DNA of 64,000 nucleotides from Strobilurus pachycystidiatus (taxonomy: Eukaryota; Basidiomycota; Agaricomycetes; Agaricales; Physalacriaceae). Under the pieces are notes generated by a model. It saw only the letters and a list, made by a program, of their open reading frames with translations. It was not told where the DNA came from and did not search any database. The translations under genes were made by a program, and so were the position numbers. Within the stretch, counting starts at the first letter, position 1, and each line of letters begins with the position of its first letter. Positions 1-64,000 of this stretch are shown one piece after another. The stretch covers positions 5,394,001 to 5,458,000 of the forward strand of contig JAHLMK010000001.1 in the NCBI GenBank assembly GCA_019915135.1. Reading direction: 5' to 3'.

Positions 1-2
1 GC

Positions 3-1037
3 ATGTCCTACCTTCCTCGGGCGCCGACAGTCCCCCGCTCCATGACTCAAGTCGGCCTTGGGACGGCAAGGAACTTTTCATCCGGGCGTGTTCTGTTCCA
101 GAATTTCACCCAGAACGTCCCCGTCGCCGGTCGCGCATTCTGTGAAGCTGACTGGGATCTCCACCTGCAGAAGGAAAGGGAGAACATGAAGAAGACCATC
201 TCTCGCGATAAGAAGAAGTCGCAGAAGAGGGTCGCTTTCGCGCAGAAGGGAAACAAGGTCCAGGTTCCCACTGCTGCGAGCGCAACATCGTCGAAGGACA
301 AGGTGGCTGAGATTGTTGACGAACACGAGCACTACTTTGCTGCTCCAGCAACCAAGCCGGTCACCGCTGTTCTTCTCATCCCTCTCGCCCCTACGCCAAC
401 GTCTCGGATGCCTCTTTCACCTGATACACTCCCTCACGACTCCCTCCTTCCCCTACGAACTCTCGCATCGATGCACAACGGGCATGAACTGCATGCTCTT
501 CGAGTGTCAGCGTTGTTCTCGCGACTCGATGCAGCGAATGTCTGGGAGCGTGGTGTCAATTGCTCAGCCTATGGCACCGGAGCCGACGCCGAAGGGCTTT
601 GTACCGTACTCAAAGTCGAGTTTGACGGGTGGACGGCGGCTGAGGTTCGAGGTGTGATCGGAGAGAGTGGAACGGGCTGGTGTACGTTGGAGGAGTTCAA
701 TCATCTCGAAGAGGATCTGTTCTCGGACACCTCTTCCGTCCTCTCCAGTCCGTCTGGTGAAGCGGAAGATCACGCCGCGTTCTCAGAGCCAGCGCACTCG
801 CTCGTGTTGCCGACGCTCGACTTTTCCGCTTCGTTTTCGCAGCGCACATTCTCCCGAACCTCATCAGACGATGATCTCTTCTCTGACGTTCATTCGAATT
901 TCGAGATAGAATCGTTGCCTGATACGGTTTCGTCTCCAGGAAGCCCTGGTGGTCATGGCTGGCTGGTCTTCAGCTCAGACTTTGCCGGTAGGGTTGGTAC
1001 AGACGACACTCCTGAACCACAGGAAACCTACTTCTGA
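3..1037 (+). CDS. Conserved basidiomycete protein of unknown function
   Basis: A 344-residue open frame without visible introns. The N-terminal segment (about residues 17-55: QVGLGTARNFSSGR, then FQNFTQNVPVAGRAFCEADWD) resembles a block I remember as widely conserved in Agaricomycete hypothetical proteins. It is followed by a Lys/Arg-rich stretch (ERENMKKTISRDKKKSQKR), a middle region with a WCTLEEFNHLEEDLF segment, and an acidic, Ser-rich C-terminus (SSPSGEAEDH, SSDDDLFSDV). No catalytic motif, signal peptide or membrane segment is evident. The ATG lies 2 bases from the window edge, so an upstream exon or an earlier start cannot be excluded. Function unknown. Confidence 0.75.
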   Translation: MSYLPRAPTVPRSMTQVGLGTARNFSSGRVLFQNFTQNVPVAGRAFCEADWDLHLQKERENMKKTISRDKKKSQKRVAFAQKGNKVQVPTAASATSSKDKVAEIVDEHEHYFAAPATKPVTAVLLIPLAPTPTSRMPLSPDTLPHDSLLPLRTLASMHNGHELHALRVSALFSRLDAANVWERGVNCSAYGTGADAEGLCTVLKVEFDGWTAAEVRGVIGESGTGWCTLEEFNHLEEDLFSDTSSVLSSPSGEAEDHAAFSEPAHSLVLPTLDFSASFSQRTFSRTSSDDDLFSDVHSNFEIESLPDTVSSPGSPGGHGWLVFSSDFAGRVGTDDTPEPQETYF

Positions 1038-1494
1038 AGGTACACAACCGTAGCCTCACATACTATCCTTAAATCTTGCTTTACGATGTATATTTTCTCT
1101 GTAGTCACGACGAAACACGATTGGAGCAATTTGGTATATATAAGAACTCTCATTAAACCTTTCCCATCTTGGTTTGGTCGGTCTGATACGGAAATCTGCC
1201 ACATACTACAGTCAACGGTGCATTAGTAAACCGCCACACTTGAAATAATTTACAGTTTTATCAGTATCACGATAATCAGTTTATCGCTGCTACGCCAATG
1301 GGTGTCACTCGAGTGGCGTCAACATCAAGCATGCCCCGCATTCCACCATGCGAAGACATCATGACAGTCAGGATGTGGCCCAGCACTACGTCGGAGCTGG
1401 CAAGAATGGACCGGAAGAGAGATGACACGATGATAGCAGTATTACTAAGTACGCACAGAGACAACGTCGGTCTAAGAGTTCAAGAGTCCGGATA

Positions 1495-2701
1495 TCATGC
1501 ACTAACGCATGGAATGGCGGGAAGAACAGGCTTTGAGCTACGTAGCAGGCTCAAAGATGAATTTCTTGGTGGCACATTGCTCATAAGTACGCGCATACGA
1601 CCACAAGAGTTCAAAACACTCACAACTTCGATCCCACCATCGTCGTAGTAGTCGTTGAAAGCGCTTAGGTCGCCCGTACTACCGAGGAAATCGTTGACTG
1701 GATCATAGAAAAGAGTCGTAGGAGACACGGCTAGAAGAAGCATGCGTGAGCTCGACATACGATGTGATGGTGATGACAGTCTTAGCTCACTTGTTTCGTC
1801 GTAATTCACCCAATCGGCAGTAAGTTCCCCCTCGCAAGCAACACGCCACACCATACTCTCAACATACCAACTCCTGTAAATAGGTGCAATACTGGTGCCA
1901 GCTACAGAGGGAACGGATCCTGCATCGGCTGGTCGACTAATGAGCAAGCCGAGACGGTATCGGAACACTTTGAAACTTACTATGGCCAGTCCCCGACATG
2001 TATGTATACCTAGGAGCATAGAATGAGTCAATGGCTTGCAACTTACTGTATAAGAGAGCGCACCCAGACTCATCTCCTGTATTCGCTAAGTAGTCTCCCC
2101 CGATCCCGCCAGTAAATCCAACAAGTGGATGATCCGCATCAGGACCGTCGATGGCGGTTATGTCAAAGAGGGTGGTGAACGGGGATGTAGATGGCAGAGA
2201 GACCGTCAACGGCGTGCTGGTAGCACTATAGGTGTAGGTTCTTTGGGTGTCCAAGGTATTGCTGACATAGCCTAATTTGACCCCGGTGGCGAGGTCATAG
2301 ACAGCGATGGTACCAATGCTATAGAAGTGGGTTGAGCGCGAGAATGAGGCACGAATGACTGGGTCTTTACTTATTCGACAAGGCTGTACACGGCAAAGAG
2401 GATCTCTTGGAATGCTCTGAGGAAAGAAGATCAGCTTCTTCGAACAGTATGAGCGATGTAGAAACTCACGCTGCTTCCTGCGGAGTCGAGGCGATAAAGG
2501 AGGTAGTCCTCGGCGGAGACGTTCAGCGTTTGTCTCTCGCCTGGCTGCGACATGAACGTCTCTGTTGACACGAGGCTTTCCGTTATCAGACGCGGTCTGG
2601 TAGATATTGCCATCGTCGTCGAAAATGCCTGCACTGAGGCCGGCAGACACGAAAGCAGTAAAGAGTGTAAGCAGCCAAAAATTGGCAGTGAACCAGACCA
2701 T
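1495..2701 (-). CDS. Secreted hypothetical protein, multi-exon
   Basis: The start at 2701 opens MVWFTANFWLLTLFTAFVSAGLSAG, a clear signal peptide. It is followed by a basic NAERLRRGLPPLSPRLRRKQ motif that recurs in a family of secreted Agaricomycete orphans. An intron with GTGAGT at 2469 and CTCAG at 2417 fits well. The next exon contains YSIGTIAVYDLATGVKLGYVSNT and the GFTGGIGGDYL segment. Another donor (GTAAGT) lies at 2046; the last supported exon carries VESMVWRVACEGELTADWVNYDE and ends near an acidic, Tyr-rich tail. The final exon and stop are uncertain: a GTGAGT near 1627 could start another intron, so 1495 is only the open-frame limit. No enzyme motif is seen; probably a cell-surface or secreted protein. 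Confidence 0.6.
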
Positions 2702-2876
2702 CGTGATGGGACCTAGGGAAATGAAAGAGGCGCGACCTGGCGCGACTCGCTTTATAACGAACTTGAAAGGTAGGTGCCTGGAGGACAGGGTCAAGAACTG
2801 CGCGACTTCGCGCCGCAATCCACCGTAAATGGTAAAACGAACGGATAAATGCATACATCCAGGGTCAACACATCCA

Positions 2877-3655
2877 TCACAGTCGATATATAGGCGATGA
2901 TAGAAATACAGCCTCAAAGCGCTTCCCCATGGACGAGAAAATCATTGCGGGCTCGGATGCGATTACGACAAGCCCAGCAAGAACTGGTAGGGCCATCCCA
3001 GCGACCATGGCACCCAACCTGAGTTTTCTCGCCTCCTGCATGACTCTCCCATACGCGGGAGCTACGTAGCTATTCCACAAGATACTCGTGCCGTCGACCA
3101 TGTGCAGGCCGACGCACAGCACAAGCCCGCCATACAGCAATGCGCTCCTTAAAGGCCACGTCTGTAAGCCGAATTTGACGAACTCGTAGTCGAGCTCTGA
3201 GGGACCGAGTTCCAGGATGGGTGGATGCGGCGACGTGGGGAGGAGGCGGTGGGTCGCAAAATGGATGGGGTAGAAGAAGAACATGGTCGCGTATCCAGTC
3301 ATGGTAAGGAGGCTGGTGACGCGCCTTGGCGGCTTCAAGATACGCTTGACAAGTGCAGACGTCGTATGTATGGCGATGGGAGCCAGAACAAGGTAAGTCT
3401 CGCCGAACGAAGTCTGGTAGTATTCTCGGCCCAGGAGCTATCATGTTTTCTCATTTGAGATCTAGGTTTCTGGTACATTTGAATACGCACCATTGTTTGC
3501 GAGGCAAGGGAAGAGCCCCCCACGTTCGCCATTATCGGGGCACTGAGATGTATCAACAGGAATGTTGTGATGAATGGGCTTGAGAGGTGAGCCATTGTCG
3601 TGAGATAGGGAACGATTTTGCCGGCCTGCGACTTGAATGGCGATGGTTCTGACAT
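2877..3655 (-). CDS. MCP1: Mcp1-like mitochondrial outer-membrane protein
   Basis: Two exons. Exon 1 (3655-3491) encodes 55 residues including a hydrophobic helix with THLSSP-type and FLLIHLSAP motifs. The intron (3490-3438, GTGCGT to AG) joins in frame to LLGREYYQTSFGETYLVLAP. The C-terminal half has PIHFATHRL, PSELDYEFVKFGL and WPLRSALLYGGLVLCVGLHMVDG, which match the Mcp1 transmembrane (DUF1691) domain as I know it from fungal homologues. The model gives 241 residues and about five membrane segments. In yeast Mcp1 recruits Vps13 and helps mitochondrial lipid homeostasis; the same role is inferred here. It lies 275 bp from the 3' end of the next gene on the same strand. Confidence 0.85.
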
Positions 3656-3930
3656 TCTAGCTACCAGGACGGATGATAAAGCGGCGAGATTTGCACAAGT
3701 CTAGGAGATGTTAGCGACGATGAGGTCCAAACTGGGTCCAAAGGAGAGTCGAGTGTCACTGTCTATATTTGGGGCTCGGCAACGAGTCCGCCGTCACGCG
3801 TCGGGCCAGCCAATGACATGGCAAGCATACCGTACTGATACAATGATGGTTTTTCCTCAACAAATCGACTATGGTCGTTAACAATCTTCAAAAAGTGTCT
3901 ATGGTCTAGTAGATACGTGAAATTTCCTTC

Positions 3931-6157
3931 CTAATGAATATACCTGAACGAGGGATGCAAATTACCCAACCTACAGTACAAATCAGCAGCAAGAAACACA
4001 GAATCAAGCATGAGAACGTACTGGTCAACACCTTCCTTCTGAAGTCGGTAGTCCCGACCACCCCGGTCGCGATTTGTGTTCTCCCGTTTCTGGAACAAAA
4101 ATAGAGTGACGGAAAGCACACACAACGAAGCGGCCATGGCAAGATTGAAGGAATTGCCTTTATGGTAGCCTGTTCCAGCATCCGTTGCAACGTACGCCCA
4201 CACTCCGGCCACAGACCCTATACCACCGAAACCAGTGACGACCGCGCCGACCATCGCACGCAGAGTGTCCGGTGATGCGTTAGCAGCTGCCCACCCGAGG
4301 ACAGCTGGGCCGTTGATCTTGATTGCGCATCAGTGGAGCTCAACGAGTACTGAGCACGGCACGCACAAATCCGCCAGTCATGTTGAGGAAGCAAGCAGCG
4401 TAGCGGGCCTTGGTGTACGTCGCGTCAGTCGCGATCCAAATTGAATCTGCACATGCGTCAATTCGAAACCTACCTAAGCTGAGTGCATGACGAGGCTTAC
4501 ATCCGATGATGGTCAAAACCCCACCGAACAAGCAAAACGGCCAATGAACGCGGTATCGGATACAGCCGATAGTGGCCAGTAGAGCGATAACAGCGGCAGT
4601 CCTAGATTGGCTTGAGACGCCAGCGAAATCAGTGTGTACAAAGACTCATACGCGTAGATTGGAACAACGAGTAACTGAATGCGAATGGTGGTAGCGGTAG
4701 GATAGTTGGTCCTCAAGATGGTTGGCCTTGGAGCCGGTCAGCTGGATGGAGGAGAAGAGAATCCGAACGCACAAGAAAATACCGAGGCCTTGTACAGAAC
4801 AGTTGTCGACGATGTACAACCAGACGCAAGCAAGCGTAGTAAAATCGAGCATTCCTCGTTTGACAAGTCCGCCTGTGATCTTTTCCTTCGTGTCCTTGAT
4901 CTGGAGCGATTATGAGCATGGAATTCCAAGCGCAAACGAGAAAGCAATACCGAAGGCTGATCGGCATACAAACGTGCCATTGCCAACTCTCTCTCCTCCT
5001 GGTTGAACATCTTCGTATGTTCTGGGTCCGTAGGAAATATGAAGCAAAGAATCACCCCGAAACCGATCGTGATGATTCCCTCAACGAGAAAGATGTTCTG
5101 CCACGACGACCTGCTGCCAATGTGATCTATGCTCAGCAGACCAGCAGCCAGAAGACCTCCGACTAAGAGAAGTCAAATCAAGCTCTCGGTCAGCCAACGA
5201 ATGGGAACACTCACATCCGCCAGCACATCCAGCAGCCACCAACATAAAGCACCCAATGCGACTCGTTATTTCACTTCGCCGATAATAACGGGTCAACAGG
5301 TAGCTTGATAACTCGATGAGTCAATCGGCATAGTAGCAGTGCGGCACGCGCACCTGAGGCCAGGCATGGTCATCGCTTCAGCCAGTCCCAGGAAGATACG
5401 AGTGACATAGAAGCCGGTGCGGTCTGTGAATTGAGGTTTAGAGTCGAAAGCCTCGTCAATGGACCGTCCTACCCTTGATGAAGGCAGTAGCAAGGGTGAC
5501 GATTCCGAATACAACGATACTATCCGAGGGACTGAGATGAGGTTGATCTGGTAGATAATGATACGCACGATGCCGGTACAAGCCAGAACCCCACGCGTTT
5601 GATGAGCAGAGCGAACGGTATCTCGGCGACCAGATAGATAAGATAGAACTATTCAGTGGCTTGGCATCAATTATTGGAGTAGTGGCGCGAAGAACAAAAC
5701 AAACAAGCGAGGTTCCAATGTTGACTGAAGGTGATGTTGAATATGAGGACAAAACGACGCGACTAGGAAAGCGTACAGTCATAAGTGTGTAGACCCAGGT
5801 CAGTGACTAGACCTGCAGAGCGCGCGTTTCCTATGTTCTGAAGTTCAAAGAGGTGAGAGTTTTGCACAGAGCAGAGTGCTTGACTTACACCGCGCTATGT
5901 AGGTGTTCGATAAGCCAGCGAGCGAGAAGAAGGTTTAGAGTACTCACGTCAAGGAAGACGAATGTATAGCAAAGCGTTGCAATTGGAAGAACTCTAAGAT
6001 ACGGTTAGTGCGACTGCACCATCCGCCGCGTCTACACTCACATCAAGTCCAGTTTGCGACGCAGCTTCGCCTCTGCGTGAGAATCAATCTTGTAGCTGGC
6101 CTCCACCACGGACACGTCCGCCGACTCCTTTCCGGTGAGCGAAGAGGACTTGTCCAT
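3931..6157 (-). CDS. MFS permease, anion:cation symporter (Dal5/Tna1-like) family
   Basis: A multi-exon gene with start at 6157 (MDKSSSLTGKESADV) and stop at 3931. Readable segments in order: HAEAKLRRKLDLM before TM1, NIGNARSAGLVTDLGL, LVAEIPFALLIKRVGFWLVP, FYVTRIFLGLAEAMTMPG, FRIGCF-like ITSRIGCFMLVAAGCAG, SWQNIFLVEGIITIGFGVILCFIFP with DPEHTKMFNQEERELAMARL, a loop then QGLGIFLPTILRTNYPTATTIRIQ, and a C-terminus LGNLHPSFRYIH. These match the fungal allantoate/nicotinate-type permease family: RKLDxxxxP, the NIGNAR motif after TM1, and the HPxFRY tail. About ten short introns are needed. It probably imports a small organic anion or vitamin at the plasma membrane; the substrate cannot be told from sequence. 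Confidence 0.85.
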
Positions 6158-8089
6158 GAGAGATGAGCAATGGGGCAGGTCGCAAGGTAGAAAACGCGTC
6201 GTGGCTATGTATATGTAAGGTCCAATATGCCTTATCGCGAGACAGTCAACTCCTATCTTGGGCGCGAGCGGGGTCAATCTGGGTCATGACATTGGTGCAC
6301 TAAAGCTCATCAACAAGATAAGAGCATCATCGTGCGCGGCCGCGCAAATATCAGAACGACATGCTACGGCACTTCAGCATGTCGAGCCAGCCAAGACTAA
6401 GGCGTTGAACGGCAAGTACGTTCGCCCCTTCTCGCGCAGGAATAAGGTTTGCATGGGCGCGAGCGGATGACATCGATAAGATAGCTACGAGCCAACAAAA
6501 TTCTGAAGCGTTATGTGAGTTGGGCAAATTGAAAGGAATACTGCTGTCAATAGTACAGATCATGACTATATAGTTTGGGTCTTGTGTCGACGGTTGGAAA
6601 TGGGCCACGGAGGTCTAAGATGTATGTGTTTCGATATTCCAGCGAGAGCAGGAGTCGTACGGGATAAGAATCGGTCCAAAATGGGTCTTGAACGTTTGGT
6701 GAATGTGCCAAGAAACCCGGATCTGACTGAAACAACCAGTATAGGCAATGGTGGGTGGGAGTAAAACAAGAAAGAGAGAGCGCGAAGGATATCCTAGTAA
6801 GGCAGACGGAACAAGGACTGTGAACGATTTTGACGCGACAATGGACGTGGTAACGTTGATGGACCTGTCGAGAGCCTGACGAGAGGTGTCAAGAACGTGT
6901 TTGTACATGTGTAATTCTGTGTGACTTGCTACTTATGTAATCTACATATATAATATAGTGGCTATCTCCGTTATCTTATCCTGATAATTTGAGGATAAGC
7001 GCAAAGCCCCAGAGTGCAGAGTAGCGTCGAGGTCGAAGAGTGATCTCACCCCGCCAAAGCCCGAACGAGGGAGCGTTCTACATGCCGTCTGTGTTACTGG
7101 TGAGAGCGTGAGAGATGCCGGCGGTCAGGGTCCACCGTCCAGAGACCGGAGGTGACAAGGAGGTGAACCGTGAGAAGATGCGTTCCTGGCTTGACTTCTT
7201 GAATTCCACGCTGAGTGATCCTGGAGTGATCGATACGCCCTAATCCTACTTACGCCGTCTCTGCACCCATACGACGGTCTTTTTGAGTGGCCCGTTTCAA
7301 ACCCAATTTCCACACTCTGTGCTTGCAGAAGGCTTGCACTCGCGGTCTCATTGTTCAGATCATGCATATGGAGCCGATACGTGTCACCAACACCTTCGGA
7401 CACTTCGGACCCCCCCCCGTACCCTTCGCGTGTCCTCTCATGTACACTTTGGCTTCTGGACCGGAATTCTAGGCTCACCATCTTCTGGAAACTGCGGCTA
7501 GCCAAAGTCCCTGATGCTCTGCCAGTGTGAGTATGTACTGATTCTTCACCTGTTCGCGAAAAGGACACGCACGACTACGAGCGACTCTTAATTGTCATAT
7601 TCTGGAAGATCCGGACGTGGCTCACTTGCTTCTAGCTGAGTCTGGCTAGCAGATTGTCTACCCTGCTCGTCTGTTCGACCTGATGTTTTTCTTGATCTAG
7701 GTGTTTTCGGCATCTGCATCAAACTCGTATTCTTGCCAGGGAGCCCTCTGACTCTGGTCCGACATGCGACGCCAGCGCCGACAGACCATCCACCTGATAT
7801 GCACCGATATGAGCTAGTATGGCACTAAGACAATCTGGCTCCCTCGCTCAGGCTCACAATCCTCTGGCTGAAAGCCATCCAATCTTTGAGAAACTCAAAC
7901 CATAGCGGCTGTTCTCGGGCCTCCACGATTTCTGAATCGATCGCGAAGTTGGAGAGTTTGAGGGTCATGGTACGACACGTTCCTCTGCTGTTACTGTATA
8001 TTGTCTGTCAGATCCCTGGTAACGTCATTTGAAAAGTGGTTTTAAGCTCGTCCCTTTTCAAAACATTCTCGCTCAACCCATCCACCACC
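6158..8089. other. Intergenic stretch without supported gene
   Basis: About 1.9 kb between two divergent genes. The open frames here (the longest is about 147 codons on minus, 7125-7568) have Ser/Arg-rich translations with no family resemblance and no neighbouring exons that extend them. I see no RNA gene or repeat. It presumably holds the promoters of the permease (leftward) and the methyltransferase (rightward). Confidence 0.5.
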
Positions 8090-9553
8090 ATGGCCACCGA
8101 GATCGATAGCCTCCTACATCTCAAGACCCTTCTTTCATCTGCAGTAGACACTGTCGTCGCTGAAAAGACTTCATCCCCGTCTTCCGTCAGCCTGCTAGAA
8201 CACACTGCGCGCCAAACCGCAATCTCGGCGGCTGGTGCGCTCCTTGCTCTTCTGCACGATCCCGGAGAATGGGTAATGGAGGTCGCGGCACAGGTGTGTT
8301 TCACTGTCCCGGGATTTCGCCGGCGCTGACTGAAGACAGTATCTTGAATCGCGGGCGCTACATGCGGCTTGTCTGGCCAAGATTCCAGAGATAATACACG
8401 ACGCCGGAGGTATGCTTGACTTGGACACGATAGCGCTGAAGGCTGGATATGACAAGGATAAGTGTGGTAAGGTCTCGTTTTTGTGTGTCATTCCAAGATC
8501 TGAAGCGGTGTAGGGAGAATTATGCGTCAGCTTGTGTCGACCCAGATCTTCAAGAAAACGTCCCAAGAGCCAGAGATCTTCGCCAATAACTCCATCAGCA
8601 AGGCCATGGTACGGAACTCGCCTCTGGAAGATTACGTTGATCTGTAGTGCGTGAATCTTCTGATCTCGTCAGATTTAAGCATCTGATGTGGCCGTCTTTT
8701 ACAGCGCAAGCGAATGGTATGCAGGGTCGCATAACATCTTGCCATGTCTGCGAGATCGTTCGACGGATATACGCGACGCACCTTTCGCTAGAGACACCAT
8801 TCTCAACGATGGTAAAAGTACGTGGTGGGAGTACAATGACAGACATCCGGCGCGACACGATGTCTTCGGCAACGCCATGGGTTAGTGATTACTTTCTTAC
8901 CTACTTCCCCGGGTCCGTGACTGATGCCAATTTCAGCTGGGAACACTATTGCCTCAACAGGAGCTGTAATCGCCGATTATCCATGGAGTCGCCACGAGCA
9001 CATCGTCGACGTTGGTTCTGGAGTTGGAAACCTCACCTTGGCCATCCGGGAGAAATTCCCTCGTGCGAAGATCACACTCCAAGACCGCGAGTCTGTGATG
9101 AACCAAGCGCGTTCTGTATGGTCCTCGAACTCGGACAACGTCGAGTTTCAAGTTCACAATTTCTTCGAACCCAATCCTGCTGTCGGCAAGGACGCCTATG
9201 TTCTACGCCACATTATCCACGACTGGGATGATGCGTCCTCTGTCAAGATTCTCTCAGAATTGAGAAAGGACCTGGCACCTCATTCGCGCGTTTTAGTCCT
9301 AGAGGCACTGTTGGCTGAGACGGGATATTCTGAGCGATACATCCACATGAAGAACCTCAACATGATGAATTTGGTGTACGTTCTTTTTCCGATAGGCCTG
9401 ATTGTGATAGTATCTAATTTGGCTTGCTACAGAAATGGCAAGGAACGCACGGTTGCCGAGGTGCGAAGTCTCGTAGAGCAAGCAGGACTTCAGGTGGTCA
9501 AAGTGTGGTCTTGCAGAGGCTCAATGAGCGTAACCGAGTGCGCATTGGCATGA
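8090..9553 (+). CDS. SAM-dependent O-methyltransferase (COMT / sterigmatocystin OMT-like)
   Basis: Exon 1 is 8090-8293 (68 codons, start in a CCACCATGG context). Exon 2 starts at 8340 after ACAG. Later exons carry GRIMRQLVSTQIFKKT, FANNSISKAMV and VFGNAMAGN. Then comes the Rossmann core HIVDVGSGVGNLTLAI (SAM motif I), DRESVMNQA, and AYVLRHIIHDWDDASSVKILSEL, in which HDWDD carries the usual catalytic His. LNMMNL and NGKERTVAEVRSLVEQAGL complete the fold, ending TECALA before a TGA at 9551. The protein is about 430 residues, as expected for plant-COMT-like fungal OMTs acting on phenols or hydroxylated products. Its position about 10 kb from a candidate RiPP precursor suggests, but does not prove, a tailoring role. 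Confidence 0.9.
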
Positions 9554-9965
9554 AATTATTGTAACGGAGAGACTGCTGCTAGTAGCTGTGACCGCGAAAC
9601 ACGTTATCTTTGTACTGAAGTTGGCCCATTGTGAGCAGTTATGAGGATTCTTTCTCGAATCTCGAGCAAGGAGTCGTCGTTGATAATCACTTCGAACCAA
9701 CGACTTAGTACGACTCACGACGATTCGTGAAGTTTGAGAGGTACTTTCGAACTTGTAATGCTTAGACCAAAATCAGGATTTCGAGAATCTTCTCTGTCAT
9801 AGCTGTACTCCGGAAGAGACTTATAGTCATGGCAGGATCGAACGACATTGTAAACTTTCTAGCACGTATTACAGTGAAAGTGTTTCAAGCATAGTGGCAT
9901 ATGTAAGGCATGACGGGCATCTGGGGCATACTGTAATTTATAAAGAGCGGGCATAGAAGAGAAGC

Positions 9966-10677
9966 TCAAGTCGACTTGATCTTCTTGAAATTCGGATAAG
10001 GAGACTTGTACGCTCGCTTCAAGCGAGACCCGTCAACAGGCGCGGTGGCGATCTTTGTTTCCTGAACCGGCACGGAGTTCAGTTTTGGGCTGCTCCAGGG
10101 AATTATTCCACATTTGCGAATAGATCGACAACTTCTAGCGTGCTTGCCAAGCTCCGATAGATCCCAGTGTTCAAATGCACACTCGGGCCAGCAGCGTTGC
10201 ATGAGGTTGGTGTGGAGGAGTTGTATGTGGACTTTCAAGGCGTGCTTGTCGCTTGGTCGGAACAAGCAACCAGGGCAATAGCCAAATTCCGCAAGACGTG
10301 GACTGGAGGAAAGGAGTTAGAGTAGTTCTGTGCAATTGACTGGAAGACACATACTCATAAATGTTTTGGCGTTGGATAGCATCATATTTTTTTGAATGTG
10401 GTTTGGAGTGGTTGTGATTATGACCCTTTGCGCCTCCCTCTGTCTCGAAGGATCGATTGCACGAGGCTAAGGAACACTTGAAGGGCTTTTCTTCTTCGTC
10501 GCGTAAGCACTGTGGTAGTGGTGAGTAAGTTACAAATGACGCCAAAGAGCCACGTACTGCCGCGCTGCCTTTGTGGACTTTGTGATGTTTGCTTGTACGC
10601 TTCGCAGCCTCATCGACACGCTTGTGATCGCGTTTCGATTTATTTCCACTGGGTCGCTGATGAGAAAACCGAGTCAT
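9966..10677 (-). CDS. Small C2H2-type zinc-finger protein
   Basis: Three exons (10677-10558, 10509-10355, 10302-9966) join in frame to 203 residues. The N-terminus is very basic (SKRDHKRVDEAAKRTSKHHK), like a nuclear localisation signal. Three possible zinc sites follow: CSLASC with a HNHNH cluster, CPGC-x12-H-x4-H (CLFRPSDKHALKVHIQLLH), and a CWPEC-x12-H-x3-C variant. The C-terminus is again basic (RLKRAYKSPYPNFKKIK). It is probably a DNA- or RNA-binding protein. Being between the methyltransferase and the dioxygenase, it could regulate the nearby cluster, but nothing in the sequence proves that. Confidence 0.7.
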
Positions 10678-11301
10678 TGTAGAGAGAGAGTGGGCTATAG
10701 ATGTGCAGTGGCTTCATCCTGGGGAGAGAGGCCATGCTTTTATACCCTATACGCGACTCGATGACAGGCTCACTTTGTCGAACAATGCGACTGTCACCTT
10801 CCAATCTGGGCGCGGCAACCCTGGCACGTATGTTTTGAGCAACTTTGTTCGGCACGTGCTGTCACATTGACCAGCGAAAACGGTCAAAGAGCAGGCCTCG
10901 TGGGTTGCTTTGATCGCAAAGACCACCAGGCCGACTGATATGGCAGTTCAACGTCCGAGCAGGTTCGTGAAGGACATCCCAGTTCGCGCAGTGAGGATGC
11001 CCCCGAAGCGTCGAATGAAGCTACAGTAGGTCGATTGACTCATTGAGTAGCCCAGTTCAGTAGTACCGAGTTGCGAGGTTCACTGGTGGCCCTAAATTGT
11101 GCCACTCCCGACAAAGTCAAGGTAAACAAGTGTTCATTGTTTGCGACCGAGGATTTGGATAACTAGGACTATAGCAGCGCATACATGATACAATACCCAA
11201 AGTGGGGGGCATTCTTGGGCGATAAACACCTGCAAGTCTCTCCCTCGATATCTAGCTCTCGTTCAGTTTTGAGGAGTCCTTCGAACAGTTTTCACTCACC
11301 A
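10678..11301. other. Intergenic stretch, nothing recognised
   Basis: About 620 bp between the zinc-finger gene start and the 3' end of the next minus-strand gene. No convincing coding exon, RNA gene or repeat was found. A possible promoter for the zinc-finger gene lies at its left part. Confidence 0.4.
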
Positions 11302-11800
11302 CTACGTCAAACAAATCAAAAACTGACGCAGGAGGGGATTGGCCTTGGCCTTCTCCTTCGGAAACATCTTCTTCGATTTCTTGATGTACTTCGACAATGC
11401 CTTGGGATTGTCAAAGACGCCAGTCTTCATGACCCTCCCTGCGGCAGCAGCATCGGCCAGGTCGACAAGGTTGACGAATTTGCCAATGAGAGCCTAAAAA
11501 TGAATCTATCATTACCGAAGCCAGGAAAGAGAACCTGGGAGACCGTACTGCTTTACATTGCCGGATACTGGTGAACGACGAGGCACTCGGTACACCGACG
11601 GTCAAACAGATCTTCTGCCATGCTTGTAGGGACGACACGTTGGCGCCAAACGTGCTGGCGAAGCCATTTTGAACCTCCTCGAGGATGTACAGTTTCCGGA
11701 GGCGCTTGTATTCTTCGCTTTTCTTCCTCAAACCGTCCGACAATGCAATCGCGCGAAAGCGCTCGACGATACCGACGGTGCTGTCAACTGGGGGTGGCAT
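11302..11800 (-). CDS. Small basidiomycete orphan protein (two exons)
   Basis: Exon 1 (11800-11549, 84 codons) begins MPPPVDSTVGIVERFRAIAL and contains LRKLYILEEVQNGF and FGANVSSLQAWQKICLTVGV. The intron 11548-11494 (GTACGG to TTTTTAG) is phase 0. Exon 2 reads ALIGKFVNLVDLADAAAAGR, then FDNPKALSKYIKKSKKMFPKEKAK, and stops at 11302, giving 147 residues. The FGxNxxSLQxWQxxCxxVG / INxxDLVDA-type layout resembles a family I remember from many Agaricomycete genomes with no assigned function. No signal peptide or membrane segment. Confidence 0.75.
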
Positions 11801-12185
11801 CTGCGCTGGATGAGATGGAGGTGGGTGGATGAAAGGTATGCTTCGTCGCCTCAAGCGCCTTACATGTAAAAGCGGCATTGGCCCCAGAAGCTCAAGCTCA
11901 TTCGCCGTTAAGCAGTAACTATGACTGTTCAGCCCTCGTGAACCCAGCCCCATGCTGCGGCCACCCTGCTCATATACTTGAGGACTTGATGCATGAAGTT
12001 GGAATGCAGGGAGGATGTTCACACTCAACCGAAACCGGACGGACACGAACAAGCCTAAGCGCCCACCTGCCATCGAAGACGAGGACTTACGCGATCGAAC
12101 GCATTGATCTTAACTGTGAGTTGAAGAGTGGACAGTCAAACTTCATCCATTCGCACGTCTTGATAAATACATTCCTGCCTTCGCC

Positions 12186-13571
12186 TTACTTCGTAGCACC
12201 GTTCTTCCTTCTGATCTCTGGCTCGATCGGGAAGCGCTGTTCCTCGGGACCCACAGAGTACAACCTCTTCCAAATAGGCGCCAGAGCCTCGGGCGTCTTC
12301 CAAGCGAGCTCGTCGTTCCGAAGCCATAGCCTAATGAGGTGACGCCTATTCACGTGTAAGAGCAAAGAACAAAGACAGGGAACGAAACGAACCTATGCGT
12401 CTCGTCATCCCTAAAAGCATCCCTCGCATGCAACAGTCCCATACTGTTGATATACTGGATGTCGCCCTTCTGGAAATTGAGCGCCAGAGAAAAGTTCTCG
12501 GCAGTAAAGTGCAGCGCATCCAGCGCTTCCGCCTGCGCTTCTGTGATGGGCGGAATGTTTGGACTGCGCTTCTGGGAGTTGTATCCAGTGAAGTGGCGAC
12601 GGGAGTACTGTATGACGATGTGTCCGTCCTCGTTGTACAGGAGAGGACGCTCAGTGTACCCGGGATTGCCGCCAAAGCTTTGAGCAATCCTCGTCAGACT
12701 TGGACTCCGATGTAGGAAAGAGAGAAAATATGCACCTGTCCAAAGGCCACGGCTGCGACAGCGTGTGTATGAGATCGGGGCGCGTCCTGGCGATCTCGTT
12801 GTAGACACGCCCGCCGCTACTGATCCTCGACGTCCCACCTTCCGCAGCACGTTCAAGAGCCAGCAGCGCGATGAGATCGCCAACATCGGTGTGGAACACC
12901 TGCTTGTCCGTGGTATAGGCTGCGTTTCCTATACCGCCCTTTTCGTGTGCATGACTGACCGTGAGGTCCTTAATATGAGCGAGGACCGCCCCGGTACCGT
13001 CTTGTTTACCTCGTGCGGAGCCGACGTGGGCTGAGATGCCTAGAGACGTGATTTTAGCCATCAGAACGCTCAACCACCGATTGTATAAGGACCTACCAGC
13101 GTACACGATGGCCAGGTCGGTTTTGGAGTACTTGTCGACGTCGATGGAGCGTATGACGAAGAAACCGCGACCGGAATAGAGTTCTTGGGACAGACCCCAG
13201 AGAACGGGACCCAAAGCCGGAAGCGGAAAAGTCTCGCGACTAATGTAGCCCAAAGACTGGTTCAGGCCTTGGAGTAGTCGTCAGTAGATATCGCAAATCT
13301 GATTAGGAGATGATCTACCTTTGAAATGCTCGAGGGCATTGTCGATTTCATTGAACTGCGCCTCGCTGAGCTGGTAGACCCATTGTTCCTCATTCGTCCA
13401 ATCCTTCCCTTCCCAGACGTTTGGACCATCAACTTGGGCAGGGAAGCCGTTTGGCAGCGGCACAGAAGGAAGCGTAGGATCCAGTTGTAGGCGGCGAGCG
13501 GTGCGCAAGCGATACTTTTCGAGGTCAGGCTGGTAGGCGATGTCGGGTTGTTTAGGGATCGGAAAGTCCAT
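12186..13571 (-). CDS. TauD/TfdA-like Fe(II)/2-oxoglutarate dioxygenase
   Basis: About 410 residues in roughly six exons, start at 13571 (MDFPIPKQPDIAYQPDLEKY), stop at 12186. Conserved pieces: GPNVWEGKDWTNEEQWVYQL, SRETFPLPALGPVLWGLSQEL, GRGFFVIRSI, VLAHIKDLT, and VFHTDVGDLIALLALE, which supplies the HxD iron ligands. NFQKGDIQYINSMGLLHARDAF supplies the distal His, and RHLIRLWLRNDELAWKTP supplies the Arg for 2-oxoglutarate. The last intron ends just before RHLIRLW and joins in frame. This matches a common fungal clavaminate-synthase-like family of hydroxylases. It is a plausible oxidative tailoring enzyme of the neighbouring candidate cluster, though the same family also occurs alone in fungal genomes. 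Confidence 0.9.
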
Positions 13572-15131
13572 GTTGAATAATGGTACTACAATGTGGCCCG
13601 ATCTGCCTTTATAGGACGCCAGCCCCACAACCGGGGTAGAGAGAAAGCATAACTGACGCCATTGGGCCAAGACTTGGCAAGATGGTTGTTACTGGATGGT
13701 GACTGCGAGGGTGGGATGGAACAGACTTTTAGAAGAGGGCTTTGCGGTTGTTGTGAGTTGATCGTGAAGAAAAGAGGCCAGACTGCTGAGTAGACGGTTC
13801 AGTCGGAATACCGCATGATGCAAGTCATAGATGGAGCTTTACTTGCACGATGGAGTGTCGAGTGCGAAAATGTTGTCTTTCGAAGGAGAGAACGCCCGCC
13901 GCAAAAAGGATTGTGTGGGAGCGAGGGTCATTCATGAGCTCTTTGAGCGGTTCATAGCTGAAATATCGCATGACCATGAGGTCGAATATGAGGCGGTCCG
14001 CCGCCATGGATGTGGCAACAGATGCGTCTCGGGACCCGATTCATTGGTAAAGCGCGGGACAAAACGGAAAATTGGTACCCCGGTGGACGTGAAAACGAGT
14101 GGACCTGTGAGGTGATACTTCGGCTGTTAGACAACCTCCAAAGTGTCCGGTCCCATGGCACTCTCGAAGTAGTGTTTCCTTGGGCCTGGGCCTATCTTCC
14201 CTCGGAGAGACTGGCTACCGTGATCGCAGCCATGCCAGTGGATTTTCCGCGCGTTTGGTAGGTGAGATCTCTCGTCATCCTCCGGTATCACTTCGTCATG
14301 TGCGCGTACCGTGTCGGTCGTGGTTCTCCACGCAAATGTCGTCTGCAGAAAGGGGAAAGGCGGGTGGAAACGGAGGAGAAGGGTGAGGGGGATGGCCGCG
14401 CCCATCTCGCCCAAAAGATTTGTACGTCTATAGTGTATGCTGATGCTTGTCAATGTCAGAAAGCACAAGGCCGTCGCAATCCTATCACGTACCACACGTA
14501 CCCATCCTTCACGATGACACTTCTACAGCGACCCAAACATGCGACCAGATGGCAAAGAGGTTTTGCGCGGAGACTACCGCCCACTTTGTGCGCAGAGTCG
14601 ACACTGATTTTGGAACCGTCAAGGCGCCTCGGGGCCGGCTGGGCGATGTGCATCGGCTTCGACTATGTCGGTTGGTGGTGGGCAGTGCGCGTCGGCTGCA
14701 TCAATACACTCTGTGGGCATTTGTTTGACTCTGAGTGGCCAGCTTTTCAGTATTCCCCACTGGATAAGATACCGGTTATCTTCGCTGTCTCGATTGACAG
14801 TCGAAAAGAAAGCCGTAGATACCCGGGCCCCACCCCGCCTGATCGCGGCGGAAGAGTTCGGGATTCGGCGCGCGCTCACACATACACTGACAGTACGGCT
14901 GGAGTCCACTGATGGTATGTTGCAATACTGAGACGATGAAAGTGTATAAAAGCGTCGGCCGGGCAGATCCCTGCTATCGCGATTCGCGAATCGTTGAGGC
15001 TTATCACCTCCGATAAGAGCTGCCGGCAAATTGGACTATCAGCCTTGTATCAGCCTCCCATAAAGCGGACGCGCTTTCTTCTGACGGCAGCTCCGAATTT
15101 TGTTTGTCTTTGACGACCTCCCACGCCAAAG
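13572..15131. other. Intergenic stretch without a supported gene
   Basis: About 1.56 kb. Both strands have open frames of 60-216 codons (for instance 14262-14912 plus, 14619-15029 minus), but none shows a family motif, a signal peptide or joinable exons. It lies inside the candidate cluster, so an unrecognised or broken gene is possible. The right end holds a TATA box for the next gene. Confidence 0.4.
14945..14951 (+). promoter_or_regulatory. Putative TATA box upstream of the hydrolase gene
   Basis: TATAAAA about 185 bp before the ATG at 15132, in a short AT-rich patch. The assignment is by position and consensus only. Confidence 0.4.
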
Positions 15132-16352
15132 ATGATCTTCTCAGCCTACTTGTACGCGTTGCTGGCATGGACTGCTGCCACGACCGCCACGCCTTTCCTA
15201 CAACAGGACACTGTCGATGACATTCAAGTCGAGTTTGGGAACTATTACAACTATTGGAAGTACTCTCAGAGCTCTGGCTTTGGCTTGACGCGTGGAAACA
15301 CGAATAACACGAAGACCATCAGCTCTGGAACCAAGTGAGGATTGTCTCGAACTCGGACAGTTGTGGCGGTACGCTGATCAACGCGTCGAAGGGGACCTAT
15401 ACACATATCACCAGAGAACAGCGCGCTTGTCATCATCGATATGCAAAGTACGTCTATTGTGACAAGTACCCTTTCATTCTCTGACTACCTTAAACCTCCA
15501 GACTACTTTCTCAACCCATCCTACAGTGGCACGAACTTCACCGATGGCCTCAACGCCGTGCAGCCTGTGATCGACTCTGTCAACGCGTTCCGCTCCGCTG
15601 GCGCGAAGGTAATCTGGTGCCAGTGGGGTCTCAACGCGTATGACATCCTCAACATCGGGCCAGCTTACAAGTATGGCTTCGCCTCCAGCACCGGCGCGAA
15701 CAACACCAAGAACCCCGCGGACAGTCTGGGTGCAGAGATGGGGACGTACGGTGGGGTTGATTATGGGAAGAAGTTGATGGAGGGATACTATAACACCGAG
15801 GTGGGTTATCTCTGTCATTCTCTGAGCGGCCGCGATGCTGAATAAGTGGGATTATAGCCTTACGGTCCGCTTGCGAAACTTGCAGAGGAAGGAATCGCTG
15901 CTGGAACTGATGTGTACTTCCCAAAGAGTATGTTTTCATACAACTCAACGAGCCTTCGTTTGACGAGTCGTAGACCGGCAGAGCTGTCTGTGGGGAGCAC
16001 AGACCCCCATGGGAATCTACACTGAAGCGAACGAAATCTCCACGCTCTTCTTCGTCGGCGTGAATATCGATCAGTGAGTTCAGCCTCCCAATCTCTTTCT
16101 CACATTATCATCTGGTCTGCGCAGATGCGTATATGGATCGTTCAACGACGCATACTACAAAGGCTATGATGCTATCATCATTCAGGACGCGTCGGCGACA
16201 ACCTCTCCAACATATGCCACCGAGATGGTCCTCTACAACGCCAACTGTACGCTACAATCTCATCTTGGTCTTGCTATAGACTGAAAACTGTTCCAGTGCA
16301 CGGTTTCGTAACGAACTCGACAGATATTGTCAAGGGCATGATGTCAGCGTGA
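15132..16352 (+). CDS. Secreted isochorismatase-fold cysteine hydrolase
   Basis: Exon 1 (15132-15334) begins MIFSAYLYALLAWTAATTATP, a signal peptide. An intron (15335-15391) leads in phase to GPIHISPENSALVIIDMQN, which carries the family's catalytic Asp. Later exons carry FRSAGAKVIWCQWGLN, DVYFPKN with the expected catalytic Lys, and FFVGVNIDQCVYGSFNDAYYKGYDAIIIQD, whose Cys is the nucleophile. The stop is at 16350-16352 after KGMMSA. The D-K-C triad is complete. Such extracellular isochorismatase-like hydrolases are frequent in mushrooms and act on amides, N-carbamoyl groups or similar bonds; the substrate is unknown. It is convergent with the UstYa-like gene and sits inside the candidate RiPP cluster. 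Confidence 0.85.
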
Positions 16353-16779
16353 GCTATTTGAACACCATCCAAGTAGATACAATGTACCGAACATAGACTT
16401 CGACATGCGACACGTCTTCTGATAGTCTGCTCGAGTCTCTCAGTGGACCGCTTCCGGAAGAGTCGGTCCGAGCCGCCTATACCGCATTTGGAAATTTCGG
16501 CTTTTGCTTCCTCTCTCCCAACTTGCCATCTGTATACACAGACTGGCGGCTCAATTCTACTTCTCGTCTTTTCACGGGTGATAGTCAATAATCCTGAAAC
16601 TTTGACTAGCTGCCGAGCAGAGGGAGGCGCGGCTCAGGGTACTAGTCAGAGTAGTATAAATTGCGCTCGGGACACCGCAGAACACCGTCCGAACAATCTC
16701 AAGACTCTCGCTGTGGGCGACGACTGCTCTTCATACTAGGCGAGTCAAAACCATCCATGTATTGTATTATTCTTCTGAC

Positions 16780-17638
16780 CTAATCCCAGCTCCCAGTAGT
16801 TTTGTTCATGTACTGGAGCTGGTTCTCGGTGACAAAATCGAACACCCTCTCCCAATTCCTGCAGACATGAACGATGCCTAGACCGTCTATGCCATGCTCG
16901 CTGATCATCGGATCCAGCGTGGTGTCGCTGGCGCACAAAACGGTCTGCCGTAGTAGATTAAGGCAATGCCGAGTGTGGTGTCCCGCATCGTTCTGCACAA
17001 TGGCGTCTCGAATCATCTGCAGACAGTGCATCTGATGGAACATGGCGATCCCTAGGAAAATCTTCAGCTGTCGTAGCTCCATCCAAATGGCGTTCATACC
17101 GAATTTTCTTCCTGCTATATCTGTTAGCGCTTTCGCGGATTTGTCGAGAATGAAGATACTTGCCGTCGGGGCCAAGCTTTACGAATCCGTTGCTTGCTGG
17201 GAACAAGTCGGTCGTTCGCCAATCTCCCCAGGCATCGAAATCGGCGAGCCCAAAACTGTCGCTATTCTCGACCTTCAGACCGACGGTGGGTAGGTATAGC
17301 GGAAGTTCGTGCGGATAGTCATCCCCGACATAGCCTACAAAGTCAGTAATCAGTTGCGCATCTTCAGTCTCTTTTGTGGAAATCATACTGAAGTGACTAT
17401 CGTCTCCCTGTTGCTTTTCCAGTATACTTTCGCATGAATCTCGACGATTTCGAAATACGTATACTGCGGAGAGGTTGAGCAAGACGGACAGCAGGAGCCC
17501 GATGTAGGCAACGAGTAGAGGATTGCGCATGAGGGCCCAGAAGAAGTGGTTGGCCGTATCTTGCATTTGACGGTCTTTAGTGTTCTCCGCTGAATTCGGC
17601 CACACCACAGATTGTGGGCTGTGACGGATACACTTCAC
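16780..17638 (-). CDS. UstYa-like (DUF3328) membrane oxidase
   Basis: The N-terminus (start 17638 or 17566) has a single membrane helix, NPLLVAYIGLLLSVLLNLSAVYVF. It is followed by WGDWRTTDLFPASNGFVKLGPDG and the two signature motifs of the DUF3328/UstYa family: FHQMHCLQMIRDAI (HxxHC) and HHTRHCLNLLRQTVLC (HxxHC again with a downstream Cys). It ends VHVCRNWERVFDFV and a TAG at 16780. UstYa proteins catalyse oxidative cyclisation of Tyr-containing core peptides in ustiloxin, phomopsin and asperipin pathways. This placement, 2.2 kb from a repeat precursor with Tyr-rich cores, fits that role. The exon junction near 17.05-17.19 kb is uncertain and may contain an 8-nt microexon. Both HxxHC motifs are intact. 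Confidence 0.85.
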
Positions 17639-17836
17639 CTAATGACCTCCGAGTACACCTGGGCGCTCATATCGTTAGTGGGTCAAGTTACCCCATTCAT
17701 TTAGGCCGCCCATTTCTCTATCCCTCGTGTCTTGTGGCTGTGGCCGTCACGGTAATCTACCATATCCAGAACGAATGTTTTCCCAAAGTCACTTTCAATC
17801 GCACTTCATTCTTCCCCGCCCACTTTCAGACTCTCA
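17639..17836. promoter_or_regulatory. Short divergent intergenic region
   Basis: About 200 bp between the start codons of the UstYa-like gene (leftward) and the type II membrane protein (rightward). It is probably a shared bidirectional promoter, inferred only from spacing and orientation. Confidence 0.45.
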
Positions 17837-18836
17837 ATGGCTCGGGCTCAGTACACGCGACTTGCTGATACGGGTTCCAACGAGGACGTGGAAGAGTACA
17901 AGGACCTGGATCCCGACGCGCGTTATGCTATTCATCGTGTCGACAGTCTTGTTCTTGCCAGCATCATCGCCCTCCTGGCAGTCGTTGCTGCGGGTGCTTT
18001 CCATCTCAGTGTCCTTACGGCACCTTCAGGTATACAGCGCCTCCCGAGCAGGCGGGAGGTCGTATCCAGCCTTGTGCTGGGCAACATCGACAAGAACCTC
18101 GAGGAAGGCCGGCAGATCATTCATCAAAAACACAAGACGATGCACCCAATCAGTGAGTTGGACTCGGATCGTTTCTTTTTCGAATGAGCCTCAGCGTCTA
18201 CTCCAGATGGAAAGATGTGGTTCCCCGCTTCCATGATTCGCGTGAGCGCTGAAGAGCCCGACTATTCGTTTGAGGCTGGATCGCACATCGTCCTCAGTCC
18301 CACGGTAAGGGCGTTTCCCTACTTACTATCCTTTCGATTTGACGCACATATCTTGACCTAGGACTCGATGATCTACCACTGGGAGTTCAACAGCAGCTGG
18401 CCGAGGTGCTACATATCAGGCTGGGTGTCGCCTCTCCAGGAACTCATTGAAGGCGGCAAGTCCTTCTCCGCAGACGGAGACGTCACAGCCATCGAAGTTT
18501 GGAACGTAGACTATCCGCTGCCAACGAGACCTGCTTCATTCAGCTGGAACAGCCACCCAGAGCGTCTTTCGCTCCTTGGTACTGTGAATTTCACAGACTA
18601 CGAACTTCAAGGCCGTATGCATACCAGCGATGGAAAGGAGCTGAAGGAGCCCACACCCCTCTTCGATTGCAGCGATCGGGGCACACTAACTGTCGAAATC
18701 GCATGCAAAGCGTGCCGTCTGGAGTTTCATCAAATCTTTTCTGATCCTCCACTTGGTGTGTACACATCCCCGTTGTCCGTCTCCTGCAGTCTTGACATCC
18801 GCCCTGACAGGTTTCGAGCTCATAGAATTAGCATGA
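17837..18836 (+). CDS. Type II membrane protein with luminal/extracellular domain, basidiomycete family
   Basis: Start MARAQYTRLADTGSNEDVEEYKDL, then a cytosolic acidic head and one helix (LVLASIIALLAVVAAGAFHLSVL). The later exons read GKMWFPASMIRVSAEE, SMIYHWEFNSSWPRCYISGW, VTAIEVWNVDYPLPTRPASFSWNSHP, LLGTVNF and FDCSDRGTLTVEIACKACRLEF. An in-phase GTGTGT..ACAG intron precedes the end GFELIELA (stop 18834-18836). The order Cys, (I/V)xVW, LLGT, FxC, xLACxxCxVxF, DPPLG resembles a family of uncharacterised Agaricomycete membrane-anchored proteins that I recall; no enzyme motif is known. It is divergent from the UstYa-like gene and 1 kb upstream of the repeat precursor on the same strand, so a role in the cluster is conceivable. 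Confidence 0.7.
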
Positions 18837-19752
18837 CGAAGCCAATACTGTATGTACACATCGCCCTGGCCGGCTCTCTTTGATATGCATTTACGTGTTG
18901 ATGAAGTTAATATTGATATTGAGCATCAGTAGTGCACTGACTGACTCAGATGCACACGAGCCATGTATGGCGGCCACGTCTCATCAAGAGACACAGATGC
19001 TTCCATGTATGACCTGACAGATTGTTGCTATTGTTGGACGTTGGATAAATTCCTCGCTGAAATGGTCTGATTGTCGAATTGCCTTGTCATCGGAAACTGC
19101 GAGTACAGACCTGTAAGGGCGCCGCGTAGCTAGCCCGATAACCTGGCCTCCTTCGTATGAGCAGGTCTCGATACAGACGCTTGCTCATTACAGAAGGTCG
19201 GTTACCTGGCTACCGCGTAGCTCGCAATGAACTTGAAACAGAGTACATTCTTGTCGTACATCTGTCGGCATAAAGACTGGCTCAAACTTGAGGCAGACCT
19301 ATGAATGTCTCCGCAAGCACACTCTCACAGATACACTCTCACAGATCGCCTACACGTATCATGTATGTTATCCACGTCCCCATATTGGCCCGATCATTTG
19401 GTAGTACTGTGGGGGTGGACTGTGGATTACGCCACATATCACATTCACATACATCAGGATGATGCACACATACGGCTATGATAATTGAACAGCTAGTAAC
19501 ACTCCTTATCTTTGGGCGCCATCGGCAGGGTTAGACCTTAGTAAAAGAGAAAGTTCCGTTAGGGTGTAGGCGAGCGCTGACCTCCGATTTCCCCGATCTG
19601 AAATGCGGACTCTTGTTTCCAAGCTTGTTTCTGAAGTCATCTGTTTCCGGTCAGTTTCAGTACTTGAGTGTCAAGCGCCCGTAAATCTATTCGCATGCCA
19701 ATTCCAGATACGTTACGGCTCATACCCCTCCTCGGATGACCGATTCTGTAGC
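18837..19752. other. Intergenic stretch upstream of the repeat precursor
   Basis: About 0.9 kb with no supported gene. It contains a short direct repeat around 19318-19342 (ACTCTCACAGAT twice). The right end grades into the promoter of the precursor gene. Confidence 0.4.
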
Positions 19753-19758
19753 TATAAA
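19753..19758 (+). promoter_or_regulatory. Putative TATA box of the RiPP precursor gene
   Basis: TATAAA 63 bp upstream of the ATG at 19816, a normal spacing for a strongly expressed fungal secreted-protein gene. Assigned by consensus and position. Confidence 0.55.
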
Positions 19759-19815
19759 GAGAGCTCGTCAGATTTTGAAGACCTCAGATTCAACCAAGAG
19801 TCCTCCCCAGCAGCC

Positions 19816-20212
19816 ATGCGTCTTACTCCCGTCTTTGCTTACCTCGTTGCGTTGCTTTCCGCCGTGGCTATTGCCCATCGTAAGAAGATTTTCTGTATCT
19901 GGACTATGCAACTGACTCAGGTCACCTGCAGCTGCCGACAAGAGGGCTGGCGTCCTGAACTATGAAGAGCCATACTCCCCTAGGGAAGCTCTCGAGAGGC
20001 GCAAGGGCGTCCTGAACTACGAAGAGCCATACTCCCCCAGGGAAGTTCTCGAGAGGCGCAAGGGCGTACTGAACTATGAGGAGCCATACTCTCCCAGGGA
20101 AGCTCTCGAGAGGCGCAAGGGCGTACTGAACTATGAAGAGCCATACTCCCCTAGGGAAGCTCTCGAGAAGCGCAAGGGCGTCCTGAACTATGAAGAGCCA
20201 TACTCCCCCTAA
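19816..20212 (+). CDS. Kex2-type repeat peptide precursor, candidate RiPP (dikaritin-like) precursor
   Basis: Two exons (19816-19879 and 19932-20212; intron 19880-19931, GTAAGA to GCAG) give 114 residues. Residues 1-20 (MRLTPVFAYLVALLSAVAIA) are a signal peptide. HPADKR ends with a dibasic site, after which come four 19-residue units and a fifth, 12-residue unit: (A/K)GVLNYEEPYSP followed by REALERR, REVLERR, REALERR, REALEKR, then stop. Thus every copy of GVLNYEEPYSP is bracketed by RR or KR, the Kex2 cleavage signal. This is the architecture of UstA-type precursors and other Kex2-processed repeat proteins. The neighbouring UstYa-like oxidase and MFS exporter fit a cyclised-peptide pathway. 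Two Tyr per core are the likely modified residues. Alternatively it could be an unmodified secreted peptide or pheromone-like signal. Confidence 0.85.
19946..20209 (+). repeat. 57-bp in-frame tandem repeat (4 full, 1 partial)
   Basis: Units at 19946-20002, 20003-20059, 20060-20116, 20117-20173 and a 36-bp partial at 20174-20209. Differences among units in the GVLNYEEPYSP block are all synonymous (GTC/GTA, TAT/TAC, GAA/GAG, TCC/TCT, CCT/CCC). Amino-acid changes occur only at the first residue, the linker (A/V) and the cleavage site (R/K). Confidence 0.95.
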
Positions 20213-20880
20213 ACGAGAGGCCGCCGAGAGACTTCAAGGGCCAGAGCAGCTTTTGTTCCGACAGAAACATGAGGTTAGTCCATCGTCTTTGCATTCTTTG
20301 TCCTCATGGGTAATGACCTCACCCACTGGCAGATTCGGGTGTATGTCTATATCTAGCAGTGCTAGTGCGAGATTTGGAATGTAATTTGCGTGTTTGAAAT
20401 ATGTAATCTGGCAGTCCAGAAGATCGAGTTTCGTTGTCGTTGCGGAGTCTGTCATGTACCATCACTGGAGTCTGGCTATCATCTGAGGTTGCATTTGCGC
20501 TCGTACTACCTGGAGTAAAGTCCGAAGGTTAGCGAGTCAGTCTGACCCACATCAAGGCAGTTTCTTCTTGAACCACGGCGCGTGGAAAGGCGAATGAAAG
20601 TTCAGTCAAGGTCCGGTTATCGAAACCCTGTGCCAAGACGCCGGACGGTCAAGTTGCCGGAAGAAATGCTCGGGACTGTCAGACCTTCTGAACCGAGGTG
20701 TTCATACAAGACGCCCCGCAAAAGACACCGCACTCCGACAAGGCATCGAAACTAGATGTCGATCGAATTGATTTATGGCCCCGAGTCATAAAGTCAAAAG
20801 GCATACAGGTTCAAGCGAAGTGTGTGCTCTGGTGAGTCTGAAAATGCGTTGATAAATTAATGCATATACGTGACACAGTT
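20213..20880. other. Convergent 3' region between precursor and transporter
   Basis: About 670 bp holding the 3' untranslated regions of two convergent genes. The frames here (for instance 20190-20384) are short and have no support. Confidence 0.4.
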
Positions 20881-22664
20881 TCAACCAGTCTTTGTCCGCA
20901 AGTTCTTCCAGAAGACGGTGAACAGAATTACTCCAATCCCAGTGATTACGATCTCGAGGCCCGTGTAGTTTATCATGCCTACGTCGAATCCGTTTCCTCC
21001 CCAGACCGCCCCAACAACCCTACCGGTGTAGTTGCTGTACTGGATGGCGAGGGATGTCCGGCCGTTCCAGTCCTGGGGAAGCTGCTTGCTCAGTACACTG
21101 AGCGTTACCGTGCTCGCGAGATTGAACCCAAGTGCGACTAGCCACCAGCACACAAACATCGTCCAAAATGTGACGTGATGCGTCGCGAGCAAAGAGATAA
21201 AGATAAAAAGGCCGGAAAGTCCAATCGAGACGCCAAGAAGAAGTATGTGTCTGTCTTCTGTCCGCCGGGCGAAGAGCAGGTTCAAGACGAGGAATGGGAA
21301 TGCGATTATGCCGCCGAGTGCGATACAGTTGCCGGCGCTGAATGGAGACAGCTGTAGCCCAGGTTCGTCCGTGAAGTATACGGATATATTCAGTTCCCAA
21401 GCACCTGTTTGATAGGCTTGAGCCACAGGACAGAGGATTACCAGGACGAATACCTAGGACAAAGAAGCACGTCATGGCCATCCAACACATGCAAACGACT
21501 ACGCCCCACTGTGCGAAAGTCATCCTTCGGTGCTGATAGAATGAAGATTCCACGAGCGTCTGCTCAATCGCGAGTTCTTCCTCAGCAGCTAATGCATTGA
21601 TCGGATCATCAGGCGATGGCAGCTCTGCTGGTGGAGGAGTGGTGGGTGTTGTTGGACGTTCGTCGACATCCTCGAACCAAATGTGAACGCAGACCCAGAA
21701 GGCAATCCAGACAACGGACATGATCCAGGCTGGACTAGTGTAACCATTGAAGACTTCGTTCGATGTTCCAAGTCTTGAAAGAAGCCCCCCGAAGAAAGGT
21801 CCGGCGCTCATACCGAGACCTAAAGGGTGGTAAGTGACCGTACCTCATCGGGGTAAGACGCGCGTGCCTTGACCAAGGACCAGACAGCTCGCCAAGGTGG
21901 TGCGTCGGCGAATGCCCACTATTCGCCCATCAGAGCAATATCGCTTGCAGTACATCCACCTATGACTGATGAGAAACCGACTAGTAGTAGTGAGTCGGAC
22001 AGGACTGAACTTACATAGAAAAAGATATCCCGCTAACCATTCGGCCAATGAGAATGAGATAGAGGAACCGAGCTCTGTATGCGAGAGCATACAGAACGTG
22101 CCCAAGAATTGATGCGGCACAACTGATGTGAAGAGGAAGCTTGTAGCGGCCTAGCAGCCGAACAAATGAATAAAACTGCAGAGAAAAGGAGCAAAATCGC
22201 TTACTATGATCAAATCTCATCATCGGAAGTAGAGCGAGCCCAGAAAAGAGGGTTGGAATGCCAACCACTATGCCAGAAAATAACGAATCGCCTCCGAGGA
22301 ACTCGACATAGTCGTTCGACGAAGAGATGGTGATAAAGAACGAGACCTAGACTCGCTTATCAGCCGGTGTTCGAAGTCTTTTGGCGAGCTGCAATCGTAC
22401 CTGTAACAGCAGGTTCGCTGAGATGATAATTATCATTGAAGACGTCTTCGGGAGTTTGAACTCTTCGTCATTTTGCGGTCGTCTGGTATGTGCTCTGAGC
22501 CCAAACATTGAGAGATATCGATGGGAGTCGGCAGAGCATACGCACGTGTATAAGTAAAACCTTCGAATGATGAATGCCGTTACCTCGGAGTCCGAGGACT
22601 TGATGTGTATCGTGTGCTCCTGGACCGTCGCGGACTGGTCGCGGAAGACAGACCGGTTTGACAT
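20881..22664 (-). CDS. MFS transporter, likely exporter of the candidate cluster
   Basis: Start at 22664 (MSNRSVFRDQSATVQEHTIHI), stop at 20881 after FWKNLRTKTG. Exons read KLPKTSSMIIIISANLLLQ, NDYVEFLGGDSLFSGIVVGIPTLFSGLALLPMM, YKLPLHISCAASILGHVLYALAY, LYLILIGRMVSGISF, FMYCKRYCSD-RIVGIRRRTTLA, MSAGPFFGGLLSRLG, a central acidic loop with PTTPTTPPPAELPSPDD, then MTFAQWGVVVCMCWMAM, GNCIALGGIIAFPFLVLNLLFARRTEDR and ILLLGVSIGLSGLFIFISLL. The layout of two six-helix halves with a long loop is typical of a fungal MFS subfamily (YCR023C-like). Convergent with the precursor gene; export of the mature peptide is an inference from location. Exon borders between 22.4 and 21.8 kb are approximate. Confidence 0.8.
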
Positions 22665-24284
22665 GACGTCAAACGGCAGGTAGTCGTAACAAGTGCATGT
22701 TCTCTCAACCTGAGTTTTGGGAGGCAGATTGCTGCGCCACGAACACATGCATTGACCTTCCTTCCTCGATATCGCTGCCTCGTATCACGACTTTCTGACC
22801 GCAATCTCCTTTGCCATCGCCTGGATTGAGTTTCAAAGTTCTAAGCAGTACGACAGTACATACCCAGAGAGGTGAGAAAACGTCGGCGAGGGTCATATAC
22901 CGAATTCCTGCCAAGGAGCGTCGTGGGATGGAATAGATATGAAGATAGACACCGGCGATAGAGTATGAATGGAGGGCTTCCGCGTCATGGTGATGTGGAA
23001 CAGCAACGCGTCATGTTGATATTGAACAGTAAGGATTGAACGGGAGGAAGGATAAATCATGATGATCGCTGATACAACCGTGAGAGAGGTGTGCGTCATG
23101 CGGCCACTGAAGCTGGAGGAATTCTATAGCCGAGGTGCGCATCTAGGCGTTAAGCTGGTGGATTTCTAAAGCCGAGATACGCATCTAGGTGTTCGGGAAC
23201 TATACCTTGAAACTGGTACTGAACGTGGGGAACGCCGGAGTCGTCATCGACTGTGTAAACCACCGAAGACCATGGATAACAATCTCGCTCGCCGCTGAGT
23301 TTCTCATGAGCCCCAGTAGGCTCTCGGAGGACTAATCCGGAGAAGAAAGTCCTGAGACTTCACGTTCCCGATGACTATGGCGCGTCGAGGTTGTGAAGAA
23401 TCCCCAGAGTCAACGGATCTTCGAGAAATTCTGCATTGAGCAACATTGGAAGGCGCGTGAGCTCCAAAGCCGAGTCTTGGCAAAGTGTAGCTGTGGCAGT
23501 GCGCTTGAAAGTTCGTGGCAAGCAAGTGGCAAGGGAAGAAAGTGAAGAAGAGCACAGCCCCTTGGAATAGGACCACCATGTGATCCGGCACCGAGCCTTT
23601 TCGCGGCCCAAGGGGATAAGTACCTCATATGAGGGAAACTAATACGGTGTGTCGGCGCTCCCAGCAGCGTGCGGCGCCCACAAAGAACCAGTGGGTCTAC
23701 ACAAGACGAGTGTCGGGCAAACGCAGAAAATAAGCCGGATGCCGACGTAGAGCGGAGCTCTCCGAATCCCCGCAGAAAATAAGTCGGGACGGGTGTATAA
23801 TCATAAACACCACGCATATACATAATTAAAATGCAAACGCCCCACGATGAGCAGGAGCCCAGTGGCGACTGCGAAGGCTACGAGCCAACCGCGAGGCAAG
23901 ACAGAACATCGGAAAAACCGGAAGGGGGTACAGCCACCCCAAACCTTCTCTGACAAGTACCACACCGATCATGCAGAAAAATACGAATAGAGCCCAACAC
24001 GGTAGCCGCACCCGCGACGAGAGCCAAAGCCGCTCGCGCACCCGAGGCGAAAAACAAAAGGACCGACAAAGGTCCAGAGAGCGAAGCGTCAGCAGAGCTC
24101 AGGAAGCAGACCGAAGTAGGAAAATGCCAACCGCACAGTCGAGCCGCTAACGACCTACATCTCAGAACGGGGCCGCAGAAACGAAGAAACCCAGGCCGAG
24201 TACCCGAGGCCCGACACCACCTTCACCCCGAGCAGGAGACACAACATCGCGTCCAAACCGAGGACGGACGGCGTCTACACCAAA
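22665..24284. other. Intergenic stretch; boundary to transposon-rich DNA
   Basis: No convincing gene in 1.6 kb. Two short direct repeats are visible. A 30-bp sequence with CCGAG..CGCATCTAGG occurs near 23128 and 23169, and GCAGAAAATAAG occurs near 23720 and 23771. Base composition becomes GC-rich toward 24 kb, where the retroelement-like ORF begins. The minus-strand frames 23304-24069 look like unselected GC-rich sequence. Confidence 0.4.
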
Positions 24285-26161
24285 ATGGTCGACGCGAGCG
24301 AACTTCTCAGCGCGACGGACCCAGCCAACAAGCCGGCAAAGGGAGCGCCCGACCACGCCATCCCCTCCCTGGACAAACATGGAGAGGAGACCGAGGCTTT
24401 GAACCCCGAACCTGACTCCCCGCAGAACGTTTCCCAGAGCCCAACCCGCCCGGATAGCGAGAAATTCGCTGAGAAAGGAAAGGGCAAGGAAAACAGGGAG
24501 GTAGAAGCTGATGCAGACTTCGACGCGGAGGCTGACGCTGACGCCGAAGACGCCGAAGATGACGACGACGACGACGACGGACCTACCCCACGCCCGCCGA
24601 AGGGCGAGAACACGTCGAAAACGGACGATGCCCAACCCCAACCCTCCCCAACCCCCGCAGCGAGAAAACCGACATCGTTCACCCACCGTCCCAGACCGGA
24701 CAGGGTCCCAGAAACCCAGGAGCCCGCCGGCGCCTTCCGCTGGACAGGCACGGAGTACAAGGCCTACGACGAAGACGGGGGAAGCGATACCGCCCCACAA
24801 AGAGGAAGGACCCCAAGGTAGAAGTTGACCTGACCCAAACCACCCCTCGCTCACGCCGTTCAGGAGGTCGCAGAACCCGCAAACCCCCAAGAAGCAGCCC
24901 AAACCCAGGAGGGAGCCGAGCCGCGAGGATGACGAGGACGAAGATATGCACTTCGCGTCTCCAACTCGTGAGCAGGAATACGACGACAGCTACAGGACAC
25001 GCTTCAACGGCCCCCCACACCCCCACTCCCACACTGGCATGAGCTCCCCCTCTCCTCCCCCTGCAAGGAGAGCAAGATCGTCGAGCGTCCTCCCCCCTCT
25101 ACGTAGGAAGCTAGCGAGGATGGACGAACCACTATCCGGCAACCGACACATCGAACTTCGCCGCGACCTCACCACAATCCTGAGGAACGTCGCCGATGAC
25201 TTCCTCCTCAACATCGCAGATGACGTCGAAAGCATCTACGTCCCGATCATCATCTGGGGAGGAGGCGACGCTCTCATTCGAGAAACGGAGGGCTTCATCG
25301 AGGCGCTCCAGAAGGGCATAGCTTCCCTGAGCGCAGATGCGAAGTTTTGCAGTATCCACGTTCCCCCCCCCGCTCGCCGAGAAGAAACCGATGGTTCGCA
25401 ACAAGAAAGGGAAACTCGTCCCGGTCAACAACAGGTTTCGCGCACCCTACACAGTCTGGATAGGCGACATAACGCCAACCTTCAAAAGTCAACTCGAGCT
25501 CCTCGAACCCCTCATCGTTGCTGGCGAACACCTCACCTTCTCAGTACACAACGCTGGAGGCGACTTCCCATCCTTCCAGTTCATCATGGCGTGTAAGACG
25601 CCGCTGACCGACCACAGTCCTGGAAACCAACAGAGGGTCACGAACATCGTCGCCAACGCCCTCAGGAATAGCCCGGAGTTCAACAGGATGGTAAAAGTCG
25701 CCTTCCCCGACTGGACTCCGACGGCGCTCCGCGAGAAAGCGGAGGAGATCCTCGAAGGTATCAAGGTCACCCCCTACGTCCACGAGAGCACCACTGCGGG
25801 GAGATTCGAGGCGTGGCAGTTATACCTCGACTGCCCGCTCAAAGAACGGCGTTACTACATGTCCTTCCGCGAGATGGTCAAGAAGACCCCCTACAAGAAG
25901 GGCCCCACCCGCTTCACCATTTTCGACGAGAAGGACATCGAATGTCACCTTTGCAAGGGTGTCGACCACAACTCTGGTCTCTGCCCGTGGCCCGAAATTC
26001 CAGGATGGATGGGGCCGACGAAGAACACTACGTACGGGGCGCAGTTCAAAAGAAGGGAGACAGCAAAGATTCGGGCTGAAGATAGTACCGCAATCCCGTC
26101 AACGTCGGCGAAGCCGTCAAAGAGCGGCAGCTCTAAGACCTCAACTGGCAAGTCGCGCTAA
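24285..26161 (+). pseudogene. Retroelement ORF1/Gag-like gene with frameshifts
   Basis: Three consecutive frames on plus look like one protein. Frame 1, 24285-24821, is acidic and Pro-rich (MVDASELLSATDPANK, poly-Asp at about 24556). Frame 2, 24829-25370, contains ELRRDLTTILRNVADDFLLNI. Frame 3 from about 25363 to 26161 contains FRAPYTVWIGDITP, VTPYVHESTTAGRFEAWQLY and a zinc-knuckle-like CHLCKGVDHNSGLCPWPEIPGW, followed by a Ser/Lys-rich tail. Proteins with this CxxC-x4-H-x4-C knuckle are common, multi-copy ORF1/Gag-like products in Agaricomycetes. No reverse transcriptase follows in the window. The frame changes sit at C-runs (see findings), so they may be true decay or assembly errors. Confidence 0.6.
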
Positions 26162-26919
26162 TCCTCTCGAGTCGGACTTTTGATTGTATCCTACTCATCT
26201 ATGCTTTATGCCTATGCACTATGAATATGAAATATGTCTATGCACTTCGGAGAACGTAAGCTTAGAACCCCACTCGAACTGGGCGAGATGGGCGGCCAGG
26301 ATAGGCCTAAACCAGGTGAGTAGCTACAGACCTAGCAGCAGGGTGGTGTTCTGCTGTGAGGGGAACTACTTACTCGGACACCAAACGGCGATGAGAAAGT
26401 CGTACCGGCAGCCCCGGTAGGTCTTCGAGGTGAGGGAGCCCCAGTCCCCGAGCCGAGAAGTCCATTTTCACTCTTTTAACTGACAACATACTGAATATAA
26501 CAAACTACAGGTGGATATATGAATCGGGCACGGAATCGCGGTCTTCTCTTAACGGAGTGGGCGACGACTCGGCTGCTGGTCGAACCCACGATGAAGTTGA
26601 AGAAGTTATTGGAAGCAGGTCAAAATCTCCGAATCTAAACCAGACGAGGAGTGTCGCCAAGATAGGCGATGGCTCAAAGAACCCGAGCCAGGACTCAGAG
26701 AACCCGAGTCCATCCCAGAGCAAACGCACTGCGGACTCCCGAAGAACCCAGGGAGAAAAATCTCCGAGCCAAGAAAGGGCGAGGAGTGCTGCTAAGTCAG
26801 GCAGTGGCTCAGAGAACCCGAGCCGGTCCCCACTATACAGGGAACCAACCCAGGCAACATTACCTGAGGACCCGCAAAGCGGAGCCGCCACAAGAGTGGC
26901 GGACACAATGTCTGGTGCT
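26162..26919 (+). other. Remnant with Ser-rich open frame cut by KDZ element A
   Basis: After a 3' region with short ATGC-type repeats (26200-26245), an open plus frame runs from about 26513 into 26927. It has a Ser/Asn/Lys-rich product whose segments SPNLNQTRSVAKIGDGSKNP and SPSQERARSAAKSGSGSENP are an internal duplication. The frame is interrupted exactly where KDZ element A begins. No family is recognised. Confidence 0.35.
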
Positions 26920-26958
26920 GGCGAGGCAACCATGGCAGCAGAGGATATGGTATTTTTG

Positions 26959-27004
26959 TGGTTATAGCCACTGAGCCCGTTGCCAGAATCTGTTGTTATA
27001 GCAA
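26959..27004. repeat. Paired subterminal dyads of element A
   Basis: TGGTTATAGCCA (26959-26970) and TTGTTATAGCAA (26993-27004), imperfect palindromes whose starts are 34 bp apart. The spacing equals that at both ends of element B. Confidence 0.65.
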
Positions 27005-27268
27005 GTCAAATTGACTGTGCTCCAACGACATCTCATACCTTATCCCTGTTGTTATTATAACTGGCCCTGTCTAAGCCGCATTTGAGATGTTCCCTGGCGA
27101 TTCCCGTGGCTCGAGAGTCCCCAATATGGTCTGTGACGCGCCTCAAATTCCGAGTGACGTGCCTCAAGGCCAGGTACATTCCAAAAACAGATTAATATCT
27201 AAAAGGTAGCGTCCGAATGTAGCGAATGAAGCGAAATGTCCCAAATGTAGCGCAATGTCCTAAATACA

Positions 27269-30200
27269 CTAATCGTCATCGAGTGTCGGGTCGTCAAGAT
27301 CGGCGGCCAGTGCACGGGCCTCGGAGAGACCTGCATCGTCATCCAAGTCGTTCTCATCATCCGATTCCTCCTCCTCTTCCTCCTGCGTAAATTCGATGCG
27401 GTCCGGGACCCGTTGCCGAGACTTGTAAGGTGCTGACCAGATTTTGGTGAAGCGCTCCCCCAGGCTACTATAGATCAGGCCTTGGCGGAAAGCATAAGCC
27501 GATGCACCCGCTGCGAGAGTCGCACTCATGCCTGGCCAGCCCACGGATCGCGATAACCACAGCAACTCCTCCTGCATCAGGGACACCAACGTCCGCCGCT
27601 TCTCCTCCACTATCAGTGCCACCTCCTCCGTCCATCTCAGCGCTCGCGCCCGACTTTTCAGCCACTCTACCCGGATCGAATCATGCAGCTCGTCGTTATC
27701 GACGCCAGCCAGTGCGCTCTCCATGCGCCAGATCCAGGAGATCTCTGTGCTACCACTCCCATACTGGCGATCGGCCTCCTTCATTGTCTTCTTTCTCTTC
27801 TGCTTCGGGAGGTCAATGTCGAAAATGAATGTATCCATCGATTTAACGTCCTCGTCCCGGAGGTCTTGGAGAATCCGTTCCCAGTCGCCAGGACCGCGCA
27901 GCGATAGAAGAGCTAGGCGAGCTGCCCGATACTTCCGGACTGCCAGGTCAGACTTCATGACAAGACGCTCGACGATCTTGAGGGCACGGGTAGTCGTTTT
28001 CTGCCCACGGATGTTGACGCGTCGGAAGGCTGAAATCCTTCGACGAGCCCTCTGCATGGACCGAATCGTCTCCAGCAAATCGTGACACTGCGCCTCTCTC
28101 AGCTTGTCCTCCTTCCCATCAACACCTGCATTGCACGACACTCGTTGTGCTGGGGAAAGTTCGGATGGAAGGAAGAGAATCTCTGTTTCCACATCACCCT
28201 CCCGAGATCCGGCCTTGTCCTTCTGTAGAGCGCCAACGATTGGCATGTAGACCATCTGCAGATCGCGTAATTGTCGTATTTGATTTTGCGTCTGGGAACG
28301 CTTGTCCTGTATCTCCTTGATGGTGCCAGGGGCGTCCTTCTCGGCGCAGTTCAAGAGATATTTGATTCGTCGCCTGTAAAGTCCATGAATATTCCAGGTA
28401 TATGATCAAAAGAAAAAGGACGCACTGATCGTCCTCAATAAGTAATCCTAGGCCAACACAAACAGACGGACTTGTTTCGTGAAGCGGGATCTCGGTCGCC
28501 GCCGCCTTGCGTTCCTCTTCCGCGAGAACTTGCCTGACGGTATTTTCGGAAGCATCTGTTGTGATGGTAAGCTCGCCATTTCGACGAGATCCGAAAATGC
28601 GACTTACGCTGAGCCGGGAGAAAGTACGGATTGGGCGTATTCCGTTTCTCCTCCCAATCCTCAACCTGTTTCGTCCACGTCTCCTCGCACCCATTGGGAA
28701 GGGCCGCAGTAAACTCGTCGTGCGCCGTCACATGCTGGTGCATGCCAAGCGCCGCCAAGTACCCCTTGCGATGCAAACTCTTTCCTACTCTTGAGTTAGT
28801 ATTGATAGATCCGTTCGAAATCACAACCTACCGAGATCAACCAACTTTTCCCAATTGTGGGAGCCAATTTGACGATCGATGGCATCGTGGCGAGCCCCCG
28901 GAAGCATTTCCTTTGTAGCGGATGCGGCATTATTCAACTTTGGCCAAGTTCGCTCAATTCCTTCGCCGCAGGTCCTACCAACGCCAGGTTGCACGTTCAT
29001 GCTATATTCCACCTGACAGTCGATCTTGTGACCTTTACAATGACACTTTGGAACGCCCCAGGCTAGAGCGATGTCGTCGGGAAGGTGTAAGCAGGAGGGA
29101 AAGGCGCGCATCCGTTCGAGGAAGTGCTTTGACCACTGGCATGCGATGTCGTAAGACCAAAAGATCTGCTGGAGGCATGTGTTTCGAACAGACGAAAGCC
29201 CGATGTAGTCCATGTTGCAATACCTAAGAGTTTGTGAGTGTGAGAGCATGACAAAGACCGTCTCTAACATACCTTTCACCGCGTTGTAAGTCACCAATGC
29301 CATTTGGCCGCACAAATTCATGGCGCGCACAAATGGCCATACCGACGCCGGTGCAGCGTAGTCCGGTCGCGTTCTTTGATTCGGCGTGAGCTAGCGTTTT
29401 GAAGCCAGCACACGAACTGATCTAATGAGCCAGTTATTGATGAACTCGTTTTTAAAACCGAGAGACTTACGTCGGTTTGCTTGGGGTATTTCGCGATGTG
29501 CTTGAGGTACTGCTCCAGCTCCACAAAATACGCAAGGCCCGTATGCAGCCCTGGGTCCAGAGCACTCGGACGACGTAAATTCTTGAGCCGAAAGTTGGCG
29601 TCGATGGCTATAATCAAGCGATAGAGATATCTAAAGAGTAAAGAGTATGTCAGTAGAAGCAATGACTGGATGGCGCATGAATACATACTGAACGTTCGCT
29701 GGCAGTTCTTTCCAGTTTGCGGGCAAATTGGATCCGGGTCGCGGACAGGATGGGCACTGTATTGCCAGTTGCCCTGCTTCAGTCGAGGCTCGACCATCTT
29801 GAACGTGTCCCCTGCCGGCTCGTTTCATCATCTTGAGGTGACCAAACTGGCGGTTCATTCGCAAAAGCGATTTGTAACGCGACTGTGATTGGGCGCCTGT
29901 CATTTACATAGCCCAGAATGAAGAGAAGGTACACACCTTTGGAATCTTAACACGGGTATTATCCGTAAGCTTCTCGAGCGACTGATAAAGCTCGAAGACG
30001 CTCAGCTTCCCCGAGGCGGAGAGCATCTCGTAACCTTCCAGCATCCGAAAAGTGGCGCCGGTCTTGGGGAAGATACTGGTGGAAGGATAGACTTCGGTTC
30101 GCAGCATCTGGATACGAAGAGGCGTGCGTTGGGAACAGCCGCACCAGTCAGCGTTGACTTTGTGGATGGTGTTGTCGTGCATGAGAGTAAAGTCTGTGTT

Positions 30201-30887
30201 TGCCGGCTCTGGGTTAACGCATGCGTTGACGTCTCGGTGTCCAAATTGAACGCGCAAGCCAAGACCGGCCAAGCTGACAGGCTCAAAACAGCGACCGTTC
30301 CATTTCTTGACAGTCGTCAGATAGAGATACCATCAACAAGAGGGGGGAAACGTACCTGGATACGATGTAATGGATTCCGACGGTGATTATGAAGCGTACA
30401 CCCCAGACATTCGGTAAAAGTGCCCCAGCAGTCCTTGCACCGATATAAAGCCTCGTCGGGGACAATCTCGCGGAGGCCGTCGGAACACGAGGGGCAGAAT
30501 GACCATGACTGGTCGCTTCGCGCCTCCAGCTGTACTAGCTCCTCAAGAAATTCTTGCGGATGCTCCGTCCTGGCCCAAGCAAGCATATTGTTATCCTTGT
30601 CGAGCTGTTAGTCGGGTAGGATATGATATCAAAACAAAACGCACTGAGTTTCCATAACGGCGGGGCCGGGGCGGATGATTTTGGGGGGGGAAGAATCAGT
30701 GTGTCCATGCGAGGGGTTGGCCCGTAGTGGGATCAGGGCGCGCGCAGCTGGTTGACGCATGGGACTCGACAACACGTCTGCGGTCCCGCGACAGGCCCAC
30801 GGTACGCGCCTGGACAACGTTGAGATTTCCGTCATCTTCCTCGTCATCGGCGCGGATAGCTTTGAGGCGTCGCTTTTTGACTGGCAT
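27269..30887 (-). CDS. KDZ transposase with CxC2-like cysteine cluster (element A)
   Basis: About 1,000 residues in roughly ten exons, start at 30887 (MPVKKRRLKAIRADDEEDD), stop at 27269. The CxC2-like cluster reads FCPSCSDGLREIV..YRCKDCWGTFTECLGCTLHNHRRNPLHRIQ. Next come FGHRDVNACVNPEP, HKVNADWCGCSQRTPLRIQML and CPSCPRPGSNLP. The RNase H-like core has IAIDANFRLKNLRRP, WSYDIACQWSKHF and GEGIERTWPKLNNAA, the likely D-D-E residues, with a KCHCKGHK zinc-type motif between. The C-terminal third is a long coiled, basic region ending in an acidic tail. Compared with element B, position RTCGEGIER has Cys where B has Asp; the Glu is kept. All exons appear open. Confidence 0.85.
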
Positions 30888-31061
30888 TGGCGTGGGACGT
30901 GGACGGTAAACGAACAAATACACGTAAGATGCAACACAACCATGATGGTAGCCAACTAGGTGATCCGAGACTTGCCGCCGGTTCGGGTATTCCGAGGTCC
31001 GGCTCTAACTTAGGTACTTCAGAGAGAGCGAACAACATGTAATGTATTTAGTAACCAAATT

Positions 31062-31641
31062 CTACACAGTGGCGAGTAGCTTGATGAATGCAAGGTGGGC
31101 TTCGTCACCCTCTTCGAGACCTGGGAGGCCCTGGGCTAGTAGGCCAGCGAGATTAGTGGCCTCCGACCGAATGCCTGCCGATAGCTTCAGTGAGAAAGGA
31201 TACAGTAGAAAATCAAGCAATTACCAGCCACCAGAATGTTGATTGCAAGCTTGCTCGTCAGACCCATCTCAGATAACTCGCGCCGCCACTCGGCAAGACG
31301 ACCGCAATTCTCATAGAACTGGGCGGCCTCAACGGTGAAAACTGACGGAAGTGTAAGGGCATCGTCATCGCAGAGAAAAGGAAACCATACCGCCCGGCGG
31401 TGAGATACGAGACGGGCCAGGTTCTGCGGGTGGTGTCCAATTGGCTTCCATGGCCATCTCCAACTCTTGTACAATGTTGAGAATGGGAACCGTGACTGTG
31501 CAAAAAACGAATGAGATACTCACCAGCGTCGGCAACCTCTGAGAGCACAACATCGGCATGAGCCATCACATAGACATGGATGCGCTCTCGAGCGCGCTCG
31601 CCGTCCTTAGGATCCTTCGGATAGACTTGAGCGGCGGTCAT
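31062..31641 (-). CDS. Small cargo gene of KDZ element A, unknown
   Basis: Start at 31641 (MTAAQVYPKDPKDGERARERIHVYVMAHADVVL). The exons join over introns of about 28-60 bp to LEMAMEANWTPPAEPGPSRISPPG, VFTVEAAQFYENCGRLAEWRRELSEMG and GIRSEATNLAGLLAQGLPGLEEGDEAHLAF, with a stop at 31062. About 140 residues, mostly helical by appearance. No known domain. It lies directly upstream of the transposase gene, and I see no clear counterpart in element B. The first intron would be unusually short, so the exon structure is tentative. Confidence 0.5.
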
Positions 31642-31742
31642 GGTGGTTTGAGTTTGGGGCGCAAAGACTAAAGTAAGCGAGTAGAAGCAATTTGCTTAGT
31701 CAAATTGTCAAAGAAGTGTGGCCAATGCAACATGAGGATTCA

Positions 31743-32130
31743 CTACGCGACAGAAACATCATCATCGATTTCAATAGTACCCAGGCAGCCGCATCCACAG
31801 CCCACATCGTAAGACGATGCCCCGTCCAAACTCTTCCAGTCGATGATGCATGTATTGAAGCTAAGCGAAAAATTAGTATGAAGCAAAGAATATAATGAAA
31901 CAAGGACTGACAATCGCTCGCCGCGGATGGTGTCAGTTTGCGGCGGAGTGAGCCTTTTCAACGCGATGTTGGTATCGACACTACAATATCGATGATCATG
32001 ATTAGCCTGGGACCTGGGTCGAACGACGACCAAACATTGCCGCTTACCAAGGAATGGCGTCTGTGACGGATCCTTCTAGCTCTGGCCTAGGCAGTGAAGG
32101 GACGATTGTGGTTTGGTTGAGAGCTGGCAT
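31743..32130 (-). CDS. Small Cys-containing cargo gene, unknown
   Basis: Start at 32130 (MPALNQTTIVPSLPRPELEGSVTDAIP). One 64-bp intron leads to VDTNIALKRLTPPQTDTIRGERLSV, and a second to FNTCIIDWKSLDGASSYDVGCGCGCLGTIEIDDD, stopping at 31743. About 100 residues. The GERLS and YDV..C.C motifs also occur in the small gene at the same place in element B, which supports a real cargo gene. It is divergent from the plus-strand cargo gene by 160 bp. Confidence 0.45.
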
Positions 32131-32291
32131 GATGATGGTGGGTGGTGTTGAACGTTGTGTTCCTAAATGGGCAATTGATGCCTTCGGAGCAAACACGCGT
32201 GGCTTATCTCCATCATCACCGTGATTTCATTTTCACTAGGGTCATATATCTTTATCATTTCCTTGGCGCTATATCTAATTGCTATCTTTAG

Positions 32292-32937
32292 ATGGCATAT
32301 GTCTTTACTCGTGAGCAATCTGCCCTCATCCGGAGCCGCCACTTGGAGTGGCACGTTGTGCGCAACTGGAGCAGTCCCAATATGTTCATCGAGACTTGGA
32401 TTGACGACTTTGGCGAAGCCTTTCCCGAGGTCTTGGCTCTCGGACCTTGGGTGCGAGAGGTGGCCCTGCTTGCTAACGTTCATGACTGGCCGCTTACCCG
32501 CTCACTAGCGCTTCCGGGACGAACTGTTGCGCACTTACGATGCCAAGGCAGCCGAAACTGAATGGCGCATGCAACAGGACCTAGAGCTCATTGGCTACAA
32601 GATGGAGAACCTCTCGTTGAATCCAACCAATCCATGGACTGCCTGGCGGGAGGAGGAGGACCGTCGCACTGGCGGACATATTGAGGAGGAGACGGCTATA
32701 GCGGCGGAAGAGTGGGGGAAGACTCCGTACAAGCCAGAGCCTTGCAACGCTTGGGCGCAGTTTGATGAGATGCCAGTGGACTTTGTTGATAAGTGGTACG
32801 CGCATTATGATGGATGGCTGAAGCTGGTAGGGCGCGCCGGCCGTAACGACGGTCCATTGGACCCCGCAGCCCCGCAGTCGGTATTCCCGTTTCCACCACG
32901 CGACATCCGCTCCCCATGGGCAAAGACCGAGTTTTAG
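32292..32937 (+). CDS. Plus-strand cargo gene of KDZ element A
   Basis: Exon 1 (32292-32450) encodes MAYVFTREQSALIRSRHLEWHVV and MFIETWIDDFGEAFPEV. The intron 32451-32508 joins in phase 0 to RFRDELLRTYDAKAAETEWRMQQDLELIGYKMENLSL, and the gene stops at 32937 after SPWAKTEF. About 195 residues, acidic and helical. The block YDAKAAETEWRMQQDLELIGYKMENLSL is similar to YDAAAVEAMLSMEDDIQDLTYGMYQLSL in the element B gene at the same position, so it is a conserved cargo protein of unknown function. It is the only plus-strand gene of the element. Confidence 0.6.
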
Positions 32938-33097
32938 TGATTAGGCTACTACTAGTTACAGAATAATTTCCGTCTCGATTCTCCTTTTTTTGATATGCAT
33001 CAAGATAAATGAGATTAATTGAAAGGTAAGTAATAGATGAGACGAAAATATATACAACAGAGATACATTGGTAGAAATAAGAAGATTTAGTCAGTAT

Positions 33098-33976
33098 TCA
33101 GAACTCCGGTCCCCAAGCCGACGGCGAAGGCGACCGTGCCTTCTTGACGGTGCTCAACCGTGCCAGCTCAGCCGCGCGCCAGGCGAAGAATACAGGCGGA
33201 AGCTCCTCCTCCTGTTCCAACTCTTCCTCTTTGTCGGCAAGTCCGACGGTGAAGTCGACGGCAGTGCCGTCAGTGTCGTAGGTAACACTATCCTCTGGGT
33301 CGAAAGAGGAAGACAAAGACGGGCTTGGCGAGCTACGCGGGGAAAAGGATTCAATGGAGGGGGGATTGAGTGGCGGATCAGCTTCGGGCGTGGCGGAAGC
33401 GGTGTCCCGAACAGCAGTTGGGCGAGCAATGAGCGCAACATCGCGGGCGGCGACGAGGAATGCGTGACGGGCAACGGCTGCCTGCAGGGCAGGAGTACGA
33501 CGGTACGGCTTCGGCTGAGGCCGAGGGCGAAGAGGATCGCGTAGAGGGAGAGCCGCGGGTAAGAAACGTTCCCAGAGCCCAGTTGACGCGTTCTTCTTCA
33601 ATGTAACAACGTTCACGCCCCATGCGAGGCCCTGGTGAATGCGCTGGACTCGACGTCAGTATATGCCAGTGATTTGACGCGTCGAAAACTGACCTGATGA
33701 CGGATCTTGAATCTTTTCTCATAATCTTGCTGGGACTCGTCGATGAGGCGCGGGAGAGGGAACTCCACGTGAAACATGGTCGCAAAACGAGACTTGAATG
33801 TGGGGACTTGGCGACCGCGCAGCGTGGCACCGGCGAGCTCACGCGCCCAAGATTTGAAGAACGCGCCCTCATCTTCCGTAAAGCCCTGCGTGTTGTTGGT
33901 CAGAACGGATAAGACATGACCTTGAATGACTTACGGAAGGGAGAGCTGGTTGGGACAAGTAGGTCTGGTGGATCAT
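33098..33976 (-). CDS. Cargo protein ending in WGPEF (element A)
   Basis: Start at 33976 (MIHQTYLSQPALPS), with two introns. It contains GFTEDEGAFFKSWARELAG, FATMFHVEFPLPRLIDESQQDYEKRFKIRHQ, RIHQGLAWGVNVVTLKKN, a long Pro/Ser/Ala-rich low-complexity middle, and a conserved C-terminus SPSPSAWGPEF. About 245 residues. The homologue in element B (53545-54472) shares the FTxDEAxFFxSxARELA and VEFPLPRLxDE blocks and the WGPEF end, while the middle is unalignable. This suggests two constrained ends and a disordered linker. Function unknown. Confidence 0.65.
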
Positions 33977-34390
33977 GAGCGCGTTTTGCTGGCGAAAGAT
34001 GAGAGTACGCGAGAGAGATGAGGGGGAAGAATTGGGCTTTTTTCGGCTTTTTGTGAACGGCGCGGCGCCGTGTCAGACTCCGCTACCCAACCCAACTCAG
34101 CTGTCAGGCATGAACCGGCCAAGCGGCCTGAGAAGGCGAAGGCGCTATTACCACACGTGTAGTGTAGTAGGGCACCCCGCCCTTGCGAGGATCCGTTTCA
34201 CTAGACTTGACGTTTCTTTTATTAGACCTTTATTTACGTACCAGACAATTGCCCGTTCTTACAAGCGAAGAACAGCCGCGCACGTATTCGCTAACCAGAG
34301 GAGAGGGAGAGGAGGAAGCCAGATATCGAGTTCGTGGAGTAAAGATACACGCAAAATATCATAGCAAAGCAAAGTGAACCGACCGAAGAC

Positions 34391-35063
34391 CTAGACCGCT
34401 TGATACATAAGCTGACGCTTGCGCTTGGCTACGCGCAAGGTAGCGCGCTCTGCGTAAAAGAAGATGTCAGCGATATACTCGTGGAGCCGCTGGACCTTCA
34501 CGCGCGTCGTCTCGATATCCTTCCAGTACTCGTTATCAAGCCCCGCTTCTTGTTGCACCTGATTGAGGGCATCCCGAACGTACTCCAGCTTGTGGCGGTA
34601 GAACTCCTCCTTTGCAGAGATGTGCTGCACGCCCGCCATGTGGCCTGAGTCCTCGTAAACGTTAATGAGCTCAGACGCGAACCCAACGAGCGAGTTGCCG
34701 GTCTCGCAGCGCATCTCGGCATCGACGGTGCGGACACGACCGCGGAGACGCTTGCAGAGAGCTTCGTCGTAGTAACTTGGGATGGATGTCAGGATGGAAG
34801 CAAATGACTGTCTGTCGAGGCGTACTCTGGAGCCTGGGGCTTGACAGCCTGTTGGCGACGGTGTCGACCCTCCTTGGCAGCTTTTTCGTCGTAGCGCCGC
34901 TTCATGACATCGAGCTGCTCTGCACGGTTTCTGTTACAATGGGGTAAGTGGTCGGGAGGAGAAATAAGGGGCAGAGAACGCACTTTCTGTACCAGCGCAT
35001 CCGCTTCTCTCTGTCTGCCGCTTTCTTGAGCTCTGGCGTCGTGTATAGCTTTGTTCGGGGCAT
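34391..35063 (-). CDS. Basic coiled cargo protein (element A)
   Basis: Start at 35063 (MPRTKLYTTPELKKAADREKR). Exons join to MRWYRKNRAEQLDVMKRRYDEKAAKEGRHRRQQ, then YYDEALCKRLRGRVRTVDAEM, FYRHKLEYVRDALNQVQQEAG and a basic end RATLRVAKRKRQLMYQAV at the TAG 34391. About 170 residues with long amphipathic helices. The RxRWYxKNRxxQLxxxKRRYD segment is shared with the element B copy and looks like a DNA-binding basic region. The upstream region carries the periodic TGGAC sites described separately. Confidence 0.65.
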
Positions 35064-35242
35064 CTTTGGCGTGTTTGAGTCTAAAAGGTGAAGTGAATGA
35101 ATAAGGCGTATAGCATGAACAAAGCGTGACGCACCGCAGAGAGAGGAAGGGAATTACAGTTGTTATTAGGTGGGAGGCGATCGTCGAAGTAGGATTGAAA
35201 CCAGCACTTTCCTAAGGCTATTGCCTTACCATCTGAGTTCAT

Positions 35243-35758
35243 TGGACCTATATCGGACTTTTTCCCGCCAACCTAGAAATAAAATAAATCCAGCCAGCGG
35301 TCCCATGGAGGATATTTAGAAAGGATTTTGGCGAATTATTTCGGGGAGTCGGGGTGAGGTGTTGGGTGTAACAAGCAGAATGTTTTCCAGACGGATAATC
35401 GGCTATCACTGGACCCGATTGGACCATCATTGGACCAAATTAAATATCTTCCGCGGCACGAATGGTGATGTCTCAGGAACTTAACGCATGCATAGCGGTA
35501 TATTTCACAGCTCTGCGAGTGAGGGTCCGGAGTCGCAGAGGTAAGGCATAACTAATGGATTGAGAAAATATGATCACAGTGTTCGTTGGACTTTTACTGG
35601 ACTAAATGAGATTGGAGGCGAGGGCGGGTACTGATGATCCGGGGAAGAGCGCGCACCAGCTTCTCCCCATACCAGGACTCTATGCTCTTCTTCCGGGGGA
35701 GTAAGCTTGAAGCGCAATCCATGCAGGGAGAACTCTTTGATGCCGAGGTCTACTGGAC
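35243..35758. promoter_or_regulatory. Periodic AYTGGACY array upstream of cargo gene (element A)
   Basis: TGGAC cores at 35243 (with CGGAC at 35254), 35410/35420/35431, 35587/35598 and 35754. Within clusters the spacing is 10-11 bp, and between cluster starts it is 167, 177 and 167 bp. The same arrangement exists in element B. Seen directly; the regulatory role is inferred. Confidence 0.5.
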
Positions 35759-36407
35759 CTTTTCTGTTCATCAGCTTACAGTCCGACTGAGAGCCTAAAT
35801 TTACCTGGAAGACAACAAGTTTGGCCAAAAGATGGAGACAGCGCCAAATTTGGATGGATGGGTATTCCTTGAGCGCTTACAACGAGTCCGCAGTTTTGGA
35901 GGATGGCATGGGTCGGAAGACAGTTACCGACTAAAACAGCCGATCGGTCGCCTTGATGTGACCACAGGCCAGGAACAATCTCATCTCAATCTTATCTCGT
36001 AATTTGAAGGGTCAAAACCCAAAAAGCTTCGTACTCATCGCGGCCCATTGACGAACTGGCTTCAGAGCCGGGAAACTAGCTCTAAAGCCAGTTCCCACTG
36101 GGCTGCAATATATCTGGCAGGAGATACAGCAAACTTTTTTACTTCCATTTCAACTTCACCCGGCTCATATTTTTTATTTAGGTTCACATTGTATTACGGC
36201 TGCTTTGACTTGAGTTGCTTTCCCTCGAAACACTTTGCACACAGGTGCACTTGATTCAGAGGACATCAAGCTGATGAATTGGTAACAAGACGTAATATTA
36301 GACCGACACTTTGACAAAGAAGTACACGACGTTGTAAGAAATACAGCTAAGATAATAAGTCCAAGATAATATTATGATGATGTGGGTACAATGAAACGGA
36401 GCGCCTT

Positions 36408-38325
36408 TCAGAGATGCAACAAAACCCACTCAGCATCGTGAATGGCACAGAGCCATTCGCCAAGTGCCAACACATCGTCGCCGCACGCAACACCCCACCA
36501 GGCCAAGTAGGCAAGGACCGAGTAGTGTCCGTTGACACCGCTCGTACGTAACTTGCCCCAATCGCGCCCATCACAGTCGGGGCGCTGAGCCTCGCGGAAG
36601 GGAGCATCGCCGGCTGCAACTCCTCTCCACTTGGGTTGTACTCCAGCCCACCATGGCCAGAACTGGTCGGCATGCTCACGGAAGGTGAGAGCGGGCCTGT
36701 AGTCTCGAGCGCGCGCGCGCTGAATCCACTCCTGGATGCTGACAGGACGGATCTTGTTCGCCGGAATTGGCTTCCCGTGAGCGTAGTCCTGCTTCTCTTC
36801 GGCTCTGACGTAGACACCCAGAAGACGCGTCCAGTCGCGTCCCAATCCGAAGCTGTCTAGATACACATATGCGTCAACAAGATATGCCGGTTGTGAGGTA
36901 GGAAGAGACGGGAGAGCGGGCTCTCGTATGGGAGAAACTGGAGGCGTCGCAGTGCGCGGGTCACCATTCATCAAGTTGGCGTAGGGGTGCGAGGAGTCGT
37001 TAGGTCCGCACGTCGGAACGAACGAAGCGAGTAGGGCTGGATCGAGGAGGGCAGGATCGATGTTTGGGCAAGGGGTGGCAGCTGTCAAATTCGTGATGTC
37101 TTCGAGAACTTGACGTGTTGCGGGTGGTGGTTGCTTGGCCGTTTGGCGACGAGAAGGATTCGGAGCAGAGCCACCTTGCGTGTGATTCTCTTCATCGTCC
37201 TCATCCTCATCCTCGTCATCTCCGTCTGCGTTGACGGCAGCGGGAGCGGCGCGGCCTCCACGTCCACCTTTCTTCCGCGGCTTCGAGGATTGTCCGGCGC
37301 GTTTGCGTTTCCCAGAAGCGCCAGAAGTCGAAGCGCCAGAGTTCGTATCAGAAGTCGGCAAGCTGTCATCCGGCGTTTCATTGGTAGGCCCAGACGCTGC
37401 TGAGGAACGCTGAGGTGCATTCCATGGATTGTCTTGGCTAACAAACCATGGAAGAGAGGCGGGCATTTCGACGTCGGGGAGGGAGCGCAATCGTTGTTGT
37501 TGTATAGCTAGAGCCGACAGATCAGTGGCTGTGATTGTGAATACAGAGAGAGGAGACTGACACCAGCACGACATGCCAAACTCGCCAAGTGCGGCTTGGA
37601 ACGTCCGATATCGAAGCTTTCCACGATCGCCATCAGCGTCGTGAAACTCCTTTGGGGCTGGAGCCTGGTCTTGCCCAACATTGATGCTTCGAATCCTGTT
37701 AGCTGACACGCAAAATAGGAATGATGATAGCTTACGATATGACATTCACCTGGCCACCCTTGCGCGGCTCTGGTCCCGTCCAAGAGAAGGATATGTTACC
37801 GCCGAGCAGAGTTGACAGACCTTCGAGCAGAGGCTGCAGGTTTCCGGCGAGACCATCAAGAGCACTTGTCAAACTGTTAAAACGAAGTTATGTGACTAAA
37901 TTTGGAACTCACGCTTGTGTTTCGACGGGAGATAAAACCTCCAGGGGACGTTTGGCTGCCTCTTTGCCGGCCGCAACGTCTTTGGCATCATCAAGAGCAC
38001 GCTGACGCCAGTACAACTGCTCCTCCTCCGGGAGTTCTTCCAGGCTAGAGGCGCTGAAGCGAACAACTTCACCTATTCGGCCGCGGCGCGTATCCTTTCC
38101 AGATTCAGCGAATGTGTCATCGAATCCCTCCTTGACGTCCTTGAAGCGCTCGCTGGCCCAGAGCTGAGCGGCAGTACGACCGCGTTTCCGCGTGACTTCA
38201 ACTCCAGCGACCTTGGAGAGCAAGTTCGCCACCGGATCTTTGGAAAGCTGCATCTTCGTCATCTTGTTGATAGGTGTGGCCTTTGACCAACGGGTTTCAT
38301 AATAATTGCGAACGCTGATACGCAT
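36408..38325 (-). CDS. Acidic HMG-like cargo protein, 5' end missing (element A)
   Basis: The preserved part starts after an acceptor at 38315 with VRNYYETRWSKATPINKMTKMQLSKDPVANLLSKVAGV. A segment resembling an HMG-box-like helix bundle follows (RTAAQLWASERFKDVKEGFDD, EEEQLYWRQRALDDAKDVAAGKEAAKRPLEVLSP). Then come FHDADGDRGKLRYRTFQAALGEFGMSCW, a basic/acidic linker, NIDPALLDPALLASFVPTCGPNDSSHPYANL and a conserved C-terminal domain with FREHADQFWPWWAGVQPKWR, GRDWGKLRTSGVNGHYSVLAYLAWWG. Compared with the element B copy, the first exons are absent, and they coincide with the LTR element border. About 530 residues remain. Possibly a chromatin- or DNA-binding accessory protein. Confidence 0.65.
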
Positions 38326-38366
38326 TGTAGAATCCTAGTGCCAGAACCAGGGAATTTTGCGATTCC

Positions 38367-40010
38367 TGTAGGAGTCTATGCCAGGACTTCCAGTCACAGC
38401 ACAACGACCAGAGAGACACACGGAGAAACTACCTTAACGCAGGCAAGTCTCCAGGACTAAGGGATACGCGCCTTTAGGACGCGGTATGATCGACCGATCA
38501 TACTCCTTAACTCCGAATATCATTATCCAAGCGTTGTACTCTTAAAACCAGGAGTTCATTCAACCGTGTCGGTCATGCAACGACAAGTGCCTACCAGAAA
38601 TAGCACTATGGAAAGTACCCAGGCAGGAGATACTCTACCAAGAAGGCTCAAGGAGTTTACTCGTGCTAAGTCAGAACTCGCGCGACCAAGAATAGATCAA
38701 AGGAGAAGATCTCTCTTCCGGGCCATGGCGCCTTCGGAATAGTGATCTCCGCTCCGACGCCCCGCACCAAAGAAAACGGACTTCGATCCGCCGCCGCCGA
38801 TCACTAAAGATAGACCTGGCTAAAAGGCCCGATCATGGACCTTGTACCTCACTGGAACTCACATATTGATGTGGCGTCACTGAGTTGTCAAAAACGAATC
38901 ACCTTCCAAGCGCTAAGGATAAACCCAACCAACGCCTAAAGACACGAAAGAACTCATTAAGGAGTTTTGCCAAGACAAGCGGAACCTCGGGAGACAGAAA
39001 TAGACTTAAGGAAGAGCCAGATCGGTGGTGTGGCGCACTTGGCGCTGACCAAGTGTTCAGTCTTCTCCCGGGTCGGCTGTTTCGAACAGGGATAGCCAAT
39101 CAGGACGCTAGTACAGAATGACTCGACCTCCGAGAGGCCCGACGAGTAGTAAACCCGCTTACAGTACAGAATAGTAGGAATAGTATAAAAGGCCAGAAAG
39201 TGCCAGTAGATAGGTAGCTTAGTGCCCCCACAGTATCCGCTAGTAATACGCAGTCGCTGTAGTGAATCTAACTCGAGTTTCGACTCAACTTACTCTGAAT
39301 TTGAGAGAACCCAAAAGACCTTGAAGGCCCCAAAAAGACCTTAGAACCATTTAGGCGATATCAGGTGTTAGCAAACTCCTTGAAGAACTCATAGGTTCCT
39401 ATCCTCCAAGTCACTAAGACAATACCAAACGACACCACTTGGCGTTAGACCCTTGTGTTCGTTAGAAGGCCGGGTTGCAAGTAGTTCTGCCTTGCAATCA
39501 CGCTCTGTTGTGAAGTATTCGCCTTTGAGGAGTTTAGTTGAGTTTGAACGAGTGTTGTTATCGTCTGAAACACCTTACGGAATCTTTGGTCCCAGTCCAA
39601 GACACTAGAAGTTTGGTTTAAGGACAAGGAAATCGCCTTACTTGGTAGCAGTCCAGTAGCATAAACACCTACGGTAGCGGCCTGCCATAAGACAATCACC
39701 TTGTACAAAAGAACGATCAATAAGAAGGAGCTACATTGCCTCGCGCTGTTTAAGGTCTCCGTACGTTGTGACTTCGGCCTACGACTTTCAGATTATCTTG
39801 TTCGACTTTGTGAATCAATCTCCCTACACCCCCTAAAACTACTCGAACGCAAGTTCGGAATACATCTCTATTGTTCCAATACCAAAAGTACTTGTTCCTT
39901 TGAACAACTACACCAGCCTCGCTCCCACAAGGAGTATTAGTGAGATATAAGGATAGATAGGATAGATTTCATAGTCCCCTTTTAGAGGTCTATTTCGAAC
40001 GTGCATATCA
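38367..40010 (+). repeat. Putative 5' LTR
   Basis: Begins TGT, ends CA, and contains AGTATAAAAGG at about 39181-39191. It is directly followed by TGGAGCCCACCGCGAGG (from 40016), which looks like a primer-binding site because it starts with TGG. No homologous 3' copy was seen, so the limits rest only on these signals. Confidence 0.4.
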
Positions 40011-40579
40011 TATTTTGGAGCCCACCGCGAGGGGGTGATATATTTTGATTTCAACGAAACCTACCAAGGCATCTGCGAAGTCTTAAATTCCAAACAACGA
40101 CCTGGCTGCTAGGAACTCTGAACGTTATACCAACAGTCAGAACCAAGCAAACCCGCCACCACCAAAAGCAAAACCAGTCATTGCAGGATCATCAAGTCCT
40201 ACAAACTCTGGAATAGCAAGTCGGCTTCGAACCAAACGACCTACAGCCGGATCTCTCTTCAACGGAACTCCCCAAGAAGTTGCTGCAGCTCAAAGGCGTT
40301 TAGCGAACCCGTCAACACCAAAGTCCAAAAAGTCGAAACGTGGAACAAAAGTACCACCGACGCCCCAAGCATCTACTAGGAGAAGAGCTACTTCAGATCC
40401 TGAAACACCTTCGCGAGCTACTACCAGCCAAAGGCGATCTTCAGCCTCCGAAATCTCGCCTAGTTCTACGAGCTCCACACCTTTTGGAAGTCCTCTAACT
40501 AGTTTAGAAGACGACGACAGTTTACCACCGATTCCTACGTTTATTAAACTTCGGAACCTCCAACCCACGAACCAACACT

Positions 40580-41941
40580 ATGCCCGCAATGGCTGCCGTT
40601 AGAAAGTTAATCCCTTCTGACGAACTCAGTGATGAGGCAAAAGCAGAAATCAAGGACAAAAAGGTTCCCATACCTTTCTCCAACAACGCCCCCAAATGCA
40701 AAGGCAAAACTGGAGAAGATATTAGGGAATTCTTCGCGACTTGTGACTGGATCTTCGATGTCTCGAACGTCAAGGAACAAGGAACCAAAATGGAGATGGC
40801 TGCCTTCTACGCAGGCCATGAACAGAGGAAACGCTGGCACCGACATGCAGACTATGCAAAAGGTGTTTGGGCAGACTTCAAGGAATCAATTTTAGCCTCC
40901 TACTCGAAGGGTAAGAACAATCCGGAGTATGTCCCTAGCGACCTCAAGGACGCTTTGGAACCTTACATCGCCCGGCCTGTTAATAACAAACAGTATTGGG
41001 AAGCGTTCTCGCGCGAAGTTCTCCATATCCTGGAAGCTTTGATTCAGAGTGGAGAGGTAACCAACAAAGGTGCCATTGAGTATATAAAGTCCTCCCTTAC
41101 GGAAGGAATCTGGCACAATGTCCTAGGAGATCTGAGGCAGGAAGTGTTGAAGACAGCAGTCGCTGGAACTACTCCGACGTATGATTTTACCTTGGATCAA
41201 GTAGCCAAGGCAGTCTCCAATTACTTCCTCACGGACAAATGGGTATCTGGTCCCCCGACCACGAATGCGTTTTCCAGGGACTTAGTCCCTATGCCAACGT
41301 CGCGGGTCAAGACCGAGGAACTGGACGAATACCTGAACCGTATAGCCTCGCTCCAGGACGTTATCCAGAAAGGAGAGAAAGATCGAGAGGAATCTAGAAA
41401 GAATGATCAGAAACTCTTGACGGCAGTCCTGGAGAGTCTGCAGAGGACCAACATTCAAGGTCTGCGTTCACAAGGCTATGTACAAGAAACACCTAGTGTG
41501 TATTTACAAACTCCAATGAATGGCGTTTCGCTTCCGACCAATCTGCCTAACGGGATCTATAAGACTCCGCAAGGTGCGATTCCTCCAGGCAACAAGTTTG
41601 TAGTAAACGATGGAAGATGTTATTTCTGCCGGGATGTGGGGCATATAATCGCCAATTGTCCGGTGAAAGAAATGTGTGAAACCCAAGGTCATATATTCAA
41701 ACCAGGGGGGACAAACATCTACCACTTACAAAATGGACAGCCCATTCAAAGGACCAATGCGAAGCAACCGCTAAGTCCTTGGGAACAGGTACAGAAATAC
41801 CAGCAAGAAAATGCAACCAAGGTCTCCGCGTTCCAATCCCAAGAAGATGAATTCGCGCCGGATCCTTCGGTATATATGCAAATGACTCCCCAGGAAAGCG
41901 AGTTCAGTAGTGAACCATTTTCGGGTTTCGGCAAGGCTTGA
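40580..41941 (+). CDS. Gag-like protein with zinc knuckle
   Basis: 453 residues starting MPAMAAVRKLIPSDELSDEAK. The body has a capsid-like helical region (ATCDWIFDVSNVKEQGTKMEMAAFYAG, WADFKESILASYSKG), a coiled segment (EYLNRIASLQDVIQKGEKDREES), and a zinc knuckle CYFCRDVGHIIANCPV (C-x2-C-x4-H-x4-C). The TGA at 41939-41941 overlaps the ATG of the next frame. An open frame without ATG just upstream (to 40604, another frame) encodes a Ser/Pro/Thr-rich stretch that could be the true N-terminus of Gag if a frameshift occurred there. Confidence 0.8.
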   Translation: MPAMAAVRKLIPSDELSDEAKAEIKDKKVPIPFSNNAPKCKGKTGEDIREFFATCDWIFDVSNVKEQGTKMEMAAFYAGHEQRKRWHRHADYAKGVWADFKESILASYSKGKNNPEYVPSDLKDALEPYIARPVNNKQYWEAFSREVLHILEALIQSGEVTNKGAIEYIKSSLTEGIWHNVLGDLRQEVLKTAVAGTTPTYDFTLDQVAKAVSNYFLTDKWVSGPPTTNAFSRDLVPMPTSRVKTEELDEYLNRIASLQDVIQKGEKDREESRKNDQKLLTAVLESLQRTNIQGLRSQGYVQETPSVYLQTPMNGVSLPTNLPNGIYKTPQGAIPPGNKFVVNDGRCYFCRDVGHIIANCPVKEMCETQGHIFKPGGTNIYHLQNGQPIQRTNAKQPLSPWEQVQKYQQENATKVSAFQSQEDEFAPDPSVYMQMTPQESEFSSEPFSGFGKA

Positions 41942-43116
41942 TGAAGGAAGGGGTGCCTAGTGCACAGACTCCTCCGGAGAGCCAGTTGACTGTTCAAACT
42001 CGACAAAGTAATAAAGATAATCATTCCAAACCGGTTTCAACACCGGAAAAGATAAAAATACCTTGGCCGCGGGACCGGGTCTCCGTGGTAATACCTCCTA
42101 AAGCCCCGGTATCGCCAAAGGTAACCTTCACTAAACCTGAAGTCACCCAAGAAATACCTCCTGTGGATCAGGAAATTCTTGAGGAGATTCTGGCTATGGA
42201 AGAACCTGCGCCTGCAGTGCAGCCTAAGGAAGATTCAACTCTACCTTCGAGTACACCAACGAACCAGAAGACCTTACACCCTCAGCAGAAGGTCAAAAGT
42301 TTCCAACGCCGCAGCTTAGCGGAAGAGTTGCTACACAAGAATCCGAGCTGGAGAGAAGCATGGAAGTTCTTACTTCCGGAAGCTCTCTTAGCAACGAATC
42401 CTCCGTGGCAGCAAAGCATATCGGACTTCATTAGAAAACGAAATGCGCCGGTTTCGGTACTCCAACAGGAAGAATTGACCGAAACGGTACAAGACGACTA
42501 CCAACCGGAGTTATACTCAGTTAACTTACAAGCACGAGACAACTTGCCGATTGGAGGAATTGTAGTTCACGATGCGGTGGAACAGTTCATAAACCTCACT
42601 GGAGGGCAATATACTGGACCATTCCACATGACTACGGGAAACATTGCACCAGAGAACGCTGATCTAAGGACGTTCTGGCCTATGATAAACCGCAACGGAA
42701 AGAAGGAAAGTCTCATTGACGGGGGTTCTCAAATCGCCTCAATCTCGCTGAAAGCTGCGTTGGAACTAGGGGTTTCTTATGATCCCAACTTCAAAATAAC
42801 CATGGAAAGCGCGGATAAAGGACGGACTAGTACACTTGGGTTAGCCCGCAATGTACCCTTCGACTTCGAAGGGATTGTGTACTACCTCCAGTTGCATGTT
42901 CTGGAGGACCCCGCCTATGAAGTCCTATTAGGTAGACCATTCGAGATTGTATCCAATCTGGTAATTACGAACTTGTCCAATGGAAACGCCTTGGGAACTC
43001 TGACAGATAATACCAATGGCAAGAAGTTGACCATACCATCGTACCGACGAGGACAAATACCTAGGCATATGTTACCACCGGGGCAACAGGGTTTTCACCT
43101 GGACTCAAGGAAGTAG
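41941..43116 (+). CDS. Retrotransposon protease region
   Basis: Open frame starting MKEGVPSAQTPPESQLT with a Pro-rich linker, then the retropepsin-like domain: SLIDGGSQIASISLKAALELGVSY with D-G-G in place of the usual D-S/T-G, and YEVLLGRPFEIVSNLVITN near the end (the LLGRP motif). The stop codon TAG is seven codons after a GGGTTTT slip site. The overlapping start (TGATG) suggests expression coupled to Gag termination. Variant D-x-G-S protease motifs occur in basidiomycete gypsy elements I remember, so the enzyme may still be active. Confidence 0.75.
   Translation: MKEGVPSAQTPPESQLTVQTRQSNKDNHSKPVSTPEKIKIPWPRDRVSVVIPPKAPVSPKVTFTKPEVTQEIPPVDQEILEEILAMEEPAPAVQPKEDSTLPSSTPTNQKTLHPQQKVKSFQRRSLAEELLHKNPSWREAWKFLLPEALLATNPPWQQSISDFIRKRNAPVSVLQQEELTETVQDDYQPELYSVNLQARDNLPIGGIVVHDAVEQFINLTGGQYTGPFHMTTGNIAPENADLRTFWPMINRNGKKESLIDGGSQIASISLKAALELGVSYDPNFKITMESADKGRTSTLGLARNVPFDFEGIVYYLQLHVLEDPAYEVLLGRPFEIVSNLVITNLSNGNALGTLTDNTNGKKLTIPSYRRGQIPRHMLPPGQQGFHLDSRK
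43089..43095 (+). promoter_or_regulatory. Possible -1 ribosomal frameshift site
   Basis: GGGTTTT is a perfect X-XXY-YYZ heptamer in the protease frame (G GGT TTT). Slipping by -1 enters the RT frame, which is open from here (GGG TTT TCA ...). The protease frame stops seven codons later. Confidence 0.55.
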
Positions 43117-46100
43117 GAAACGCCTACGGAGAGGCGGTGTTGATCCTGGAAAGATCACCTAATGGTAATGTAGAAATCAAGCAGACATGGGTACCAGGAG
43201 AAAATGAAGCACACTTCCGAGAAGGAGCCTTAACGTCCCTCTACCTGAAGAAATCTCCTGCGTACATAGACAAGGCGGCAAAAAGCCTTAGGAAACAACA
43301 TGCCTTTATGAAAGCCTCTACGGTGCCAGGAACTGTCCCAGCTAGCCTGGTAACGCCTCGGGGTTTATTGAAAGAAATCAACGCAACCAAGGTACAAGGA
43401 TTTCGAAAGGTGTTTAACATAAAGGGAATTGCCGAAGATCAAGAACGAACTAAGTCCCACGCCACAGTAACCATGAATCTCTTCTATGGGGTACCACAGG
43501 AGTTGCACAAATCATTCTCAGGACTTTCAGTGACGCTACCTAAAGATTATGTGACGGAAGCACAGGACAAGTTCCTGGAGCTGGAAAGTCAACGTCCAGT
43601 ACGAGGCGTGTTCGCCGGGAAAAAGTATAAACCGATGGCGCTGAAAACCAAAGCCCATCTGGGGACTCTACCCGAAGAATTCAGGATCAAACGACATATC
43701 AAAGGCGATCCTCTAGCAGGAATGCCTGAACTCAGTCCAGATCCCCCGCCCTTCGTACCAACTGGAAGGTATACTGCGGAAAGACGTGAACAACTACAAG
43801 CGGACCACCCTGGAGATTTTCTGACTTCGGTGGAAAGACGAATTGTAGACCAACTTATGTGTGGACAGAATGCGGGATTCGCCTGGGAGGAAATGGAAAA
43901 AGGACATTTTGACCCAGAGTACTTTCCACCTGTCGATATACCCGTTATTCCACATACTCCGTGGGTGTTAAGAAACATACCTATACCCCCAGGAATCTAC
44001 GATGAAGTCTGTAAGATAATCAAGCACAAACTAGACTCAGGCGTATATGAACCTTCGAACTCTTCATATCGCTCAAGGTGGTTCTGTGTAGTGAAAAAGG
44101 ATGGCAAGAAACTCCGTTTGGTACATAGCTTGGAACCTCTTAACGCGGTAACCATCGCACATTCGGGGTTGCCTCCTGCTACAGAGGAGTTAGCTGAAGC
44201 GTTCGCAGGAAGAGCCTGTGGAGGTACACTGGACTTGTATGTCGGGTACGATGAACGGCTACTGGCCACTGCCTCTCGCGATATGACTACCTTCTCAACA
44301 CCTTACGGTGCTTTACGATTAAAGACTTTACCTATGGGATGGACCAATTCGGTTCCGATATTTCACGACGACGTTACAACCATTCTAATGGATGAAATAC
44401 CGGCGTTCACAAGACCTTACATCGATGATGTACCTGTCCGTGGTCCAGCCACTAGATATGTACAGCCGGATGGAAGTTATGAAACGCTTCCGGGGCATCC
44501 AGAAGTTAGGCGCTTTGTCTGGGAACACCTTCTAAATATGAATCGTATTATACAACGAATGAAATATGCCGGAGGTACCTTTTCTGGACATAAAGCCATC
44601 ATATGTGCGGAAGAAATAGTAGTCGTAGGACATGTCTGCACTTATGAAGGAAGGAAACCGGCAGAAGAAAGAGTTAAGGTGATTTCTGATTGGCCACCTT
44701 GTAAGGCACTGACCGAAGTTAGAGCTTTCCTAGGGACCGCGGGGATCTTCAGGGCCTTCGTGAAAGACTACTCAAAGAAAGCCTTACCTCTTACCCGGTT
44801 GACTAAGGACATAACGAAGTTTCAATGGACGGATATTGAACAAGCTAGTATGGACCTCCTCAAGGAAGCAGTTAGGACTTGTCCGATGCTAAAACCCTTG
44901 AATTACGAATGGTCAACTCCGATCACCTTGTCGGTAGATACTTCTTACCAAGCGGTAGGATATTACCTATCCCAAGTAGATCCGGATGACCCAAAGAAAA
45001 GGTACTATGCCAAGTTCATGTCCTTAACGCTCAACGACCGAGAAGCCAGGTACTCCCAAGCGAAGAGGGAATTGTTTGGTCTGTTCCGGGCATTGTCCGC
45101 GTGTAAGTACTATCTCCTAGGTTGTAGAAAACTAGAGATTGAAACAGATGCTAAGTACATCAAAGGGATGCTGTCGAATATTGACTCCCTAGCCAATGCC
45201 AACCTACAAAGATGGGCAGAGGAGATTTTGATGTACCATTTCAAGCTTATACACGTACCAGGAAAAGTCCATGGTCCAGACGGTCTTAGCCGCCGTCCTG
45301 CTTCGGAGAACGACGAAGTAATACCCAGACCCGCTCAAGGGGATGAGGACGATCGAATCAATAGCTTTGAATATCAAGAACCTGAGGACCTTCCGACCGA
45401 AGACAAACCTCGGGAGTTTGAGACATTCAGATATGATATCGATACTAGGGGAGGCTACAGCCAGGAAATAGCTAGAAGTCCCTTGCCAAAGCATATGAAA
45501 GTATCTAAGGCAATTAGGACCTCCGCGCTAACTGGTATCAAGGACATTGAGGAGTGGATGGAGATCGAGGAGTTCCCTAGCTTAGTAAAGAGTAAGCGAG
45601 AACGCCTTTGGGAAAGTAGGTTGCCAGATCTCCAGCCACACTTGGTCGGGAGTAAAGTCCAGAAGGATGAAGACTTCGAAAGATGGAGTCAGGACTTTTC
45701 AATCAGACACGAGAAACTATATAGGTCTCACTTAGATGGAAATCTCCGCCGTGTACTCCTACCGAAGGAAAGGATTCCGATTTGTAAAGCTATGCATGAC
45801 AGAGCTGGTCATAAAGGTCAGTACTCGGTGCTTCAGCTACTTACCAAACGGTTCTGGTGGCCAGGGATGGAGGTAGACATACGGTGGTATGTGCGATCTT
45901 GCCTTATATGTCAAAAGCGACAGAAACGAAACATAAAGATAGCGCCAACCATCACCTCTACACCTGGGATATTCGAGAGGGCCTACATAGATACCTTCCG
46001 AATGCCCAAGGCCGGGGAACATTCAGCCAAAAAGAAACAACCATCCAAGTGGGCTGGGTTCAACGCTGTTACCGTAGCAAGGTGTGGTCTGACAGGTTGG

Positions 46101-46976
46101 CCAGAAGCCAAAGCTCTCCGAGATGAAACAGCGGAAACACTGGGAGAATGGATCTTTGAGGACATTCTCTGCCGCTGGGGCTGCATCAAGGAGATTGTAA
46201 CGGACAATGGCCCAGCTATCAAGAAAGCCCTTAGACACATAGAGGAGAAATATGGCATCACGGGTATCCTGATTACCGCCTATAACAAACAGGCAAATGG
46301 TAAAGTCGAAAGAGGACATTGGGATATTCGCCAGTCACTCTTTAAGGTGTGTAAAGGAAATCCGGAACATTGGCCGGAGTATCTACACGAAGTCCTATGG
46401 GCAGAACGAATCACTATCAAAAGGAGTATAGGAACTTCTCCCTTCCATGCTGTAACGGGCTGTGAACCTATAATGCCTATGGACCTGGTGGAGATTACCT
46501 GGCTGGTGGACATGCCAGATCACCTTGTATCGCACTCGGATTTGGTTGCACTCCGAGCAAGGCAGTTAATAAAACACAAAGGCGATACGGCAAGGTTAAA
46601 GTCTAAAGTCCTTCTGAACAAGCAGAAGGCAGCGGAGAAGTTCATGGAGGAATTCAACAACAGCATTCCGCGTTATGTATTCGAAACAGGTGAATTAGTG
46701 TTAGTACGAAACACCCGGATTGAAGCCGAAATGAACGCCAAGTTCAAAGAACGCTTTATGGGACCTTTTGCGGTGGTTTCCAGGACATCCGCAGGGAATT
46801 ATGTGGTATGTGAGCTGGATGGCACCATCTGGAGGGATAAGATAGCTCAATTTCGAGTAATCCCCTTCGTAGCCAGAAGGGACCCTATTGCTTTAGGAGA
46901 AACGTTCTTCTCTAGGCTTAGGCGTATCAGTCGCGGAGTCGGAAAAGCGTTGGATATGATTGCGAAAACTACTTAG
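43096..46976 (+). CDS. Reverse transcriptase - RNase H - integrase polyprotein
   Basis: Uninterrupted frame of about 1,290 codons. RT: WFCVVKKDGKKLRLVHSLEPLN, TLDLYVGYDERLL, STPYGALRLKTLPMGWTNSV and the catalytic YIDDVPV (Y-x-D-D). RNase H: LSVDTSYQAVGYYLSQVD, AKRELFGLFRALSACKYYLLG, ETDAKYIKGML. Integrase: H-x3-H-type zinc region HDRAGHKGQYSVLQLL..CLICQKRQ, then the DDE core YIDTFRMP, VTDNGPAIKKAL and NGKVERGHWDIRQSL. A C-terminal GPFAVVSRTSAGNYVVCELDG block follows. There is no ATG at the beginning (first codon GTG if any), consistent with frameshift expression. The RT-RNase H-IN order places it in the Ty3/gypsy (Metaviridae-type) lineage. No stop or frameshift seen. Confidence 0.9.
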
Positions 46977-47398
46977 ATCAAAAAGTAGTAACGAAGAGGC
47001 CGTACCAAAAAGATTTGGATGCAAATGACAGTTAAGGATGCAAGACTGGCAACAGAGGTACTCGAACCGGCGCTCGGGTTTGAAACCAAGTCCGAGGCGA
47101 GGCGCTCAGCCGTTGAGCCAGTGGTGTCCGAAATCTAGCAAGTGCTCTGGCAGGATGACGGGGACGTCATCAGAAAAAGTAAGAAGGGAATAGAGGGACA
47201 ATGGTCCCATTTATTCTAAAGACTATAATTTCGAAATAAAAATGAAATTTTGGGCTCTAAATACGGTACATGAGACCTTCGTAACGAGGAAATGGAAAGA
47301 AAAAGGGTCATAGCCCCTTGAGACTATGACGCACGACTCGGGCAGGGCTGTGCCCGGCTACGAACGAGAAAGCTTAAAGGTGATGAGCAACGAAGGTG
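46977..47398. other. 3' region of the retrotransposon and upstream flank of next gene
   Basis: Contains a degenerate tRNA-like stretch on minus (47057-47121), a purine-rich tract GAGGAAATGGAAAGAAAAAGGG near 47286-47307 and the inverted repeat TCATAG/CTATGA around 47308-47330. No 3' LTR matching 38367-40010 was found. Confidence 0.4.
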
Positions 47399-48009
47399 AT
47401 GCACGAAGCGAAGAAAAGAAGCCTGGGCAAGTCCACGCACCTTCAACCGCACCCACCATGTCGTCGCCAACACCAGAGGTCGCCCCGGAGAACAAAGTGC
47501 GTCTCCACCAACAAGGCACAGCAGGGAGGCGAACTAACTTACCTAAAGGAGAAGTCGCCCACCCCTGCGAACGAAAAGGAGGCCTCCCCAGAGGAAGAGC
47601 GCGTCAAAAAGGCTGTCAAGGTAAGCCAGACGTGACAGGGAAAAAGAAAAAGAACGGCTAAAAACGAGTCAAAACAGGTAGACGCGCGTCCCGAGGAACT
47701 ACCTGATGCAAGGCCGTTGTTCGACTATAGCGGGTTCCTCCTGAACAACCGCGTACCAGTCGGATTGCGAGCAGCAGGTATAGACCTGGCGTTAGCACAG
47801 GAGCTGTCGGCGACGCCGGAGCGTACCAGAAAGATTCTGGAGGGACATGGCTACAAGACCTACCGTGCCGATGCCGTCTTCTGGACGGAATTTCAGGATG
47901 TGCTCGAGACGCTAGACGCCGCCATCGACTCACCTCTGGAACGCGTCGAAACCGCTCTCACTCGGGCCCTCGATCAAGTGGAACTCGGTCCAAAGAATAA
48001 CGAACCGCC
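47399..48009 (+). pseudogene. Zn2Cys6-like cysteine-cluster gene, 5' part (split by KDZ-B)
   Basis: Start uncertain: 47399, or 47458 which has an excellent CCACCATGT context but another frame. An intron 47621-47677 (GTAAGC to ACAG) is phase 0. The second exon reads LFDYSGFLLNNRVPVGLRAA, GIDLALAQELSATPERTRKI and AVFWTEFQDVLETLDAAID, ending in GPKNNEPP at the insertion site. Its reading frame continues exactly in the piece at 60337-61351. Similar proteins occur in many copies in Agaricomycetes, so this may itself be an element gene. Confidence 0.7.
48002..48009 (+). repeat. Left target-site duplication of KDZ-B (GAACCGCC)
   Basis: 8-bp GAACCGCC, repeated at 60329-60336. Eight-base duplications are the known length for Zisupton-type (KDZ) insertions. 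Confidence 0.85.
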
Positions 48010-48040
48010 AACCATTGCACCTGGAGATAGGGAATATGAG

Positions 48041-48086
48041 TGGTTATAACCATTGATCTTGTTTCCACCTACAATGGTTATAACCA
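48041..48086. repeat. Left subterminal dyad pair of KDZ-B
   Basis: TGGTTATAACCA at 48041-48052 and 48075-48086, 34 bp start to start. A weaker dyad CTGGTTACAACCAG follows at 48119-48132. The reverse complement of the whole block aligns with 60251-60298, including a shared AAACAAG in the spacer. Confidence 0.8.
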
Positions 48087-48367
48087 GTGCTGAACAGCGG
48101 GGAAAAAGCCATAACTCGCTGGTTACAACCAGTGGTGGCTGTGTAGCCGCATTTAGCCTGTGTCCGTACCTACCCGACCACATATAGACCATTCCCCAGA
48201 GCTGCCATCGGCCAAATGTAGCAACTCGCATGGCAATTAGGACCATTCCAATTCAATTACACGTTTATTGATGGTGACTACTTGATTGAGCAAAAAATCG
48301 GTCGAAAACTAGAATGTCCGTGTGTACAATGTCCAAAAGAGATAGTAAGCTAGAAGAGGGAGGCGCA

Positions 48368-51300
48368 TCAGTCATCCAAAGTCGCATCGTCATCGTTTGC
48401 CGCCAGCGCACGCGCTGCAGCAAGCCCCTCGATAGCCAGCTCGTCCTCAGACTCCGATTCCTCCACCTCTTCCCTGATCTCGATCCGATCCGGAATCCTC
48501 CTTTCACGAGACTTCCACGGCCGGGCCCACATGTCAACGAAATGACTGGCAAGGCTGCGGCGGACCGCCGCCTGGCGATGAGCATACGCGCGAATTCCCG
48601 CCGCCAAGGCCGGACTAGCCTCGTCCCAACCACTAGAGCGCTCCGTCAGCCACAGATCCGCCTCCCGCTCCAAAGAGACCACTATGCGCCGCTTCTCCTC
48701 AGTCAACAGCTGCACCTCTTCCGTCCAGCTCCTCGCCCTCGCCCTACTCTTCAGCCACTCAACCCGAACTGAATCGTTGAGCTCGTCGTTATTGTAAGAG
48801 TCGAGCGCGTTCTCCATTCGCCAGATCCAGGAAATTTCGTAACTGCCACTGCCGAGCTGTGTCTGCTGAGAATTGATGCCCGTCTTGCGTCGCTTTTCCG
48901 TGGGCTGGTCGACATCGAATATGAAGCTGTCCATGGCACGTATGTCGGCATCCTCCAATACTCGGAGTTTCTCTTCCCAACCTCCCGGCCCTCGAAGCAA
49001 CAGAAGCGCCGCTCGCGCTACTCGATACTTTTGCACCGCTAGATTCGACTTTGCCTCCAGGCGCTCGATGATGGCGAATGACCTCCCGGTTCTCTTCTGC
49101 CCTCGGACGTTTCGCTTTCGGAAGGCGGCAACAGAACGACGCGTACGCTGCATCGATCGAATCGTTTCCAGCGCGTCATAGCACTGAGCCTCCCGCAGTT
49201 TATCCTCCTTCTCTGCTACCTCTCCAATACATCCTTGGGCTCGTGCGGCAGGACTGAGAGCCGAAGGCATGAGGAGAAGTTCCGTCTCAACATCGCCCTC
49301 CCTGGATCCAGCGAGGTCTCTGATGGCGATCCTGACCGCTGGCATATATACGCTCTGGACGTCCCGCAACTGACGGAGCTGCCGCTGGAGCTGGGCACGC
49401 TTTTCCTGGATCTCTTTGACTACAGCGGGTGCGTCCTTGTTGTCGCTCTTCATTAGGTAGGTGACACGACGCCTAGCAAATGATGATTAGTGATAATACG
49501 GACGACTAGAAAGAAATACGCACTGCACGTCTTCAATCAGAAGACCTAATGCAACGCAGACCGACGGACTAGTCTCGTGTAGCGGGAATGAGGCGGCTTC
49601 AGCTTTGCGCTCCTCCTCTGCCAATTTCTGACGAATAGTGTTTTCGCTGGCATCTAGAACCCATCAATACTCAATTGACAGAACGTAGGAGATAACTTAC
49701 GAAGAGCGGGAAGAAAATAGGGATTTTCCTTCTCGCTATCTTGCTCCCATCCTTCCACTTGCTTTGTCCACTTGTCCGCGCATCCCGCCGGTAAGATTGC
49801 CGTGAACTCTTCGTGCGCTGATACGTGCGCTGACCGTCCCTTGAGTGCCTGATAGTGTCGTCGATGAGTCAGTCTCCCTAAACAACGCATTAGAGAATTG
49901 AAAAAAGGCAGCTATGAAAGATAAACCTAATCCAGTCGTCTTCGCCCAATTATGGCTACTCATCTGCCGGTCCAGAATGTCATGCCGATGACCAGGCAGC
50001 ATCTCCTTCGTTGCCGGCGCTGCGTTGTTCAAACCCGACCATGTGCGTTCGATACCCTCGCCGTCCGTCCTGCCCACGCCATGTTGGATATTCATGCTGA
50101 ATTTGACCTGGCACCCGATTTTGTGGCCCTTGCAGTGACATTTCGGGATGCCCCACGCCATCGCAAGATCGTCGGGAAGATGGAGACATTCTGGCATCCG
50201 ACGCATGCGCTCGACGAAGTGTATCGACCATTGACAAACGATGTCGTACGACACAAAGATTTGACGGAGTCCTCGCGCCACGATACTCAGAGCTGATAGA
50301 CTGATATAATCCATGTTACAGTATCTAGACAAGACAAATGAGAAATGGGTATAGCAAAGAGTCATTAGAAATTCTTACCGTTCACCGCGTTGCAGATCGC
50401 CCGCCCCGTTGGGGAGAATGAACTCGTGCCGCGCGCAAATTGTCATTCCAATGCCCGTTGAACGCAAGCCGGTTGCATTTTTGGATTCGGCATGGGCGAG
50501 CGTCTTGAAGCCTGCGCAAGAGCTGATCTGTACCTCACGGTCAGTAAATAATCACAGGAAATAAGGAAAACCCACATCTTGCTGTTTCGGGTATAGAGCA
50601 ATGTGCTCCAGATACGCCTGTAGCTCGACGAAGTAAGCCCACCCTGTGTGTAAGCCAGGGTCCACGGTACTCGGTCGACGCAAATTTTTGAGCCGAAAAT
50701 TCGCGTCCAGGGCGATGATTAGTCGATAGAGAAATCTGAAAACATTGTTAGTCGACTGCAGAGTGAAAGATAACGAATCACATACTGTTGTTCGGCCGGC
50801 ATAGACTCCCAGTTGGCAGGAAGATTGAAGCCAGGGCGCGGGCACGCTGGGCAGCGAAGCGCGAGCTCGCCTGAGGCCGTAAGAGCACGACCATCCTTCA
50901 TAGCACCGCGTCCAACCCGCTTCAACATCTTGAGGTGTGCGAACTGGCGATTCATTCGAAGTAAAGACTTGTACCGGCTCTGGGATTTTTGATTAAACAC
51001 AATCCCCGAATTAGAGAATAAGCAGCGTACCTTTGGCAGTGCGACTCCGGTATTATCAGTCATGCGTTCCAGCGCCTGATAGTATTCCAGCGTGCTGAGC
51101 TTGCCCGAAGCAGCGAGCATCTCGTAGCACTCCAACATCCGGAACGTAGCACCTGTTTTGGGGAATTTTGTCGTGGCAGGAAAGAGCTCTGTCCGTAGCA
51201 TCTGGATGCGAAGCGGAGCGCGTTGATCGCAACCACAGAAGTCGGCGTTAACTCGATGCACAGTGTTACCGTGGAGAATGGTAAAATTTGCGTGGGCGGG

Positions 51301-51982
51301 TTGGGGGTTGACGCAAGAGTTGACGTCCTGGTGGCCAATCTGAACGCGTAGACCAAGGCCCTTTAGAGTGACTGCTTCGTAGCATTGGCCGTTCCAACGC
51401 TACAACAAAAATCAACCACGGCACGAATATGACAAGTAGAGGACGTACCTGGATACGATGCAGAGGATTACGAGTGTGGTGCAGGATTGTGCAGCTCAAG
51501 CACTCGGTGAATGTGCCCCAACAATCCTTGCAGCGAAATATAGCGTGTCCCGGCACGATCTCTTGAATACCGTTATAGCAGGTCTGGCAGGGCCTATCCG
51601 CGCTACCGATAGCTTCCAGACGCGTCATCTCCTCCAAAAACTCCTGCGGCATGCCATCGTCGACCCATTGCATTTGGTTCCGATCCTGCCGGACAGCGTC
51701 AAAGGACTACCCAAGGCAAAGAGTCGAGGAACATACGGGATTAGGTTTGCGCTGTAGTCTGGCGGTGGAAGGAGGGGGGATGTGAAAACGGTTGGTCCAG
51801 ATGGCCGGCATGGCATTGGCGCCTTCGTCGCGTGCACAGCTTGTTGAGGCGGAAGTCGACATGCGCTTGCCATCTCGGGAGAGAGCGACTGTCCGCGCTT
51901 GAACAACCTGCAAATTATCGTAGTCTTCATGGTCGTCGGCGCGGACCGCCTTGAGGGTACGTTTTTTCGAAGGGGCCGGCAT
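48368..51982 (-). CDS. KDZ transposase with CxC2-like cysteine cluster (element B)
   Basis: About 1,000 residues; start at 51982 (MPAPSKKRTLKAVRADDHEDY), stop at 48368. Same layout as element A: CQTCYNGIQEIV..FRCKDCWGTFTECLSCTILHHTRNPLHRIQ, GHQDVNSCVNPQP, CGCDQRAPLRIQMLRTE, CPACPRPGFNLP. The core has IIALDANFRLKNLRRP, VSYDIVCQWSIHFVERM, KCHCKGHKIGC and RTDGEGIERTWSGLNNAA, from which D, D and E are the probable catalytic residues. The C-terminal half is a long basic coiled region (KEIQEKRAQLQRQLRQLRD and following) with an acidic tail. About ten exons; every readable exon is open. Basidiomycete proteins of this type are usually labelled CxC2-like cysteine cluster KDZ transposase-associated. 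Confidence 0.9.
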
Positions 51983-52116
51983 GGAAAGACAAAGAAGTGG
52001 GAGTCGGTCGCATGTTGGTCACGGCGCTCAACAAGTTTGGGGCTGTGGCTGTGTTTGGCCTCGAGATCACTTCATGTCCTTCTTTTAATTTAACAAGCTT
52101 TAAGTCGCAATCTAAT

Positions 52117-52657
52117 CTACGGATCCCCTGCCGTGTTCTGGTCGCCGCCATCGTTCTCCTCGCCGCCATCGTTCTCCTCGCCACCAACAATCTCCTCGCC
52201 ACCAACAATCTGCTTGTGGCAAGCACACAAACACCTGGACTGCCAGCTAACATCATAGCTGATCATGACTTCCGGCGACGGCACCGACATCGCGCGAGCA
52301 AGAGCCACATCCAGTTCACTATTACCTGTAATGAGGTAGAGCTGGAAAGAATGGTGCAGCGACATACGAGGGGGAAATGGACAAGCGTTCTCCGATCACA
52401 AACTCGCTCTGACTCTGAAGACTGCCCATCGCGCATTCAGTAGACACGAGGACAAGACGAGGACGACAGACTTACTGCTTGGCTTCATTTTGTCGCATGG
52501 CCTTCAATCGCCAGTTTCCATCGGAGCTATAGATGCGAGTCAATAAGGTGCGCCCCAGGTTACTATTCAAATGCACTTACGCCACAAAACGTTCTCCGCC
52601 CCACGACGTACTGCTCTTCTTGACCTTGAAGCGATTCCTGGACTGCGAGCTCGGCAT
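52117..52657 (-). CDS. Small cargo gene, Cys/Gly-Glu rich end (element B)
   Basis: Start at 52657 (MPSSQSRNRFKVKKSSTSWGGERFVA). Short introns lead to SDGNWRLKAMRQNEAKQ and SQSEFVIGERLSISPS. The last exon reads VMISYDVSWQSRCLCACHKQ and then a repetitive tail of IVGGEE/NDGGEE units with a stop at 52117. The GERLS and YDV..C.C traits and the position match the gene at 31743-32130 in element A. The exon structure in the middle is uncertain. Function unknown. Confidence 0.4.
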
Positions 52658-52889
52658 GGTGGGCAAAGGTGAGAGATCGAGTACGGGAGTAGAGCGACTC
52701 ACTCACGATATTAGAGTCGCAGCGACAGACATCGAAGAGTCCTGTCGTACATAATGGATGCGCCCTGCTTCTATCCTTGGACGGACACGTGTGTTGGCCT
52801 TCACTCATTACCTCCATCACTGACCTCAACTTGACGAGGTAAAAGCTAATCAGTACTGTTAACGGACGTGCTAATGATTTTCGAGACAG

Positions 52890-53351
52890 ATGTATGTTTG
52901 CACGGAAAAGCAAGTTCTCGCGTTTCGCAAATATTGTCTGTCGTACCATACGACGCGCCACCTCGAGTTCTTCGATATGTGGCTCCAGGCCTGGATCGAT
53001 ACGGTGCTTCTTCACGTTCAACCCGAATTAGCGGCACTAGCCTCAGACGTTTTATTCAATGTATGTTGTTACACTTACTTGAATGTTCATGCTCATGCTC
53101 ACTGCAATGTGCAGATCGTCCTTGGCGAAGTCGAGCGCAGTTATGATGCTGCTGCCGTGGAGGCAATGCTGTCAATGGAGGACGACATCCAGGATCTTAC
53201 CTACGGAATGTATCAGCTTTCCTTGTACACTCGTTGGGACCCGGATTCGATGAGAAGCATTTCGGATACATGGCGGACGTCGCCATCGCCCTGGCCCTCC
53301 TCATCACGCACCGGATGGGAATCTTATAGAGACGACCTTTGGGGCAATTGA
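52890..53351 (+). CDS. Plus-strand cargo gene of KDZ element B
   Basis: Start at 52890 (MYVCTEKQVLAFRKYCLSY), with RHLEFFDMWLQAWIDTVLLHVQPEL. An intron probably runs from GTATGT near 53060 to GCAG near 53115, joining to IVLGEVERSYDAAAVEAMLSMEDDIQDLTYGMYQLSL. The stop is at 53351. It is shorter than its element A counterpart because the C-terminal region (EEWGKTPYKPEP.. in A) is absent. Unknown function. Confidence 0.5.
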   Translation: MYVCTEKQVLAFRKYCLSYHTTRHLEFFDMWLQAWIDTVLLHVQPELAALASDVLFNVCCYTYLNVHAHAHCNVQIVLGEVERSYDAAAVEAMLSMEDDIQDLTYGMYQLSLYTRWDPDSMRSISDTWRTSPSPWPSSSRTGWESYRDDLWGN

Positions 53352-53544
53352 GTTGAAGCAGGCAGAGGGTTCCGAGATCACTCGATAAATACAATGTCAT
53401 ACAGATATTTTTAATTTTAAGTGGTCCGTATAACGATGAAGGCGAGTATAGCGAAATAAAAAGCAACAAGATATAAAGTAGAATAATATGATATCGGACT
53501 AAAAAGATGCGGGAGATAGGGCGGCAGATATATATAATTTACGA

Positions 53545-54472
53545 TTAAAACTCGGGACCCCAAACAGGCGAGAGCGAGCGCGGGCGAGGCGGCGCTGCGC
53601 GTCTGGCGCGTACGAGCTCTAGCAAGGATGGACCTTTGCGAGCAGCCTGCATCTCTTGCACCCATTTTCCGACATCGCGATCCATGGCTTCTGTGTCCTC
53701 CTCCTCCGATTTGACATCGGTCTGAAGTCCAACGGCAGTGGCCTCGGTTCCTTCACTCGCAACGTCCATGACAGCGTCGGGAATATCATCGTCGAGGGAC
53801 TCTGTCGACGTGAACGAGAGGGAGGAAGAGATGGATGGAGATGGAGACCATGAGGAAGAGAGGGACGGAGACCGGGAGGAATCGACAGCGGCAGGGGACG
53901 CGTCTCTCACAGCGGCAGGAGACGCGTCTCTCACGACAGGGGACGCGTCTCTGGACTGGTCGGACGCGACAGAGGGCTCGGCAACGCGCTCAGGTTTGAC
54001 GAGCCGACGAGGGCGAGGGCGAGGGCGAGGCTGACCGTCATAAATGACGAGGTTCTTGCGCCGCTCCCAGAGGCCGTGCTCGTTCTGGACCGTCATTAAC
54101 TTGCGGCATCCCCACAACAGTCCGAAACAGAGGTTCTAAAAGTCACAATCAGAGAGGACTATGAGCAAGACGCGTTGAGTACATACCTTGCAACGCTTGT
54201 TGAAGCGTTTCAAGTGATCCTCTTTCGTCTCATCGAGGAGACGGGGCAGCGGAAACTCGACGGTGTGCAGCGTTTCAAAACGCTGACGAAAGGCCTTGAT
54301 ATCACCGTTCCGTTTGTGGACGCGCGCAAGCTCGCGGGCGGAGCTGATGAAGAATGGAGCCTCGTCGGCGGTGAAGCACTACGCATCGATATCAGCAGGG
54401 ACGCGACGCGTCAAGGAAGGGGAGACGTACCTTAGGAAAGGCAGGAGGAGCCAGGAAAGTCTGCTGAGACAT
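53545..54472 (-). CDS. Cargo protein ending in WGPEF (element B)
   Basis: Start at 54472 (MSQQTFLAPPAFPK). Exons: CFTADEAPFFISSARELARVH, FETLHTVEFPLPRLLDETKEDH, then LMTVQNEHGLWERRKNLVIYDG. A low-complexity middle follows, with RDASP repeats and Ser/Pro runs, and the C-terminus is RPRSLSPVWGPEF at the stop 53545. About 260 residues. It has the same conserved ends as the element A gene at 33098-33976, and the middle differs completely. No known domain; likely a disordered linker protein specific to these transposons. Confidence 0.65.
53881..53955. repeat. In-frame minisatellite in WGPEF gene
   Basis: Three to four copies of a GGACGCGTCTCT-containing unit (about 21-27 bp) encode RDASP repeats on the minus strand. 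Confidence 0.7.
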
Positions 54473-54823
54473 TTTGAAGGCTGAGGACGCGTCGATTGCG
54501 AGCTGGAGTGAAAGGAGGTGGGAGACGAAGGATTTAGAGTTTTTGCCTCGTTTTGTCGACGGAAGTGTGCCGACGACGACTCCGCTACTCAGCAACAACT
54601 CAGCTGTCAGGCGAGAGTCGGCAAAGAAAGATGCACACACCACGCGAGAAGAGGCATAGCTAGATCGTAGATGGGGAGAATCGCATGAGAGGCGCTGCTC
54701 ATTTACGTACAGAACTAGCGCAACGGCGGTGCGTGAGGACCTGAAAATGCGTTAATAGAGGGGCCAGCGACGAGTGGGGCGATGATAACGTACAGTTCAA
54801 ACCAATGTTATATTTTGGACCTG

Positions 54824-55489
54824 CTACTTTTGCTGATAGAGAAGTTGGCGGCGGCGCTTTGCTGTTTTGAGCGACCGAGCCTTGGCGTGTTGAAGGAGGT
54901 CCTCGAGAAGGGAATGCACACTTTCGAAGTGGGCGCGCATCTCGAGGGCATCCTTCGCGTACTCATGTCCCATCCCCGCCTCGTCTTGAATCTGCCCTAC
55001 GCCTTCCCGCACGTACTCTAACTTTTCGCGATAGAAGAACTCCTTGGTGGAAATGAGGTCGAATCCCGCGGCCCAGTCCATCTCCTCGAATTGCTCTACC
55101 AGTTTGGCGGCGTAAGCGATGAGGTTATTGCTGCTGTCTGCACGCAATTCGGCATCGACTAGGCGGAGCCGGCGAAGGACGCGCTTGCAGAGCGCGTCGT
55201 CGAAGTACCTAGCAGATTGATTAGCCAGTTCAGAGAAAGAAGAGAGCACGCACTTGACTGGCGCCGCCTGTGGAGCCTGCGCGCGACGACGTTTGCCTTC
55301 TTTGCGGGCTTGGACATCGTACCGACGTTTTTGCGCCTGGAGTTGGGATTCCCGGTTTCTGGCTCGTTGCCGTCAGCGTCAGAGGAGTGGAGATGCAACG
55401 ACAACGCACTTAAAGTACCATCGAAGGCGTTTATCCTTCTCCGCCTGGGCTTTCTCCTCCGGGGTGTTGTATAATTTCTTGCGGCCCAT
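54824..55489 (-). CDS. Basic coiled cargo protein (element B)
   Basis: Start at 55489 (MGRKKLYNTPEEKAQAEKDKR). Exons join to LRWYFKNRESQLQAQKRRYDVQARKEGKRRRAQA, then YFDDALCKRVLRRLRLVDAEL, FYREKLEYVREGVGQIQDEAG and the basic end KARSLKTAKRRRQLLYQQK at 54824. About 170 residues. Clear homologue of the element A gene at 34391-35063, with the same exon arrangement. The basic N-terminal helix suggests nucleic-acid binding; function otherwise unknown. Confidence 0.65.
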
Positions 55490-55666
55490 GGTGGCGGTAG
55501 TAACTAGAGAGAGGCCTCGTCAGTCTAAGAATGCAGGCGCTAGGCAATACGAGGGCTTACAAAAGGTATTGGAGTGGTTGTAGCCAGTCAAAGGGAGGTA
55601 GCACAGGTGAGCGTACGAACGGAATCAGCAATTGCTCTGGGTACTTGCCTTAGGAAACGAGATCAC

Positions 55667-56191
55667 TGGACTTCTATTGGACCTTTATTCTTACCTCTCA
55701 CAAATAAAATCGGAAAAAATTCGTAGCGTTAAAATACAATTGATTATGGTTTTAGGTATTTTTTGGGGAGCAAGAATAGTGACGAATGACTGTTGTCGTC
55801 GTCGACAGTCTGAACGTGAATGGAATGATGATTGGACTGCTACTGGACTTCTATTGGACTACTACTGGACCGTTATCATAGCTCCCTAGAGAAAGCGAGT
55901 ACCCATAAAATGGCAACGCGTAGACCTGAGGGACGTGTAAGTGATCAATGTTTCGCAAATCCGAGGACGACCTGTTTGAATGGTGAGTTATACGGATATC
56001 ATTTGTCTCGGCATTTTAATGGACCTTAATTGGACCGAAATGGTAGCGGTCCGTGCAGGGAGTGGACAGTCTGGGAAAGAGTGAGTAATCAAGGATAAGA
56101 CGCTGGACAGTCACTTCGTCGCGATCCGGGAGTGTTTTCTTGACTGAGCCTCGATAGTAAGTCCAAAGAGTTGCCTACAGTTTGATTGGAC
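55667..56191. promoter_or_regulatory. Periodic AYTGGACY array upstream of cargo gene (element B)
   Basis: TGGAC cores at 55667/55678, 55833/55844/55855/55866, 56020/56031 and 56187. Spacing is exactly 11 bp within clusters, and 166, 187 and 167 bp between cluster starts. Same place relative to the coiled cargo gene as in element A. Confidence 0.5.
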
Positions 56192-56495
56192 CATTTCATT
56201 TCGGAACATAGGTGCTGTTCCGGAAGACCGAATACCAGAGGCATCGCGAGCAGACAGCTAGACAAGCACAGCATGACCATGAGCGCCAGCGGGAAGGGTA
56301 CAACCGTTCATTACTGAAGGTAGAGTTTATGCGACTCGTCGTTCTCGGAAGAGGTGGTCCGGCTAAAAGCGCCGAGCAGTCATTCTGATGTGACAAGGGA
56401 CTGGCCAAGCCGGTTCGATTGATCTAATTGATGTCTTGTACGTGATACGTGATCCTGGTGCAACTTGGTATACGGCACAAAACTCCTGTACTACC

Positions 56496-56566
56496 CACAG
56501 CCAGATGGCATACTGGTTCTGAGCACTGAAGAACCAGTGTTGAGTACCAGGTCCCATCTGGCTGTG
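56496..56566. repeat. Nested perfect inverted repeats (hairpin)
   Basis: Outer arms CACAGCCAGATGG (56496-56508) and CCATCTGGCTGTG (56554-56566). Inner arms ACTGGTTCT (56512-56520) and AGAACCAGT (56530-56538) around a 9-base loop. Confidence 0.8.
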
Positions 56567-56734
56567 TATTTTGGATCATACAATCGTCAGTCATTTTTAA
56601 TTTTCCGGACTTTCGGCTATCGTCTCGCGGACCGCCCTTAATTTTGATAACCTCATGTTGATGTTTTCTAATTTTGTTCCAGGTACACTATAGTCTCCGC
56701 GCATCACTGCCGCCATGTGCATGATGCATATTTA

Positions 56735-57260
56735 CGCCGGATAACTCACGTCGACAGCGCATATTCTATTCAGACTTCAAGCGCGGCTGCTTCACTGGCT
56801 GCAGCGCGCTTGATAAGAGAGTCCACATAGACATTTTTCTGTGCTTGATGATCTGACAACCCGTATTTAGGTCTTTCGCCGTCAGATTTGAAGCACATCT
56901 GCCTCATTGGCGGCACTGCTTCATAGAGGGGTACGGGACATTTTTCCCCGGGATATCTCACGTCGACGGCCCTTGTCGACACTTCTCATTCATACTCCAA
57001 GCGCGCCTGCTTCACTGGCTGCAGCGCGCTTGTCAGAGCCTTCCTTCGGTATTTTTCTTGAAGTCCGAGGTTCTGACTCCCCCTATACAGGTCTTTCGCC
57101 GTCAGAGATTATGCGTCTCTGCCTCAACGGCGGCAGCGCAATTCCAGCATCGCTGCATCTTTTTCAGGTACACGCGACTTCAAGTCGCGTGTGATGGTCA
57201 TGCGCGTTTATACTTCAAGTCCCTCTGCCTCACCGGCAGCAGGCACTTCTGGGATGCACA
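56735..57260. repeat. Diverged tandem repeat of about 215 bp
   Basis: Two long copies and a third partial one. Each has CTCACGTCGAC, then a CAAGCGCG-CTGCTTCACTGGCTGCAGCGCGCTTG block (near 56777 and 56998; weaker at 57213), then AGGTCTTTCGCCGTCAGA (near 56867 and 57090). Non-coding in appearance. Confidence 0.65.
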
Positions 57261-57469
57261 AGGACATCGTCATTTTTTTTGTTAACTTACGCGCTGTATC
57301 ATTAGGCAAATCTGATGTCTTTTTAAACTCATTTATTTGCGCTGCATTTTATCAGACCGTCGAGATGTTCTGTTGTGAATAAAATATTTCATTCTCTAGC
57401 AACACAGCAACGAACACAGCGTAAATACTTGATACAATGGTACGCAGTCAAGAAAACAAGACGAGGAAA

Positions 57470-59744
57470 TCAGAAGTGCGAAAGAACCCACGTAACATCG
57501 ACAACTGCACGTTCCCACTCTCCGAGGCCTAGAACGTCGTCTCCACAAGACTCTCCCCACCATGCGAGAAATGCGAGGACCGAATAATGTCCATTCAGTC
57601 CACTAGTACGTAACTTTCCCCACTCTCGCCCCGCCGGATCGGGTCGATGCCGCTCAGTGAGTGGCCCGTCCTTGGTAGAGACATCGCGCCAGTGAGGTTG
57701 AACACTACCCCACCAAGGCCAGAATTGGTCGGCCAATTGGCGAAAAGTGAGGGACGGCCGGTATTCGTCTGCACGCGCGCGTTGAATCCAATCCTGAATC
57801 GAACTCGGTCGGATTTTATTCGCCGGGATGGGCGCCCCCTTGGCGAAGTCCATCAGCTCTTCGTTCCTGACGTAAACGCGAACAAGGCGCATCCAGCCGT
57901 CACCAAGAGCGAAGTCCTGGAGGTAACGGGAGGCCTTGCGCAGGTATTCCGGATGTTTATCTGCCTGTGGAGGCGTGGTCGACGAGGGAGGAGGGGGGGG
58001 AGGAGGGGAGGTAGCGGTTTCCAGGTTTGCGAATGGATGGAGAGAGTCGTTAGGGCCGCAAGTTGGAATGTACGGGGGAAGAAGGGCCGGATCGATGACG
58101 TTATTGGTGATGTTCGAGAGAGGTGGAGCGGGGGAAGCGGCAACGGGAGGGACCTTCTCAAGTGGCAAAGGAGGCGGACGCGTAGAACGACGCGTCGGCG
58201 CTGTACCGTCGCCATTCTCATCGCCGCTGGTGTCGTCCTCATCGAGATCTTGAAGCGTGGGGGGCTTTTTCCGCGACTCGTTCTTGCCGTTGGCTCTCTT
58301 GCGCTTCCTTGTCACCTTCTCCTTGGTAACGACAGCGTCGGGCAATTCGGGAAGGGGTGGCGAAGCCGATGGCACGTCAGCATGCGAGGGAGTATTCGGT
58401 TGAGGCTGCGAAGCATTCCATGGCTGAGGTTCTCGCGCAAACCACGGCAGGTGATTGGGCATCGAAACGTTGGGAAGGGATCGAGAGAGCTGATCAGAAT
58501 GGGCTTGATAACAAGTAAGCAATATGTCAAAATAGGAATGAAGAACTTACAAAAGCATGACATGCTAAATTCCCCGAACGCTGCCTGGAACGTTCTGAAG
58601 CGAAGCTGTCCCCGCGTTCCATCCGCATCATGGAAAGCCTTGGGAGCCGCACCGTTGTTTGTCCCCACATTCAGTCTAGCAGATCTTCGTCAGTCAGGTA
58701 TGTAAAGTCGCGTCAAAAAGACCTACGAAATGACATTAACTTGGCCGCCTTTGCGCGGCTCCGGCCCAGCCCAAGAGAATGAAACATTTCCTCCCAGTAA
58801 CGTCGAAAGTCCTTCAAGAAGAGGTTGCATCGTGCTAGCGAGAGAGTCGAGAGCTCTGACCAATTGATATCAGCAATCTCAATCGGGAGAAGAGAAGTCG
58901 TACACATACCTCTGAGTGTCCTCTGGGGACAGGCGTTCCAGCGGACGCTTGGCGTCTTCCTTGGACTGTGCGACGTCCTTGGCATCCTGCGCGGCACGAC
59001 CCTCCCAATACTTGTGCTCCTCGGCTGTCAACGCCTTCCATCGCTCGGAGGTGAACTTTCCTACTTGCGAGATGCGCCCCTTACGCCCACCGCCGCCCGA
59101 GAGGGCGAGATCCGTGTCGAATTCCTCCTTCACAGCTGCGAATGACTCGGATGACCACATTTGCATGGCCGTACGCCCTCGCTGACGCGCGACATCCAGA
59201 CCGGCGACCTTGGAGACAAGTGTAGCGATAGGATCCTTTCCCATCTGTGCCTTCGTCATCTTGGCAATTGGCGTAGCTTTGGACCAGCGATTTTCAAGAA
59301 AGTTTCGGATACCCTAGATAGAGGATTAGAGACAAATGGCAATGCATGTTGATATGGCACCGTACTGTTCGTAGGCGCGTGAGGAGCGCGCCTTTCTTGT
59401 CGCGCTCGTACTGAGTGAGAGAGCTGTCGAGGGGACGCTCGATGGGAGCCTGATCGTCAGCTGGTTCTTGGTCCATTGGAGCGTCGTAGGGGTATATGGC
59501 GCAGTATTCGTTTAGGACCTCGTCGGCAAAGTCGTCCGCCGCACTTCTGCTTTTGTGTCGGGCATCCCTGTACCCCGAAATCCTGGCCTCGAGAAAGACC
59601 AGACGTGATCCTTTGGCCCAGTTTCGCCGGAAGGGTTCGACGCTGCTAGGATCAAAGACCGGGTTGAGTCTAGATGCAGGGTCAGCGACGACGCGTTAGA
59701 CATTTGCCATGATGCCGAGAGATGACATACACGGATGATGCCAT
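57470..59744 (-). CDS. Acidic HMG-like cargo protein (element B, complete)
   Basis: Start at 59744 (MASSV), with an intron (GTATGT..CTAG) to LNPVFDPSSVEPFRRNWAKG, then FLEARISGYRDARHKSRSAADDFADEVLNEYCAIYPY, GIRKFLENRWSKATPIAKMTKAQMGKDPIATLVSKVAGLDVARQRGR and TAMQMWSSESFAAVKEEFD. After these come EEHKYWEGRAAQDAKDVAQSKEDAKRPLERLSPEDTQ, FHDADGTRGQLRFRTFQAAFGEF, an acidic/basic linker, VIDPALLPPYIPTCGPNDSLHPF and the C-terminal FRQLADQFWPWWGSVQPHWR, GREWGKLRTSGLNGHYSVLAFLAWWG, stop 57470. About 620 residues; the homologue at 36408-38325 lacks the first exons. The N-terminal helical segment resembles an HMG-box-like fold only by eye. Confidence 0.65.
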
Positions 59745-60246
59745 GATCTTGATGTGCTGAGGACGCGATGAGAGTAGAGAGACGCGTCGTTTCTTCCTGA
59801 GACGGTTGTCAGAGTGCAAAGTAGAAATCAAACAAAATGCAAACAAATCCCAACAATTACACCCCGCCATCCAATCCCAATCTGGTGTAGTCGGGGTGCC
59901 GAAATGCAGCCTAAAGAGCTGCCAGACCCTAATAGCGCCTGGAGGAGCGATTATTCCACCTCGAGTGTAATTCCAGGGACGTACAGCTACTGTAGGTACA
60001 AAGATATGGAAATTAATATACGCATCCCGCCCGCCCGCCAGCGCTGGGGGTGCGAGCGCTCCCTGCCACTGCCGTGATGCCGGCCAGGTGGGCTCTCGCA
60101 AGATGCCGATTACGTGCCTCGCGCAAGAATTTTTCCGGGGCGCGCGATTCGGTATATCTGGATGCTCGAGTATTTCAGATTATAGTATCATTTGACGTTC
60201 TGGGCTTTCACTTAGGGTTTGAGTGCCCCTGCTAGGGTCAGCCAGC
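59745..60246. other. Right non-coding arm of KDZ-B
   Basis: About 500 bp between the last cargo gene and the right dyad pair. No gene is supported; presumably the promoter of the HMG-like gene and the terminal region of the element. Confidence 0.5.
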
Positions 60247-60298
60247 CCAATGGTTATAACCATTGGCTTTGCAAACAAGCCCAATGGTTATAACCATT
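60247..60298. repeat. Right subterminal dyad pair of KDZ-B
   Basis: CCAATGGTTATAACCATTGG (60247-60266, perfect 20-bp palindrome) and AATGGTTATAACCATT (60283-60298). The cores start 34 bp apart, as at the left end. In inverted orientation the block matches 48041-48090. Confidence 0.85.
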
Positions 60299-60328
60299 CT
60301 TTTACCCTTAGGATAATAGCATGGCCTG

Positions 60329-60336
60329 GAACCGCC
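60329..60336 (+). repeat. Right target-site duplication of KDZ-B (GAACCGCC)
   Basis: Identical to 48002-48009. The reading frame of the split gene passes through one copy without a shift. Confidence 0.85.
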
Positions 60337-61351
60337 GGCGCCTCGCTTTCTAGGTAACCCCCGCGCTCGGCCAGACATAGCCCTCGAACTCGAGGAAGAC
60401 GACGCGCAAGTCGTATTTCTCGTGCCCGAGCAGCTCTGGTCCTTCGTACCACGAACGGAGGTAGCGGAGGAATTCTGGGGTCGTCTGATCCCGGCACTCA
60501 AGGACGCCCGCACTTCCCAGCCCGTCTATTTCTCCTTCCGCCACATCCTGGACCTTCTGATTGAAGAAGTGGCGACGCTCAGCCAGCTTCAGCTTTTCAC
60601 AAAAGAAGAAGCCGCGCCGGAAGCCGCCGGACGCGACGAGAAGGAGGGCGATCAGGGCGAAGACGGGGAACGTGTGGGAACGCCGCTGCGAACGATGCAG
60701 GATTTGGCCGCCGAGGAAGGCAGTGACCAGGAAGAAGACGAGCTGGCAACGAGATCCCCCACACCTGTAGCCACGCAGCCCCGTCCCCAACCAAAGCCCC
60801 ACTCACCAGCCAAAACCATGAAGGCAGTGGAAGTCCCCGCCGCCAAACGACACATGGCGAAGAAAGGGCTTGGGCCCAAGACAGTTTACAAGTACGTGGT
60901 TAAACGATTCGTGGCGCCGTTATACCCTCCTAACACCCGAATCAGGCCCAAAGTCATCGCCAAGGTCGAACCACGAGACAAGGAACCTTCGGAGGTCGAG
61001 GAGGACGCCGAAGGAGAAACCGAGGCCGAAGAAGGAACGATGGACGCCTCCAGCAAAATGACCAGGCGTGTTCCCCTGTACGACGACGACGCACACTGTC
61101 TCGCCTGTGAGCAGCGAAGCGTCGTATGCACATTCAACCGGATGCGCTCGAGCGACCGCGGGAACAAGACCAGCTGCGACCAATGTTCCCTGAGTCGGGG
61201 GATCTACGGTCCGTGCCTGCTCGTCTGGGACCGGGAGCCAAAGGCGCCAACTTGGATGAGTCTCGATGGGCGTCTTCGGGCCAAGTTGCAGAAACTGGCG
61301 CAGCCGCTGGTCAGCGACAAGAAGATCTCGAGCGCGCGTTATGTCTACCCC
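60337..61351 (+). pseudogene. Zn2Cys6-like cysteine-cluster gene, middle/3' part (split by KDZ-B and KDZ-C)
   Basis: Continues the frame of 47399-48009: APRFLGNPRARPDIALEL, then VPEQLWSFVPRTEVAEEFWG, YFSFRHILDLLIEEVATLSQLQLF, an acidic linker and KTVYKYVVKRFVAPLYPPNT. A cysteine cluster follows: HCLACEQRSVVC then CDQC and GPC, spacing C-x2-C-x6-C-x15-C-x2-C-x9-C, resembling Zn(II)2Cys6 with a long middle loop. After LRAKLQKLAQPL the frame ends at 61351, where element C begins. No ATG opens this piece, as expected for a fragment. Function unknown. Confidence 0.75.
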
Positions 61352-61382
61352 AACCATTGCACCTGGAGATAGGGAATATGAG

Positions 61383-61428
61383 TGGTTATAACCATTGATC
61401 TTGTTTCCACCTACAATGGTTATAACCA
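61383..61428. repeat. Left subterminal dyad pair of KDZ-C
   Basis: TGGTTATAACCA at 61383-61394 and 61417-61428, identical to the left end of element B. Confidence 0.85.
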
Positions 61429-61709
61429 GTGCTGAACAGCGGGGAAAAAGCCATAACTCGCTGGTTACAACCAGTGGTGGCTGTGTAGCCGCATTTAGCC
61501 TGTGTCCGTACCTACCCGACCACATATAGACCATTCCCCAGAGCTGCCATCGGCCAAATGTAGCAACTCGCATGGCAATTAGGACCATTCCAATTCAATT
61601 ACACGTTTATTGATGGTGACTACTTGATTGAGCAAAAAATCGGTCGAAAACTAGAATGTCCGTGTGTACAATGTCCAAAAGAGATAGTAAGCTAGAAGAG
61701 GGAGGCGCA

Positions 61710-64000
61710 TCAGTCATCCAAAGTCGCATCGTCATCGTTTGCCGCCAGCGCACGCGCTGCAGCAAGCCCCTCGATAGCCAGCTCGTCCTCAGACTCCGAT
61801 TCCTCCACCTCTTCCCTGATCTCGATCCGATCCGGAATCCTCCTTTCACGAGACTTCCACGGCCGGGCCCACATGTCAACGAAATGACTGGCAAGGCTGC
61901 GGCGGACCGCCGCCTGGCGATGAGCATACGCGCGAATTCCCGCCGCCAAGGCCGGACTAGCCTCGTCCCAACCACTAGAGCGCTCCGTCAGCCACAGATC
62001 CGCCTCCCGCTCCAAAGAGACCACTATGCGCCGCTTCTCCTCAGTCAACAGCTGCACCTCTTCCGTCCAGCTCCTCGCCCTCGCCCTACTCTTCAGCCAC
62101 TCAACCCGAACTGAATCGTTGAGCTCGTCGTTATTGTAAGAGTCGAGCGCGTTCTCCATTCGCCAGATCCAGGAAATTTCGTAACTGCCACTGCCGAGCT
62201 GTGTCTGCTGAGAATTGATGCCCGTCTTGCGTCGCTTTTCCGTGGGCTGGTCGACATCGAATATGAAGCTGTCCATGGCACGTATGTCGGCATCCTCCAA
62301 TACTCGGAGTTTCTCTTCCCAACCTCCCGGCCCTCGAAGCAACAGAAGCGCCGCTCGCGCTACTCGATACTTTTGCACCGCTAGATTCGACTTTGCCTCC
62401 AGGCGCTCGATGATGGCGAATGACCTCCCGGTTCTCTTCTGCCCTCGGACGTTTCGCTTTCGGAAGGCGGCAACAGAACGACGCGTACGCTGCATCGATC
62501 GAATCGTTTCCAGCGCGTCATAGCACTGAGCCTCCCGCAGTTTATCCTCCTTCTCTGCTACCTCTCCAATACATCCTTGGGCTCGTGCGGCAGGACTGAG
62601 AGCCGAAGGCATGAGGAGAAGTTCCGTCTCAACATCGCCCTCCCTGGATCCAGCGAGGTCTCTGATGGCGATCCTGACCGCTGGCATATATACGCTCTGG
62701 ACGTCCCGCAACTGACGGAGCTGCCGCTGGAGCTGGGCACGCTTTTCCTGGATCTCTTTGACTACAGCGGGTGCGTCCTTGTTGTCGCTCTTCATTAGGT
62801 AGGTGACACGACGCCTAGCAAATGATGATTAGTGATAATACGGACGACTAGAAAGAAATACGCACTGCACGTCTTCAATCAGAAGACCTAATGCAACGCA
62901 GACCGACGGACTAGTCTCGTGTAGCGGGAATGAGGCGGCTTCAGCTTTGCGCTCCTCCTCTGCCAATTTCTGACGAATAGTGTTTTCGCTGGCATCTAGA
63001 ACCCATCAATACTCAATTGACAGAACGTAGGAGATAACTTACGAAGAGCGGGAAGAAAATAGGGATTTTCCTTCTCGCTATCTTGCTCCCATCCTTCCAC
63101 TTGCTTTGTCCACTTGTCCGCGCATCCCGCCGGTAAGATTGCCGTGAACTCTTCGTGCGCTGATACGTGCGCTGACCGTCCCTTGAGTGCCTGATAGTGT
63201 CGTCGATGAGTCAGTCTCCCTAAACAACGCATTAGAGAATTGAAAAAAGGCAGCTATGAAAGATAAACCTAATCCAGTCGTCTTCGCCCAATTATGGCTA
63301 CTCATCTGCCGGTCCAGAATGTCATGCCGATGACCAGGCAGCATCTCCTTCGTTGCCGGCGCTGCGTTGTTCAAACCCGACCATGTGCGTTCGATACCCT
63401 CGCCGTCCGTCCTGCCCACGCCATGTTGGATATTCATGCTGAATTTGACCTGGCACCCGATTTTGTGGCCCTTGCAGTGACATTTCGGGATGCCCCACGC
63501 CATCGCAAGATCGTCGGGAAGATGGAGACATTCTGGCATCCGACGCATGCGCTCGACGAAGTGTATCGACCATTGACAAACGATGTCGTACGACACAAAG
63601 ATTTGACGGAGTCCTCGCGCCACGATACTCAGAGCTGATAGACTGATATAATCCATGTTACAGTATCTAGACAAGACAAATGAGAAATGGGTATAGCAAA
63701 GAGTCATTAGAAATTCTTACCGTTCACCGCGTTGCAGATCGCCCGCCCCGTTGGGGAGAATGAACTCGTGCCGCGCGCAAATTGTCATTCCAATGCCCGT
63801 TGAACGCAAGCCGGTTGCATTTTTGGATTCGGCATGGGCGAGCGTCTTGAAGCCTGCGCAAGAGCTGATCTGTACCTCACGGTCAGTAAATAATCACAGG
63901 AAATAAGGAAAACCCACATCTTGCTGTTTCGGGTATAGAGCAATGTGCTCCAGATACGCCTGTAGCTCGACGAAGTAAGCCCACCCTGTGTGTAAGCCAG
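61710..64000 (-). CDS. KDZ transposase, element C (C-terminal two thirds in window)
   Basis: Same product as the element B transposase from the ELQAYLEHIA region to the acidic end. It includes VSYDIVCQWSIHF, KCHCKGHK and RTDGEGIERTW, so the second Asp and the Glu of the presumed D-D-E set are in the window. The CxC2 cluster and the first Asp motif would lie beyond 64000. No difference from the element B protein is visible. Confidence 0.88.

What the first reader, a model, noticed from the sequence alone, without database searches (positions are those of the whole stretch)
8090..22664. Candidate UstYa-type RiPP gene cluster in a basidiomycete
A signal-peptide precursor with five Kex2-bracketed copies of GVLNYEEPYSP (19816-20212) lies 2.2 kb from a UstYa/DUF3328 protein with both HxxHC motifs intact (16780-17638), next to an MFS transporter (20881-22664). 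A secreted hydrolase, a TauD-like dioxygenase and an O-methyltransferase lie within 12 kb. In ascomycetes the precursor/UstYa/transporter combination defines dikaritin pathways (ustiloxin, phomopsin, asperipin). I do not recall a characterised product with this core sequence. The core, with two Tyr and a Glu-Glu-Pro, does not match the ustiloxin, phomopsin or asperipin cores as I remember them.
Basis: partly seen in the sequence, partly recalled or inferred. Interest (0 to 1): 0.92.

Follow-up and report, generated by a model that had tools for sequence, protein, structure and literature searches.

The report
Mushroom gene set for crosslinked peptides
A mushroom genome holds a small gene set, also seen in part in other mushrooms, that appears to make a chemically crosslinked secreted peptide with the help of a membrane protein not before linked to such pathways; the crosslink itself is still to be shown.

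Summary
The precursor (19816-20212) has five identical GVLNYEEPYSP cores; the UstYa gene (16780-17530, minus) has both HxxHC motifs. These genes and the MFS gene occur again 190 kb away, with GPEDYEEPYSD cores; methyltransferase, TauD and isochorismatase queries match nothing there. All 13 genomic matches to a YEEPYS-coding pattern fall in the two precursors (two of them in a piece cut off by an LTR element). Core copies vary only synonymously (12 of 12 codon variants); UstYa and the But2-like gene are under purifying selection. In other Agaricomycetes, 20 of 49 But2-like hits share a contig (equal length) with a UstYa hit; Mycena alexandri also has a GPLNYEEPYSP precursor on that contig. So this is a UstYa-RiPP module that works like a dikaritin pathway; with one UstYa, an MFS gene and no tyrosinase match nearby it most resembles asperipin's (recalled). 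Crosslink, expression and product are unproven. New points: the But2-like partner, a core recurring across genera, and a precursor scaffold shared with Tyr-less paralogues.

The parts
19816..20212 (+). Kex2-processed repeat precursor, 114 aa, signal-peptide-like leader plus five GVLNYEEPYSP cores; intron 19880-19931
   Evidence: four homologues (two Mycena, Stereum, one metagenomic)
16780..17530 (-). UstYa (DUF3328) oxidase, 198 aa; exons 17530-17389, 17334-17164, 17111-17100, 17051-16780; HQMHC and HTRHC motifs
   Evidence: 59 homologues listed
17837..18836 (+). But2-like type II membrane protein, 277 aa, divergently transcribed from UstYa; exons 17837-18152, 18207-18304, 18362-18755, 18811-18836
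   Evidence: its main exon has two matches in the genome
20881..22664 (-). MFS transporter gene (several exons, model not built), also beside the second module
16720..23504 (.). span of the DNA blocks similar to the second module at C1:5.224-5.236 Mb
   Evidence: largest blocks again

Best explanation
A compact Agaricomycete RiPP module. The precursor enters the secretory pathway (shown: signal-peptide-like leader and repeats; inferred: export). Kex2 cuts after the dibasic sites and Kex1 trims them (inferred from KEP biology). UstYa, with an N-terminal membrane stretch and two HxxHC motifs, oxidatively crosslinks a side chain in each core, most likely through one of the two tyrosines of the Y-E-x-x-Y-S motif (inferred). 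The But2-like type II membrane protein, whose predicted lumenal domain is a beta-sandwich, is a dedicated partner of UstYa, probably presenting the acidic core or assembling the enzyme (linkage shown, role inferred). The MFS protein probably exports the product (inferred). The Y-E-x-x-Y-S heart of the core is kept in every precursor homologue seen while linkers and flanks drift, so the product probably acts on a conserved target (inferred).
For: Second copy of the same genes with a YEEPYS core, 190 kb away. All 13 matches of the YEEPYS pattern lie in the two precursors or the split-off piece of the second. Core codon variants 12 of 12 synonymous, against 0 of 2 in the linker. dN/dS between copies, on exon pieces: UstYa exon 4 0.022/1.015, exon 2 0.048/0.797, exon 1 0.019/0.317; But2-like exon 3 0.054/0.459. 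Linkage in other fungi, by equal contig length: 20 of 49 But2-like hits share a contig with a UstYa hit, 18 of 36 named and 2 of 13 unnamed; successive locus tags in Sparassis crispa, Mycena chlorophos and M. venus; both on a 4,376-bp and a 1,676-bp contig. M. alexandri has all three genes on one 194-kb contig. In the 36 UstYa rows aligned, H114, H117, C118, H134 and C138 are invariant and H137 is in at least 90%. In this genome 2 of 2 Tyr-core precursors sit within 3 kb of UstYa; for 3 of 3 Tyr-less leader paralogues, on C3 and C12, no UstYa match was found on those contigs.
Against: No expression, product or enzyme test. The KEP peptides reported from Agaricomycetes in PMC9769878 are linear or minimally modified (abstract, discussion), and Umemura wrote that the cyclisation motif might differ between the phyla or cyclisation 'might hardly occur in Basidiomycota' (PMC7329392). 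29 of 49 But2-like hits share no contig with a listed UstYa hit, although many contigs are short and the lists incomplete. A precursor was found on only 1 of 18 named pair contigs, and the Stereum precursor is not on the contigs of its two listed UstYa hits. The MFS copies are younger (dS 0.16) than the UstYa copies, MFS has at least six places, and one search counts a TGA in the copy's matched stretch, possibly intronic; so MFS membership is less sure. The second precursor is split by an LTR element. The UstYa model was poor (pLDDT 53.8).
Confidence: 0.76

Rival explanations
1. The precursor yields linear secreted peptides, such as a pheromone-like or wall-related KEP peptide. UstYa and the But2-like gene form a separate conserved pair, and the precursor is only a neighbour.
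For: Agaricomycete KEP peptides reported in PMC9769878 are linear or minimally modified. The window precursor shares its 5' region, leader, intron and 3' flank with three Tyr-less paralogues that have no UstYa match on their contigs. Of 18 named contigs with the UstYa/But2-like pair, 1 gave a precursor hit.
Against: Both YEEPYS precursors lie within 3 kb of UstYa, and M. alexandri has the trio on one contig. Short repeat precursors are often not annotated, so absence from a protein database is weak. Cores, not linkers, are constrained.
Confidence: 0.13
2. UstYa acts here on the core without making a macrocycle (hydroxylation, dehydrogenation or similar); the peptide is modified but open-chain.
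For: That the UstYa family carries varied chemistry is recalled, from no call. The Y-x-x-x-Y spacing is unlike the ustiloxin, phomopsin and asperipin cores as recalled. The one tyrosinase match found in the genome is on another contig.
Against: Both tyrosines are kept in every repeat unit of the six precursors seen, as expected if one or both take part in a crosslink.
Confidence: 0.2
3. The larger 8.1-22.7 kb region is one cluster, with the methyltransferase, TauD oxygenase and isochorismatase-like hydrolase as tailoring enzymes.
For: They are recognisable genes within about 9 kb of the module.
Against: One exon query from each matches nothing in 70 kb round the second module. Without other genomes' DNA this remains a single comparison.
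Confidence: 0.12

Closest known systems
Dikaritins (ustiloxin, phomopsin, asperipin-2a pathways)
   Same: Signal-peptide precursor with repeated cores and dibasic sites; UstYa/DUF3328 with two HxxHC motifs; Tyr in the core; MFS gene alongside. One UstYa, MFS and no tyrosinase match nearby is most like asperipin-2a (its cluster content is recalled; that it has one DUF3328 gene is in PMC7329392).
   Different: Basidiomycete; core (G)xxNYEEPYSP; But2-like membrane partner; no product known.
Kex2-processed repeat proteins (KEPs) of Basidiomycota (Umemura 2020, PMC7329392; Le Marquer 2019, PMC6339444; Vogt 2022, PMC9769878)
   Same: Precursor architecture. Umemura counted 103 of 1680 basidiomycete KEPs with a DUF3328 gene within 15 genes, so this kind was already seen computationally.
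   Different: The term But2 does not occur in the three papers (0 in the listing), nor the core letters in any library paper. I saw abstracts, named sections and passages, not the supplements.
But2 C-terminal domain family (PF09792)
   Same: 28 of 38 aligned members match the profile at E up to 0.1, best 1e-7.
   Different: The window protein itself has no match. This subfamily has an N-terminal membrane stretch and is linked to UstYa.
Beta-sandwich carbohydrate-binding modules (8wab, 7vbo)
   Different: 15% and 13% identity; Foldseek TM only 0.36/0.51 for 8wab; a shared fold shows no shared function.

Membership tests
Dikaritin-type UstYa RiPP | secreted precursor with repeated cores and dibasic Kex2 sites | tested here: met
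   signal peptide by eye
Dikaritin-type UstYa RiPP | UstYa/DUF3328 protein with two HxxHC motifs next to the precursor (called class-defining in PMC12048977, passages) | tested here: met
   PF11807 62 bits, HQMHC and HTRHC, 2.3 kb away; in 36 aligned rows five of the six motif H/C positions are invariant and H137 is in at least 90%
Dikaritin-type UstYa RiPP | side-chain crosslinked cyclic product made by UstYa | not testable with these tools
   needs LC-MS and a UstYa deletion
Ustiloxin/phomopsin subgroup | cluster tyrosinase | tested here: inconclusive
   the only PF00264 match is at C7:525476; the search goes exon by exon and its counts are lower bounds
KEP | signal peptide and near-identical repeats separated by KR/RR | tested here: met
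   signal peptide by eye, not by a predictor
But2 C-terminal domain (PF09792) | match above the Pfam gathering score | tested here: inconclusive
   window protein no match; relative P0047 32.9 bits, over the 24.2 cut-off; P0003 19.2 bits, under it
Carbohydrate-binding module | sugar-binding beta-sandwich | tested here: inconclusive
   fold match only

The most novel reading that the evidence does not exclude
Mushroom-forming fungi share an old two-component crosslinking machine, UstYa plus an obligate But2-like beta-sandwich membrane subunit, that makes a conserved tyrosine-bridged peptide signal (Y-E-x-x-Y-S, mostly NYEEPYSP) rather than a fast-changing toxin. The KEP scaffold that carries it swaps core cassettes, so one gene family makes both crosslinked Tyr peptides and linear Trp-ended peptides.
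Probability: 0.2. Interest if true: 0.87.

Novelty: new variant of a known kind. Interest (0 to 1): 0.7.

Why it matters
No UstYa product from a basidiomycete turned up in the listings and passages I saw (searches), and one survey left open whether basidiomycete KEPs are cyclised at all. A recurring module with a near-fixed core gives a clear mass target and two genes to delete. If the But2-like protein proves necessary, UstYa enzymes in this lineage are two-part, which would bear on how to make them work outside their host. A core kept across genera, and in part across orders, points to a signal or housekeeping role instead of the toxin role assumed for dikaritins.

Tried and rejected
Considered and set aside: (1) methyltransferase, TauD and isochorismatase as cluster members: one exon query from each matches nothing in 70 kb round the second module. 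(2) Chance repeat: excluded. (3) One clean segmental duplication of all four genes: MFS copies have dS 0.16 against 0.3-1.0 for UstYa, and the UstYa/But2-like/precursor block is inverted relative to MFS, so MFS was probably copied or converted separately. (4) PF09792 search of the genome found nothing, nor in its controls, so it says nothing about absence. (5) UstYa fold: model too poor to use; no relative of either family among solved structures by sequence at E up to 0.1. (6) Repeat precursors round the other three UstYa matches (C1:6022316, C8:727817, C8:728830): my finder flagged no KEP-like frame in 20 kb at C1 and 20 kb at C8; two low-complexity frames at C8 were judged chance. (7) Species: not identified; the nearest named homologues are from Hymenopellis radicata (67% over 61% of the query, and 82%), so an Agaricales fungus is likely. 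(8) Which way the exchange between Tyr and Tyr-less precursors went: not decidable; the 3' flank of the second module's split-off piece is not above shuffles against the window's (score 24, best of 50 shuffles 24).

Full report
What is there. The window is C1:5394001-5458000 of an unnamed 51.8-Mb fungal genome. The precursor gene starts at 19816, has one short intron, and encodes MRLTPVFAYLVALLSAVAIAH, then PADKR, then five units of (A/K)GVLNYEEPYSP, four of them followed by REALERR, REVLERR, REALERR and REALEKR. UstYa lies on the minus strand at 17530-16780. Its second intron is of the GC-AG kind; I chose that model because it restores the LGPxGRxFG stretch of relatives such as P0050. The 198-aa product scores 62 bits against PF11807 and has HQMHC and HTRHC.

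A natural replicate. A DNA search found precursor relatives elsewhere. At C1:5.218-5.236 Mb, 190 kb away, lie a precursor with six GPEDYEEPYSD units and two more cores in a split-off piece, a But2-like gene (90% identical in exon 3), a UstYa (85 of 89 residues in exon 4) and the MFS gene (94% over 175 residues; 91% with one TGA counted in the longer match, possibly intronic). Similar DNA covers window 16720-18836, 19624-20206 and 20799-23504; exon queries from the genes at 8.1-16.7 kb match nothing in the 70 kb held round the copy, and the only other DNA match there is 255 bases similar to window 39773-40010. That sets the module's limits. The main But2-like exon has two matches in the genome, these two; the MFS exon has six. 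The YEEPYS pattern, with Ser as TCN, has 13 matches, all in the two precursors or the split-off piece; the reversed control has one.

Selection. The five window cores differ at 5 codon states and the six cores of the copy at 7, all synonymous, where about a quarter of random changes would be; the linkers show 2 changes, both amino-acid changing. Repeat copies may homogenise, so these are not independent events. Between modules, exon pieces of UstYa show dN/dS of 0.022/1.015, 0.048/0.797 and 0.019/0.317, of the But2-like gene 0.054/0.459 and of MFS 0.030/0.160. Both module enzymes have been kept; MFS was probably copied later.

Other fungi. UstYa has 59 listed homologues. Matching by equal contig length, 20 of 49 But2-like hits share a contig with a UstYa hit: 18 of 36 named ones, in 17 of 24 species labels, and 2 of 13 unnamed ones. 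Large contigs alone would be weak evidence. The strong cases are successive locus tags (SCP_0404750/0404760, HMN09_00980000/00980100, MVEN_01127500/01127600) and contigs of 4,376 and 1,676 bp that hold both. The pair is found so in Agaricales, Atheliales, Polyporales and Boletales (Hymenopellis, Piloderma, Sparassis, Leucogyrophana). The precursor profile found four proteins at E up to 1 (7,996 candidates scored): M. alexandri with three AGPLNYEEPYSPDE units, on the contig with both other genes; Mycena sp. CBHHK59/15 with YEEEYS, YEEPYS and YEEPYS units, on a contig with a But2-like gene; Stereum hirsutum (Russulales) with YEIGYS twice and YEEPYS once, not on the contigs of its two listed UstYa hits; and a 921-bp metagenome contig with YEEDYS and YEEPYS. 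The last two have E near 1e-3. So Y-E-x-x-Y-S is kept in every unit seen, and YEEPYS in at least one unit of each.

Shared scaffold, different cores. Three more paralogues (C3:989546, C12:418098 minus, C12:420690 plus) share leader and intron with the window precursor at 75-80% DNA identity and the 130 bases upstream at 68-76%; the second module's precursor shares 69% and 68%. Their 3' flanks align with the window's far above shuffles (scores 59-71, best of 50 shuffles 22-30), while the second module's does not. Their cores differ and lack Tyr: PANSDW-like units or DDDRKLPAER units. No UstYa match was found on C3 or C12. So 2 of 2 Tyr-core precursors sit beside UstYa and 0 of 3 others do; the numbers are small. 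In PMC9769878 a Coprinopsis KEP with Trp-ended cores gave linear peptides when expressed in Pichia, and many basidiomycete relatives with Trp-ended cores are mentioned (passage). This is a within-genome contrast for Umemura's idea that linear KEPs gave rise to cyclic ones (PMC7329392, abstract), though the direction here is open.

State of the second module. Its precursor is split by an LTR element: direct repeats of 419 bp, 99% identical, at C1:5217943-5218361 and 5223488-5223906. A search with that end region scored 40 places in the genome, the element's own two included. It may thus be failing, while the window's module looks intact.

What was known. DUF3328 genes near basidiomycete KEPs were counted before: 103 of 1680 (PMC7329392, section 7). 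Pleurotus has 16 UstYa-like genes, six of them developmentally expressed (PMC8893723, passages). PMC9233826 and PMC12048977 (passages) list dikaritins under ascomycetes. A search for the core letters found 0 papers, and of the 11 papers listed for But2, ustiloxin, DUF3328, KEP and RiPP (three or more) none holds But2. The library leaves out most subscription journals, and no supplements were seen. What asperipin's cluster holds, and the ustiloxin and phomopsin cores, are recalled.

Verdict. A real UstYa-RiPP module, repeated in this genome and in part conserved across Agaricomycetes; a new variant of the dikaritin kind by gene content. The crosslink itself remains to be shown.

Noticed in passing
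G000 C3:989546, C12:418098 (minus), C12:420690 (plus): Three Kex2-repeat precursors share leader, intron and flanks with the window precursor but carry Trp-ended or other Tyr-less cores; no UstYa match on those contigs.
   Followed up: partly
G000 C1:5217943-5223906: An LTR element with 99% identical ends sits inside the repeat array of the second precursor, with a likely 5-base target duplication read by eye.
   Followed up: partly
window 17112-17163: UstYa intron of the rare GC-AG type.
   Followed up: yes
G000 C1:5227 kb (second module UstYa): By eye, the second UstYa reads R where a nearly invariant G stands just before IAMFHQMHC; the gene may be weakening.
   Followed up: no
G000 C8:727817 and C8:728830, C1:6022316: Two further UstYa matches about 1 kb apart and one more elsewhere, with no KEP-like frame flagged in 20 kb each.
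   Followed up: partly
window 43065-46976: Retroelement polyprotein frame with RNase H and integrase zinc-binding matches.
   Followed up: no
window 8090-16600: O-methyltransferase, TauD-like oxygenase and isochorismatase-like genes beside the module, not matched near the second copy.
   Followed up: partly
G000 C1:966031, C1:1026355, C1:5496266, C3:1389529: Four more close copies (66-76%) of the MFS transporter exon.
   Followed up: no
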